From NCBI GenBank assembly GCA_950295325.1, contig OX485806.1, positions 7,628,001-7,692,000 of the forward strand: DNA of 64,000 nucleotides. The letters run 5' to 3'. This DNA comes from Polytrichum commune. Lineage: Eukaryota; Streptophyta; Polytrichopsida; Polytrichales; Polytrichaceae. How positions within the stretch are numbered: position 1 is the first letter of the stretch; each line of letters begins with the position of its first letter. The notes beneath the pieces were generated by a model. The model did no database searches. It was not told the DNA's origin and saw nothing but the letters and a program-made list of their open reading frames with translations. The position numbers and the translations under genes are program-made. Below, one piece after another: positions 1-64,000 of the stretch.

Positions 1-1
1 A

Positions 2-3000
2 TTACTACATAAACTACTAATACATAATATAACCACACTAGCCCAACTTACTATGCCTAATGGTACCACTTTGATGAATGCGGACGACTTCAAAACCTAC
101 CATTCCACTCCTTCTAAACTTATCAAAAGTGCACTTCATATAGCTAATCAATTATTCTGTCTCCCCCCTTGCAACCAATGCCCCATACCATGCCAACAAC
201 ACCACCCTCCAGGATCCCTAAAAAAAATATATAATAAGACACCACAACATCCTCCCTCACCCGACCACCGCACCCGTACACCCCTCATCCCCCATTTACC
301 CCCTACTCCTAATAATATGCTAAAGGATCCCCACAAATTCCCCATACAAAAAATACTCGACCACAAACAAAACCAATCCAATGACCATAACGGAATCCCC
401 CGCACAGTCACGTCATACTTATGTCAATGGACCACAACAAGCAACAACACATATCACAAATGGCGTACCCAACGGGACCTATATCCCTACTATGATACAA
501 ATACATGTAATTACAACACAAACCTACTTACCCATTACTACAGGGAACGACAACACAAACATTTCTTAAACATTATTAAGGCCTATTTCTCCACAGCACA
601 ACATAAAGACACAAGATACGTCACACCCACTACAATAATTCCACTAGTACATATCTCTATCACTGAATGCAACCCAGAAAATGACATCGAAACAAACTCT
701 AATACTATCCAAACACAACTTGATGTTGCTCACATATATGAAGACAATGGCCGACACCTCATCACCATCCCGAAAACTAGACTACTCTGGTTATGAAAAC
801 AATACCAACAGGCTAAAAGCACCACACACGGCCTGGAACCGTCCACCCAATCTTTCGAAACCGAAATTGTTTGGCTTTATCAACACTACAAATACCGTAT
901 CCCAAAAATTGACCCACTCAAACGGGCCCAATATACAATACCAACTCCAATATTAGATCTCTTAATCACAACATTCAATATTAGCCATTCATACTTTTCA
1001 TCCCCCGTTACATGCCCCACACAATTTACCCAGTTCTACTCTCCATACTCGCGAGATATAATATTTGGATCCCTCGGCAAAGCGTTTGGCCATAAATGGC
1101 AAGGAATCGGGTACGCACACCCTCACAACGCAACAGACTTACAACAAGCTATCCACTGGGCTCGTATGGCGGCCCAAAATGACCCACATACAATCACTAT
1201 AATTATCTCCCCAGATATTGATTGGTACCAAAATCCCAACCCGCATGCAGGCCCCTTCCCGGACACGCATGTCATTGCCCATTTTGCCGCGGATACGCTC
1301 ACGTATGATGAACCCACAATACCACCCGAACTCAACATCACCAGAAAAGAACCCTCTACAGTACAAATATTTTGCATCCACCACCAAAACAATAGCATTG
1401 GCACATACGAACAAATGAAATTACTAAACGATACAACAAATAACCTCCAAATACTACACAGCCACACCCGAATTGCACCACCTACCCCTCCTAACATCAC
1501 GGTTAACCCTAGTAAAAAATGGTCTAAATTAACTTACCCCAATACAATCCCATACAATAACCCCCAAGTCCCCCCACTCCCACATTACCACACCAACTTA
1601 CCCCTAAAATTCCACCCCCAATTCAGTTACTACACTGATGGCTCCTTTATAAAACCCAAAGAAATTGCCCCCGGGGAATGGAGAAGAGAAAAAGTTGGAT
1701 ATGGTATCTACAGCCCCAAAGGCCTAAATATCGCCAAAAGATTACACGGCCATCAAAACATACTACGTGTAGAAATGATGGCTATACACGACACTCTACA
1801 AATAATAAATACACAATTTCCCAATGAACCCGCCTACATATTCACAGACAGTCTAAATGTATTATATCTACTCAACACACAAATAAAACACCCCACCCTC
1901 CATAATAGTCATCCCGACCAAATCACACTCAACTCCATGGTAGAAATCCTTCAACACCGAACACAACCAATCACTTTATACAAAGTTAGAGCCCACGTTA
2001 ACATTGACGGGAATGAAAAAGCCGATACACTGGCAAAACAAGGGTTAGAATTAGAACACCGAATTGCTATCCTCCCTCATGAACATGCCCACGCCACCCC
2101 ATACTATTATCAAAAAGACGTGTGGGCCTCGATGGCAGCCGTCCCAGACAAAGGTCCAGTAAGATTCTTAGAAAAACAAATTAAAAAGTATGATAGGGAA
2201 AACAATATTGCACTCATGGCCACACAAACCCCCAACACATGTAAATGGACAGAAAATGTCGACATAGACAAAGAATTATCAAACGAATTTTGGACAAATC
2301 CCTTAATCACCGACAAACAAAAATCTTGCCTTATTAAATTTCACACCGGAACATACATGGGTAATGCGAGGAAACAAATTTTCTTCGGTCACCAAAGATA
2401 CCCCTCTATTACGTGCTCCATTTGCAATTCAACCGACCCAGATACTTGGCTCCATGTACTACTTAAATGTCAACAACAACATCTACACTCACTACGCGTC
2501 AAAAGACATAACAAAGCAGTTGGAGAAATTAGGAAACTCCTAATCTCATCCGAAAAATCCCGTTGCTTTACTCTCATGAATGCCGGAATCTTCAACAATA
2601 ATCCCCAAGAGAACACGGTCCCCGGCTGGCTACTCCCCTGCACATGTAACACACAAAGATGCCACTGTAACGCAAGATTCCGACCTGATATACTTTGTGT
2701 TAATGGCCTCCCATATCAAAATGACCCACCAACTAATATTGACCCCACCCTCACCATACAATTTATCGAATTCTCATACTGCAACGATAGATTCTCCCGA
2801 GAGGCACTCGAAGCCAAAAACAACAAATACAAACCGCTAATTGATAGTATTGCTTCCAGGGGATGGAAAATCGAACCACTTATTGTCATCACCGCTGGTG
2901 CCAGAGCTACTACCCACATACCCTCTATGAAATCACTCGAAGACAATCTCAAAATACCCATGACTGCCATAAAAAATACCTTTAAAAATATCAATACCAT

Positions 3001-3088
3001 TGCAATACAATATGCCATGTCCATCCTCCTCCATAAAAGGAGGATTGAAAATCACCAACCGCTACCCCAAAATCTAGACCCTCCATAA
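2..3088 (+). pseudogene. LINE ORF2 C-terminal part (linker, MTase-like, RNase H, Zn knuckle, REL), one in-frame stop
   Basis: The frame is open from base 2, is interrupted once by TGA at 794-796, and continues to the TAA ending at 3088. The stop lies between linker and MTase-like segment and is one C-to-T step from CGA. RNase H catalytic residues are visible: D in YYTDGS (about 1635), E in RVEMMA (about 1770), D in FTDSLN (about 1846) and D in NIDGNEKAD (about 2006). A zinc knuckle CSIC...H...C with the downstream RHNKAV follows at about 2415-2520. The C-terminal endonuclease shows FRPDI, IEFSYCND and K..KY at about 2680-2850, the PD-(D/E)XK pattern of R2-like elements. The segment at about 1000-1300 (QFYSPYSRD, FGSLGKAF, W.G.GYAHP, IIISPD.DWY) resembles the Dam/PCIF1 methyltransferase fold, but the (N/D)PP(Y/F) catalytic motif reads AHPH. 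That last assignment is inference. Confidence 0.8.
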
Positions 3089-3420
3089 ATCACACCTAAA
3101 AGCTAATAAATACTTACTATTTATCTCACAACCCCGGATAAGGGATTGGTACCGGTTCGTGGGCACAAACTTCCAGCCTTTTCTTCCCTTGCAGCACCAC
3201 GTCATAGGTTCTATATTCACCAACCAAACGGGCCATAATGGGCCATAAGGGGCCCCTATTATTTGTTACTGGCTACTATAGTGTCCATCCTCGAAAGGGG
3301 AGAGTAGTTTTGACCCAGCTTCCCCATGTCCTGTGGGCATCGGGTTGTTGGCATTACGAACGGACACTCTATTCACGCCGGCCCCTAAAAGGGACCGGAG
3401 TTTCTATCTATCTATCTCCT
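3089..3420 (+). repeat. LINE 3' UTR and TCTA-repeat tail
   Basis: This non-coding tail of the LINE contains a GGGCC/GGCC-rich stretch at 3228-3258 and ends in GGAGTTTC followed by TATC repeats. The last 60 bases are shared, with substitutions, with the insertion at 4177-4252, which shows where reverse transcription starts. Open frames in the region are short and incidental. Confidence 0.65.
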
Positions 3421-4162
3421 ACAGACAGAGCCAACAAAGAGCTCGGCATCCACGAGACACTAGCTTTGACGTTGGACTATAAAGACCAAAGATTAATAGG
3501 ACTTAGCCTCTAATTCCATCGTTTATCAACCTATCATACATATCCCCTCTTGCTTCACTTTCCTTGGTCATCTCCTTGTTTCCCTCTTGACTCCACCAAA
3601 GTGATGAGGAAAAGAGCGAGAATAAAGAATAGTTACATACGAAGACTTTTGAATAAATGCTCAAAAAGTGTTCAGAACATGGAGTCTAGAATTCGTACTG
3701 CATGAATTCATGGCGTAAGAATTTAGAAAGGGGTGGCAATTTTGGTAAACTCCACCGTCTTGCCATCAGCTTTAAACTTTTATACAATGCTGTCTTTTGT
3801 GGTTTTTTGGGGGGTGGATGTCACTCATTATATAAGGTCGAGTTTCATAACATTACACAACTCCTTTGCTTGCGTTCCATGGGACCCAATACCACATGAG
3901 CATAATTCTTCTTTAATTCCAAGATTAACCCATGTACGGAGAGCACTCAAGCTATAATTGTGAGTTTTTTGACAAGCATATGAGGTTTTTAATCGCAACT
4001 TCTTTCTTTGGAAAGAGACCATCATGCAGTTGCTTAAGGTAGATGAGACTAATTTGGTGAGCTTCCTTAATTGGATACCTATTTTTGGCTCTTAAACGGT
4101 GGTACGAATGCTTTAATTCGGTGGGTGAGTAACACATGGTGATTTAGTTGTTGACTTGATGA
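3421..4162. other. Intergenic, nothing recognised
   Basis: AT-rich sequence between the LINE tail and its truncated copy. I see only short frames without family resemblance. Confidence 0.5.
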
Positions 4163-4266
4163 TACTTGGGTTAGTCGAACGGACACTTTATTCACGCCAG
4201 CCCCTTGCTAAAAAAGGATTAGAGTTTCTATCTATCTATCTATTTATCTATCTACTTGGGTTAGTC
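4163..4266 (+). mobile_element. 5'-truncated LINE 3'-end insertion with 14-bp target-site duplication
   Basis: The 14-mer TACTTGGGTTAGTC occurs at 4163-4176 and again at 4253-4266. Between the copies lie 76 bp matching the 3' end of the LINE at 3355-3416 (GAACGGACAC, TATTCACGCC, AGAGTTTC, then TATC repeats). This is the signature of target-primed reverse transcription followed by early 5' truncation. Divergence from the full-length tail includes several substitutions and a few extra bases, so the parent was a related copy and not this exact element. Confidence 0.85.
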
Positions 4267-5058
4267 ACCTTCACAAAAGTCAAACTACACCCACCGTCCT
4301 CCATAATGAGGAGTGCCATCCACCAAACTATGATATGCTTGAATATTTTACCCGAGGTGGGCAAATTAGGAGGCAGCAACTTGGACGAATTAGGAGGTGG
4401 AATATGGCTGTGAGGTGCCAACCAATTTGTATTTTGGGTATTCTATGATGAAAAACAAGTTGAGAACGTTTGATCTTACATGTGACCACTTTAGAAACAT
4501 GACACAACCAATATTGACATTAAACTTGGCTTCCATTGGCAAATGACCCATGCAAAATTTGCTAATGATGTTGTCCACTTACACAACATTGAACGATAAA
4601 AGAGTTCCCCCCTACAACACAAGATTGGGAAGTAGATGATCTTTGATACCAGCTCCTATATCAACATCTTCATCAACTCCGATTTCAACGATTTCAAATT
4701 CTTTGAACCGGATTCACAATTGCTAATATGCTCATTGACAAGCTTCCAATGCTTGAGTCCATTGGCTAGATGATTCCACATAGATGGAGGTGTCCACATA
4801 AGCCTCCTCTACCTCGACATCCTTATGAAATTGTAAAGATGGCCACCATAGAGATTGTTTAATAAGAATATAAGAATCATCAAGATAAACCTACTACTAG
4901 CTACAATAGTTTCCTATCACTTTAATAACTTTGCTTGCCCTTATTAAATATGATCTCAAGGTACTTCCACTTCACTCACATGTTCCAACCAACCAGTATG
5001 TGACATGTAGCATCCCCACTCAAGAACATAACTATATTGTGTTGAAATTGATCAATAA
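4267..5058. other. Intergenic, nothing recognised
   Basis: AT-rich, no frame with family resemblance and no clear repeat structure. Confidence 0.4.
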
Positions 5059-5400
5059 CATTAAGTAGCTAGCTTGAAATGACCTCCTCAAAAGAGCATC
5101 ACACGGACGTGCACTGGTTTGATGCTCTTGTTTTAGTAAAGGTAACATTACCTTTGAGTTTCTCTTAGGTTATTTTTTAAAATTTATTTGGGTAGTTACT
5201 TTCACTACTTAGAATGAAATATGTTGGTTTCTTGGACAAAACTAATGGCAAGTGGCGATAAAGGTTCTTATCTATGCTAGATTTGAATCTAAACAAATCT
5301 AAACATTCAAAACCAACATGAAAAATTTGTGGGGTCTTTTGGAGAAGTCTCCCGAAACCCACATTGGAAACCTTTTTGACACCTATTTGGAGCTATTGCT
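5059..5400. repeat. Dispersed repeat copy 1 (partner near 10178-10535)
   Basis: It shares a diverged but collinear sequence with about 10178-10535: TGACCTC, TTTGATGCTCTT, TAGTAAA.GGTA, GACAAAACTAATG, GGCAAGTGGC/AAATGGC, CCGAAACCC and GAAACCTTTT occur in the same order in both. It lies directly upstream of the SWIM-like ORF, so both are probably parts of one decayed transposon. Confidence 0.6.
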
Positions 5401-5706
5401 TTGCAATTCTCTCCTATATTCTCTCCAAGATTTGGAGTGTTAATCAACATCGTCTCCAAGGAGGATATTGCATATCGTGTCACAGTTGGTGACATATTGT
5501 ATTATACATGCCTTGATTTTACGAAAATATCATCTCAATCTTTGGGAAAGAAAGGGAAATGGGTGTATTGCAAACCATTTTATTATGCGTTTAGATTTCT
5601 TTGCAAGGTGGATTACGATAGTGACAAGTTCATTCACGCCTCAATGTGCTCCTACAACGAGGTCCTGCGGCTACTTGAACTTGTAGGTATTGTAAAGTGT
5701 GAGTAA
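5401..5706 (+). pseudogene. SWIM-like zinc-finger remnant, possibly from a MULE-type transposase
   Basis: A 101-residue frame contains GDILYYTCLDFTKISS followed by KGKWVYCKPFYYAFRFLC. This looks like a SWIM zinc finger (CxC...CxH), which is common near the C-terminus of Mutator-like transposases and plant FAR1-type proteins, but the last histidine is replaced by proline (CKP). The frame then ends in a leucine-rich segment (NEVLRLLELVGIV). No transposase core was found upstream. The family call is inference from a short motif. Confidence 0.35.
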
Positions 5707-7671
5707 GATTTTTTTCAAGTGTTGTGTTCAACTGCATGTTTGAGAATTACAGTGAGTGACATATACTAGTGTGGATTGTTATAATAAAAATCAATAATAA
5801 ATTGACAATTTTCAAAAGTATCCATGGTAACAGGCTCCCTTCACTCTTGTTCAATCAAAATGCAAGTATTTCATAATTGAAAATGTTGCAAACATGCAAG
5901 TACCAATTAGAATGTGTACCCTAAAACCATGCCCATTTACTAAATTTAGCATCACTGCTCACATGTTACCGCTCGATGCCCATTGCTCACCGCTCATGTC
6001 TTAGATTCCCTCATTTTTTACTTGTAAGATCGGAAGTTCATACTTATTCATTTTGTGTATTTTTTTATTCTAGTTCCAAATCTAATAAGAAATTCATATT
6101 TTTTTCCCAATATAGATAAAATTGGTCGTACTAAATTAGCACAAATATGGCAATCTATGATAACATGTAAAGATGGTGGCCAATTATACACCATCTAGAG
6201 AGAGACTAACACTAGTATTCATGTGCATTCGAATTTTGAATACATAACAATATTCATATCCATAACCATGTTATGGGACTAACAACATTTCATGGAATAA
6301 TTCTAGATTTTTCCCACATTTAGTATCATGGCTTCACCCACGCAACTCTGAGGTATGTGGGTGTTATTTGACTCGTTTTCCATGATCTTTAGCTTTTTAC
6401 CAAATTAGATTCACACAAAACAAAACTTGTTTTGCACTAGCAAATCTACGATGAAACATATGCCAAAAAAATCGCATTGGAAATTTGACCTACCTTGATT
6501 TAGTTATGATTATCGGAAGTGCATGTTTGTTGATTCTTAAATTGGAGACATAGGTCCTCCCAACTGTGGTCACTGTTGAGTGTAAAGTAGTCATTCATAT
6601 TTAAAGACATGGTCCAATCCCTTTAAAACATGTGTCTTTATGATGTTTGTTGTTTGAACCTCACCGAACCATATACCATTCAAGTAGAGGGGGCTGATTA
6701 AGAACACAAGCGACTTAAGACCCATCTACCTTGTCCCATGGATTGTTTGGCAGGAGTGGACCGGTATGGTCTTCAACAACAACAACAACAACAACAACAA
6801 GTGATCGGTCCAAAGACTTCATCACACTATTTGGGAAAGGGGGGTGGGGGAGGGGGGGCTTTGATTGGCTATGGAACGATGGATTGGTCTAAGGCTCTTG
6901 ATCATTAGCTTAAGGCTTTGGCCGTTGCTTAATATGACTTGTTAGCCAAGTTTGATGGGAAGTGGGGTGCTCGTGGTTTCATTGTTTAAAGGAGCAAGGC
7001 TTGTGATGACTTGGAGAGAGAAAAGTCTGTTGATGTGTACTCCTAAGTGTGCACAACATTTATAATCATTGACTGAGCTTGATATAGAAGTATTGTTCAA
7101 GACTTAAAAATAAAAACACAAACATAAACAACTTTATTACTTGGGATATATGTGTATATATATATGTTCCTACTATTCTTCACCCCTAACTTCCCAAGCC
7201 CATGAAAAGGTTGTTTTGAGTGCATTTCATGCAATGTTGGTTGTGGATTTTTCACGAACGAGTTTTGAGCTTAAAATGAGATTTGTCTATAGCATTTTGA
7301 AACATGGGAGGTGAGCTACAACAAGGGAGAAATGAGCACGAATAACTCTTGGAATGTTTAGATTATAGCAATTAAAGGAAGTGAAGCACGAGAAAACGCC
7401 ATGTTTTATCCCCCGCAAAAGACCTTTAACTGATCAAATTCGTTTGGAAAATGAGCATAAGGCTTGTGTGATCCACTAGATGACAACAAACTCAATAGTT
7501 GAGCATCTGCATAAACTCACATGCCAAAATGTGTAAATCACAATAAGCTAGCCGCCTCGCATTTGGAGTAAGTAAATTGTCCCAATTTTTTTAACCACAT
7601 ATATGCAAAGAATTCATTTAGAATTTGAGAGTGTCTAGATGTTAAAGTAAATTGGTCCGAGACAACCCTAA
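5707..7671. other. Intergenic DNA with an (AAC)n microsatellite
   Basis: AT-rich with no supported gene. An (AAC)n run lies at 6774-6800, a G-rich stretch at 6838-6858, and a short TATATG run near 7150. Confidence 0.5.
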
Positions 7672-7855
7672 ACTACCGGGTGATGGTGGAGAGATACCCA
7701 AATGTCAAGGAAGAGGTTGGTGGTTTGATTCCCGACTGTGAAATCTCTTCTCTACTTGACGAAAAACTTGCTAGGTGGTCAACTGCCTCCTATGCTTTGG
7801 TGTTGGCATGTTGGCCTTTTGTCTCAAAAAAAAAGTAAAAAGTAAAAAGTAAATG
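7672..7855 (+). mobile_element. Candidate tRNA-derived SINE
   Basis: A box-B-like sequence GGTTTGATTCCC lies about 45 bases into a segment that ends in an A-rich tail at about 7826-7850. AAAGTAAATTGGT upstream (about 7648) and AAAGTAAATGGT downstream (about 7843) may be a diverged target duplication. Box A is not convincing. A second copy elsewhere in the genome would be needed to prove the family. Confidence 0.4.
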
Positions 7856-9091
7856 GTAGATGTGAGCACAAAGGCCATTTCTACATGAACATCACAAAAT
7901 ATTTCAGGTTAATCAAAATGAGCATCTTTGATGTTCATGCAAAGTTTGCATTGAAGTGGCAACTACTGATTGGAGTCAACACCCTCACATGAGCTCCCAA
8001 CACAACAAACCCATGACCACTTTCCACTTTAACATATTTTTACACATTCTAATCATCTACAAATTGCAGGGCTCATGTGTCTATGCGTAGATATCCATGT
8101 TGGCTTGATGTTTATAGTTAGTTGATTGTGAATAAATGAGGTTAGGTGGGGTTAATTTAGGGAAAAAGTCATCCATCAAGCAAACATTGGTTGTGTGAGA
8201 AGTTAGGGGTTGAGTACCCAACCTTCATCTATAATACAACATAACACGTGATGGTGGTAGTGACCAACAACCTTGTTGTTCCCCACCATTCATGTCTCAT
8301 AATTAAAAGGTTTTCAAAGAGAAAAGGGCAAAGAATATCATTCAGTATTCTTAAACCACTCTATATGATGCCTTAAGGCCTAGATTGGGCCTTCCAAAAC
8401 ATATAAGACTTTGTGTTCACATACACCTTCACAATTTGTATTGACAAGGGAGCCTATAATGGTTAATATATTTTGAGGACATAGTCCAATCTCATCACAA
8501 CTTACATGTTTTTTTGGTGTGTGGTCTTGATTACAAGTCTTGGCATATTCCACTCAAATATGTCTGATTAAGAAGAGTGACCACATAAGGTAACCAACAC
8601 TAAGATGGTTTTGTAACCACTTGAAGTTGACACATCTATTTACCTAATACAAATCCTTCGATGGCAAAAGTTTACTACACACGATTGTCACATGCGAAAT
8701 GGTTATGTGTTACCGTAGAGGGTGCTTTATTTCATCTTTATTAGTGTATGATTGTAGTTTCCATGTGGGATTCAAGAGGGTGTCGACTAATGCAGGATTG
8801 GCAAGTGGCAAAATGTGATGGAAAAAAAAATGTTTTTATCTAAATGGAGAGCCCTCTACAGTATTTGGAATGCAAATTTGATATCTGAACATATAGCAAT
8901 GTATTTGTTAAACGAGTTGTAGTAGAAACCAAAATGGAACCCCCTACAAAGCCACTCAATGAATTAGAGAATCTCAAACTTGACCGTTCAAAACTATTTA
9001 TTATTATTATGATGATGATGATGTGGATGTCTTTTGGAGTTATGTTTGCCAATGTGTTGATATCATTCCAGACCTCAGACAACTGCCAAAA
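7856..9091. other. Intergenic, nothing recognised
   Basis: AT-rich. A 24-base stretch at about 8571-8594 (AAGAAGAGTGACCACATA core) recurs near 32778, so some dispersed repeat sequence is present. I see no gene. Confidence 0.4.
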
Positions 9092-9200
9092 TAACTATAG
9101 TTAACTAGATATAACTATAGTTAACTACATTTTTTGACATGTCAAATCGCAAACAACTATAGTTACAAAAGGCAACCAGTTAACTAATAGTTGAATTAGT
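9092..9200. repeat. Clustered palindromic AACTATAGTTAAC motif
   Basis: AACTATAGTTAACTA occurs twice within about 35 bases, and AACTATAGTTAC and GTTAACTAATAGTT follow within the next 70 bases. Both AACTATAGTT and GTTAAC are self-complementary, so the block could fold or act as clustered binding sites. Function unknown. Confidence 0.6.
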
Positions 9201-10110
9201 GGGTTAATTGTCCAAGGTGTGTATCATTCACACGAAAATCCAATGGTGCAGGAGCACCACAAAGTTGGAAGTGCTCACAAGAGGCGCGCACACACACACA
9301 CCTTATTACTTGTCCAAAACACTCCCTATTAAGTTGAAGATCCTGATTGCCTCGGAGGATGGGCTTGAGTGTGCAAACGAGGGGCAAGTGTATTCCTTGG
9401 GTGAAGGAACCACTTGTGAGTGTCTTAAAAATTACTAGTGCGGGTACCATAATGAGATTCAATACATAATGTTTGAAAAACAAACGTTGGTCGTATGTTC
9501 AAACTTATCTATACCGACTAAGTTACAGTTATTAGTGTGGGCCACACGGCTACACTTACACAACCACTTACTATAGTATCAAGAAGCAAGATAGATAGAT
9601 AGATAGATACGCTAGCTTCGTTAGGAAGGGAAGCATACATGGAGAGTATCAAGGAGAAGATAGGAACAAAAGAAAAGTATGTCAAGTTTTAGTGTGAGAA
9701 TTTTTAAAGTAGAAGAGAATAAAATACTAACGTTTCATTTTACATGCAAATAGCGACTTACAAAATAAATAACATGTCCACTTCAAGAATGTGATGGGGA
9801 TATTCGTATAATATCTTCTCCTGTAACAAATGTAGTACACGTGTAGTACATATAGTAGTACACATATATTGCATTAAGTGTCGTATAGTAGTTTATGTCA
9901 TTGTGGTAACTTACCTAATGACACTCCTTATGAATAAGTTTGCAAATATCGTCATTCCAATCTACTTTTAGTTCATCCACTTTGGGTATCGTCTGCATGT
10001 TAACATTTATGTGATGAATTATTGTCATGGGTGATTGAAATCTAGATGAAAAATCACTTAGTAGGTGATAGGATTTGCATTGTAAATCTATAATGTCCAA
10101 TTTTGTTTTT
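9201..10110. other. Intergenic with (GATA)n microsatellite
   Basis: No supported gene. GATA repeats occupy 9590-9609 and a short CA run lies near 9290. GTGTGGGCCACAC at about 9537 is one of several dispersed copies of the palindrome found in the MITE at 11.5 kb. Confidence 0.5.
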
Positions 10111-10758
10111 ACAAGGAATGTAATTTAAATGTTAGGTTTGCATTGAGTGTTGGTGACACTACATGGGCAGCTTACAGTTCATTAAGTGGCAAGTTCAAAA
10201 TGACCTCTTTTAAAGAACATCAAATGGGCGTGCTACAGTTTGATGCTCTTTTCTAGTAAAAGGTAGCACTATTTTTGAGTTTTTCTTAGGCTAATTCTAA
10301 TCTATTGGGGTAGTTAGTTTCACTACGTGAAAATAATTGTGTCATATTCTAGGACAAAACTAATGCCAAATGGCAATAAAGGTTTTGATCTAGGCTGCAT
10401 TAGAATCCAAACAAAATCTGAATAGCTATACAAGAATAGGATAAGTTGGTGGGGACAAAAAGGTAGTCGTACTTTCGGAAAAATCTTCCGAAACCCGCAT
10501 TGAAAACCTTTTCGATACCTTTTTGAAACTACTACTTTAGATTGATTCTCCATTCATTCACACTTACTTTGCAAGCTTTCCCCCCTTTCATTAAGGTAAT
10601 ATTACGGATACTCAAAGAGGACCATGGTAGCGTTGCTACACTAAATATTGTATTTAGTGTCATCGATTCTATTTGTCTTTGCTCAATATAATCTGTAAAT
10701 TGCCCATGTAGTGTCACCAATACTCAATGTAAACCTAACAATATTTGTCATTCCTTGT
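10111..10758. repeat. Fold-back structure with about 73-bp inverted arms
   Basis: The left arm 10111-10183 is repeated in reverse complement at 10686-10758. Shared blocks are ACAAGGAATG, GTTAGGTTT.CATTGAGT, and TTGGTGACACTACATGGGCA. The roughly 500 bases between the arms include the second copy of the dispersed repeat seen at 5059-5400. The arms differ by several substitutions, so the structure is old. No transposase is visible. Confidence 0.7.
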
Positions 10759-11476
10759 AACAAACCTAACAATACATTATTGGCATGGGAAAGTGTGAAC
10801 TCAACAACAACTTGCCAATTTATTGTCAAGAGCATTACACTATTAGTATGTGTCGCAGTCATTCTCAAGAACCTACATTAATTTTCAACCCACTCAAAGT
10901 CTCTTGTTTGAAAATTAGTGTGGGCCACATTGATTGTTTTTTGTAGGGAATTTTTGTGGATGGATATTTTATTTTGTGCTCATTGTCAATGTAAGTAGAC
11001 TATTTTAGTCTCCCTAAGGTGTTGGTCAAAAGTCTCAAGGATGACTGATGGGAGAACGTGGGGTCTTGTACCCATGTTATTTCCATCATGACTAGACAAT
11101 TAGAATGACCCATGCTACTTGTTTTCACACCGATTTTCCAACCACATTAATAGGACTATTTTTGTAGTTTTATTGAAGAATTGTGCATGCATAGACACAA
11201 ATATAAAGTGTGTTTTCAGTAAGTAGATTAGGTGGGATAATTACCGTGGACTAGAAAAGTAAGCCTATGCATGCCACCTCCACAAATTGTTTGATCAACT
11301 TTCGAAAAGATGAAAAGCGTTTGTCTCTTTCTATCAGTCAGTGCAAATCACAAATGATATCGTTACTGGTTCTAGAAGAAAGAAAGAAAGGAAATGTCAA
11401 TCCGTAGTGATGTAAATGTAAGAGGGGGTTGGTGTAATATATTTTCTTCAATAAGGGGCCCTTTTAACTAGGTAGC
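10759..11476. other. Intergenic, nothing recognised
   Basis: AT-rich. Another GTGTGGGCCACA copy occurs at about 10918. No gene supported. Confidence 0.4.
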
Positions 11477-11630
11477 TACATTGTTTTGTCTAATTAGTGT
11501 GGGCCACACTAATTCCCAATTACCACACTATTTTTCTTATTATAATTATGAAGTGGCCCACTATGATTTCCAGTGTGGAAAATTAGTGTGGATTTTTTTC
11601 CCACTCACACTAATTAGACTAAACAATGTA
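11477..11630. mobile_element. MITE-like palindromic element, 154 bp
   Basis: The ends are imperfect inverted repeats: TACATTGTTTTGTCTAATTA at 11477 against the complement of TAATTAGACTAAACAATGTA ending at 11630, one mismatch over 20 bases. Inside the left arm, 11493-11513 is itself a perfect 10-1-10 palindrome centred on GTGGGCCAC. TA at both edges could be the target duplication. Related GTGTGGGCCACAC fragments occur near 9537, 10918 and (degenerate) 60170-60460. It is non-coding. Confidence 0.65.
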
Positions 11631-12567
11631 GTTTTGTTGGTAGGGGTGGTGGTGGTGGTGAAGGGGGGGGGGGGAGTGGGGGACAGTGCCTAATCTAACA
11701 TGTGCTTGGTGTTTCTCAAGTTGTTTTTTTCTCTTGTTCAAAACAATACATGTAAGATATTTGATGACGTTGCAAGAACGTAATTGGTTTCATAAACAAC
11801 TAGTAGACTAAAACATTAAAAAAAGTCTTACCATATTGACGATCGTCACTAGAGGTATTGAAAAATGAGTGCATTTTGTTGAGGCTCAAAAATGGTGTCC
11901 TTTAGAGATCCGATGTGGTGTAGTGGGGACCAAAGGGGGGTGGGAACGACCATAAAGCTCAAAAAGGATGAGACAAGTAGATGTTGTGACTATAGAAGAG
12001 CTTCTTGACAAACGACCTCTTGTATGCGGTTCCCACACTTTCTCATACCTTTTCCAATATGAACAAGTCTTGGCTCGCCTTGCTTGTTTGACCCGCTCTT
12101 TGTGGTCTTCAAAAGTAACATGCTATCCCGAAAGCCATTGCTAGAAGCCAATGGGACTCCATGTTGATCTATATATAGATCAACATCGTTTTCTTGAAAT
12201 GGGGCACAATAAAAAACACCAAAGGATGGGGCACGTCTACACCCCACTTCTCCAAATCTACAAATGGCCTAGATATCATCCACATGTACAAATTGTGATA
12301 ATCGATGTTGCACAATTGGAGATAGAAAGTGAGGCCCAAGGGGCTCGGTGACCAAGGCAATACTATGTATTCGGGCGAGCGGACCGAAGTTACCGTGCAT
12401 GAGTAAACTAAGGGCAAAGAAAGCGAACCGGATTGGTGTCGTACTTTAAATTTCTTCCTACTTTTGGCGGAAAGCTAAAGCAAGTTATCATGTGCCATGG
12501 ACCAAGTTGGAGGCTCCTTTTGCTTTTCCACCCCATACTTTTACTTTTTTTCCTAACCCGGTCTAGC
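11631..12567. other. Intergenic with a poly-G tract
   Basis: A run of G bases at about 11660-11674 follows a GGTGGTGGTGG stretch. Otherwise no supported gene; frames here are short and unrelated to known families. Confidence 0.4.
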
Positions 12568-14459
12568 CTACCCCAGCCAAGCCCATCCCGTCCCGTCAAC
12601 ACCCGTCATATCCCCGTCAGATTGCCCGGCCGCGACGCTCGCGGCCTTCCCCTCTTTGCCTCCCCCAACAATCATCCGAATTTTTTTTTTGGGTTTTTCG
12701 CCGATCGATCCAGTTCCGCATCTCCTATGTGAACCACCCCCCTGCGCATATTGGGTTGCGAACAATTTCCAATTTTGGCTGTCATAGTGCCAAGTTATGC
12801 GAGTTCCGCGGAGCGCTATCAGAGGTTAACTCAAAGTTGAACGTTTCAGTCGCTTTGGTAGCTGAGATGTTTGGTGTAACTAATTTCGGTGCTGGAATTC
12901 TTTTCCCCGTGATTTAGTCTCGGAGCTTGGATGGAGTGCATGTGATCAACCCATCGGAGACATTTAGAGGTGGGAGGAAATTTTTGAACGTTTTCTTTTG
13001 GAGGTTAACTTAGAAATGGGGAAGTTTTTGGGTTAGCTGAGATGATGATGCCGTTGTTGTAGTAATTGCATAACAATTCAATTCCCCCAAAATTTCGTGA
13101 TGAATTTCTCTCCAAGGAGCTTCAAGGATGGAATTATGGATGCCCAGAGCAGTTGTAGTGATCATCATCGGCTTTTGGCAAATTTTGATGAAGGTGTGTG
13201 GGGGTTATAATCATGTATGTTTGAGTTTTGGAGTTCCAAGAGGGAAAGATTTGTCACTTAGTTGCGTTGCTGCTGATATTTTACGAAAAATTTCGGTTGA
13301 TGATGATTTTCGGGGCTGGAATTGAATGGAATGGCATGGCAGCGTTGGGAGATGAGATTTTATATTGTGAGGTTGTGTCTCCTGCATGATTTGATGAGGG
13401 TTCGGGCTGATGATGCTAATTGTATTTTTTTATTTATTTTTTGCTTGTGCAGAGAAAGAGCGTAGCAGTGATGACGCCCCGGATGAGCATCATGTGGTGC
13501 CTGCCTGCCTGCCTGCCATGATGATGATGAATCATCAGATTTCAGGATTTGAAATCATCATCCCGAAGAACTTCGTTGTGATGTGAAGCCGTTACACGGG
13601 AACCAGCAAACCAAATCCCGGTCGCAGATAAAATTTCTCAAAGTAAGGTAAAGTACATACATACATCATCCCTTCACGGCTAATAACGTACATACTTAGG
13701 GAGCTGTGGAAGAAGTTCCGAGAAGGGTAATCGCATGTATGTACTTATTTACTTACCGAGATGAAGATTTATTTATTCATTTTTGTTTTTGGTTTTATTT
13801 TCTGAGAAGAAGACTCCGAATTGGCAGATTGGTCCAAGTTCTTGGCAGCAGCTTCGATCATGGTCCCACACATCAACAACAAGCCCAAAAGCATGCAAAA
13901 GCCAAACCAGAGTTCAACTATTCTACTCAAAAGAAGTCTTCCCTTGCACTGTGACTGACTCACGCGCCTCAAGAACCTGGGTTGCGTAATTACACCGCAT
14001 TCCGGCCCTCTCAGGGCCCCACCCTTAACACGAAGATTTCCTTCCCTTCTTTTGGGTTGTTTTTGGCTTGGGATGGGTTAAGCAATCAAGTAGGTTGCAA
14101 CCGAACCGGACTGGAGAGTCTGTTTTTTTTCCTGCTTTCTTCCTTTCTTCCTTTCTTCCTTTCTTTCTTTCGTCTTTCTGTGTGCGGATAGGATGGTATG
14201 ATATGGGATGAGATGGAGATGGAATGGCAAGGGCTATGGTATGGTATGGATGTGATGGATGGGCTTGGTATAGGAGATTGTTTGAGCGATTTGCGTGACT
14301 TGGCCTCCAAGGTTTGCGCGAGCATAGTGATAGTGGTTTAGGTGTACAGTAAGAAGAAGGAGGAGGTTAAAGGTTAAGGTTGGGAATTTTGTTGCTGTTA
14401 TTGGTGTTGGTGTTGGTGGTGGTGTTGGTGTCTGTTTTGGGGAGTCTTTTACAGTAGCG
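12568..14459 (+). promoter_or_regulatory. Putative promoter/5' leader of the triple-Dof ORF
   Basis: GC content rises relative to the flanks and no coding frame is convincing. A pyrimidine-rich block (14110-14180, TTCC/TTTC repeats) and a GTTGGTGTTGGTGGTGG stretch (about 14398-14432) precede the ATG at 14460. An acceptor-like TTGCTTGTGCAG at about 13442-13453 hints at a spliced leader, but no matching donor can be assigned. The call rests on position and composition only. Confidence 0.35.
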
Positions 14460-16505
14460 ATGCCGTTTGCTAAAACGGCGTTTGCTTACACGACGTTAGT
14501 ATACAATTTGGGCACCTTCGTTTCCACATTGGACAATGAAGACGTGAGCATATACGGGGAGCTGCAGTCCACTCAATCCACGCTGCTGTTCGGAGTGCCC
14601 CAGCGCATTGAGCAACCGGATTGGAAGGTGGAGTACCGGGCTAATTTCGGGGAGGAGATTGTGGAGGTGGTGAGAAGCATATGTGAGAAGACGAAGCAGG
14701 TGAGCAAGAATTGCACAGCGGTGGATTACGCAACCTTCTTCAACGCACCGGGGGAGAAAGCCTTGTATTTAGAATGTAAAATTTCCTCGCACCATGAGTT
14801 ATTGAATAGAGAAGAGTATCACCATCAGCATAAGGAGAGTAATAAGGAGCTTGTTGTTACAACTACATCCGAATTATCTAAGAGACAACAACATCATCAC
14901 GGGGGGGTTATGTGCAATGATGATGTTGCTGCTGCTGGGATTTCGAAATTGGTGGTGGTGCGCACAGAGCCCAATTTGAAGGCCAGTATGGAAGGGTTGC
15001 TAATTTTGGGACAACATCAAAACAAGGCTAATTCGGTGGCTACTACTACCACCACAGGAGGCAGTGGACAGGAGGAAGGGACTGAAATCTCCACACAAAA
15101 TGCAAGTGCTTCAAATAGCAAAGAGCTGATTGAATCTTCCCCTGCTACTACTACTGCGAGGGTTGGCGTTGTTGAGAATTCTTCTGTGAGGGCTGCCGGG
15201 GCTGGGTTATCATCTGCAAACAATCCGACTGAATGTTGTCTTCGAATGGAAGGCATGCGGAGGAAGAGGCAAGCGGTGGCTGCGGAGCCGGAGGAGCTTG
15301 TGGGACAAACCAAGCCATGTCCCACATGTTGCTCTGAAGAAACCAAATTCAAGTATTACAACAACAAAAAAGTGGATCAACCGCGGTATCAATGCTTAAG
15401 GTGCAAGATTTTCTTCACCCATGGTGGCAAGAAGGCACTCTTACGTGGCGGCACTACCACGACCACCACCACCACGACCACCACCACCACTGAAGCATCA
15501 GGTTCCCCACTCAATTACCTCACCCAGCCTCAAATTACACCTGAAATTTCCAATCCTTCTTCGGAGCAAACTCATCAACACCATCATCACCATCATCATC
15601 AGGAGAAGGGTAAGGGAGTGGAAGAAGCAACCAGGAAGAGGAAAGCTCAGGAACCGCCTCACCTTGTGGGAGTTGATAAGGTTTGCAGATTCTGTTTGTC
15701 AACGAGGGCGGTGTTCAAGTATTTGAACAATGGGCGTGAGGATCAGCCCAGGTACAGGTGCTTGGATTGCAAAGAGTATTTTCAGTTTCCAGGGAAGAGG
15801 TTAGGCCCCAGACGACGGAATTATGGGCACAACAACACGGAGGATACAAATTCTCTCAACAATGCAAGGGAGGCAACTTCGATGGCAAGTGTTGGAAAGC
15901 AAAGAGGAAAGAGACCACCTTTGGAGCCTGCCCCCCTTGTTGGATTGCTGAAACCATGCCCCGTGTGTGGGAACTTGAACACAAAGTTTTTGTACTTGAA
16001 CATGGGGCAACCGAGATATGAGTGTTCCTATTGCCAACATTCTTTCACGTTTCGGAGCAAACTCGTTGCGATGAATTCTGATGTGCCTGAGACTGGGAGT
16101 GATGTGGTAGTCTCAAAATTGCGTAATACCATGGACACAGTGGAAGGTGCAAAGGAAGAAGAGTCATGTGGCCCTCTTGATGAAATAGACAATGATAAGA
16201 AGAAGGAGGGTGAAGAACAGGAGGCGATGATGATGGCACATACTTTGGTGATTGAAGAAGAGGGTGATGATGATGATGATGTCAAGGGCTATGTCTCGGA
16301 CGCTGATGAAGCTCACAAAGTTTCTTTTCCAGTGGCAGCAGCTCTGGAAAAGAAGCATGGCAACCTTTCAGAATCATGCAACTCTGAGATTCATCGAGAG
16401 CCTGGTGAACCCACCGTGCAATCGGTGGACAAAAGCAACGATCCAGGTTACAAGGTTCTGGGCGGACAAGCAATTGGTGAGCCAACAAGAGGGTCGGAGA
16501 CGTAG
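14460..16505 (+). CDS. Protein with three Dof-like zinc fingers (putative transcription factor)
   Basis: This is a single 681-residue frame from ATG at 14460 to TAG at 16503-16505. Finger 1 has C287, C290, C312 and C315; finger 2 has C409, C412, C434 and C437. Both match the Dof spacing CX2CX21CX2C and contain K(F)KY.NN...DQPRY. Finger 3 (C500, C503, C522, C525) is three residues shorter (CX2CX18CX2C) but keeps NTKFLYLN and QPRYEC. Each finger is preceded by LVG-x-x-K and an upstream basic patch (RRKRQ, RKRK, RGKRP), so a whole module was triplicated. The usual Dof RYWT is missing in all three (IFFT, YFQF, SFTF). Low-complexity runs of Thr (about 15450-15490), His (about 15577-15600) and Asp/Glu flank the fingers. 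The first 110 residues are not recognised. Nuclear DNA binding is inferred. A second frame overlaps the 3' end (16252-16722). Confidence 0.75.
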   Translation: MPFAKTAFAYTTLVYNLGTFVSTLDNEDVSIYGELQSTQSTLLFGVPQRIEQPDWKVEYRANFGEEIVEVVRSICEKTKQVSKNCTAVDYATFFNAPGEKALYLECKISSHHELLNREEYHHQHKESNKELVVTTTSELSKRQQHHHGGVMCNDDVAAAGISKLVVVRTEPNLKASMEGLLILGQHQNKANSVATTTTTGGSGQEEGTEISTQNASASNSKELIESSPATTTARVGVVENSSVRAAGAGLSSANNPTECCLRMEGMRRKRQAVAAEPEELVGQTKPCPTCCSEETKFKYYNNKKVDQPRYQCLRCKIFFTHGGKKALLRGGTTTTTTTTTTTTTEASGSPLNYLTQPQITPEISNPSSEQTHQHHHHHHHQEKGKGVEEATRKRKAQEPPHLVGVDKVCRFCLSTRAVFKYLNNGREDQPRYRCLDCKEYFQFPGKRLGPRRRNYGHNNTEDTNSLNNAREATSMASVGKQRGKRPPLEPAPLVGLLKPCPVCGNLNTKFLYLNMGQPRYECSYCQHSFTFRSKLVAMNSDVPETGSDVVVSKLRNTMDTVEGAKEEESCGPLDEIDNDKKKEGEEQEAMMMAHTLVIEEEGDDDDDVKGYVSDADEAHKVSFPVAAALEKKHGNLSESCNSEIHREPGEPTVQSVDKSNDPGYKVLGGQAIGEPTRGSET

Positions 16506-19500
16506 AACCCCAAGCAAACAGTCTCCGACCCCATTCCGGAAGAAGCCTAAGCATTGCAAAAAGGTTAGGGTATACTTTACTTTGCTTCATGTTTTCTTAA
16601 ATTTTCTTCTCCTCCTTCAGGCTGCCTGCAAACTACAGACAGTGGGTGACTCAGGACATACTCTCATCAATCAAGCCTCTCACCAACATCATCATCCTGT
16701 AGCAGCTGATGACAACGAGTGATCAGATCAAAACCCTACTTTTCCAGTATGTACAAAAACAGTTACAATACATTTGATGATCATTGGCCATGTTAAGGTC
16801 CTTCATACAGCAAACTTGCATCAAACGGATTTGTATAGTGGTGATGTTTTTGGCTCAATAGACTGATACCATCTTCTTCATTCTTTGTATCAATAAGAAT
16901 GGGATCAATTGGGTGAAGAGAGACGCAGTAACTTGTGTAGGGAACGACCAGTTTATTAGGTCTTGTATAGATTTGCTGAGATTTGTTTGCGAAGAGGCAA
17001 TGATTGCTGTCCAAAGAACAAGCGGTTTAAATTTGACGGGGTCGATCAGGTGCATATGGAGCGTGTATGATTAGGGGTGTTTTGAAGAAACCTCTTGCAG
17101 TGAACCTCATGTTGTAACTCCAGTAGAATGTATGAATTTGTCTGCAAAATAGAATTGTCAGTCTACACTTGATATTTCAGTTGAAAGCTTCAAGAATGTT
17201 TTTCAGCTGAGAAAATTAGCAGTTTTTCACAGGCTATGATAAGTCTTGTGAGAGCGTGACACTATTTGACATTGTCATTTATCACAGCTACACCTCAAAA
17301 GGGGTGTCGGAAAATGTCACTTTGTTTCAACATTTAGATAGAGGACCTACTTTGATCTTTGATTGGGTCAGTCTTCCACATGTATTAATGAGGTCCTGGT
17401 CTTGTCTCTGATGGTTATTCTTTGGCCTCGACTTCCCAACTGTTTTTGTTGCTTGCAATACTCATATGTAAGCATGGATAGTCTTTACTTCCCTTGGTGA
17501 CAACTATTTCATCCAGTCATCTGTGGAATTCGTGTAGACCACAATCTCTCTCTATTACAAGAGTCAAGAGTCATAGAGTTTGTACATATCCTAGATTAGT
17601 AGGTGTGAAACTCAACATTGTCCTCTTTTATGGCTGCATCCTGCATTTGTTTTAGTGCTCTCTGCTGATACTGGAACATCCAAGGTACATTTGCTCACTT
17701 TACTTTTTCCCTTGGTCGTTATTCTCCCATGGTACTTGAAGTTCAGTCTTTTCCTTGAAAGTTCTAGATGTGTGTGCTGCCTGCCTCCTTTCACATCCCT
17801 TCTTGTCCCATATATGTCCTCTTGGCAGTCCCACCTCCAACAATCTCTTGCGTGTGGTGGGGCCAATGCGACCAATCAGTGTGGGCAACACCAGAATTTG
17901 GCAACATAAGCATGTTGAAGAACTGCAGATTGCGCCTGATCAAACCACAAACGGCCAACCCAACCTTGCACCGGCAAGGGTATGCATGTACATGACTTGC
18001 TTTCTTTATGAAGTAATTTGGAGTAATTTGCATTGTCCGATTGTCACTAGGGTATTGTAAGTTCTTAAAATGATGGTCTGGTACGTGTTTCTCTTGGTGA
18101 TCAAAAGGAAACATTATAGCCGGTCTAGTGATAGATTATGAGGTCTCAGAATGATCTTGCTGTTTGAAATCGTGGTCTACCCTGTTTGTAGGTCTTTTAC
18201 CTGCCATTGGTTTTGGACTTATGTGATTGCATACATATGAGGAGAATATCTCCAGCAGTCTGCTTTGTGAATATTGTGAATGCTATCTCTGCTGTGTAGG
18301 CAATTTGAGCTACCTGCAGTTAGTTAACTGGGTATTTTGGTCACCGAAGTACTGATGAGTGGAGTAGTTTGCTGGATGCAGGAGATACAAGGCTGTCGAA
18401 GCATGGAGTATGTTTTGGATGTGATGAATTCTCATGTCCTTCTATACAAGAAATTGACATACTCTGTCACAAGGTTTGCGCGAAGCTGCTCAGAGTTCCC
18501 ATATTTATATACGAGGGGACCTATTCTGTGCATACTAGTTATTATCTGTCCGTTTATTATTTAAAAAAAGAAAAACGAAACTGTAAGAGATACACCGAAT
18601 TACCTGGTCTGAGGTTTTCAGAGGCACCTTATAACTTCTGCTGCTTATACTATAGGAACTGCACATGTTTAGATTTCCTTAGCAAGTGATGAACTATGGG
18701 AAGTAAAATGGAACTTGTATCAGATATACCTGTAAATACTGGAAGCATCAGGGGCGAAAAATAAATGCTCCCACCACCTTCACCTGCTTCAAGGCCATAA
18801 GCAGTTGTGGACTTGGTTCGAATGCCACTCTTCAAGAAGATGGAGTGAAACAGGGTGACTAACGAATTAGTTCTCAGCAAAGGTTTCATCACAACAAAAC
18901 AACCAGGACTCCAAGGACATATCCAGACATATTCTATACTACTTAGAGTGATGTCTTTTTCAACATTTGAGTGCCAAAGGCAATTTTCCATGTAGGATTC
19001 AATAGGTCTTGACCACTGTGCATATGACACATGTCATATTTTACACAAAATAACAAGTATTTCATGTCAAACTAGATATGTACCCTATGGTGTAGCAGGA
19101 TCAGCCAGAGTGTACATAGTCAGTTGCAGCATAGACAAGGAGGCCAGAAATAGGTAAGTTGAATGAGATGTGGATATGCCTGCTCCTAATGAGAGCATTG
19201 ATGTATGCAATCATACACACTTGCATTGAAAATGTAGTGCTCTCACCCAAAGACTCCCAGGTTCTACTTATTACCAACTTCATTTAGTGCATTCTTACAC
19301 TTATTGGTAAATCCTTGGGATTTTGTGCACATTGACCAAAGAACAGAGCGTGCTGAATTGGAACAGGAGCAACAAGTTTAGCACCTCTTGGCATGCCAAA
19401 ACAAACCAATATAGAAAGTTCTTATTCCAACCATCTACACCAACTCCAAGCATCCATTGAGAACTTAATGATCATGGAGAGTATTGTATGCAAAACAACT

Positions 19501-20140
19501 AACTCCAACCAAAATTCCGTATGAATGAAAGGATAACGCTAATATGTGGAAAATCTTTCTTTGACAACCTATAGAAGGTGATGAGATTCAAGGAACTTAG
19601 GTTCACCTACTTGTTGGTTAATAAAAGGTGTTAGTCTTTCTTCAGGTGACCACAAATGCTTGTGGGCATTCCCAACTCTCCATTTTGGCCATTGTGGATT
19701 TTTTTGGCCATTGGATTGGCTTGGGAAATGTTTGATTTGGTTAGCAATTGCAATCATGAATCACAAAGATTGGCATTTTCAAATTTCAGATTTTGATATG
19801 AGGTTTCTTTTTAAAATTTAAATTGCTATGTAACAATCATGTTTATGTATAGGATATCCATGTCCTTGAGCTCTAGGTTGAAATATTTACAAAATAACAC
19901 CTTGGCAAAAGTTATAAGAGTCCCAAGTGGATATTTTCTTACTCTTTGAATGATCACATAGATAGGCCTTCCCAATCATGTCCACTATTGAACTTGGAAT
20001 GGTGTCTCAAACGTTGCCTCACTACTTATTGAGCACACCGTCCAATCTCAATACAACACATATCTCTTAAGTGTCGATTCTTAGCCCTTGATGGACATGG
20101 GGTGTGTTTATACGGAATGCGTGATAAATTGTACAACTCT
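16506..20140. other. Likely 3' UTR of the Dof gene, then unresolved or intergenic sequence
   Basis: Several frames of 60-125 residues occur at 17.6-18.7 kb with plausible splice-like borders (for example CAAG|GTACAT near 17682), so additional exons or a separate transcript are possible. None of the peptides resembles a family I recognise. From about 18.7 to 20.1 kb I see nothing. Confidence 0.35.
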
Positions 20141-20249
20141 TTGTCGTGTAAACTAAGATCGTTAAACACAACGGATCGAGTGTCGTCATCAACATCAATT
20201 AGCAAAATAAACATAGCAAACTAATATGCTAAACAACCACCTCTTCAAG
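20141..20249. repeat. 109-bp direct repeat R1, left of the 3' LTR
   Basis: It is identical to 20683-20791 apart from one base (G/A near 20174). The two copies flank the 431-bp LTR almost exactly, with one extra base on each side. R2 is internal to the retroelement (between integrase gene and LTR), while R1 lies outside it. The arrangement is not the usual 4-6 bp target duplication. Confidence 0.85.
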
Positions 20250-20250
20250 A

Positions 20251-20681
20251 TGAGGGTTTCTCTCTCCAAGCTCAAGAAACTAAGAAGTCTCCTTACAAAG
20301 CTTAAGAAACTCTGAAATTCACACACAAGAGTCAAGCTATCTCTTACTCCACGAAGGGAGAATCCAAGAGTGCAAGTGATGGAGAAAGAATGCAAAGGCT
20401 TTATTCATGATCTACTATACCATAGCCATAAGATAGCAACAACAAGCTCTCTCTCTCTCAGAACACACTCACAAGACTTGACTTGACAACAATGGCAAGT
20501 CAAGATGCCTTCCTCTCCACATAACCCCAATCCTATGTGGATTTCAACTATGGAGTGGATGAACAACTAACTAGGACTCCCAATGGAGTCCATAATCCAT
20601 CCAAACACACATGGACGCCTAATGGAGTCCATTTACTCCTAATTTGACGTGACTTAGCCCCCGATGTCGCCTCACGTGACA
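20251..20681 (-). repeat. 3' LTR (left copy)
   Basis: 431 bp, read on the minus strand as TGTCACGTGAGG...AAACCCTCA, with TG/CA termini. It matches the right copy except for 8 substitutions and a 2-bp indel. It contains a (CT)n tract around 20446-20458. Confidence 0.92.
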
Positions 20682-20682
20682 G

Positions 20683-20791
20683 TTGTCGTGTAAACTAAGA
20701 TCGTTAAACACAACAGATCGAGTGTCGTCATCAACATCAATTAGCAAAATAAACATAGCAAACTAATATGCTAAACAACCACCTCTTCAAG
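20683..20791. repeat. 109-bp direct repeat R2, inside the element next to the 3' LTR
   Basis: Partner of 20141-20249. On the minus strand it follows a purine-rich run (CTAGGGGGG at about 20793-20801) that looks like a polypurine tract, yet the LTR as defined by pairwise comparison starts 109 bases further on. Confidence 0.85.
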
Positions 20792-21115
20792 TGCCCCCCT
20801 AGCAGATAGGGAGCCCCTCCAATTGGCTAGGAACAAACACACTCATCGGTAGAGGTGTTGAACATGATGAAGTTGTTGCTACATCTGTACATATCCAATT
20901 GGGTAGTGGTAATCTAAGGAATTAAATTCATGGTTGAGGAAGTAACCCAAGAACTGTAGGCTGGGTGCAATGTGAGCCCCATCCTTAATCGCCTTCAACA
21001 ATTTATGTTGAATTATTTGATAACTCTCCCAATGTGATTTTCAATCCCATAAAACTTCCGACCAACTAGATAACAACTTCACCACTAAGACATGTGGCAA
21101 ACATCCACAAAGTCC
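20792..21115. other. Retroelement 3' untranslated region
   Basis: Minus-strand sequence between the integrase/PHD stop and the R2 repeat. Non-coding apart from a possible polypurine tract near 20793-20801. Confidence 0.5.
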
Positions 21116-22399
21116 CTAATCATGACCATTAACGGCCATGGAATGGGAGGTTTTCCGACAACGAGGACAAACCCAATTGCCAGAAGGAAGACTAAAAAGG
21201 GGAGGTGTCAAACATGCCATGTGCCATCCACGTTGACAATGGTCGCACAATAACATCGTTGCAGCTCCTTTCTTCTCTCCACACACATAACAAGACAGAC
21301 CCTGTGGTATAACCGCCAACTCGGGATGCACAGAGCCGTCGATGGGAAGGTGACATGGAGCACAATTCTTTGAATGCTCACGACATTCCCGTCCATCCTT
21401 GTCTTCAAGCAATAATATACCACTTGGTACAACATCTTTTACCCGTAAAATTGTGCGCCCAGCCTTGACATCCATTGTCGTAGGCGCCTCCCGTTGCAAG
21501 TAAACATAACCTCCCTTGGAAAATCTACAAACCTGAGGTCGATAAGCTCCACTGCGGATCCAGACATACCGTAATGTATCACGATATTGAGCTATGTTTA
21601 AGTTCTCCATGGCCATAGACATGGCCTTTTGAAAGAATTCTGCTCGGTCATGAAGATATTGAGCCCAAACATCTGGATCATCCAAGTCTACCACATGAGC
21701 CAATTTCTCTCGCACAGAGCTAGGTAAAATTGGTTCCCGTCCATACAAGAGTTGGTAAGGACTATAGGATGCCAAAGATGCTTGCCTGTTGAAACGGTAA
21801 CCAATTGCTATCCATGGTAGCATCAAGTCCCAATCGCGATGGTTGCCATGAAACAACCCATACTTCCGCAAACCGCGCTTGACAGTCTGAACAACTCCTT
21901 CAGCTAAGCCATCCGCCTCAGGGTGATCTCTGGAAGTTGTTCGATGATCAATCAAAGCCTTAGTACACAAAGCCTCGAATGATCCAAGAAATTCTCTCCC
22001 TTGATCCGTCAACACCTCTGCAGGTGCTCCAAACCGTGCCAAAACTCGATCAAGAAATGCCATAGCCGCCAATTCTGAGGAATTTTGGGGAAGAGCCACG
22101 AGTTCAATCCAATTATTAAAATGGTCCACCATCACAAGTACATACTTTGCCCCACGTGGAGTGATAGTAAGCGGTCCGGCAAAATCCAAAGACCAACGAT
22201 ATCCCAAGCCCATAATAGGTGAAGGCTGAAGTTGAGGTGATAAAGTATTAAAGCTTGACCTGACCCGGTCACATACTTCACACCTAGAAACATAAGTGGC
22301 AACTTGTTGATACATCCCAGTCCACCAATATTGGTTGCGCAACATAGAGTGTGTCATTCGCACTCCAAAATGTCCAAGCTCCTCGTGCACTTGCTGCAC
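21116..22399 (-). CDS. Integrase with C-terminal PHD finger (end of gypsy Pol)
   Basis: The 427-residue frame shows the integrase zinc-binding H/H...CEVC region near the N-terminus and the catalytic core with D in WSLDFAG, D in LTDQGREF and E in ADGLAEGVVQ. At residues 370-414 a complete C4HC3 PHD finger is present: C370, C373, C385, C388, H393, C396, C411 and C414, with the conserved tryptophan two residues before C411 (NWVC). PHD fingers commonly read the histone H3 tail. Here it takes the place where chromoviral integrases carry a chromodomain, so a role in choosing insertion sites is the natural inference. The frame is in phase with the upstream Pol frame and is separated from it only by TGA at 22442-22444. 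Confidence 0.9.
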   Translation of the reverse strand: MQQVHEELGHFGVRMTHSMLRNQYWWTGMYQQVATYVSRCEVCDRVRSSFNTLSPQLQPSPIMGLGYRWSLDFAGPLTITPRGAKYVLVMVDHFNNWIELVALPQNSSELAAMAFLDRVLARFGAPAEVLTDQGREFLGSFEALCTKALIDHRTTSRDHPEADGLAEGVVQTVKRGLRKYGLFHGNHRDWDLMLPWIAIGYRFNRQASLASYSPYQLLYGREPILPSSVREKLAHVVDLDDPDVWAQYLHDRAEFFQKAMSMAMENLNIAQYRDTLRYVWIRSGAYRPQVCRFSKGGYVYLQREAPTTMDVKAGRTILRVKDVVPSGILLLEDKDGRECREHSKNCAPCHLPIDGSVHPELAVIPQGLSCYVCGEKKGAATMLLCDHCQRGWHMACLTPPLFSLPSGNWVCPRCRKTSHSMAVNGHD

Positions 22400-22441
22400 T
22401 AAAGAAGCTCTTTGACATGGCCTTGGAACGATGCGCCTCGT

Positions 22442-24616
22442 TCAGTTTGCCCACACACGAAATAACAAGCCGTTTGCCCAACGAAACCTTGTTATTCGAT
22501 GGCTAACTCTATTTCGCTCCATAGCAGATAGTCCAAGAGGAAATATCCCTTGTTAAAGTTTGTGCAAGACCGCCTGGTCTTCCCACACATCACTAACAAC
22601 AATAGATTTATCAACCTCCTCATCTTGTTCTTCCACAAGGATCTCAGCAGGCAATCCCGACATCATTGTGAGATATGTGGCAGCATGCCAACCCGACACT
22701 GCCTCACAATCACAATCTCCATGCCACCTGGCTCCAGTTAAATCCTCATCTGAAGGACTTGGATTGCGAGACAATCCATCTGCATCCAAGTTGACAATTC
22801 CTGCTCGGTGAACAACTTCAAAGTCATATTCTTGAAGTAATAATGCCCACCTAGCAAGTTTTCCGGTGAATTTATCTGATTCTATAAGCCATTTTAAAGG
22901 CTGATGATCAGTCACCAAAGTAAATTTTTGCCCATACAAATAAGGCCGAAAATGTGCAATAGCCCAAACGGCCGCCAAGGCCTTGCCTTCATAAGAAGAA
23001 TAATTAGATTCAGCATTATTATTGCTTCTAGATGCATAAGCCACCACATATTCTTTGCCCTTTTCATCTTTCTGTGTCAATACCGCTCCCAACCCCACTG
23101 CACTCCAATCCGTGTGCAATTGAAAAGCTCTAGACACATCCGGGCGTCGAAGCACTGGCGCTGAACCGAGCCTCTGCTTCAATGTATCAAATGCTTGTTG
23201 TTGTTCCCGACTCCAAATTCATGGTTGGTCTTTCTCCGTGAGAATGGTGAGAGGTTTGGCAATCAAACTAAAGTTTTTGACAAACCTTCTATAATAATTT
23301 GCCAATCCTAGAAATGCCCGAAGTCGTGGTACATCACTAAATGCGGGAATTTTGTGCAAAACATCCACCTTCGTCTGTTGCACACCAAGACCGCCAGGAA
23401 CAATCATGTGGCCTAAATAGGGCAATTGATCATGGAAAAACTTACATTTGTCATGATGTAATCGGAGTCCCCACCGTTGTAGTCGTTTAAATACCGCTTG
23501 CAAATGTCTCACATGATCCTGTGGACTATTACTAAAGATGATAACATCATCAATGTAACATCTAGCAAACGGTAAACCAGCCAATAATTGGTCCATCACC
23601 CGCTGAAATTCAGCTGGTGTATTCTTAAGACCAAATGGCAAAAATTTCCAATGATAAAGTTGATCCTTGCTATCTTTATCAATTCCCCAAAATGCGGTCT
23701 TCACCTGATCACCCAACAACAAAGGTAATTGATGATAACCAGATCTCAAATCCAAAGTGCTGAAGATTCTAGCAAATCCCAGTGCATCAAATAACTCCTC
23801 TGGCATCGGCATTGGATATCGATCCGACTTGGTCTTGCGGTTGACTGGACGATAATCACCACACATCCGTTTTTCCGTCCAATTGCCAAAGATATCTTTT
23901 TTTGAAGGCATAACCGTGGCACAAACATATTCTCCATTGGAGAGTTCGATCAATCCCGCTGCCAATAATTTTTGACATCGAGTTTGAACACCCAACCTTT
24001 CAGATGTACTAAGTCTGTACGGTCGTCTGAAAATAGGATGGTCGTCCTCAAATTAAATACGAACAGATTTACTTTTATATCCTTCAACATCCTGAAGACT
24101 AAAGGCAAAACAATTATGGTAAGAGCGAATAAATGCTTCGACACCAGTAAGTTTTGGCCCCACTTCAATTGGCCAATCGTCAAGTTCCGTGGTTTCCTTC
24201 TTCATAGAAGGATTGCCACTTGGTGCCAGCACAGCCTGTGATTGCTAGTCCGTGGAGAGGGCAACACCTTTGCCTCCATCATCTGTACTTGAATCTAAAT
24301 GCGTATCCTCTCCACTACAATCAGTTTGTGTAGCTAAATAGCTACCCACATATGAAGTATCACCAAGAAATAGAAGTGGAAACATTTTATGTGCCTCCAA
24401 CTTCCCAAAATCTTGGGCCAAAGCTGAAAAAACACGTTGGACTCGAAACTCTTCCGCAACCTGTTATTTCAAAGAAAATAATCCCTCGGTGTCATTGACC
24501 TCCATGTGATCCTTGGATTGCGGCTCCATTGCCCCCTGACCATTGTTCTCTGTCCTCAGAGGAAGAAATTGGTCATCCATACGTTGTTGAGCAGCAAGAC
24601 AAATTCCAATTATTCA
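22442..24616 (-). pseudogene. Gypsy reverse transcriptase and RNase H (Pol), interrupted by stops
   Basis: RT motifs are clear: STLDLRSGYHQ, LPFGLKNTPAEFQ and CYIDDVIIFSN with the catalytic YIDD, then FLGLANYYRRFV. RNase H has D in LHTDWSA, E in YEGKALAAVW, D in TDHQPLKWL and D in NLDADGLS. The frame continues unshifted from the methyltransferase but is cut by TGA 24614-24616, TAA 24464-24466, TAG 24245-24247, TAA 24053-24055, TGA 23219-23221, TAA 22553-22555 and TGA 22442-22444. There is no frame change across this entire stretch. The copy cannot produce full-length Pol without suppression. Confidence 0.9.
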
Positions 24617-25560
24617 CACAATGCTATTGAGATCCATAGCTTGTCCCAATAGGAAACGTCTCTGACCTTCCTGAAACTCATGAGCAGCCGTGGTGCATGT
24701 AGGAAAACCCATGGCTTGTTCCCGCTCATCTGCCGTAGGCTCATCATGAGTTTGGAATTTTAAATCCCAAACCATGTCTGGTCCACGTGATCGAAATGCA
24801 AAAGACCGTGGATATGTTACAAAAGTAGGTAGTGCACTTCTCGGAATTCCCACCTTGTTAATTAATGGAAATGGCAAGGTATCATCCTTGGTAACTGCCA
24901 AAGAAACACGATGAACATCTAGAATGTCATCCACCTTGCGATTCATAAGGCGGGGAATGCAGGCGATCGCCGCTGAAAGCACCGGAGGTGATACCAAATT
25001 GGTCCAAAACCAACGAGGCCGATGAGCAAAGGATCCCAAGGATGCAGCATCCAGAAATGTTGGAGTACCCAGAATTTGGTTAATGTACTCACCATCCTTC
25101 ACCACTTTGTACCGTGTATCACCCAATAATGGCACATTTTCAAAAATGTACCCTGGCGGAGTTGATTGGTGGGTAAACCACCATTGTGTCAATCGTATCA
25201 AATCCGCGAACAAACTAGACCTAGGATCATCCAAACCCTGGCCAGTTCCTGCCCGTGAATGGCCTTGACAAGGCCATCCTGCAATAATTAAATTCACGTG
25301 GCCCAATCTTCTCAAATCATCATCACTAATCATAGTGACATCTTGACGAAGTTGACCACAACATCCAAGAATGGCAGAGGCTGACAATTGTGCGGGGTAC
25401 TTCAACAGCAATTGTTGAATGTGGTGTCGGACGGCTCTGTTGGCTGCATATCCATTCTCCACATGAATATATCGCCTAACTGTAATCCCAGCCTCCAACA
25501 CTGCCGCCAAACCTGTGCCAATGCCCCAAAGATTTCTACAAGGACAATACCTTCAGGTGG
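24614..25560 (-). pseudogene. Cytosine-C5 DNA methyltransferase domain inside gypsy Pol
   Basis: The motifs follow the canonical order I-IV-VI-VIII-IX-X, not the rearranged order of plant DRM enzymes. Motif I (IVLVEIFG, then GIGTGLAAVLEAG in the next frame) is split by a one-base deficit in a G run at about 25525-25528. Downstream come RYIHVEN (motif II), AGWPCQGHS with the catalytic Cys at about 25268-25270 (motif IV), FENVP (motif VI), HRPRWFWTN (motif VIII), DEREQAMGFP (motif IX) and LLGQAMD (motif X). The region between VIII and IX is short (about 100 residues), implying a small target-recognition domain. It sits between protease and RT in one continuous Pol frame, so it would be released with or fused to Pol. 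All catalytic motifs after the frameshift look intact. Confidence 0.9.
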
Positions 25561-26972
25561 TGGTTGCCAATGAATGGGTTGAATAAAAGAAAATGAGGAT
25601 GACGTTGGAGGTGTATCTCCAAGCCCCAAATCCACTACAATGTGTCGACAATGGTCGGATAACTCCTTAGGGGTACGCCATGGTGGAGGTGGATCCTTGA
25701 AATGTCTAGCAGGGATTTGTAAAGATGGCAAAATTTGTTGTTCTGCTGCATTACAAACGTAGTCCAATGTTTCCTCCAACAAAACTGGAGCACAAGGCAA
25801 TCCACAACTGAACCGCTACAACCAAACATTGCCTCTGCAACCATAGTCATAGAAGTAGCTGCAAATGCTACATGAATAAATACCTTCCTACCATCTCCAG
25901 AAGACCATCCCGGTCTAATCCATGTCTCTTCAGTCCAATTATCCAAACCCAAGCCAAGTGGATAAAGAGCTTGCTGACCAACAAGTATATCATAGTTGGT
26001 AGCATTAGTAACAACACACTTCATTGACAAATGAGTGTATGTAGGTCCTGCCCCCACATTAGAAATCAAACGTAGAGGTGCCTTGGTGTAACATGTTACA
26101 CGTTCAGTGCCCCCTACTGAAGTTACAATTGTGAATGGACAAGAATCTAAGTTTGTTGGCATCAATCCAAGACTGTCAGCAAGTCCTTTGCCAACTATAA
26201 CCGGTTGAGCACCGAAATCCATCATTACTCTCAGTGGTGTAGCACGAATAGTAGGAATATCCACGCGTGAAACGACAAACAAAGATTTGTCGTTCATCAG
26301 CCGTACAACTCCAGGTTGCAAATTATGCCGCTCGCAAGCAGGCCTTGCAGAAATATCTACAAGATATGCCGCTCCCGCCGCATAATTCGAAAATGACGTG
26401 TCCACTGCTGAAATTGTTGATGGAGGAATATCAGTGTGTTTACCAAAAGAAATGATCGCCGCATCCGCAAGGCCCGCTCGCAAATTGGCTAAGTCCTCCA
26501 CCTCCTCAGCCACAGGTACGTCAACAACAGCTTGGGATACTTGAAGGGATGGCAAATCCGCCTTACCTTCTAACATTTTCCCAGCTAAATGGAAAACTCC
26601 AGCAGGCTTGAAATCCGGAGCCATCAACTCCGAACCCGAGAAAATTGGCATATGAAGAATTTTATATGCCAATGTCTGCGTAACATCCTTCGAGATGGAA
26701 TCCCCATCTCTCAAAGGTACAAGGTTTTTAGCCCCAACAACAGTGGTGTCTACCAATCCAAATGAGAGAGGTAAATGTGTTTGACCAACTTGATCCGTTG
26801 GTCCGGCATGGCGAGGATGTGACACCTCGTTGCTACCACCACTTGTAGAAGCCACCGCATTTGCCAATGTTTGTGATCGAGTAGAAGCCGCAGCCACCAC
26901 CTCTCCAGATGTCCAAACATATACATGTCTGTGGTACTTTTGGGCCACCCCCTTTCGAGGGAGCCTAAAAGT
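25561..26972 (-). pseudogene. Gypsy protease and upstream Pol linker
   Basis: The long minus-strand frame ends in a retroviral-type aspartyl protease: LRVMMDFGAQPVIV with the catalytic Asp (DFGA in place of DTGA/DSGA), followed by YDILVGQQALYPLGL. A frameshift near 25790-25805 moves the reading to a frame continuing as ETLDYVCNAAEQQ and WRTPKELSDHCRHIVVDLG, which leads into the methyltransferase. The first 270 residues are not recognised. The frame begins in phase with gag once the 2.8-kb insertion is discounted. The F in the active-site triad may itself be a defect. Confidence 0.75.
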
Positions 26973-29759
26973 ATCACACAAGCCCTTCGGTGAAGGTGGC
27001 CTGCATTTGCAGGCGCCCAAGCCGAACCCGGATGATAGGTGTATAACGTGAGTAGTTAGATTTTTAAGGGAGATTAAATATGCGTCGTAGTACCTCCGGA
27101 GGTTAGGCCTTAGTTTTTTACTAGTGTGGCTTTAAACTCCACTAACCAATTTCATATCTAGTTCTAACCTTAACCTACAACCTATTCTACGCGCAGACGC
27201 ACCAGCCTTGAAACCAAGGCAATCCTAATTTGTGAATTGGGATGGTTCTGATACACCCAACCGGGTGTGACTCATACCACCCTAACTCAACGAACGGAAT
27301 AACGACAATTTGATGGACCATTCAATTCTTCCTATTTCTTTATTTAGTTCTATTTAGTTTTCTAAGCGGGGGAACTTGGCCTAAGTCCCATCCTTCACAC
27401 AAATTCCTTCTTAATTACTTACTTTTGTTTGCACGTCCTAACTCACTACATTAACATATTAGGCATCACCCCTTACCTCGGGTCTCTTGCCAACAAGGGT
27501 TTACGATTTATTTTGTATGTTTTGATTGTTAAATGTGTTTACACTGGATAGACCACGAAATGCAACTCAATGGGACCAGGGTGACGGGCGACCTGTAGGT
27601 TCAACCTGTTGCGCAATCTTCATAAATTGGGGCCATTACTCCCAATCTATGGGGCCAACAACATAATAGTGGATTCGCGGGTCATTAACCCCACCTTTCC
27701 ACCAACAACATTCAGAGTGGTCGTGTCGGTGATTAATCCGACTTACCACACACGAAACTTGCTAATAAATGAAGCTACTACCATAAAACATACCAAGGGC
27801 CCCGAAAACAATGGAATTGGGTACTCCCTTGGCGGTCAAGTAGTCAAGCCACTGACCTTACGAGATAGGTGAGTGGGTTTAGAAATGCGTACCTTAGCCG
27901 TGCTCCCTCCAATCCTAAATGGAAGGCTTAAAGTTAGTTAATTTACCTCAATTTTCCTCGGTTGATTTGGGCTTGATGTAGGCCGAGCCGCTAACTCCTT
28001 CCTTGCTCCACTTTCCGAGCGTCGACCTTGCCTCCTTCTTTGTAACTAGTTTGGTAGTAAGCGTACCTTAGTTAACAATTAAAATATAAAGTGTTATTCT
28101 GCCCTGTAATTTAATCCTAAGCATAATATTTATACTTAGTGCACCAAATTATCTTTCCAATGATCTAAAAATCACTCTAATCGGATAAGAAATGCAAAAG
28201 TTATGAGGGTTGGAAGTGTGAGGTCGATTCAACCGACCCTTCCAACCCACCTATCTACCTTCTAACTTCAAAAATTCATAGCACATTCCTTACTACTTGG
28301 ATCTAGGCTTTCCTTATACCATTGGAAAGCTATGAACAAGCTCTAACTAGAAAAATTATGACATCAGCAGGTTAAGCTAATAGAAATTCAGCGGACTCCT
28401 TGTAACACAGCAGTCAATCAAGAAGGCTTAAACTATGTATCTCGCCTTCAACAATTCATATCTAATTCAAATCTTAGTCAAATCAAACGTTCTATATGAC
28501 CCTGGAGAGATATTAAAAATATGTATTTGATAAAAATATGTGATTAGAAAGGTAAGCCGAAGTGAACCCAGCAGGTCCTCTGTAATGCAGCAGTCAACCA
28601 AAAGTTCTCAAACTATGTGTCCCATCTTGCACAATTCATATCTAATTCAAATCATGCTCAAATCAAATGTTCTAAGCCATTTTGGAAAGCTACACAAAAG
28701 TTCTACTTGGGAAAAATATAATTTCTTGGAATTAAAATTCCTATTGGGCTCGCAGGTCTGATCCAGCAGCCGCTACCCACAAGACCACCCAGTTTTTCTA
28801 CTCCATCTTTGAAAATCCATAACTAATTGTCATCTCAACCAAATCACAAATGGGAAACGGCTATGGATAGCTATATGAAATCTCTCTAAGAGAAAAATAA
28901 TAAGTATCTTGTTCTAGCTTTTGAACTAAGCCTTCAGGGCATTGGCAGATGAGGTCTATAATGCCTCTACTCAAAACTCTACCATCCAACCTACCTCTAC
29001 AAAAGAAGGAATAATTTTGTTGGTGTGTTAATAAACACACAACCTAACTAGGAGAGAGAGAGTAGAGGAGGTTCTCAAGCCTTTCTTCTAGACCATTGAG
29101 AATACATGCTAAAGGATTTTTTTCCTAACTACATTGAAGCAGGGCTTCGCCCAAAAACTAGAGAAAGAGAGAGAGCTACAAGGTGGAAGGAGGGGTTTTT
29201 AAACCCTCTCACAAAAGGGTTGGACCCCTCCTCCACCGGATCCATTTTTCAAACCCTTTCCCGAAATTTTGGCTCGGGGGTTTTCCCGGTTGAGGTTGCC
29301 ACCCTCTCGCCGAGGTGGCTCCGACAAAAAACCTTTAGAAATCTTTCTAATTTTTCCGCCATCGAGTTGGCAAGGGGGCAAGTGGGCAAGTATCCCCCTT
29401 GCTCTCTTTCTTTTTTGTCTTCAAAATTCTTCACGCCGATTTTATCTTCTTACGTAAAACACCTCCAATAGTCTTGTGTGCCTCACACTAACTAATAAAC
29501 TAACACTTGCTTAGCTAGCATCTACTAACATTTGCTTAATAACTAGCATCTACTAATATTTGCTTAATAACTAGCATCTACTAATATTTGCTTAGCTAGT
29601 TGTTTTTACTAGCTAGCACATTTTTTCTACTTTGCTATCTTCTAGCACTACTTAGTTTCATTTTGACCTTCCTTCTTCTAGGCTAAATGCTAAATGAACT
29701 AATTTTTCCTAAATTCCCTATCAATTCTAACTTTTAATGCTAACATTCTAACTAAAAGT
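26965..29759. mobile_element. 2.8-kb non-coding insertion within gag-pol, flanked by 8-bp direct repeats
   Basis: CTAAAAGT occurs at 26965-26972 and 29752-29759. Removing the sequence between them plus one repeat (2,787 bp, a multiple of three) puts the gag and protease frames into one continuous frame across the junction, which supports a simple insertion with an 8-bp target duplication. Such a length is typical of hAT transposons, but I find no matching terminal inverted repeats. The insert contains no recognisable protein. It has diverged tandem units at about 28150-28910 (ATTCATATCTAATTCAAATC and TTGGAAAGCTA recur) and a short CTAGCATCTACTAA repeat at 29515-29600. Confidence 0.6.
28150..28910. 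repeat. Diverged tandem repeats of about 170-200 bp
   Basis: Four units share the order GCAGT/CAGCAG, a TATGT..C.CATCTT phrase, AATTCATA.CTAATTC, TCAAATCA and GGAAAGCTA. Units begin near 28150, 28370, 28555 and 28745. They are diverged by perhaps a third and do not encode protein. Confidence 0.55.
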
Positions 29760-31211
29760 GATCCCGCAGAGTGGTGGACCACTCAAAGGGTTCACAATGT
29801 CCGAACCCGTGGTGCCACCACCCGCATGCGGCTCAGAAATTTGAGCAAAAGATGCAGAAGATTTGAGCTTTTGTTCAAGCTCTGCCACCTTAGCCTCAAG
29901 ACTCTGCTCCCTTGGAGATTTGCTAGTGACATAACTGGCAGGCCGCATCTCAGGATGAAGTTAGAAACAATGATCCACATCGTGATTAGTGCCACCACAA
30001 TGGTTACATTTCAATTGTCTCTTCTTAGAATTGTCCCCTGCCTTTACTGGTTCTATCTTTTGTTTTAATTTTCCCAAATTCTGGGTTTTCTTCTTCTTAG
30101 GACAATTGGGATCATTCTTCGAATAACCAGCTTCTCCACAACCCCAACAATGCAAAATCTTTTTCTCCTTAACGGTTTGAATCTCAGCTAAACTACTAGT
30201 AGCTATGACAATTCTTCTTGATTTCGTACTCTCTGTCATCCAAGATACCATGTCTGTGGCATCGTGTTGACAGAGAGCCCGATCACATCTCTCAACCACG
30301 GCAAACGCTTGTGCAAGCGTAGCTCTGCCTTCGTAGTCGAGGATAATCCGAGGTGATGCCAACTCAAGTAACCGCTTGTCAATCTTAGACAAAAAGATTT
30401 TGACAAGCTGACTCTCAGCAAAAACACCTCCCGACTCAACAGCAAAGCGTGCGAGTCGCATATACATGGTCCGTGGAGTGTCATCCTTATCTCGGCGGAA
30501 ATCCTGAATGCGCTGCATCTGGTCTCGCCGAAATCCACCATACTCCACCTCCAAATGTGCGACAAATTCAGCAAGGGGATTAAATGGAGGTGGTGGACCA
30601 ACAGCCGTCAATGCTGCCTGTGTAGCACGTGCCATCCGTGAAAGGGTAGCCGTGCTACTGCCAGCCACTATTGGCCCAAGTGTCAGTTCTTTGTCCTTAG
30701 ACTCCTCCGGTGGATCCTCCTCCTTTAAGGTGGGTGGAGCTAAGGTGGCAATCGCCCCATCTTTAAGGGCTGAAATAAGCTCAACCCGGGCCTCCCAATA
30801 CTGCTCCACCTCCCGAAGTTGTCGTTGATGACCCTCTGTCCAGCGTTCATAAGTTTGGAGTGCCTCATACTCCAAATGTTGAGGCAGAAGTTCAAAGGCA
30901 TACCGATCATTGAAATTGGAAGACCTTTGACGTTTCTCCTTAATCCAGGTACGAAACCGAAGTTTCCAATCGGGCAAGGAAATGCCCCCAGCTCGACCTG
31001 AAAACCGATCACGCATTGAACCGTGGTGATCGTCCTCCATTTCGTCGAACGTGCCGACTCTCCAAATCCGAAGCCTACTAGTAGTGTCCAACGCCGAAAT
31101 AGGCTCAAAAGCCTCGTTGGTATCTACCTCTGGCTCAAGATTTGTGGTATGCATGTCCTCCAAGTAATCTGGTGATGGAGATCGATAATATCGGCTCCTA
31201 GTTTGCACCAT
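29748..31211 (-). pseudogene. Gypsy gag with two zinc knuckles, one in-frame stop
   Basis: The frame starts at ATG 31211 (MVQTRSRYYRSPSPDY) and contains a capsid-like region with a VEYGGFRRDQMQRIQDFR segment. Two C-terminal knuckles follow: CWGCGEAGYSKNDPNC, where the usual His is lost, and a canonical CNHCGGTNHDVDHC. A TAA at 29961-29963 follows immediately. The same frame then continues as LHPEMRPASYVTS and a heptad-rich SLEAKVAELEQKLKSSA segment likely to form a coiled coil, ending at 29748 in the insertion. The TAA is one C-to-T step from CAA. Confidence 0.85.
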
Positions 31212-32249
31212 AAAATAATCACTTGAGAACCTGCAACTATCTACAAGGTAATGGCAACCTGCACCTGTTGCGGGCTATCTAAATGGCAATCCCTTGCCAA
31301 ATGCCAAGTGTTTATTTATGCCCCCAGAATTCCAAAATTGTGCAAAGGTTTCGAGATTGGTAATTAAAATACAAAAATCAGCGTTAAAAATGCTAATTTC
31401 CAAGGTGATTATGGACTCCAATCAACAAACTAATTGCACCAATGGACTTCTAGGAAGATTTCACACAAATTAGGCTCAAATTTCACTCCGTTCGGAGTTA
31501 ATTTGCTCCCAAAAACAAAAATCAGCGTTGAAATTAATAATTTCAGCAATGATTTTGAATTCCAATCAACAATCCAATTACACCATTGGATTCCTTGGCA
31601 AATTTCACACAAGATAGGCTCAAATTTCACTCCAATCGGAGCTAGTATGCCCCCAAATTTGAACCTCAAAGTTTGTGAGAATTGAATGCCAAGTTTGAAA
31701 GGTGAAAGTAAAAATGTGAAAATAAAAAATAAAAATAAAAATAATTTTTTTATTAAAAAAAAAGAAAAACCAAAACCAACAATTTTTTTTTTTAAAAAGA
31801 AGAAGTAAGGAGGCTTACCTGGGGCCCGGCTGGCGCCGCCCGCCCGCCCCCGGTGTCTGCCTGGAGCTCCTGGAGCTCCAGGAGAGTCTGGTGAGCTCCG
31901 GATCCGTCTGGAGCTCAAAAAATTAAAAACAAATCGGATTTTTATTTTTATTTTTGTTGTGTTTGTTTTAAAAGGAAAAAAATTAAACTTTGCTTCCACA
32001 ATTTGCAAGCAAGAAAGATGTGACTTGAGATTCCATTTGGTCTCAAGATTCAACCATCAACAATTCAAGAAAACACAAAGAGACACCAAAAGAGAAATGT
32101 GGAGATTTTTCTCAAAATCTTCTTCAGGGTTGCAAGGAATTGCAAACTAAGTTTTCATACACTTGTATCACTCATTTGTTCCCACTACTGGGCCATTCTA
32201 GCTCAGAAGTACAACCAAAAATGAAAAATAAGCGAATTGTTGTCAAGTA
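31212..32249 (-). other. Retroelement 5' leader (LTR to gag), with GC-rich GAGCTC block
   Basis: This leader precedes gag on the minus strand. A sharply GC-rich block at about 31815-31920 carries several GAGCTC/CTGGAGCTCC repeats that could fold, in otherwise A/T-rich DNA. Two copies of a phrase beginning AAAAATCAGCGTT and ending in TTCACTCC occur at about 31370-31500 and 31515-31640. No convincing primer-binding site for initiator Met-tRNA directly abuts the LTR. Confidence 0.5.
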
Positions 32250-32678
32250 CGAGGGTTTCTCTCTCCAAGCTCAAGAAACTAAGAAGTCTCCTTACAAAGC
32301 TTAAGAAACTCTGAAATTCACACACAAGAGTCAAGCTATCTCTCACTCCACGAAGGGAGAATCCAAGAGTGCAAGTGATGGAGAAAGGATGCAAAGGCTT
32401 TACTCATGATCTACTACACCATAGCCATAAGATAGCAACAACTAGCTCTCTCTCTCTCAACACACTCACAAGACTTGACTTGACAACAATGGCAAGTCAA
32501 GATGCCTTCCTCTCCACATAACCCCAATCCTATGTGGATTTCATCCATGGAGTGGATGAACAACTAACTAGGACTCCCAATGGAGTCCATAATCCATCCA
32601 AACACACATGGACGCCTAATGGAGTCCATTTACTCCTAATTTGACGTGACTTAGCCCCCGATGTCGCCTCACGTGACA
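32250..32678 (-). repeat. 5' LTR (right copy)
   Basis: 429 bp matching 20251-20681. The internal terminus has CG where the other copy has TG, so the terminal CA read on the minus strand is mutated to CG here. Confidence 0.92.
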
Positions 32679-33579
32679 TCTTGCAATATGTCATCTTGAG
32701 GCACAAAATGGGCCTCTTGGACCTGTGAAAGTTAACTACACACCTTTCCATATCCCACTAAAATATAAGATTCCAATTAAGAAGAGTGACCACATACTGC
32801 CTAATTACCTTCAAAGCTTATCACCACATTGGATTATAGTATAGAAAATTCTCCCCACCAAATTAACCATATTCTTATGTACATCAACTAACTACATACT
32901 AGCCTTCCTTTCATGGCACCCAATAGTAATTATATAAATATAGATATACACCTCATGGTACCAATGATATTTCTACACATATTGTGAGTTGTAAGTTGAA
33001 TCTTGATAGAGTAAACATACCCATTTGTGTTACCCCTCCAAATCTTAATACATAGAGTCCCTAAAGCCTTGAAGTTTCACAAATGTAGCCGTCATTTTTT
33101 AACGTGATAAAAAAAGTCATGAAGAATCACACATGTAGAGTAGAGGCACCCATACTTGATCACTTAAGAGATTTTGCGCCAAATCTGGCGAAGTATAAGG
33201 TGGTGCAAATTTTTCCCATGTAGGAAGATAGAAAACAGGAGGACTGCAATTTTTCTGGTAATTTTATTCTTCAAATTGAAGTTATTGTGAACTTGGAAGC
33301 CAAAAGTTGGCCCAAACACATTACCAATGTCTAAAGTCCGTCATAACTGCTTGTTTTGAGACAAATTTTTGCTCACTCTAGCACTCTAGCACTCAAAACC
33401 GGGGACATGTGTCATGAAACTATCGATTCCATGGTGACATCATAACCAAAGTTGAAGACTTAGGGTTAGTTTCCATGTAGGTTGCTTCACATACTAGGTT
33501 ATTGGGAAAATGTAGAATGCACTTGGTGACACCTACATTTCCACTAGAATATAGTGTGTCATGGTATACGGCATCAGTG
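32679..33579. other. Intergenic, nothing recognised
   Basis: AT-rich DNA outside the 5' LTR. A phrase with AAGAAGAGTGACCACATA near 32778 recurs at 8575. Confidence 0.4.
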
Positions 33580-33960
33580 GCTACACCTTATCCATGGGAT
33601 TTCATCCATTTAGATTTGGATGGATGAATCCTAGAATTTGGGGAGATGCTCCTAAGTGAGGAGCTTCCTCTTTGGCTTGGCATTCTTGCCAAGTCAAGCT
33701 TTATGACTGAGAGTGTGGAGAGAGCTTGTGTGAGGTGAAGATTGCATGTTTTTGTAATAAATCTTGAGTTTTTTTCCCCTTACTTATACTGTTGGATTCT
33801 CCCGTGGTGAAGTGAGAGATAACTTGACTCATTGTGTACATTTGAAGAGAGAATTAGAGCTCTTGCAAGGGTTTGACTCTCTTCTTTTTCACTTGGCTAG
33901 AATCTTTCATTTTTTTTTCTTTTCTTCTTCATTCTTGAGATATAACACGAAAAAAGGCGT
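33580..33960 (+). repeat. Diverged related LTR in opposite orientation
   Basis: Read on the plus strand this contains CATTCTTGCCAAGTCAAG, GAGAGTGTGGAGAGAG, TTGGATTCTCCCGTGGTGAA and GAGAGATAACTTGACTC, in the same order as the minus-strand gypsy LTR. Overall identity is clearly lower than between the two LTRs of the complete element. No partner is visible, so it is either a solo LTR or a truncated element. Confidence 0.65.
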
Positions 33961-34515
33961 GAGGGCAAGGAGTGACAAAGTTGCTGAGTGTTGGATAGAA
34001 GAACACCGCGGATTTGCAGAGCAACAAGAAAAAAAATGCTACATCAAGGTGAATTATGGTGATGAATTATTAAGTTATCCACGGATTTTCTTGTCATTTG
34101 GTAGCTTGCAAGCTTGGATTCACGTCATTGAGCTTTGGAAGAACACTATTGATTCCAATTCAAGTACAAATTGTCATTCTAAAAAAGAAAAATAAAAAAA
34201 AGAAAGGAGGAACCGACCTCAGGAGCCGAAGCCCTTGGTCGGCTCCAACACCTGAGCTGCGGCGGCCCTCCGGTGGCAGGCCGACTGCCCCTTCCTCCTT
34301 TCTTCTCCCTTCCCCCCTCCTTCCCCCCAGCTAGGCTTCTCCTAGGACCCCCTAGCCTACCCCCCCCCCCAAGCCCTCACCCACCCCCAGGTCCCCGCCC
34401 CCCCCCCCTCCACCCTACAATAGCAGGGTGAAGCTGCTGGCCGTCAGCCAACAGGGCTGCCGCAAGCCTAGCTGGGCTAGCAGCCAAGGCCTGCATTATT
34501 CCCCCCCCCCACCCA
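33961..34515 (+). other. Leader-like region after the diverged LTR, with C-rich tracts
   Basis: An A-rich run at 34180-34205 is followed by a GC-rich, C-tract-laden block (34210-34515). This mirrors the A-rich plus GC-rich leader of the complete element at 31.7-31.9 kb. A frame at 33764-34195 (VAECWIEEHRGFAEQQEKK) has no recognised homology. Confidence 0.4.
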
Positions 34516-35135
34516 ACCTTTGGTTAGAGACATTTTTTTGTTTTTATTTTTGTTATCCAGTATTTTCTTTGGTCATATAGAAATAAAATAACAATTCCTT
34601 CAATAAAATTTTATTGGGGGCATTCAATCAAATTGCTTTCATTCAATTATGCCGGATTCACCTAATAGCCATTATCTATGACATAAGCCAAGCGGGTCGT
34701 AAAAAACAAACATTTTTATCTCTTCACTGACTTTTTGTAGGATTTGAAACATGTAAACATTTGAGTGTCCCAAAAAATATATACAACATTCAAAGAGTGC
34801 CTAAAATCACTAACATGCAAGTGACATTCATTGGAATTCCACAAAATAACATCAAATAACTTCAACAATGTCTTCACGCAGTATCAATCTCACTCATGGT
34901 TTAAAAAACATTATAAGCATGAATTTGCTTTATAAGTCATGCTAACACACTACCATAAAAACGGGATTAAGACAAACAAAAGTCAAACAATGCGCTTAGA
35001 GCAAACAAAAGGACCAAACCGTTTCAATTGAACCTTGATAGACGGAGCTTTATTCTTGGACATTTATTCTTGAAACTAGAATAGAAAGGGAGCATTGTTA
35101 TGAATGTTATGATGGCATGACAGGCATATCCAGCT
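34516..35135. other. Intergenic, nothing recognised
   Basis: AT-rich, no gene supported. Confidence 0.4.
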
Positions 35136-36084
35136 ATGGCAACCCGAGGCAGTGAAGTAGACACCATGGCTGCTAGTGAGCTCGCCACCCACGCCGCTCT
35201 TCAAGTCAGACTGCCATATGGACAATCTTATGCATGGATTATATTCATGAGGACATTAGGGAATTTGGACCTGTTATGGGTCACTTCTTTAAGATGTCTT
35301 ATCTTTCTTTCAAAAGAATTTTTTGTGTCGATCCCAACAATGAGTGCATTTTTTTCATCATATGGTTTAGGGGGAGATCTCTTACAGACCAATACCCAGG
35401 AGGCCTTTAGTTCACCAATTTTCCATCAGTAAAGTCTGCTTATCTTTTGGGAGCATAGTTACATTTGTGGAGCAAGGACCAACATAATTTCTTGACATAT
35501 GGACAATCGCAAAAGAAGGGCTTAGTATGAGAAGTGCAGCCTTCTTAGCAGCACAAATTGCTCTTTCTCACTTGGAGAACCCCCCCTCCAGGAACCAACT
35601 TACACATTAGAGCTCCCATATTCTGGACATATTCTGGAATTGACTTGTGATGAATCAAGGCCTGGGCGATTAACTTCCTTTCTGTCTCTTTCTAATCCAG
35701 TTAGCTCTTGCTGCTTACAGGATACTGAACTAGGGGTATATCAGAGAATATCTCATATCTCTATGGAGGTTTTCAAACAAGGATATGAGAATAGGTGCGT
35801 TAATGTGTTAAAACTTGTACATGGCTTGGTCTTTGGCCTTTCCTCATTAGCCTCAGCCTTGCAACTCACAGTTAAGGGCTGACATCTGCAGAGTGCTCCA
35901 GGCCTATGTCCTCAAATATATATCAAGTATTAGCAAAGGTTTGACTTGTGGTTCTCTGAGGCAGTGGCTAGTATTTCGGGACGATGGAAAAGTAACAGCA
36001 GTCGATTATGCGAAAATGGCAGCAGATGCAACTAGCTACCGAAGGCCGAGCAGTTGGGGAATGGGAGTTCTGGGATCACGTTGA
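35136..36084 (+). pseudogene. Unrecognised degenerate coding remnant
   Basis: Protein-like sequence is split among frames. It begins VDTMAASELATHAALQVRLP and YGQSYAWIIFMR, then shifts by one base near 35250 to continue as DIREFGPVMGHFFKMSYLSF, VDPNNECIFFIIWFRGRSL and TDQYPGG. Further frames include LRSAAFLAAQIALSHLENPP and a final RVLQAYVLKYISSISKGL segment ending DYAKMAADATSYRR. Smooth continuation across a frameshift argues for a decayed gene, not random frames. I do not recognise the family. It may be a host pseudogene or a transposon accessory ORF. Confidence 0.45.
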
Positions 36085-36189
36085 CAAGACCCGACCAATT
36101 CTGAGGCGTCTCATTTACAACATCGCATCTGACACCATACTAACATTGTCATCGGTTGGTCCAATCATTCATTGAGAAGTACCAAAGGT

Positions 36190-36480
36190 TGTCAAATTTT
36201 TCCTCCATGCTCGGTGTTGCTTGAGTTGCTCGCGCGGTTAGACTCCCGGTAATGTTTGGTGGTGCTGGACCTCAATGTTGCTCAATGGTGTTAAGACTCC
36301 ATGGGGCTCCTCAGTGAGTGGTCCTTGGTGTTGCTCACGATGTTCACGTAGTTGGACTCCTCCTCAATGCTCGGTGTTGCTCTTGGACTACTATGTGTTG
36401 CTCGCGGTGTTGCGTGACTAATCCGTGACTAATGCGTGATTACTTTGTGATTGCTACGTAATTGTTGCGTGAATGCTTTC
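36190..36480. repeat. Irregular short repeats rich in GTTGCTC / GTGTTGCTCG
   Basis: GTTGCTC, GGTGTTGCTC and CGTGACTAATxCGTGA phrases recur at short, irregular spacing. It is non-coding low-complexity sequence with unclear origin. Confidence 0.6.
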
Positions 36481-37994
36481 GCTCTTGGACGGCTCGGTTG
36501 AATGCGGTGGAGGTTTCCCTACAATCGGACTCCTTGGAGCTACTTGTGGCCGAACTCCTCGTAGTGGTCCGATTGGTTTTGCGACCAAGTACTTCGTTCT
36601 CACATACCGTTTTTCTGCATATCTATAGTCTCCCATTCCACTTCAACAAAAGTGAAGTCATCGGATCCTAGTGATGAATCTTTTGTGTTTGCGCACAGGT
36701 AGATCACTCTAAGGCATTTTTGTGCACCACGTGCGGCTGGGATTTTTTTGTTTTGGGGCTATTTACCTTCAAGGGCTGAATTAAAGTCTCCCTATAATTA
36801 CTTAAATTTCAAAATTGGCCCATTTGTTTGCACCCTTCCATTACTTATATTGTCCAAGTCACTGCAATTTTTTGTACTCTATATTCCTTTTAAGTACTAA
36901 AAGCTAATCTACTTCCTAACGCAATTGACGAGTGTTGAGGGAAAGCATGGAAACAAAAAAGAGTGCAAACAATAATACCATTGCAAACAGAGTTATGAAG
37001 AAAACACATATATAGGAGACCATAGCAAAGTAATACCATTGCAAACAGTGTTATGATGAAAACACATAGGAGATGCCAACACAAATACCATAGCGGTCAT
37101 TGCAATGCAAGTGACCAAAAACACAGAGCATAGTAAAGCGGGTTTAGAAGTTACAATTTGGGGTGGAGTCCACAATGTTACAGCGCGTACAAAATAACCC
37201 CAAGTACACCACAAATAGGGTAAGGGTGGAAAGAGAGGAAAAATGTTTGTGTGTTCACAAACACAACATGCAGTTTACAAAATGCTGACCCATTTACATA
37301 CCATACTAAACATACCTTCTAGAATCTTTATCTTCAGCCCCTATATTAATTTTACAAAAAATAATGGCCCATGTTTTATGTCCATCTAACTTACTTATAA
37401 TGGGATTGTCTACATTTAATGGCCCCTTCATTATTTGGAATTCATTTATAATTTTTATTTCAAATGATTTTAATCCTCTCTATATTATGCCGCACGTCGT
37501 TTTTAAAATGCACTAAGTGATCTACCCCTGTGTTTGCGGGTTGTTGCTCGGTGATTTTAAGATGTGTGTGTGGGAAGTTGTTTAGGTTGTTATTTTGTGG
37601 AATTCATATTTGCATGTAGGAAGACCAAGGTTGCTAGTTATTTTTGTTGGGTTGTTTGGTGGGCTATACGTAGGAGGGTTGTTGTTTTTCAATTGTGCCA
37701 GATAGTTGGAGGAAATCAAATTAGTGATTGATGTCGGTGAGTTGTTTGAATTCTAGAGTGGGATTGAGAGTAGATGATGGGGAGCTGAGATTTGGAAGTG
37801 AATCAATTAATCTAAGATTTACGATTTCACAAATTTGAATATTTTATTAAATATGCACTATTTGTTGATAGGATTTTTTCGAAGACGACCTTTCTTCTTC
37901 CGATGTGGAGTTTGAATGGACATTGAAACTTCAACAATAACTATGTCATTATAATTGCATGTGATTTGTTAAATTGATTGTAATCATTCAAATT
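36481..37994. other. Intergenic, nothing recognised
   Basis: AT-rich. A near-duplicate phrase (AATACCATTGCAAACAG.GTTATGA.GAAAACACATA) occurs at about 36974-37012 and 37032-37068. No gene supported. Confidence 0.4.
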
Positions 37995-38650
37995 TTGGGT
38001 AATGTTGTTTGGGTTCTGCAATGCACCTACAACCTTCATGACCATCATGAACCCAGTTTTTTATGGAAAATTTGATGAGTACGTGGTCGTTTACATTGAC
38101 AACATTTTAGTATATCCTACAAGTCGCAAGGATCATGAGTGAGACCTTTGGAAGGTCCTAGATAAGCTAAAGCAATATAAGGTGTTGGCGAATGTGAAGA
38201 AACACGAGTTTTATTTTCAAGGGTTAAGGCTTCTAGGACATGTCTTAAGCGGCGAAGGAATTTGATCCGACCTTAAGAAAATCCAAATTGTTTGCGAGTG
38301 GGTGGTACTACAAACACAAAAATGAATAATTTTTTGGGAGGGGGGCTCACCGACAACTACCTAAAGTTCACTAAAAACAATTCTAAGGTTGTGGCCCCTT
38401 TTTCAAACTTTATAGTGAAGAATGGGCAAACATTTAAATGGAATAAATTGTACGAAAAAACATTTGTCAAACTTAAAGAGTTGTTGTTGAATATACCGAG
38501 TCTGATAAGAAATTCGAGATGCATATTGACGTGAACAATTTCGTCGTCGGTGGGGTCCTTACGCTAAATGAACATCTGGTGGCATATGAAAATTAAAAGT
38601 TTACATATAGACAATTAAGATGGCCAATCTACGAAAATTCATTATACATG
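37995..38650 (+). pseudogene. Ty3/gypsy RT-RNase H fragment, degenerate
   Basis: Readable segments are GFCNAPTTFMTIM-type RT sequence, VVVYIDNILVY (catalytic YIDD changed to YIDN), KHEFYFQGLRLLGHVLSGEG, NGQTFKWNKLYEKTFVKLKE and MHIDVNNFVVGGVL of the RNase H domain. Several stops and at least one frame change break it. It is on the opposite strand and belongs to a different lineage from the 20-33 kb element, judging by its closeness to chromovirus-like RT sequence. Confidence 0.75.
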
Positions 38651-40443
38651 AATGATATTTTATCTGTAATAGAATTCAATCTAACTCATGAAATTTGTGG
38701 GTTTCATGTTATAGAAATATATTTTTTGCAAGTTATACCCCTAAGCATAACACGGGGGGTGCACTTCATTGTCAAGTTGAACACCACGTGCGATAAAACA
38801 AAATCTACTTTTTACATAAAGCATCACCAAAATGGTTCAAAAGTTTATGATTTTTTTTTCATGAGTAGATATACATAGTATCTATTACATAGTAAAAATT
38901 GGTAACCAAATTTGATGATTTGTTTTTTTTTATAAAACCTACCGTTTCTAACTAGAATGACGCAACATTGAACTAAACAAATTACTACAAAAAATGAAGA
39001 TGACTAAAAATTTCAAAAAAATATACAAAAGATATTATCAATGGTTATGTGTATGTAGAAAAAATATCATAATTTTAAAAATTATCTATGGCATGTAATA
39101 TAGGGTAGCAAAATTTTATCGCACGTGGTTATGAAATGTAAGGGGGTGTGATCCCCCTGTGAAGCATAAAAACACTTGATTTTTTGTTTGATAACGCTAT
39201 CTCATGAACTCTTGGCATTGAATCTTGCAATACTGATTCAATAGATTGATATGTATCCATATCATCATCTTTGTCGTTGTTCTTTGGTTCAATATCATCT
39301 GATTTAAATTCAAATGAATGTGTCTTCATGTTCACGTTCATAGTTGTCAACTGAAACGAGGGATTAAAAACTTGCAACAAACCACATTATTGTTATCATT
39401 TTATATATACTTCCACCATCTACTTGTTTTGTAAATGTTCCCATGTTTTAAATAGCCAACCACATAAATGAGGTTTTAGTATTTTCATTTTAGTATCAAC
39501 CTTCACATCTATTGTTGCCTTATGTTTGAACTGTCTGATAATGTCGACTAATGTGTAGGAGTCAAATGTTATCAAAATCTATGCTTGAAAGGCTTCTGTA
39601 AAACAACATCAGTTGGTTGGTAAACACTTGTATAACATGCTCGCACAAAATTGATAAAAATTTCATGATGTTTGATATTCATCCAATACTTGAATTCCTT
39701 TTAGTTGAGCCTTGTCCAAAAACTTATTGATTAGTTTAATATCTTTTGGTAAGCCTAAAATGCTCGATTTATTTTTATCTATATGTTTGTAAAATATTGA
39801 TAAATTATTCCTTACATGTTTCAACATTTGACCAATGATTATTTGAAAATGTAAGATGCCATCCAACTTGCTCACAATCAATCCGCCCAACATTATGCAC
39901 ATATAAGCATTTTGTGGTTGTCCCCATAAATACAACTTGAAAATGTATGAATGTTTTGAATCTTCGAGGAGGAGGCTTATAGCCTCTTCCCGAAATGCCG
40001 CCCTCCGGGGCGGCCACGTCACCTCAATTTTTTTTTTAACATCCCATGTATAGGCATCTCATGTAGGAATTAGATCTATGCATGTGTGATATATGTTGAC
40101 AAAATAATTATAAATGATTGAGTAAGCCTTAACAAAATAGGTAGTCTTTTGTATCATTTTCAACCATGGTTCTTCCCATGTTTGTTAATAGCTTTCTTGT
40201 AGTCCATGTAACCTTCATGTAGCTTCAGTTTAAGTTACCTTTCACAAATACCCTTGACCAAGTTAAACTGACCTTGAAAACTATGTTGCCTTCTTATTGA
40301 AGTAACTGAGGTTATCTAGTTTCAATTTCGGTTCTAATCCTTGTTGGGACTAAAGATTCAAACAAAGGTTGACCTGCATTTCTAAGGTCTTGGAGCATTA
40401 CAATGGATTTTCCCTCTAATCCAGAAAATTCTAATAGAATGTA
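38651..40443. other. Intergenic with small frames and a GC-rich transposon-end-like motif
   Basis: No gene supported. A 119-residue minus frame at 39663-40022 is unrecognised. The sharply GC-rich 40001-40024 stretch (CCCTCCGGGGCGGCCACGTC) next to a T-run looks like the edge of a transposable element. Confidence 0.35.
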
Positions 40444-42515
40444 CTCCCTCCGTCTCAGAATAATATCGTGATTTGCTTAATTTGGCTGTTTTAAGGCCAG
40501 TTTGTCTCCACACTTTGTAACACGCTTTTAATGCTGACGCAACAGATCTTGGACACCTGTCTGTCTTCTGCACCAACACTTTCTGCACCAACACTGCACC
40601 GCATCAACTATGCACTGCACCGCACCGACTGTTGGAGGATGTCAGCTAGCTTGTGGACGGTGAAGGAGCTAGCTCACTGATCGATTGAAGATTCCATTAA
40701 AGATTCAATTTCTAGCATAGAAGAACCTGAGGTACGTGCTTGCATTCGCCATTGTGGTGCTGATCAATTCCATTCGCGCTTGCATTCGCCATTGTCTCCA
40801 TGGAGGCTAATGCGAGACGAAAGCCCAATCTGACCAACACCCAGCGTCGTGCTGTCATTGAATTCCTTCTATCACGGGTCCGGAACCCGGACGACCCCGC
40901 CAAGTTGGTTCATGGCACTTTGAAAGAAGCTGCGATCCGCTTCGAAGTTACCAGTGAGACCATTTCCCAAATTTGGCGCCGCGCTTTGCAATCCAAGGAG
41001 AGTGGCAGCGAGGCTATGGACGTTTCATCACGAATGGCTGGCCGTGTTGGGCGCAAGAAGAAGGAATTCGACATTGATGCTCTCAAGGCTATCCCATTCA
41101 GACAGCGTAGGAACATGCGATCAATAGCAGCCGCCATGGGTACATCGAAAGACACAGTTCAACGAGCTGTGAAGGCAGGACTTCTCGAGCCACACACGAA
41201 CGCCATCAAGCCGTATCTAACTGATGCTAACAAGGTGAATCGAGTCAAGTTTTGCCTGTCCATGCTCGACCATGACAATCCGGCCCAATTTCAGGACATG
41301 ATGAATACCATCCACATTGACGAAAAGTGGTTTTACATCACGGAGCAAACATCCCGTTTCTATCTAGCACCAGGCGAAGAACCTCCACAACGCACCTGCA
41401 AAAGCAAGCGGTTCACAACGAAGGTGATGTTTATGGCCACTGTCGCTGTCCCCCGATTTGATACGGGCCGCAACTGTGCATTCGATGGTAAGATTGGTAT
41501 ATTTCCATTCATATTCCAGGAGCCCGCGAAAAGGAGCAGCAAAAACAGGCAGGCTGGGACATTAGAGACGAAGTGCATTACGTCCATTGATAAATTTGAG
41601 ACACGGAAGATGTTATCAAAGCAAGTCTTGCCGGTAATTCGGGCTACATGGCCACTGGCGTGGGAGGGGCAGAAGACGAGCGATGTTATCATACAGCTTG
41701 ACAACGCCAAGCCACATGTGCTCAATGATGATCCCAATCTGGCCGTTGATTTGGTTCAGGACGGCATGACGATGAAACTGATGAACCAACCACCAAATAG
41801 TCCCGACATGAACGTGTTGGATCTTGGATTCTTCCGCGCGATTCAGTCCCTCCAACATCAACAACACATGTCGGGGATCGATGATCTAATTGCTGCCACC
41901 AAGAAAGCATATCAAGACCTGCCGGTTGAAAAACTAACCAATATATTCCTCACTTGGCAGCAGTGCATGATTGAGGTCATCAAGCTCAACGGTGACAACA
42001 AATACAAGGTTCCACATATTGGCAAGGACGGTTTGCGACGACGAAGCACATTGCCGTCCAGTCTGGTGTGTCCTGATGAAGTTCGCTTGCAAGGATTCAA
42101 TTTTGTTAATGAATTGGAGTAAAACACATCTTGGTTTTATTGGTGATCAATGTTCAAGGTTTTCAAGGAGGATTGTCGTGTCCTTGGTGTGATCTGTCTC
42201 TCTATGAGTGCATTGTTTCTCTAATGTTTGTGATTTGTAATTGAGGGTTTGGGTTACTAGGTGGATGGTAGACCTGGTTTTCTGGTGGCCATCTTCATGC
42301 ATGTAGTTGTTTTGACATGTGGTTGGAGCCGTAGTGGCAGTAAAGGGAAAGTAGAGCCAGCCTAGTTCAAGAAGCAGCAAGGAACTTACAAGGTCCTTTT
42401 TGCGCACGCCTTTGACTTGTCATTTATTGTGAAACAACCTTTTTTAGCAAATCAAGGTATTTTTTTGAGACAGATTTTTCAAGCAAATCACGATATTATT
42501 CTGAGACAGAGGGAG
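40444..42515 (+). mobile_element. Plant mariner-like element (Tc1/mariner), autonomous and apparently intact
   Basis: Terminal inverted repeats of about 35 bp begin CTCCCTCCGTCTCAG at 40444 and end CTGAGACAGAGGGAG at 42515, with one mismatch in the outer 15 bases. Both sides are bordered by the TA target duplication (40442-40443 and 42516-42517). The CTCCCTCCGT start is that of Stowaway MITEs and plant mariners such as Osmar. Near the right end, part of the terminal sequence (TTTTGAGACAG, AGCAAATCA) is repeated once internally. The element carries one uninterrupted transposase gene. Confidence 0.95.
40800..42122 (+). CDS. Mariner-like (DD39D) transposase
   Basis: An uninterrupted 440-residue frame, about the length expected for plant mariner transposases. 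The N-terminus has a helix-turn-helix region (residues about 15-65) and a second one around RNMRSIAAAMGTSKDTVQRA. The catalytic triad is visible: D in IHIDEKWFY, D in VIIQLDNAKPH and D in PPNSPDMNVLDLGFF, consistent with the plant-specific DD39D arrangement. It catalyses cut-and-paste transposition in the nucleus on the element's own inverted repeats. No stop or frameshift is present, and flanking TIRs and TA duplication are preserved, so the element may be active or recently active. ATG 40800 is the first in frame and gives the full N-terminal domain. Confidence 0.95.
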   Translation: MEANARRKPNLTNTQRRAVIEFLLSRVRNPDDPAKLVHGTLKEAAIRFEVTSETISQIWRRALQSKESGSEAMDVSSRMAGRVGRKKKEFDIDALKAIPFRQRRNMRSIAAAMGTSKDTVQRAVKAGLLEPHTNAIKPYLTDANKVNRVKFCLSMLDHDNPAQFQDMMNTIHIDEKWFYITEQTSRFYLAPGEEPPQRTCKSKRFTTKVMFMATVAVPRFDTGRNCAFDGKIGIFPFIFQEPAKRSSKNRQAGTLETKCITSIDKFETRKMLSKQVLPVIRATWPLAWEGQKTSDVIIQLDNAKPHVLNDDPNLAVDLVQDGMTMKLMNQPPNSPDMNVLDLGFFRAIQSLQHQQHMSGIDDLIAATKKAYQDLPVEKLTNIFLTWQQCMIEVIKLNGDNKYKVPHIGKDGLRRRSTLPSSLVCPDEVRLQGFNFVNELE

Positions 42516-43369
42516 TATTTATGTTAAGAACCTTCAGTAAAAAAAAATCCTACTTTTTCTTTCGATTCTCTGGAAGTGGTGAACCAATTGAAGAGTGTTC
42601 TTCTTGTAAGATCATCATTCATGAGAAATGAAAACCTCACTTTGTTAATGATAAAGACGTTCATATGAGCTCCACATCTCTTGATGAAGTCCTTGAATTT
42701 AGTGCCAACTCCTTATCATGTAATTTAAAACGGACCAATCTTATTCAAATTCTAATCAAAGATATTGTATGAGGTACGATCTTGATGAAAGTGAAGTTGG
42801 ATAATAAAGCTCACAACTTTCTACGATAACTCCTTTAACCCTTAATTGGTTGTGAAGGGCATTCACACTTTTGTACAATAAGTGTTGTAGAATGAAGCTT
42901 CATGGTTTTAATAAGCATTGCATGCATCTACAAAGCTATTGGTGGTGTTGATTCAACTTGTTGAATATATAATATATTAGATATAAGAATCGAAACACTA
43001 TACATTGATCAACATGTCATTATGCAACAGAACTGCTCATCACCAATATCAAGTTGTCTTATAATGCAGCAATACTTTATATTCCAATATAATACACCAC
43101 CTGTTTCATGAGTCCCATTCCAACTTCATTAGTAATTTGCCCGTTCTTCGGATAGCTCGACCTGTGTTATAATCTGTTGTCAAGTGAATATTAAGTACCA
43201 TGACTTAATGAAATTCCTGTCATAGACAGTGAACAAATTGTGGGAATAAAAGTGGATCCAAATGGCTAAGGAAATGTTTCGGATTTGCATTTGGCTCACT
43301 TACATTAATTTGAAGAGACCCTATTTACACAGGTGTCCAATTTCCCGCCAAGGAGCTCACTACGTATGA
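42516..43369. other. Intergenic, nothing recognised
   Basis: AT-rich. No gene supported. Confidence 0.4.
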
Positions 43370-45240
43370 ATCGTGGAAGAGAAGTCGCTTTGAATTCGAA
43401 ATCGTCATGGAACCCTAACAACAACATCATCGATTCAGCTACACAAGCCGTTCCATCTGGTTGCTTCATAGGAATATACGAGAATTAGAATTCAGGAATG
43501 TTGGTGGCAATATCTGTGATTGCGAATTTCAACATACATCGGCAGTCGGACAAGAAGAAGCCGATGAATCTGATTGTAATATAGGTAGGTCTATAACATC
43601 ATTGATTGAGCAGACGCTTTGAATTTAAGGAACCCTAAGAGCATCATCATCCTCAATTCCAGCTAAACAAGCTATTGAATCCGACTGCTTCATAGGCAAT
43701 TACGATAATTTGCATTTCGGGAATGTTGATGGGGTAATATTTGGCTGCGAATTTCATCATTGATGGACCAGAAGTAGAAGCCGCTGAGTTTGATTGTTGA
43801 ACAGGTTAGTTTTAGTTCAATTTCTTTACACTGAATTTGGAGTTGCTAAGAAGCTCTCTGTGCAAATTCTTGACAAAATGTGGCCAGTTGACTGTTAATC
43901 TGCTGATTTGTAGCAGAAGTGCTTTGGCTGCTGAACTCGGGTGCAATGGCAACTGCCGGTCGAAGAAATGTGGAGATGTTTGAATCAAGGAGTAAGAACA
44001 AATCCTAACAATATCATCGATTGAGCAAGAGAAACCACCTGATTTCGAATGATTGATAGGCATCCTTTGAATTGCTCTGCATGCCGTATTTATACACAAG
44101 TCTGGTGGTCTAATTTGCGGCTGCCGGTCAAGAAATCAAGATCTTCTTGAATGAGGGAGTAAGAACAAATCCTAACAACAAAAGAAAGAGTTGGCTTCAA
44201 TGTTGACACCAGCGTGAATTATGGTGTTGCTAAATCTTTGAGTTGGTCTAAGTGGACTCCCGAAACGGGCATCACGAGAACTAGAGGCCCCGAGCCTCGA
44301 AGACGGCCGCCTCTTTTCGAAGGGGAACATCTTGGAAGGGGCCGCAGGCAAGCAGACCCTTTCCTACACGATTGGTTGAAAATAGCCGGTTCACCCGGAT
44401 ACCCACATTATGATTGATTGGGTAGATGATAGTGGGAGGGTGGGAAGGTCACCCATCCGAGCACTATTCTGACCATAGGCAGCTCAAACTCAGAGTTCCC
44501 ATAGATTTGGGCCAAGGCCATGGGTTTAAGGCACCATTTGAGCAGGAGAAATTATTGATATTGAATGCTTGATAGGTATCATTAGAATTGCTTTGTCTGC
44601 CATAATACTAAACAAGTATGGTGGTCTCATTTGCGGCTGCTGGTCGTGTAATTGAGGTGCGGAGAAGTTCTAAGAGAGTCATTGATTGAGCTGAAGTAGT
44701 ATTTGCATCTGACTTCTTAAGTGTAGGTTTGAGTAAGGGATGAAGAGAGGACCTCTTTGAGTGCGTTACATGTTGGAGGAGCCGGGGATTTGCAGTTTGA
44801 AGGTGCAAAGAAAGAAAGATGACTCGGATTTTGCCACCAGCCAGAATCAGAATTATGGTGTTGCTTCATCTTTGAGTTCCTCTAAGTCTATATGTTATCC
44901 CGAAGTGGGCATCAGAAGAATTAGAGGACCTTGAAGACTATTGCCTCATTTCAATGGTGAACATCTTGAATGGGCGCGGACAATCTGGTCCATACCTAAT
45001 CTCCCCCTACCTAATCCCCCCCTACGGCAAGCCCTTATATTCCCACATGGTTGGTTGAAACTATCCGGTTTACCTGGATAGCTACATTATGATTGATTGG
45101 GTGGACCGTAGGTGGAAGGGCGATTGAAAAATCAAGTCCTAGGAAGGTGGCCCGGATTTGAGTGTTATTCCGGCCTTTGGTGGCTTAACCTCGGGTTCCC
45201 ATGGGATCTGGGTTATGGCCTTGGGTTTGAGCCACCCTAT
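43370..45240. repeat. Diverged tandem duplications upstream of MCM9
   Basis: Two scales are visible. A unit of about 220 bases at 43370-43590 recurs at 43600-43805 (GACTGCTTCATAGGCAAT, CGAATTTCA, GAAGCCG blocks). A larger unit at about 43980-44530 recurs at 44560-45240: TTTGCGGCTG.TGGTC, GAATTATGGTGTTGCT, CATCTTTGAGTT, GTGGGCATCA, GAACATCTTG, TGGTTGAAA.TA.CCGG, ACATTATGATTGATTGGGT and GGGTTCCCATGG are in the same order. Frames such as NYGVAKSLSWSKWTPETG are not recognised. These may be an old duplicated gene remnant or upstream exons. Confidence 0.6.
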
Positions 45241-45858
45241 AAGGTGGAACTGAGCTAAATTGGTGGTCGACTCGCCTTGGGAAGATTTTCGTGACATGGT
45301 TTTTTGTTTTGGAGCTAGGAATTCGACAGGTTTTGACGCAAGAGGAGGCTGACATTGGAAGGAATTTGCCATTTTAGCTACCGGATGGTTGGCAGTGTTT
45401 TCATCACGCAAGAATTTTCAGACTGTGACTCTAGGGTGGACAACCTGGTTGCGCCTTCCTGGTTATGGAGTTTGGAACGTAGCGGAAGTGGAGCTTATGC
45501 ATGTCCACTCGGTTGACATGATGCTGACAAGAGGCCTACATGCAACAGGTTCAATAGTACATTGAAAACAAGGTAGATTTCTAAGCAGCAAGGAAAGCCT
45601 TTGGAATTTTGGGTTACATGCCTTTTTCTTGACCTGAGGATTTGCCTCACTAAGGTTTCACTTGTCGACTCCATATATGCACTGATGCTGAATTCTAGGA
45701 GTAACATGGGAAACCATGCCTAACAGAAGGACTAACTTGATGTTAGGCACTTGATGGAATTGATAGAGGGTCAGCAGGAATGGGGCGGTGAGATTAGCGT
45801 ATTCTACAATTTCTTCTGCATCATGATTGGGATTTACTGGTTCATGGACTGTTAAGAA
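45241..45858 (+). promoter_or_regulatory. Putative promoter and 5' leader region of MCM9
   Basis: No coding frame is convincing and the region directly precedes the MCM9 start. An in-frame TAA (45853-45855) sits one codon before the ATG. No specific element is identified. Confidence 0.3.
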
Positions 45859-48800
45859 ATGGGGAAGGAGAAAGTTTCTCCTTTCAGCCAACGTGAGGAA
45901 GCTGGATTTCAGCATGATGCAGAATATGTTGAAGCATTTCAGATATTCCTTGAGCAGCACTATGGAGAGAGTCTTGAAGCTCTTTTACATGCAGAAGATG
46001 AGGCCCAACATTACCCTCTCATCGTGGAGTAAGTCTCAATCTCTTTTACTCTATAATTTGCAAGCCTGCTGTGAACAGATGTTGATTGGCAATCTCTGTG
46101 GAGATTGTTACTATTGTCTTGTGCCTTGTTCGCAAAGATGCAGACACAAGTTCTTCAAAAAGTTGGTATAGGTGAAGAATGGAAACTGTGCAGTCATGTA
46201 CCTGAGCTGATAGTCCCACTGCCCAGAGCTCGACTAAGGCAACTTCTAATTGTAAAACACCAGGGCCTCATCATTTCAGTGCAAACACCAAACCACATTC
46301 TGGATTTCCATGGACAGTGCCTTTGTATAACAATGTTTCTAAGGTGTTCTGAGGTTATCTGAAGGAAAGAAAGTTTAAGATCCATAAGAGGATCTCCATG
46401 GAAGTTTTCAAATATCAAAGTTTAACACATTCAAACAGGTTGCTGAAACGCTTCTTTCCTTTTTTGTGATTGGTGCAGGTATGCTGAGTTCCTGGACACC
46501 CATCCTGGGCTGGCCAATTTTCTCTTCTCTCACCCTAAGGAGCTTCTCCCATTATTTGATAAAGCATGTCGCAATGCACAGGTGAGTCAGCTCTGGATGA
46601 GAATTTATTGATCACAGATGCAGGCTCATTACCCAAATCTTGGTTGTGGATGAGGTTTGGGCAGCACTTACAATCCAAAATTCTAGGGAGCATGGGAATG
46701 AGGAGTATTCTGAAAATATGTCTCTGCAGTTAAACTTAGAGCTTTAGTTTTGTACATTTGTGGAATGCAAGGTAATTTCAAGTAGTTAACGCCAATGAAT
46801 TACTAATACGAATTTCCAAAAAGTAAGATGAACAGGATGGCTCTGCTCTGTTCTCTGCATCAGGATCTGCTCTGTTAATACTGAGCACAACTCCGTTGGC
46901 TCTCACTGTGAGTCCTTGAGAAGGTCATTTGATTGCTCGTGTAATGACTTGCAGTTTACTGTTTTGGAGGCTAACAAACATCGTAGGAGCATGACTGTCA
47001 AAGAGAATGTGCACATACGATTGAATGTACATGGCTCAGCCTTTGAGTGCCCTGGTATACATACTGCAACATGTTGAGGTCCATTTCTTGCCACTAGAGC
47101 AGCACATTATGGGAGCAATTAAGGAACTCCTTGCTTCTCCTTGGGGCAAGAATCTTAAAAGTATTGAGAAGGACTCATTAGTGGGAGGCACTGGAAAAAG
47201 ATTGGCAATATGCAATGACAGTCTATTCTCTTGAAATTACTAGTGAAACTTTACTCTTTTGACAGAATGTACTATGATGCAGAGACTAGCCCTAGTATTG
47301 GGCGTATCCGGGTTAAGGATGTGGGCTGCCTCCTCACCCTCAAAGGGACTGTCATTCGATCTGGTGCAGTAAAAATTCTTGAAGGGGAGCATGAGTTTGA
47401 ATGTACCAAGTGCAAGTTCAGGTGAATCCTGGTCCTTGGTTCTGCAGTCAGACATTGATAATTCGAAGTGCTATGTATGTGTGTTTCTGAATGTAAAGAA
47501 AGTGAACTTCCTTAATACAGGGGCATAACTGTCAGGATGCATGTTCATATGATTCTGATACCAGTCCAACTTTGATATGTCCTCCAAGAATCTGTGCCCT
47601 TGCTGACTGTTTTGTTATACCATATTCAACAGGCGATTTTGAGTGACATCACTAATATGACATAGGAAATTGGGAAGTTGCTGTCAAGTTTGCACGATCA
47701 TGCGTACTGTCTAAAACATCTTGTAGTTATCAATTTCTCAATTCTCATCAGTTCCATGGTTGCAGCTTCAAGGTTGAACCAGAGGCGGACTTGGGCAACA
47801 CTATTAAACTACCACCTATTTGTCCTTCTAATGTAAGTTATGCAACATCCTCTATCTAACTGGCTCTGTCATTGGTAAAAAATTTAAGAATTGCCAGGAG
47901 CTTGATTTTCCACCAATTATAAATTTTGGCAATGCTGATGTAGTGTGCTTGTTTGGTTCAGAAACAAAAACCATGTTCTGGGACGAAATTTCGAACTGTT
48001 GAAGGATCCACAACGGTATGCCATGATTATCAAGAAATCAAGATACAGGAAAGCATGCGGACATTAGGAATGGGCTCCATACCACGTTCAATAGTTGTGG
48101 TTCTTGAAGATGATTTGGTGGATGCAGTCAAAGCTGGTGGTAAGTCAACCCCCTGTAGTTTATTGCTCCACAAGTCCATTCACAATTTCTGAGTGCTGAG
48201 TCTAATGTTGTACCAATGTCTGTTTGCAGATGAAATGATGGTGACTGGGTTGCTCTATGCCAAGTGGCGGACACCTGTCATGGATGCCCGCTGTGACTTA
48301 GAGCTGATGCTCCAGGCCAATCATATCAGGCAAGTCCTAATCCTTGTCTGTTCTTGTTTGTGAGATTTGTTCAATTTACTGTCATAACTCAGTGACTGCA
48401 GATACACATCAAGGCAGCTTCGGCTATTTGTGGAAATTATTTGATCAATCCCAATGCAGTGCATATCTAATATTAGTACTTTGCAATTTGCAGGAAAGCC
48501 AACGAGATGAAGACATTACTAGAAGTCTCTGAGCAGATGGTGCAGCAATTTGAGGAGTTCTGGAAACAGTATTCTGACACACCTTTTAAAGGTTATTTTT
48601 CATGAACTTGTCATTTGTCACTTCCTTAAGTTTGATGGAGACCTTGCCCTGATCAAATTGTTGTCTATATGACTAGATGTCACAAATAAACAAGAGGGGA
48701 ATATAAGTGTGCAGGCAACTTTGAGATCTTGAAATGTTCTACCAGTTATAAAACATACCTAAAGAAGGCTGCGTGTGTGGTTTTGATCAGGTCGCAACAC

Positions 48801-51800
48801 TATTTTGAAGAACATTTGTCCACAGGTGTATGGACTCTTCACTGTCAAGCTTGCTGGTAAGTATAGAATCTTTGATTAGGTGATAACTTCATCAATTCAA
48901 AGCACATGAAGGTGAGGGGGGCTACAGCAGGATACTGAGATTGCATGTATCCATGCATGCTTAGGAATTTTCAGATTGCATATTCTGGTTAAAACTATTT
49001 AATGAATGGACGTTCATAAGACTATTGAAGGGTTGCATGACTGGAAAGATTATAGTGAAGAAAAGTTTCATAATTTGTCGTTTTAGACGAATCTACAGTA
49101 TTTCTCTAACACTGGATGTATGCAGTTGCATTGACATTAATAGGGGGAGTGCAACATGTGGATTCTTCTGGCACAAGAGTCCGTGGGGAATCTCATCTGC
49201 TTCTTGTTGGTGATCCAGGTGTCTAAACAGCACTCAGTGGTTGAATTGAGATGCTCTCAGATGCTATGTCTACCAGTGACATGCTACTACTGTATTTATT
49301 CTTAGATCAATATGCAAATCTTGTCTTGAGGCAGATATCAGCAAACATCTCATTCTAAGTCCTTCATCAGTATCTTACCTTTTCTCAAGTCCATTGCTAG
49401 TGTCAAAATGGTTAGAAGATGGTTTGTTGACTATTATAATGGCTACACCTGAAAAACGACCTGTACTTGCATGCATATCTCTTGACTCAGAGAAGGATCT
49501 GACTTAATAAGATTTCAAGTTCAATACTGCAAACTAACGCAATAAGCATGTCTTGCAGGAACAGGAAAGTCACAATTTCTTAAGTATGCTGCCAAATTAA
49601 GCCATCGGTCAATCATGACCACAGGCCTTGGCAGTACCAGCGCAGGGCTTACAGTGACTGCTGTGAAGGATGGAGGTAAGAAGCTGATGAGTAGCACATC
49701 TCTGAAGGAGTTACTGATGAACTGCTACAATTACCGCCAGATTTTTATTAATGTCTACAAATGCAGGAGAATGGATGCTGGAAGCAGGGGCTCTGGTATT
49801 GGCAGATGGTGGCCTCTGCTGCATAGACGAATTTGACAGGTGTTCTTACTTGAATCGTATACCAGTTTTTCATCAATAATCCCTTAGTGAAGTAGGTATT
49901 TAACAATCTAAGAAGTGGTCGTTAAGAGGAGTCTCGGCCAGGGGCATCGTCTGCATACAAAATGTTCTCATTTGTAGTGCCTATGAGGATGGTCCAATCT
50001 GGACGCATTACTTCACAAGGATATTATATTCTAGCATTGGCTACCAGAATGTTTTGAACTCTGTAGATACCACAACTTCCAAACTTTGGACCTTGAAGCT
50101 AGTAATATATCAGGTAACAGTTTCTTCATGCAAGCTTCTGTAAATTTTTTTTTCTGTTTCCTATCAAGCTGCTGTTAGTGTTTTTGTTAACTATGCTAAT
50201 ACTGTCACATTGTATATTTCTTTCAGTATTCGGGAGCCTGATAGAGCTACCATCCATGAGGCTATGGAACAACAGACTTTAAGTGTTGCCAAGGTATCGT
50301 AGCTGCTGACAATCAGGAATGTTTTGGAGCACTTGTAGATTTGTAACACCTTTGGATGCTGTTATACAACTTAAAGGAGTGTAGAGATCTTGGATCTATT
50401 GAATCTGCTAGACATGCCCGACGTCAAGTATTCTTCATCTGATCTGATTTTGCCTGAGTATTTGAGATGACTTTTGTGGTTGGAGACAAGAGAATAGATT
50501 TGTTGAAAACTATCAGTGAGCACTGAATGCAATGTAAATGTGATTCTAGGAAGTTTGAAAAGATTGCCAATTCTTCATTGCACATTACTTAATATCTCAT
50601 TGCAGGCAGGTCTAGTGACAACCTTGAATACCAGGACCACTGTGTTTGGTGTCACCAATCCGAAAGGTCATTATGATCCCACACAACGTATCCACCAAGC
50701 TATTCTCAAGTTTTTAATTGATGTAATAATGTAGCTAGAAAGTAGAAGGATGTCATTTTACTTACTCAGCAATCTAGTGCAGAAATATGTTTATATAATA
50801 ACCTTAACAACCACAGCTCTTACTGTGAACACAACTTTATCTGGACCACTCTTAAGTCGCTTTGATGTGGTACTGGTTCTTCTGGATACCAAGAATCCTG
50901 AGTGGGATAAAATTGTCTCATCACACATTTTGTCCGAGGTACTTCTACTAATCATGGACCACGCTCTCATAATTTCTATGTGGAGGTATTTGATTAGGCC
51001 AGAGGTGTTCACGATTCACAACTGTTTCTATACTATTTGATTCACTAGAGTGACTTGAGGATCATAGCTATTGAATGGCAGACAGAAGTTCATCCTTGTA
51101 AATTTTACCTTGAATGATAGTAGATGTAGTGCTTATGACACCTAGATGAGTTTGTCTTCACCTAAAAGTTTTGTGAAACATGGGAGCAGCACATGAACCT
51201 AGATGAAGAAGAAAGCGGGAATGATGGCACTGGAATGTGGACTATGGCAATGTTGCGAAGGTAGGGTTTAATGTATTCCAGAAGTAACTATCTTTCATTT
51301 GTGGGAGTGAAGTGTGTAAGAGAACTATTTGGTGCATGTCTGCATACGATGCTTCTCTGCACTATGAACAATTCAGTCCAGTAACTTAAGTCAAGGTTGC
51401 GAGCCTGGCACAGCAGTTCAAAAACTTTAAGATGCTCACATTATGTATCTACTGACCAATTATTGTTTTTCAGCTACATTCGATATGTACGACAACAATT
51501 TAAGCCAACACTTTCAATTGATGCTCGGAGAGTGATAAGCAGCTACTATCAACTGCAGCGTCGAACTGCTTCTGTCAATGCAGGTACTTCACCTCTTAAC
51601 TGCACACACACATTTAAAAGGCATTTTCTGAGAGATGAAAGAAGGCCTGAGGATAATGTATCCAGGATACTCATGCAGGTATTCTACAAAAAGTTTGTTC
51701 TTGAGTTGATTTGAACATCATGAGATGTGAGTCTTGTTATTGTGGTTCTATGAATATTCCACTTCTATGTTGCCCAAGTGAGTTTTGTCTTCCCTACACT

Positions 51801-53516
51801 GCAGAACATACACTATATTATGATGCTTAAATTTTTCTTATACTTTGCCTTCCGTGGTTGATTTATTCTTGTTTGACACCTAGACTCTAGCATGTAGAGT
51901 CGCATGGTTCTTATTGGTGGGGCTCTGTAATCACTTTACTAAATGTTTGCAGCTAGGACAACAATAAGGATGCTTGAAAGTCTGATAAGACTTGCACAAG
52001 GTACAAATCAAACGCAATTTAACCACTACATTCTAGTGCAAATCCAAGTGAAGCTACTATACGCAGCTATGCCCTTGCCCTTCCATAGAATGAGCAGTCC
52101 TAGTTCCAATCCAATTATATTTCAATGCACACCATTTGTTCCTACAATCCATGCCATTTCTTGGCTGCATTCTTTGCTGAAACATTATGCTTATTTTCTC
52201 ATCATGTTTTTGGGCATGCTTTGGTGTTCAGCTCATGCAAGGCTCATGTTCAGGACAGAGGTTACGCTAGCTGATGCAATAGCAGCAGTTGTGTGTGTGG
52301 AATCTTCTATGACAACGTCAGCCCTTTTGGATGGCATGGGCAATGCCCTCCATTCTAGCTTCGCAGACAACCCTGATGAGGAATGTATCCTTGAAAAGCA
52401 TCAAATTCTAGTGTTGGTCATTTGAATCAAGTAAATCGTGTGAAAATTCACTCTTTCATCTACAAAGCTGTGTGTTTTGAGGTCTAGCAGTTGTTCATTC
52501 CTAGAATCTAATTGGGAATTTTTCCTTACTTCCTTCTTCACATGCATTTGGATTATTGTGAGTTGTCGAGCAATTCCTATACCATAATTATAGATGCAAA
52601 ACAAGAGTTTGAAATTTTGTCAAAGCTCAATCTGTTATCAAGAGCACCTCCAGACCTGCCGTCCTTTGATCTGCTAGAAAGTGTTCGAGGAGCTGAAGCA
52701 GGGGAGGCATCAAAGACTAGACAAACTCCAGGGATTGTGCAACAGGCGGCTGTAACAGGCAATCCTGGTGAAGATAGTTGTATTATGAGCCCCCATTTGC
52801 AACCATCGCTGGGTGCTGTGAATTCAAGCGGCCTTGTTCTTAGCCGGCTGAGAAAAGGTCCATCTACAGAAAATTTGACAGGTGCCACCTGTAATTATCG
52901 CTGCTAGTCATTGACAATCTGCTAAAAAGGGATTGCGGATGCACTCTTCACATATGACTGATCAATGGCCATTTGACTTTATGTTTATGAAGTGCAAGGT
53001 TGTATCCATGCACTACAGTAACTGAACCTCAATTATTAAATTACTCCATCTATGCTCCCCAAGAATGACCTAATTTTGACATGATAAAATATGGCTTTTC
53101 AGGTTCACAAGCTAAGAGACCCAGAGAATCTCAACATCCTAATGAAGGTGAGCTCAATCTTAGTCACTACAAAATAAGTTTCAGAATCCTCATAGAGATT
53201 AGTAACCGGTTCTGTGACTTATTACTTATAATCCAATCTAGATTGCTCTAATGCATGTTGTTTTACCTGGCAATATGGTTGGGTTCAGGCAAAGATTATT
53301 GTTGTGAAGCTTTGTGAGGGGAGATATTTCTGTTCTTTTTGAATTTTGGATGCTTCTTGTGATGATGAAAACCGATCCTTAGGTGGTTGTGTTTCTGCAG
53401 CTTCTGGGCCAGTCATAGCTCCTACAGTAACAGAAGAGGGTTTGCTACTTGGCAGCCAACGCAATGCTGAAGACTCCCGATCAAGATCGAGGTTACGCAG
53501 GGCACCTTTTGAATAA
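45859..53516 (+). CDS. MCM9: MCM9, DNA helicase of the MCM2-7 family, 22 exons, complete
   Basis: Exons: 45859-46028, 46479-46581, 46955-47054, 47283-47421, 47766-47832, 47962-48139, 48230-48329, 48494-48591, 48791-48856, 49126-49218, 49559-49675, 49767-49839, 50227-50293, 50606-50687, 50817-50938, 51169-51260, 51474-51583, 51953-52000, 52232-52384, 52594-52881, 53103-53147, 53401-53516. All phases agree and give 808 residues. The model shows the MCM zinc motif (CTKC...C...C), [27 protein letters not shown], Walker A GDPGTGKSQ (split between exons 10 and 11), Walker B CCIDEFD, sensor TNPKGHYDP, the arginine finger LLSRFD, and the [14 protein letters not shown] region. Sequence detail ([27 protein letters not shown]) fits MCM9, not MCM2-8. 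MCM9 works with MCM8 in homologous recombination and meiosis in the nucleus. The intron after exon 7 has a GC donor; all others are GT-AG. The least certain junctions are the start of exon 16 and the exon 3-4 boundary (reads [15 protein letters not shown]). Confidence 0.95.
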
Positions 53517-54777
53517 TTCTATCGAGTGTGCAACTTCCTTTTGCAATTCAGACAGCCAACATTTTCTAGGCAATGGGAAACAACCCATATGAAGGATAAG
53601 CATTGTTGAAAAGTTTTGAAGGCTTCGCTGGTCAGGCAAATGCTTGACGTTGATTGTAATCATAAAGAAGTCTACATAATTGTGCAAATTTGCAATCAAG
53701 TCTCACTCATTGAATTGTAAATTCTTAATTCAAGAAGCCCTTACCTGGGTGGTCTAAGGCTTCTCACTTAGTGATCTGTTTGCAATTCCAAAACATCTTG
53801 GTTACATGTTATCTAAGCTGTAACCTTCAAAAATTTCCTTCTCCAGTTCAGTTTCCCTATGTACCATTGTTCTCAACTGTGCTCCTGTGTCTATTGATTT
53901 GATTCAAATTCAAAAATGTTGACTCTGCCAGACCTCTAAATACATAACCTCTGTCAATATAGCTTGATTATGTGCGCTTAGCTGATACATATTCACTCTA
54001 GAAACTAGTTGGGTTTGGAGCATTGATTAGTTGACTTCATCCATAGATCAATCAGTTTCAATAATTAATTTCTGAGTCATCCAGACTTGATTTATCAGCA
54101 CTTACTAACTTTCTGAGTCAAAAAGATTCAGAAAAAGGGATGTATTCCTGGGCCACATGGCTCAAAAGTGATCCACGTTGACAAAAGTGAGTCATTTTCC
54201 CTACTTGCTCAAGCAACTACCCACATGTCAGTTCAAATTCCCTTGCAAGTGGCACTTCCACCCCATAGTTAAATTGAACCAAAACCTGATGGGAGATTAT
54301 TTTTTCTCCACTTTTAATATGCGCCCATTCAAAAGGTACCGCGTCTTCAAATTGAGACCCCATATTCCAGGGTAGGAAAAACATTGTATTCCAACATGGA
54401 GAAAAGAGAGTACATAACAACACAGAAATACAAAGAATCTTGGATGTAAACCACCAGTCCTTCAGATTGGTCATCAATCACAACCAGTTTACAGCTTACC
54501 CTGCTTGGCAGGGACAAAGACTAATTCGAAACTACTCAATTCACAGTTGCTTCTCAAGGATGGAGTCTACCTAAAACTTGTTCTTAGAAACAGCTCAAGA
54601 ACAGCCGACTACACACTTAAGATATGTACTAGTGCTTGGGATCCACCTTTTAAAGTGGAAGCATGCTAGCACAACAATTAATTACTCATATATAACAATA
54701 TAAAAAGGTATAGCCATATACTACCAACAACAATTAGTTACAACATAATTTACAAACTGCAACCCCTAAGAGGTGGC
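53517..54777. other. Convergent intergenic region between MCM9 and the L18a-like gene
   Basis: Both genes read toward this stretch, so it holds their 3' UTRs. No other feature is recognised. Confidence 0.5.
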
Positions 54778-56952
54778 CTAGAATAGGTTATGATGTGCCA
54801 TCTGTGAGCCTCCAAGAATTAAAAATACCAATGCCTGCAAAACAACCCCCCCAAGTGCACTAAATCAAACACAATAATCTGCTACTGGTCATAAACTGGT
54901 GTATACTACATGAATCTGCTTGCAAAAAAGGAAGCCAAGTAGAAATAATGCAACATTTTAGCATGCAATAATATCATTTATATAGACTCTGCATCAGTAA
55001 AAATACTAAAATGTTGCTAAAATGTCCATTTAAAAGGATGAGTATTTACAACATTTCAATCCCGCCTCATAAAGAGAAGAAAACAAGTGTCCAGGGAAAA
55101 CAGAAAGGACACAAAGCATCCATAACCCACAAGCTAACCACAAGCATAACATTGAAGAAAGAAGTGCCCAGGATGAATATAAAATGGACTGCAAGAAGAA
55201 CTCTTACTGCCTCGAGAGACTCGGATGTGAGTTGCTAGAGCACAGGGTTACAGAATTAGTTATCTTACCGCAATGGCGCACGCTGCAAGCCCAGACTTCT
55301 CTCTGTAATCATAACTGAGACAGAAGAAAATGAACGCGCCTACGTACCAAGGGACAGAAGCGATGAAAAAACCCAAAATGAACCTGTCGAACAAATGCAA
55401 CAGAGTCAGCTCCTCTCCAACCCGCTTCCCAAAATCAGTAGAATGAACCATATTAAGAGTTGAAGATGAATACAAGGCTTCAGACACAAAAATCCAAGCA
55501 TGCAAATCTTTGCACAAGTCAAACATAAGTTGGCTATCAAATATCTGTTCCAGATAACATTTCTAATATTACCTACTAATTTGAAATCTCAGGGAAATAA
55601 TACAATACTTAGGTACATAAATTATTGTTGCAATCTTCTAGAAAACAATTAAATTTTACAGGGCTAGGGTTTTGAATTCATACAAGAACCACCCAAACCC
55701 TAAGCCGCAGAAAGGGAGAGGATCAGTATCATATGTTCGCCGATTAGGGTTGTTCTCTGGTGATCCATCTATCGGATAACCTGCAACACAAAAACCCAAA
55801 CGATCCTCAGCAAACCCTGCCTAGAATTTTGAACAGATCATCATATTCTGACCTGATTCTCTTAACTAAACTGTCCAACCAACTTGAAACCTCCAAACCT
55901 CAACCGTATTCTATGATCAGATATGGAGTAGCAATGTGAGGTGGGTTATTTCTTTTTTAAAGGGGCAGTAGAAGGTGAGCACAAAAAAATCTCCTATTGG
56001 TCGTCCGTTTATATAACTGTGTGAACCATGGGGAGGAAGCCCCCCTTGCAGGTGAGCTTGACCACCTGTACATACTTGCCCGTAGCAAACAAGTAGGGGA
56101 AACAACTCCCAAGTACTTAACTTAGTCACCGCAACACTTAGATACTTGAGAAATGAAGGCAGGCGGTTGTGTGCCCACCTTCTTTAGGAGGGACTCCTTT
56201 TTTGCACTACATTGCAATCATCATCACAAATTTGCACTTTGAGCCATGTGGCCAGGAAATACTTCACTTTTATCATAGTGTGAAGTGATGTGGATCCCTT
56301 TTTTTGGCTCCAATCTTTTCAGCATGCAATAGGGAGACTAGCACTAATGAATCAAGTTTCAACAAGTCTAACCCGAGCCACCAACGTGATGCAAAGGAAC
56401 ATGAGAGGTGCAATCACTACATACATGAACCGACTTCACAACAATTCGACGTGAGAGAGAGATGACGCCAACCGCAGTTTAATGTGAATGAGAGACCCAT
56501 ATAAATGTCTTAGGCTCATATGTAGACCAGAAACGGAGGGGTTGTAAGCTACAGACCAAGAGAGCTGCAATCACTATATACATGAACCGCTTCAGGACAC
56601 TTTGACGTGAGAGAGTCACGACGCCAACCAAAGGTTGATGTGAAGAGAGACTCATATGAGTGACACAGGCTCATGTATAAACCTGGAACGGAGGGGTTCT
56701 ACACTATTGACCAAAGACCAAAGAGGAGCACAAATTGACGTGCCGAATATCACAGACACAGATACGATTAAATGAGGGGATGTAAGCACAAAGAGCCTTG
56801 ACAGACTTACCTGTAACAGGCTGGTATCCGCCTTGCTGATTGTAATAGGGAGCCTGGCTGGGGGGCACGGGCTGTGGCATCCCCTGGAAAGTGCCGTAGT
56901 AGGAACTCCCCTCCTTGTTGTAACCGCCCCTTCCATCCTCCACATCCGCCAT
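54778..56952 (-). CDS. Plant '60S ribosomal protein L18a-like' small membrane protein, 4 exons
   Basis: Minus-strand exons 56952-56811, 55780-55684, 55383-55269 and 54834-54778 join in phase to 136 residues. The start MADVEDGRGG leads to a Tyr/Gln/Pro-rich segment (YYGTFQGMPQPVPP), then PLPFCGLGFGWFLF, a hydrophobic stretch ILGFFIASVPWYVGAF, DYREKSGLAACAIA and a last hydrophobic helix (ALVFLILGG). This is the plant family wrongly named after L18a; it is not a ribosomal subunit, and the two hydrophobic helices suggest a membrane protein of unknown function. The last exon (19 codons including stop) is supported only by phase, an acceptor TTTTGCAG and the second hydrophobic helix. The leader just upstream of the ATG is very GA-rich (56953-57010 on this strand). 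Confidence 0.88.
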
Positions 56953-57180
56953 CGCTCTTCTCTCTCTGCCTCTGTTTCTCTTGCTCTTTCTCTTTCTCTT
57001 TCCCAAGCTCCGCCGAAGTCGTATACAACCGTGCTTTCTTCAAACTGTAAGTCCGAGCAATGTCGGAAACTTGAAAACCTCGACAAAGCAAATCGAAATC
57101 AAAAACGCCAAGAGTCTGCGGGGAAACCCACGTCCTGGCACCACGTCGGAGGAAGCACGGAGCAGGCTTCGCGGTAGCGT
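56953..57180 (-). promoter_or_regulatory. GA-rich leader/promoter of the L18a-like gene
   Basis: On the minus strand, repeated GAAAGA/GAGAGA blocks lie within 60 bases of the start codon (56953-57012). GA-rich leaders and core promoters are common in plants. The transcription start cannot be located. Confidence 0.35.
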
Positions 57181-57728
57181 CTCCTTCTCACAGATCTATG
57201 AAATCTCTAAATCTTGAATATGGAGGGATTTTAGAAATCTATGGCTCCGTGGATGCAGTTCCTTTCCTGGCAATTTCGCACTCAAGTGCATTTTGTTTTT
57301 GATTTTCGGCGTTTGGTGTGAGTACCGTAGAGGGCTCTATTCCAACAAAGAAATGATTTTATTCCCCTCGAGTTTGCCACGTGTCAATCCTACATTGGTT
57401 GAGACCCTTTTGCATTCCACGTGAGAACTACATTCCAGCACTAGTAAAGATGAAATAGAGCGTCCTCCGCAATACTTACGTGCACGCATACGGAAGAGGC
57501 AAACTCATTCATCAACACTTTGAGTGCAGAATGACACAAGTGATTTCCGTAATGAGGGAGGTCCAAGAGACATGGCATTGTCAGAAATAAGGACCCTCTA
57601 GGGGAGGGGGTATTTTTCCAACGGCGCCTTGTCTCAAGGGTCTCACCGCATGGAAAGACCTTATCGTAATTTCTAGATGCTCCCACATTGTGTTGCAGTG
57701 AGAGATTGGTAGTATTTGTGATTTGTGC
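57181..57728. other. Intergenic, nothing recognised
   Basis: No gene supported. Confidence 0.4.
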
Positions 57729-58770
57729 ACACTAGGAAAGAAATTGGTCGAGGTCAATTGGGCACCACCTACTTGTGCATTAAGAAGACCACCGGAGGAG
57801 GGAGTATGCGTGCAAGTCCATCGCAAAAGAAGAAGCTCTCATTTCAAGAGAACATGTGGAAGATGTGCATCGTGAGCTTCACGTCATGCACCATTTGTCA
57901 AGGCATCTCAACATTGTCATGATCAAAAAGGCATACAAGGATGTCTTCTCGGCGGGTTAGTTTCCATGCAGGCCACTCACCCACTAGATTCTATGTAGTT
58001 AAGTATAAACCGCCATCCAACCACATTATGGCAATTTGCTAAAATGTGTAGGACCATGGACACGGGCCTCTAGACATCCATGAGTTCACTAAAGAATCTT
58101 TAACTTATAAGTGCCGGTCACCAAAGGATTAAGATCAATTAAAAACTCAAGAGAACCAATGTTGGTCTAGAACTTCATTCTTGGTAACTGGGAGGAGGAG
58201 GCTAGTAGGTGGGCCTGGATTTCAAAAGACAGGAGTAGCTAATTGACACATACGAACCCTACCTTCCACCAAATTCCCTCTACATTTGGATGGGTTTGTC
58301 CTTATTCGCACCATAATCTAGTGGGTGAGCGGCTTACATGGAAACTCCCCCTTGGTGATGGAGCTTTGTGAAGGGGGTGAGCTTTTTTGACCCGATTATT
58401 CAAACAGGTCATCACTCCAAAGCCAAAGTTGCCAAAATCGCCCACTTGTTGATGCACATGGTTGAGACATCTCACTTGCTTGGTGTGATGAAAAAATTTA
58501 AATGTTCTCAAGCACCCGAGAACATGCAGATTTGAAAAGCATGATTTCGGTCTCTTTGTTTTTCTTCAAGTCATTTTATTCACCGACGTGGTTGGAAGCC
58601 CGTACTTATGTGGGTTGGGGTGAACCAACTTGTACATTGGTCCCTTGGAGGTAAGGGTTTAGGCATCCAACAAGGAACAAGTGTATGGGTTGGTTTGCCC
58701 GAATCTATTTATGTGGAGCCCGAAGTTATGAGGAATCACTACAACCCTAAATCCGATGTCTGGAGTTGTG
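57729..58770 (+). pseudogene. Calcium-dependent protein kinase (CDPK) pseudogene
   Basis: The glycine-rich loop KEIGRGQLGTTYLC starts at about 57736. After a one-base shift near 57808 the next frame reads YACKSIAKEE, then SREHVEDVHRELHVMHHLS, matching subdomains II-III of CDPKs. About 500 unrelated bases follow. At about 58505-58770 pieces of LKPEN (with a base inserted), HDFGLFVF, FTDVVGSPY and PEVMRNHYNPKSDVW appear in different frames. Order and wording are those of a plant CDPK catalytic domain. EF-hands are not found. The copy is fragmentary and non-functional; the intervening DNA could be remnant introns or an insertion. Confidence 0.75.
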
Positions 58771-60700
58771 GGAAAACGTAATGCCCTCTAGAAAATCCGG
58801 AGGGACATTAAGTGACATGAGGTGCCTTGTAGTAACAAGCAAAAATTAGGGCCATGTTTTTAGAAAGAGAGGAAATTATCGTACACGATCGCACCTCTCC
58901 TCCATCTAATATAAAAGCTATGCAATGTAATGCATCCTGGATGTTATTTTGTTAAGTTGATTTGACACTAGAATTTGCTTTAAAGATCTCTAATTAGTGC
59001 ACTCAAGGTCGTTTTATATAAATTGACAACAAATCTATAGAGAGTTGAGTTTCTAGGTCGGATGGATGAGAGGTATGTTTGTGTGCAATAGTCCTCTCTC
59101 TCTCTCTCTCTCTCTCGTGATTTCCATGTGGGAATGTACAACACGCGTGGGTCATGTTACTCATTATTTATTATTTTAAGTTGTTGGGTGTCTTTTTGAA
59201 CTATTACAGGGTTTTATACAACATGTATTAGATACACAACCATTGGGTGGATTTGGCCAAGTGGCAAGTGGTCATCAACCATGTTGATCCAAAGACCTCC
59301 ATCTAATGTAATTTTCATTGTGAAGAGATTATGCACATTGTTAAAACATAATTATGAACAAATTGTTTAACCATATACCGTGTTTTGAATGAGATGAATA
59401 TGTTTGAGTATGTAGTTCATCCTATCAACTTTTGGACCGAGGGCATAATCTCTACTTCCCCATGGAAATTACATGTAAATATATATATGTATCATACATG
59501 ACTTGGCATTTTGAAGTACATGTGAAATACTACACGTCTTTAAGGATACACACACTGCCAATGGACACATTCATCATGTTCAACATTTCTACATCATCAA
59601 AAGAACGTCATATTACATTTTAAAAAAGGGAAAGGAAAACACGTAACAATACTTATTTATGTATATTTATGTTCCTACCTCGTAGTTAAGATTCCTACAT
59701 ACACTAACTTACATGTCTTCATACATAAGGGTAACTGACCACATTCCATCCCCTAATATGACAAGCAAGTTTCCCCACTTCACACTTACCCTCACCCTTA
59801 AACACTTCATACTTGACATGTGGTGGCTACTCATTGCTCGTCGTTTCCACTAACTCATTTATATATGTTACCTTGTTTTCAAGTTAGCACAAAGGCAAGT
59901 GTGAAGAGAGTATTTCTTTACCTCTAAAGTTAGGCTTATTTTGTTATGAACATACCTCCATGTGTGAACATTGACTTAGTACTTTGGTGGTAACTTAGAT
60001 TTCAATGCATGGATGGTTAAGTTAAGTTGCGCATTGCTTGCCAAAAGAGAGAGGGAATTATCGTATACGGACGTATCTCTCATTCATCCAACATAATAAT
60101 AAATGATTAGTAGGCAATCCATAGGTTTATTTTGCTAGCTGATTGATGTCAGAACTATGTTAAATAGTCATATTAGTGTGGGTGGAATTTTTTTTAGTCA
60201 AGGTGGAAGTAAGGCGGGTCCAAGACCCCAGGTCTCCCCCCTCCCAAGTCTTCATGAAGATTTATGATCAACACATTGAATATTTTGTTATAAAAAAAAA
60301 TAGCACACAAAAAATCACCCACTTAATTTTTTTAGAAAATAAAATTATTATGGCTCACACTAATTTCTACTAAAAATTTAACATGGATTGAAAATTGATG
60401 TGGCCCACATTAATTCTCATTACAAAAATTAAGATGGACTTTAGAAAATTAACGTGCCTCACAATAATAGGATTACTTGGGATAACTATAAAGACTCCGA
60501 ATAAATCTACTCAACATCAATTTGAGATGAATTGGCAACAAACCTGTAGAGGATGAAGTTTTTAAGTTGGATGGATGAGAGGCACACTTGTATACGATAA
60601 TTCCCTCTCTCTCCCTTCCTAACCCCGTTGGCACACAGGCCTTTAGGGCTAAGCTAAAATATTCGACATAACCAAGTGGATGAATGACAACATCCATCCT
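58771..60700. other. Intergenic with (CT)n microsatellite and dispersed palindrome fragments
   Basis: A (CT)n run at about 59093-59116. Near 60165-60460 there are ATTAGTGTGGG and TGGCCCACATTAAT fragments related to the palindrome of the 11.5-kb MITE. Phrases resembling ACGAT..TCCCTCTCTC recur at 59060-59100, 60055-60080 and 60585-60610. No gene supported. Confidence 0.45.
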
Positions 60701-60865
60701 ACATCGTCTCTCTCTCTCTCTCTCCAGCTGCCTGGCGCTCGCCATTAGCACTAACTTGCAAGGCCTTCGCAGGGCAAGAAAGAAAGAGAGGAAGGCAACT
60801 AAGGAAGTAAAGCTGTAGGCGGTCTTTCTTCTCCGCCATCGCCAGCCTTGAGGCTTATGCCAGCT
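60701..60865 (+). promoter_or_regulatory. CT-rich core promoter/leader of CCT7
   Basis: A (CT)n pyrimidine patch at about 60708-60726 lies 140 bases before the start codon, a usual position for plant Y-patch elements. The transcription start is not determined. Confidence 0.4.
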
Positions 60866-63800
60866 ATGGCTACCATGATGGTACGCAACCGAAACTTTTG
60901 CCACATGTTCTTCTTGTTTTTGATCCACTCCTCGCGCCGTAAGACTCCCGTTTTGCCTCCAAGTTTTTTCTCAGGGTTTATGTGCGGCGATCTACCTGTG
61001 GGAGGCTTCCGATGGTGATCTCTCGTCAAGAGTATCTGGAACCGAACGGCGATCTCTATTTGGAGTTTTTGGCTGTGTCTCTCTTTACTAGGGTTTATGC
61101 CACCCATGTCGATCTATCTTTAGGGTTAGGGTTTTGGAGGCCATGATGATGATGCGTGGAGCAATATGGTGATGTCGCGTTTTTAACATGTGTTTGCTGT
61201 GTTGTCTCAGCAACCTCAAATTATTTTACTCAAAGAAGGGACGGATGTCTCACAAGGCAAAGCTCAACTCATCAGCAACATCAATGCGTGCATTGCTGTT
61301 GTTGATGTGGTGCGAACCACCCTGGGACCACGGGGCATGGACAAGCTTGTCCATGACGAGAAAGGCACGACTATCTCCAATGACGGAGCCACTATTATGA
61401 AGCTTTTGGACATTGTTCACCCTGCTGCCAAAATTCTGGTGGATATTGCAAAATCTCAGGATGCGGAGGTACGTAGTAGCGAGAGAGAGAGATTCCTGTC
61501 ACTTCGTCTTGCATTCTGATATTCTGTTCTGATGCAGCTGCAAATGCGGTCATGTCGTATAGCATTTGGTATTTCTTTCTCCTCACGTCGGAAGTGCTGC
61601 ACAAGATGTCATTTTGGTTTGCATGTGATGGTCCATGCTCCTCATGCTGGAAGTTTTTGCAAATGTGTATAGCGGGTAGCTCTGCCTGCACAGAAGGTTC
61701 GGTGGAATAATCAGGGTTTGAATATGGGACGTTGTGTTGGTTTTATTGAGCCCATGAGTGTTATGATATGTGATTGCAGGTAGGTGATGGAACCACAACA
61801 GTTGTTTTGCTCGCTGGAGAATTTCTTCGGGAAGCAAAGCCTTTCATCGAAGATGGTGTTCACCCACAGCTTATTATTAGAGCATTCCGTGCTGCAGCTA
61901 ATCTTGTTGTGAAGAAAGTGAAAGAACTTGCAGTAAGTATTGAGGGCAAGAGTCTTGTAGAGAAGAAGAGCCTTCTTGAGAAGTGTGCAGCTACAACTTT
62001 GAGCTCTAAACTGGTTGGAGGAGAGAAGGAGTTTTTTGCGAAGATGGTGGTTGATGCTGTCACTAGCCTTGGACAAGACAGCCGTCTTAACATGATTGGA
62101 ATCAAGAAAGTAAATTATCTGACATATTTCTTCTATAATTTCTGACAGATTTTATGAAGTCTAATTGTCTTTTGTGGTGATAAGTTCTTTTTGATCTATA
62201 TATGTGTTTATCATTTATAATCACATCTATGAAATATAATATGTTGATTGACTCTGGTTTTTGTCCTGCCCAGGTCCAAGGTGGAACAATGCGAGACTCA
62301 TTCTTAGTGAATGGAGTTGCGTTTAAGAAGACATTCTCATATGCAGGGTTTGAACAGCAGCGAAAGAAATTTGAGAAACCAAAAATTCTCTTGCTGAATG
62401 TGGAGCTAGAGCTAAAATCAGAGAAAGAGAATGCTGAAGTCAGGTATACAATGTCTTACTAAGAGTTTCTTTTTAAGTGTCGTGTTGCATTCACATTAGT
62501 GCGTGTTTCTCTTAAGAATAATATATTAATCCTATCAGATAGTTATTGGAAGTTGCAAAATTGTCTTTCGTATGAAGTCAAATGGAACTATTTTTCACTG
62601 GGAATGGATCGGGGATCTACACAGCACAGTAGGTTACCTTGACGCAATCGGATTTTTGATCGCTTCTGACAAGAGTATACTATGTGAGGTTATTTGTCTT
62701 TGACTAACAGGGGCCTTTTTTATGTTGCACAGACTCTCTGATCCCACCCAATACCAAAGTATTGTGGATGCTGAATGGAATATCATTTATGACAAGTTAG
62801 ACAAGTGTGTAAAGAGTGGTGCTAAGATTGTTCTGTCACGTCTAGCAATAGGAGACTTAGCAACTCAGTATTTTGCGGATCGAGATGTTTTCTGTGCTGG
62901 CCGTGTGATGGAAGAGGATTTGCATCGTGTAGCTACAGCCACCGGTGCATCTGTGCAAACGACTGTGAACAATGTTATTCCAGATGTAAGTTGCCATACT
63001 CCTTTTAGATGGTGAAGCCTTGTGAATGTATGTCATTATTGGATGCCTTCGTTCATGATATAGTTTGCATCATACCAATTACTATTGTGCATACCCACGT
63101 TTAAAAGCTCACTGCATCATCAGTATTTTCAAGAATTTACTGGTGGCCGTCAATGATTCTGGTGATCTTCCACTGTTAGATGGTGTCCTCGAGTGTTGGA
63201 GGTTATCTAGAGTTATTACTCTATTATCGAGAGCAATTCTTGGCTTATAGTTTTACTTCATGGCATGTTGGAAGATAGAATGTCAAGGTGCCTTTATCTG
63301 TGTATCTTAACAATATATAATTTTGTCATTGGTAATCAGGTACTTGGCCTATGTGAGATCTTTGAAGAAAGGCAAGTTGGTAATGAACGATTCAACATCT
63401 TCACAGGTTGCCCGGGTGGTGAGACAGCAACAATTGTTCTTCGTGGTGGTGCTGACCAGGTAAGCTTTTTATTTCATTATAACCGACTGTAGGCACATGA
63501 CTGGAGAAAAGTTTATTATCTAAGAGATTTCAATACTTTTGAGTTTCAGGTCTTGTCAAATCTTTTATATTAGATTCCCAACATATTCTTGTCTCTTTTG
63601 ATCCAAACATTATTGTGTTGTTGTGAATGTTGTCTGGCAGTTCATTGAGGAGGCAGAGCGCAGTCTACATGATGCCATCATGATAGTGAGAAGAGCATTG
63701 AAGAACTCAAATGTTGTTGCTGGTGGTGGTGCTATTGATGTAAGTGTGTCATGATCATGGGCGATGTTTACACAGTTTTCCCATGCATTTAGTTCCTGTT

Positions 63801-64000
63801 TGGTGTTATTGTTTCATATTCACTAAATCTAATTTTCTAATCTCATCAAGAAGGCCTACAGTGTGTTAGTATTTGTAAGTTAGTGCATGCAGTCATATTG
63901 TTCACTATCTGTGGTTCCTAGTTGGCTATCCAAAGACTGCTGTAATACATTACAAGCTCATAATCTAGTTTTCAAATGTTGCCGTTTTTGCATGATATTT
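60866..64000 (+). CDS. CCT7: CCT7, eta subunit of the cytosolic chaperonin TRiC/CCT, 5' part
   Basis: Exons: 60866-60880 (MATMM), 61211-61468, 61780-62109, 62274-62443, 62733-62985, 63340-63459, 63641-63739; phases agree and the gene runs off the window. Residues start [20 protein letters not shown]. Group II chaperonin signatures are [15 protein letters not shown], the ATP-hydrolysis loop [15 protein letters not shown], then [41 protein letters not shown], and [16 protein letters not shown] followed by VVAGGGAID. The combination identifies the eta subunit. TRiC folds actin, tubulin and many other proteins with ATP. The five-codon first exon was chosen because a non-ATG reading of exon 2 upstream has no acceptable start, while 60866 gives a proper donor (ATG|GTACGC) and a plant-like N-terminus. 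About two-thirds of a typical 550-560 residue subunit is present. Confidence 0.95.
60970..61140 (+). promoter_or_regulatory. Telobox-like AGGGTTT cluster in CCT7 intron 1
   Basis: AGGGTTT occurs at about 60973, 61091 and 61131, the last within TTAGGGTTAGGGTTTT. Such teloboxes (AAACCCTA on the other strand) are frequent near the starts of plant genes for translation and growth. Here they lie in the first intron, just after the short first exon. Role inferred. Confidence 0.4.

What the first reader, a model, noticed from the sequence alone, without database searches (positions are those of the whole stretch)
24614..25560. A cytosine-C5 DNA methyltransferase is embedded in the Pol frame of a plant Ty3/gypsy element
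All later motifs (IV with PCQ, VI with ENV, VIII, IX, X) are in canonical order between protease and RT, in the same frame as RT, so the enzyme is part of the element and not a flanking host gene. Retrotransposon-borne methyltransferases have been described in charophytes and dinoflagellates. This copy shows how one is built into a gypsy Pol between PR and RT, and it may extend the phenomenon to another lineage. An element that methylates DNA could mark or mask its own copies.
Basis: partly seen in the sequence, partly recalled or inferred. Interest (0 to 1): 0.9.

Follow-up and report, generated by a model that had tools for sequence, protein, structure and literature searches.

The report
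Jumping gene carrying a DNA methyltransferase
A high-copy moss retrotransposon carries a Dnmt3-type DNA-methylating enzyme inside its own polyprotein, apparently made in bulk before a leaky stop codon, which may let the element methylate its own DNA copies; a relative was known from an alga, and here the kind turns up in mosses and a liverwort with an unusual way of inserting.

Summary
Window 20142-32678 (minus strand) is a Ty3/gypsy element with a Dnmt3-type C5 methyltransferase between protease and RT. At least 132 such matches lie in the host genome (a moss, by its nearest named gene), in two subfamilies about 62% identical. (1) In ten open copies the enzyme ends the Gag-PR ORF; one in-frame UAG in tobamovirus-type leaky context (UAG-CARYYA, 19 of 19 copies looked at) separates it from RT-RH-IN-PHD, so it should be made at Gag dose. 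(2) Inserts run A-ORFs-B-A-B, or A-ORFs-B with no terminal repeat, between 4-bp target-site duplications (19 of 19 resolved, 21 looked at): the DDE integrase appears to cut inside the LTR. (3) The lineage occurs in Sphagnum and Marchantia, and a second domain order (RT-RH-DNMT-IN-PHD) exists. The published relative is KnitGypsy-Dnmt3 of the alga Klebsormidium (PMC5890265), so this is a new variant of a known kind. The window copy itself is broken. Methylation of the element's own cDNA is inferred, not shown; a CpG-decay footprint was sought and not found, and within the youngest subfamily constraint on the enzyme looks weak.

The parts
20138..20141 (.). 4-bp target-site duplication, 3' side of the element (AAGA in element orientation)
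   Evidence: read by eye; pairs with 32679-32682
20142..20249 (-). terminal repeat B2, 3' end of the insert (ends CGACA)
   Evidence: 99% identical to B1; probe match
20250..20681 (-). terminal repeat A2
   Evidence: 97% identical to A1
20684..20791 (-). repeat B1, right behind the polypurine tract
20792..20803 (-). polypurine tract next to B1 (approximate limits)
   Evidence: sequence TAGGGGGGCA before B1; also in 7 of 7 form-I copies printed there
21116..22399 (-). integrase (H2C2 zinc-binding domain, rve core) with C-terminal PHD finger (about 21158-21292)
   Evidence: Pfam PF17921, PF00665, PF00628 all over cut-off
22553..23182 (-). RNase H
   Evidence: Pfam PF17917, PF17919
23219..23995 (-). 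reverse transcriptase
   Evidence: Pfam PF00078 E=2.6e-31
24239..24247 (-). UAG with CAATCA behind it: conserved leaky-type stop between DNMT and RT
   Evidence: same place and CARYYA context in 10 of 10 open copies and 8 of 8 further copies
24614..25510 (-). C5-cytosine methyltransferase (Dnmt3 type), motifs IV-X
   Evidence: PF00145 E=4.2e-11; DNMT3 best by profile and by fold
25511..25590 (-). motif I part of the methyltransferase, in another frame in this copy
   Evidence: three-frame translation against open copies
25965..26249 (-). aspartic protease (approximate limits)
   Evidence: weak Pfam PF13975/PF13650, below cut-off; DSGAQ in 10 of 10 open copies, DFGAQ here
26930..29796 (.). 2.87-kb nested insertion between Gag and PR, in this copy only among those aligned to it
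   Evidence: alignment to copy L015
29961..31211 (-). Gag with zinc knuckle
   Evidence: ORF; weak zinc-finger match; same ORF begins ORF1 of open copies
32234..32248 (-). presumed primer-binding site next to A1 (approximate)
   Evidence: position; the tRNA was not identified
32249..32678 (-). terminal repeat A1, 5' end of the insert (begins TGTCAC)
32679..32682 (.). 4-bp target-site duplication, 5' side (AAGA in element orientation)
   Evidence: read by eye

Best explanation
A Ty3/gypsy family that captured a Dnmt3-type methyltransferase long ago and keeps it as a working domain of its Gag-PR polyprotein. SHOWN by sequence: Gag, PR and DNMT share one ORF; a UAG in type I readthrough context (CARYYA) follows; RT-RH-IN(DDE)-PHD continues in frame; the catalytic motifs are kept; dN/dS between subfamilies is low; inserts have 4-bp target-site duplications and ends that lie inside the LTR. 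INFERRED: most ribosomes stop at the UAG, so each particle holds many Gag-PR-DNMT chains and few RT-IN chains; the enzyme then methylates the new double-stranded cDNA, most likely at CG, in the particle or before integration. Premethylated cDNA would pass as host DNA, or be set in a heritable, tolerated state where the PHD-bearing integrase places it. Also INFERRED: reverse transcription is conventional, with LTR = B-GC-A (polypurine tract abuts B, presumed PBS abuts A); the integrase then cuts at the palindromic joint ACGACA|GC|TGTCACG inside an LTR, probably on a circular or end-joined form, giving A-ORFs-B-A-B. My odds: anatomy 0.95; Gag-level dose by readthrough 0.8; cDNA methylation as the function 0.5.
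Against: No activity, expression or methylome data here. KnitGypsy-Dnmt3 gave no methylation in yeast (called inconclusive by its authors). No CpG-decay footprint: CpG o/e of ORF1 is 0.65-0.77 in six copies against 0.51 for the window, and A1/A2 differences show 1 CG change against 15 CHH changes, at equal rates per site. Within young subfamily 1 the DNMT dN/dS is 0.73, above Gag 0.26 and PR 0.27, on few changes. dS between subfamilies is near saturation. The stop is absent in some distant relatives, which are single ORFs. The mirror insert A-B-A-ORFs-B, which a simple two-LTR circle predicts equally, was seen in 0 of 19.
Confidence: 0.55

Rival explanations
1. Self-restraint: the enzyme methylates integrated copies of its own family so that the host silences them, lowering the damage done to the host, rather than protecting or disguising the cDNA.
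For: de Mendoza et al. raise slower transposition as a possible benefit to host and element. Many copies are decayed: many rows have stops inside the match or short frames.
Against: A-A repeats are 99-100% identical in 6 of 7 form-I copies (L019 94.6%), so many insertions are recent; no CpG-specific decay in the element.
Confidence: 0.2
2. The domain no longer methylates DNA and is kept for another task in the particle, for instance nucleic-acid binding or RNA methylation.
For: KnitGypsy-Dnmt3 was inactive in yeast (inconclusive). dN/dS is 0.73 within subfamily 1. One environmental group has EHV in motif VI.
Against: Catalytic Cys (PCQ) and Glu (ENV) are present in 10 of 10 open copies; the whole Dnmt3 fold is predicted with good confidence; between subfamilies dN/dS is 0.11.
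Confidence: 0.2
3. The UAG is not read through but removed by splicing, or RT is made from its own start, so that the enzyme's dose is not set by a leaky stop.
For: No RNA data here. Some plant Gypsy elements (Ogre) splice between PR and RT (recalled, no call).
Against: A single stop in the plant-virus leaky context, with the same frame open on both sides and kept in 19 of 19 copies; no second frame or spacer between the ORFs.
Confidence: 0.15
4. The A-ORFs-B copies without terminal repeats are not made by integration of a one-LTR form; they arise later, by recombination between B1 and B2.
For: The same target-site duplication would be kept; B1 and B2 are about 106 bp, near-identical and only about 440 bp (334 in subfamily 2) apart.
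Against: 4 of 19 resolved copies, in both subfamilies, among copies picked for open frames; a one-LTR circle cut at the B-GC-A joint would give the same form.
Confidence: 0.5

Closest known systems
KnitGypsy-Dnmt3 of Klebsormidium nitens (de Mendoza et al. 2018, PMC5890265; abstract, passages and parts 1, 3 and 4 of the text seen)
   Same: Dnmt3-type DNMT in the Pol region of an LTR Gypsy element; terminal repeats arranged as in DIRS with Gypsy domains; purifying selection on the DNMT.
   Different: Land-plant hosts and higher copy number here; leaky stop right behind the DNMT; PHD finger behind the integrase ('PHD' occurs 0 times in that paper's main text); 4-bp duplications and copies without terminal repeats described here. 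Sequences were not compared: no named K. nitens sequence came up.
SymbioDIRS-Dnmt3 of Symbiodinium (same paper)
   Same: Dnmt3-type DNMT sharing an ORF with RT.
   Different: DIRS elements with tyrosine recombinase; here a DDE integrase and 4-bp duplications. CG activity shown in yeast there, untested here.
DIRS/PAT/TOC-type elements with split direct repeats (A-coding-B-A-B)
   Same: Same order of terminal repeats.
   Different: Those use a tyrosine recombinase and leave no target-site duplication (recalled); here DDE integrase and 4-bp duplications.
Type I stop-codon readthrough of tobamoviruses (PMC5382211, passages)
   Same: UAG followed by CARYYA between a protein made in bulk and the polymerase.
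   Different: Here between Gag-PR-DNMT and RT of a retrotransposon; readthrough itself not measured.
Metazoan DNMT3A/DNMT3B
   Same: Best profile and fold match over the catalytic domain.
   Different: About 25% identity; motif IV is PCQ, not PCN; no ADD or PWWP domain found in ORF1 by Pfam; a PHD finger sits in the other ORF.

Membership tests
Ty3/gypsy LTR retrotransposon | Pol order PR-RT-RH-IN | tested here: met
   Pfam and own-profile order in window and open copies
Ty3/gypsy LTR retrotransposon | DDE (rve) integrase with H2C2 zinc-binding domain | tested here: met
   PF00665 and PF17921 over cut-off; D, D, E motifs in 6 of 6 open ORF2s read
Ty3/gypsy LTR retrotransposon | Short target-site duplication of 4-6 bp, TG...CA ends | tested here: met
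   4 bp in 19 of 19 resolved copies of 21 looked at; 18 of 19 end CGACA, one (L053/L063) ends behind A2
Ty3/gypsy LTR retrotransposon | Identical full LTRs at both ends of the insert | tested here: not met
   A-ORFs-B-A-B (14), A-ORFs-B (4), A-ORFs-B-A plus 5 nt (1)
Dnmt3-type DNA methyltransferase | Catalytic motifs I, IV (PC), VI (ENV), VIII, IX, X in unrearranged order | tested here: met
   10 of 10 open ORF1s by simple patterns, except motif X not matched in L019
Dnmt3-type DNA methyltransferase | Closer to DNMT3 than to DNMT1, DNMT2 or bacterial enzymes | tested here: met
   PDB profile search and fold comparison; a phage family, PHROG 116, also scores high on P0001, 86 bits
Dnmt3-type DNA methyltransferase | De novo CG methylation | not testable with these tools
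   needs an assay
KnitGypsy-Dnmt3 lineage | DNMT in the Pol region of a Gypsy element with DIRS-like repeat layout | tested here: met
   against the figure legend in PMC5890265
KnitGypsy-Dnmt3 lineage | Common descent with the K. nitens element by sequence | not tested
   no named K. nitens sequence was returned or 66
DIRS/PAT split-repeat elements | Tyrosine recombinase and no target-site duplication | tested here: not met
   rve integrase found instead; 4-bp duplications

The most novel reading that the evidence does not exclude
Streptophyte Gypsy-DNMT elements are one old lineage that couples two unusual devices: a Dnmt3 enzyme dosed at Gag level by a leaky stop, to premethylate the cDNA; and a DDE integrase that acts on a circular or end-joined cDNA and cuts at a palindrome inside the LTR instead of at the LTR ends, so that new copies can even lack terminal repeats.
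Probability: 0.35. Interest if true: 0.9.

Novelty: new variant of a known kind. Interest (0 to 1): 0.75.

Why it matters
Why a transposon should carry the very kind of enzyme used to silence transposons is an open question. A high-copy family in a moss, with kin in Marchantia, a tractable laboratory plant (recalled), makes it testable. The enzyme's place before a leaky stop gives a concrete prediction: it should be a bulk component of the particle, not a rare one. Integration ends inside the LTR would be a new way of working for a retroviral-type integrase, and copies without terminal repeats would be missed by software that looks for LTR pairs.

Tried and rejected

Host identity: a moss is inferred from a Dof gene whose best named match is Ceratodon purpureus at 35% identity. 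Seven large contigs would suit Polytrichaceae, n=7 (recalled, not tested).

Paper searches: looked for methyltransferase-bearing retrotransposons; I saw the listings, and of the papers listed I opened PMC5890265 (abstract, passages, parts 1, 3, 4 of 7) and PMC6338049 (passages). No listed title or abstract reports such an element in a bryophyte. Searches looked for a Polytrichum genome (18: none; 56: no Polytrichum occurrence in the ten listed of 652). One search looked for split-repeat Gypsy elements (12 of 642 listed, none opened). Most subscription journals are not in the library, so I do not claim that this is not in print.

Full report
OBSERVATION. The finding lies on the minus strand. 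ORF 24614-25510(-) is a C5-cytosine methyltransferase (PF00145, E=4.2e-11) between an aspartic protease (weak Pfam match) and the RT, RNase H and integrase of a Ty3/gypsy element. The whole insertion is 20142-32678 with duplication AAGA. This copy is decayed: the methyltransferase is frameshifted near motif I, several stops precede RT, and a 2.87-kb insert at 26930-29796 splits Gag from PR. The genome (407.8 Mb in 64 contigs, seven of them large) gave 123 scored matches of 353 candidates by family and 132 of 557 by protein. Apart from the window copy itself, 128 of the 132 lie at 82-91% identity and three at 62-63%, which marks two subfamilies; the second is better represented.

WHERE THE ENZYME IS ENCODED. 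I read ten copies chosen for long frames (10 of 18 such rows). In 10 of 10, Gag, zinc knuckle, PR and DNMT share one ORF of 1366-1386 aa (stop to stop) that ends in TAG, and RT-RH-IN-PHD follows in the same frame. ORF2 is open from that stop for 1045-1048 aa in six of ten; in L014, L020, L024 and L026 it has further interruptions. The six nucleotides behind TAG are CAATCA in subfamily 1 (six copies and the window copy) and CAATTA in subfamily 2 (four copies). In eight further copies, L001-L008, TAG-CARYYA stands at the corresponding place in 8 of 8; it is in frame with motif IV in five, out of frame in two, and in one motif IV was not matched. A count of TAGCARYYA-N6-GTG gave 896 places against 183 for the reversed control, but other repeats contribute; of 15 DNMT matches on the listed part of C1, 13 have the motif at or near the expected distance, by eye. 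UAG-CARYYA is the type I readthrough signal used by tobamoviruses (PMC5382211, passages). In some distant relatives there is no stop: P0151, P0159, P0160 and P0161 are single ORFs of 2318-2374 aa.

ENDS AND INTEGRATION. I looked at both ends of 21 copies: ten, ten, and the window copy. Inserts begin TGTCAC, end CGACA and have a 4-bp duplication in 10 of 10 of the first set. In the second set 7 of 8 tested show it by script and the eighth (L053/L063, ending behind A2) by eye; L046/L056 and L049/L059 gave no readable 3' end. The window copy shows it by eye. That is 19 of 19 resolved. Fourteen are A-ORFs-B-A-B, four are A-ORFs-B without terminal repeats (L009, L013, L023, L052/L062), one is A-ORFs-B-A plus five nucleotides of the presumed PBS. 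The polypurine tract abuts B1 and the presumed PBS abuts A1, so the conventional LTR is B-GC-A and the integration cut lies inside it, at ACGACA|GC|TGTCACG, found intact in 6 of 6 form-I copies checked by script; the window copy has AC in place of GC. Duplications inside A are shared by A1 and A2 in two copies, as expected if both are renewed together. My reading: conventional reverse transcription gives B-A-ORFs-B-A; end-joining gives the A-B joint; cleavage at the left B|A joint gives A-ORFs-B-A-B. Against it: the mirror form A-B-A-ORFs-B was seen in 0 of 19. A-ORFs-B may come from one-LTR circles or from later B1-B2 recombination.

RELATIVES. A search at polyprotein length (55 proteins) returned 13 named Marchantia polymorpha proteins and one of Sphagnum fallax; (135 proteins, 120 listed) named Sphagnum troendelagicum and S. 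jensenii. Domain mapping shows PR-DNMT-RT-RH-IN with or without PHD, and a second order, RT-RH-DNMT-IN-PHD (P0164, P0168, P0169, P0171, P0172; P0179 consistent, lacking the RT part). In a 54-row tree the host-moss, Sphagnum and Marchantia elements form one clade with environmental ones (99/98), but Sphagnum groups with Marchantia rather than with the host moss, which points to old parallel lineages or to transfer. The second-order group holds together in the RT tree (100/98) and the DNMT tree (95/96) of 19 rows, but was not recovered in the IN tree of 15 rows, where those forks are largely unresolved. I read this as long joint descent with one change of position, not proved.

KNOWN OR NEW. de Mendoza et al. 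2018 (PMC5890265; abstract, passages and parts 1, 3 and 4 read) described KnitGypsy-Dnmt3 with DIRS-like repeats and Gypsy domains and purifying selection on the DNMT, found no activity of it in yeast (inconclusive), and showed CG activity for SymbioDIRS-Dnmt3. New here, as far as the searches listed under Tried and rejected reach: land-plant hosts, the leaky-type stop behind the enzyme, the PHD finger, 4-bp duplications with intra-LTR ends, copies without terminal repeats, and the second domain order. Methylation of the cDNA is inferred; the CpG footprint test was negative.

Noticed in passing
window 33557-33890 (+): A lone copy of the subfamily-2 repeat A (84% identical) stands just outside the element, with no B match in the window; perhaps a remnant of another insertion.
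   Followed up: no
window 26930-29796: A 2.87-kb insertion nested in the element between Gag and PR, with a 5-bp overlap of the flanks that may be its duplication, and a roughly 99-bp tandem repeat at 80% inside.
   Followed up: partly
window 14460-16505 (+): Host gene: a protein with three Dof zinc fingers, 98% identical to an environmental protein and 35% to Ceratodon purpureus.
   Followed up: partly
window 1166-3088 (+): ORF of 640 aa with an RNase H domain, probably part of a non-LTR element.
   Followed up: no
window 40800-42122 (+): Transposase-like ORF of 440 aa (DUF7769, helix-turn-helix).
   Followed up: no
protein P0174 (environmental, 1337 aa): One polyprotein with a C5 methyltransferase, an RT and a Dam-type N6-adenine methyltransferase: both kinds of DNA methylation in one element.
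   Followed up: no
proteins P0164, P0168, P0169, P0171, P0172, P0179 (environmental): Gypsy polyproteins in which the DNMT lies between RNase H and integrase instead of between PR and RT.
   Followed up: partly
proteins P0067, P0163, P0166, P0170 and kin (environmental): A supported group with EHV instead of ENV in motif VI but PCQ kept; possibly algal, activity unclear.
   Followed up: no
protein P0001: Labelled by its source as a Candidatus Obscuribacterales bacterium MAG, but it is 73% identical to the moss element; probably plant DNA in the MAG.
   Followed up: no
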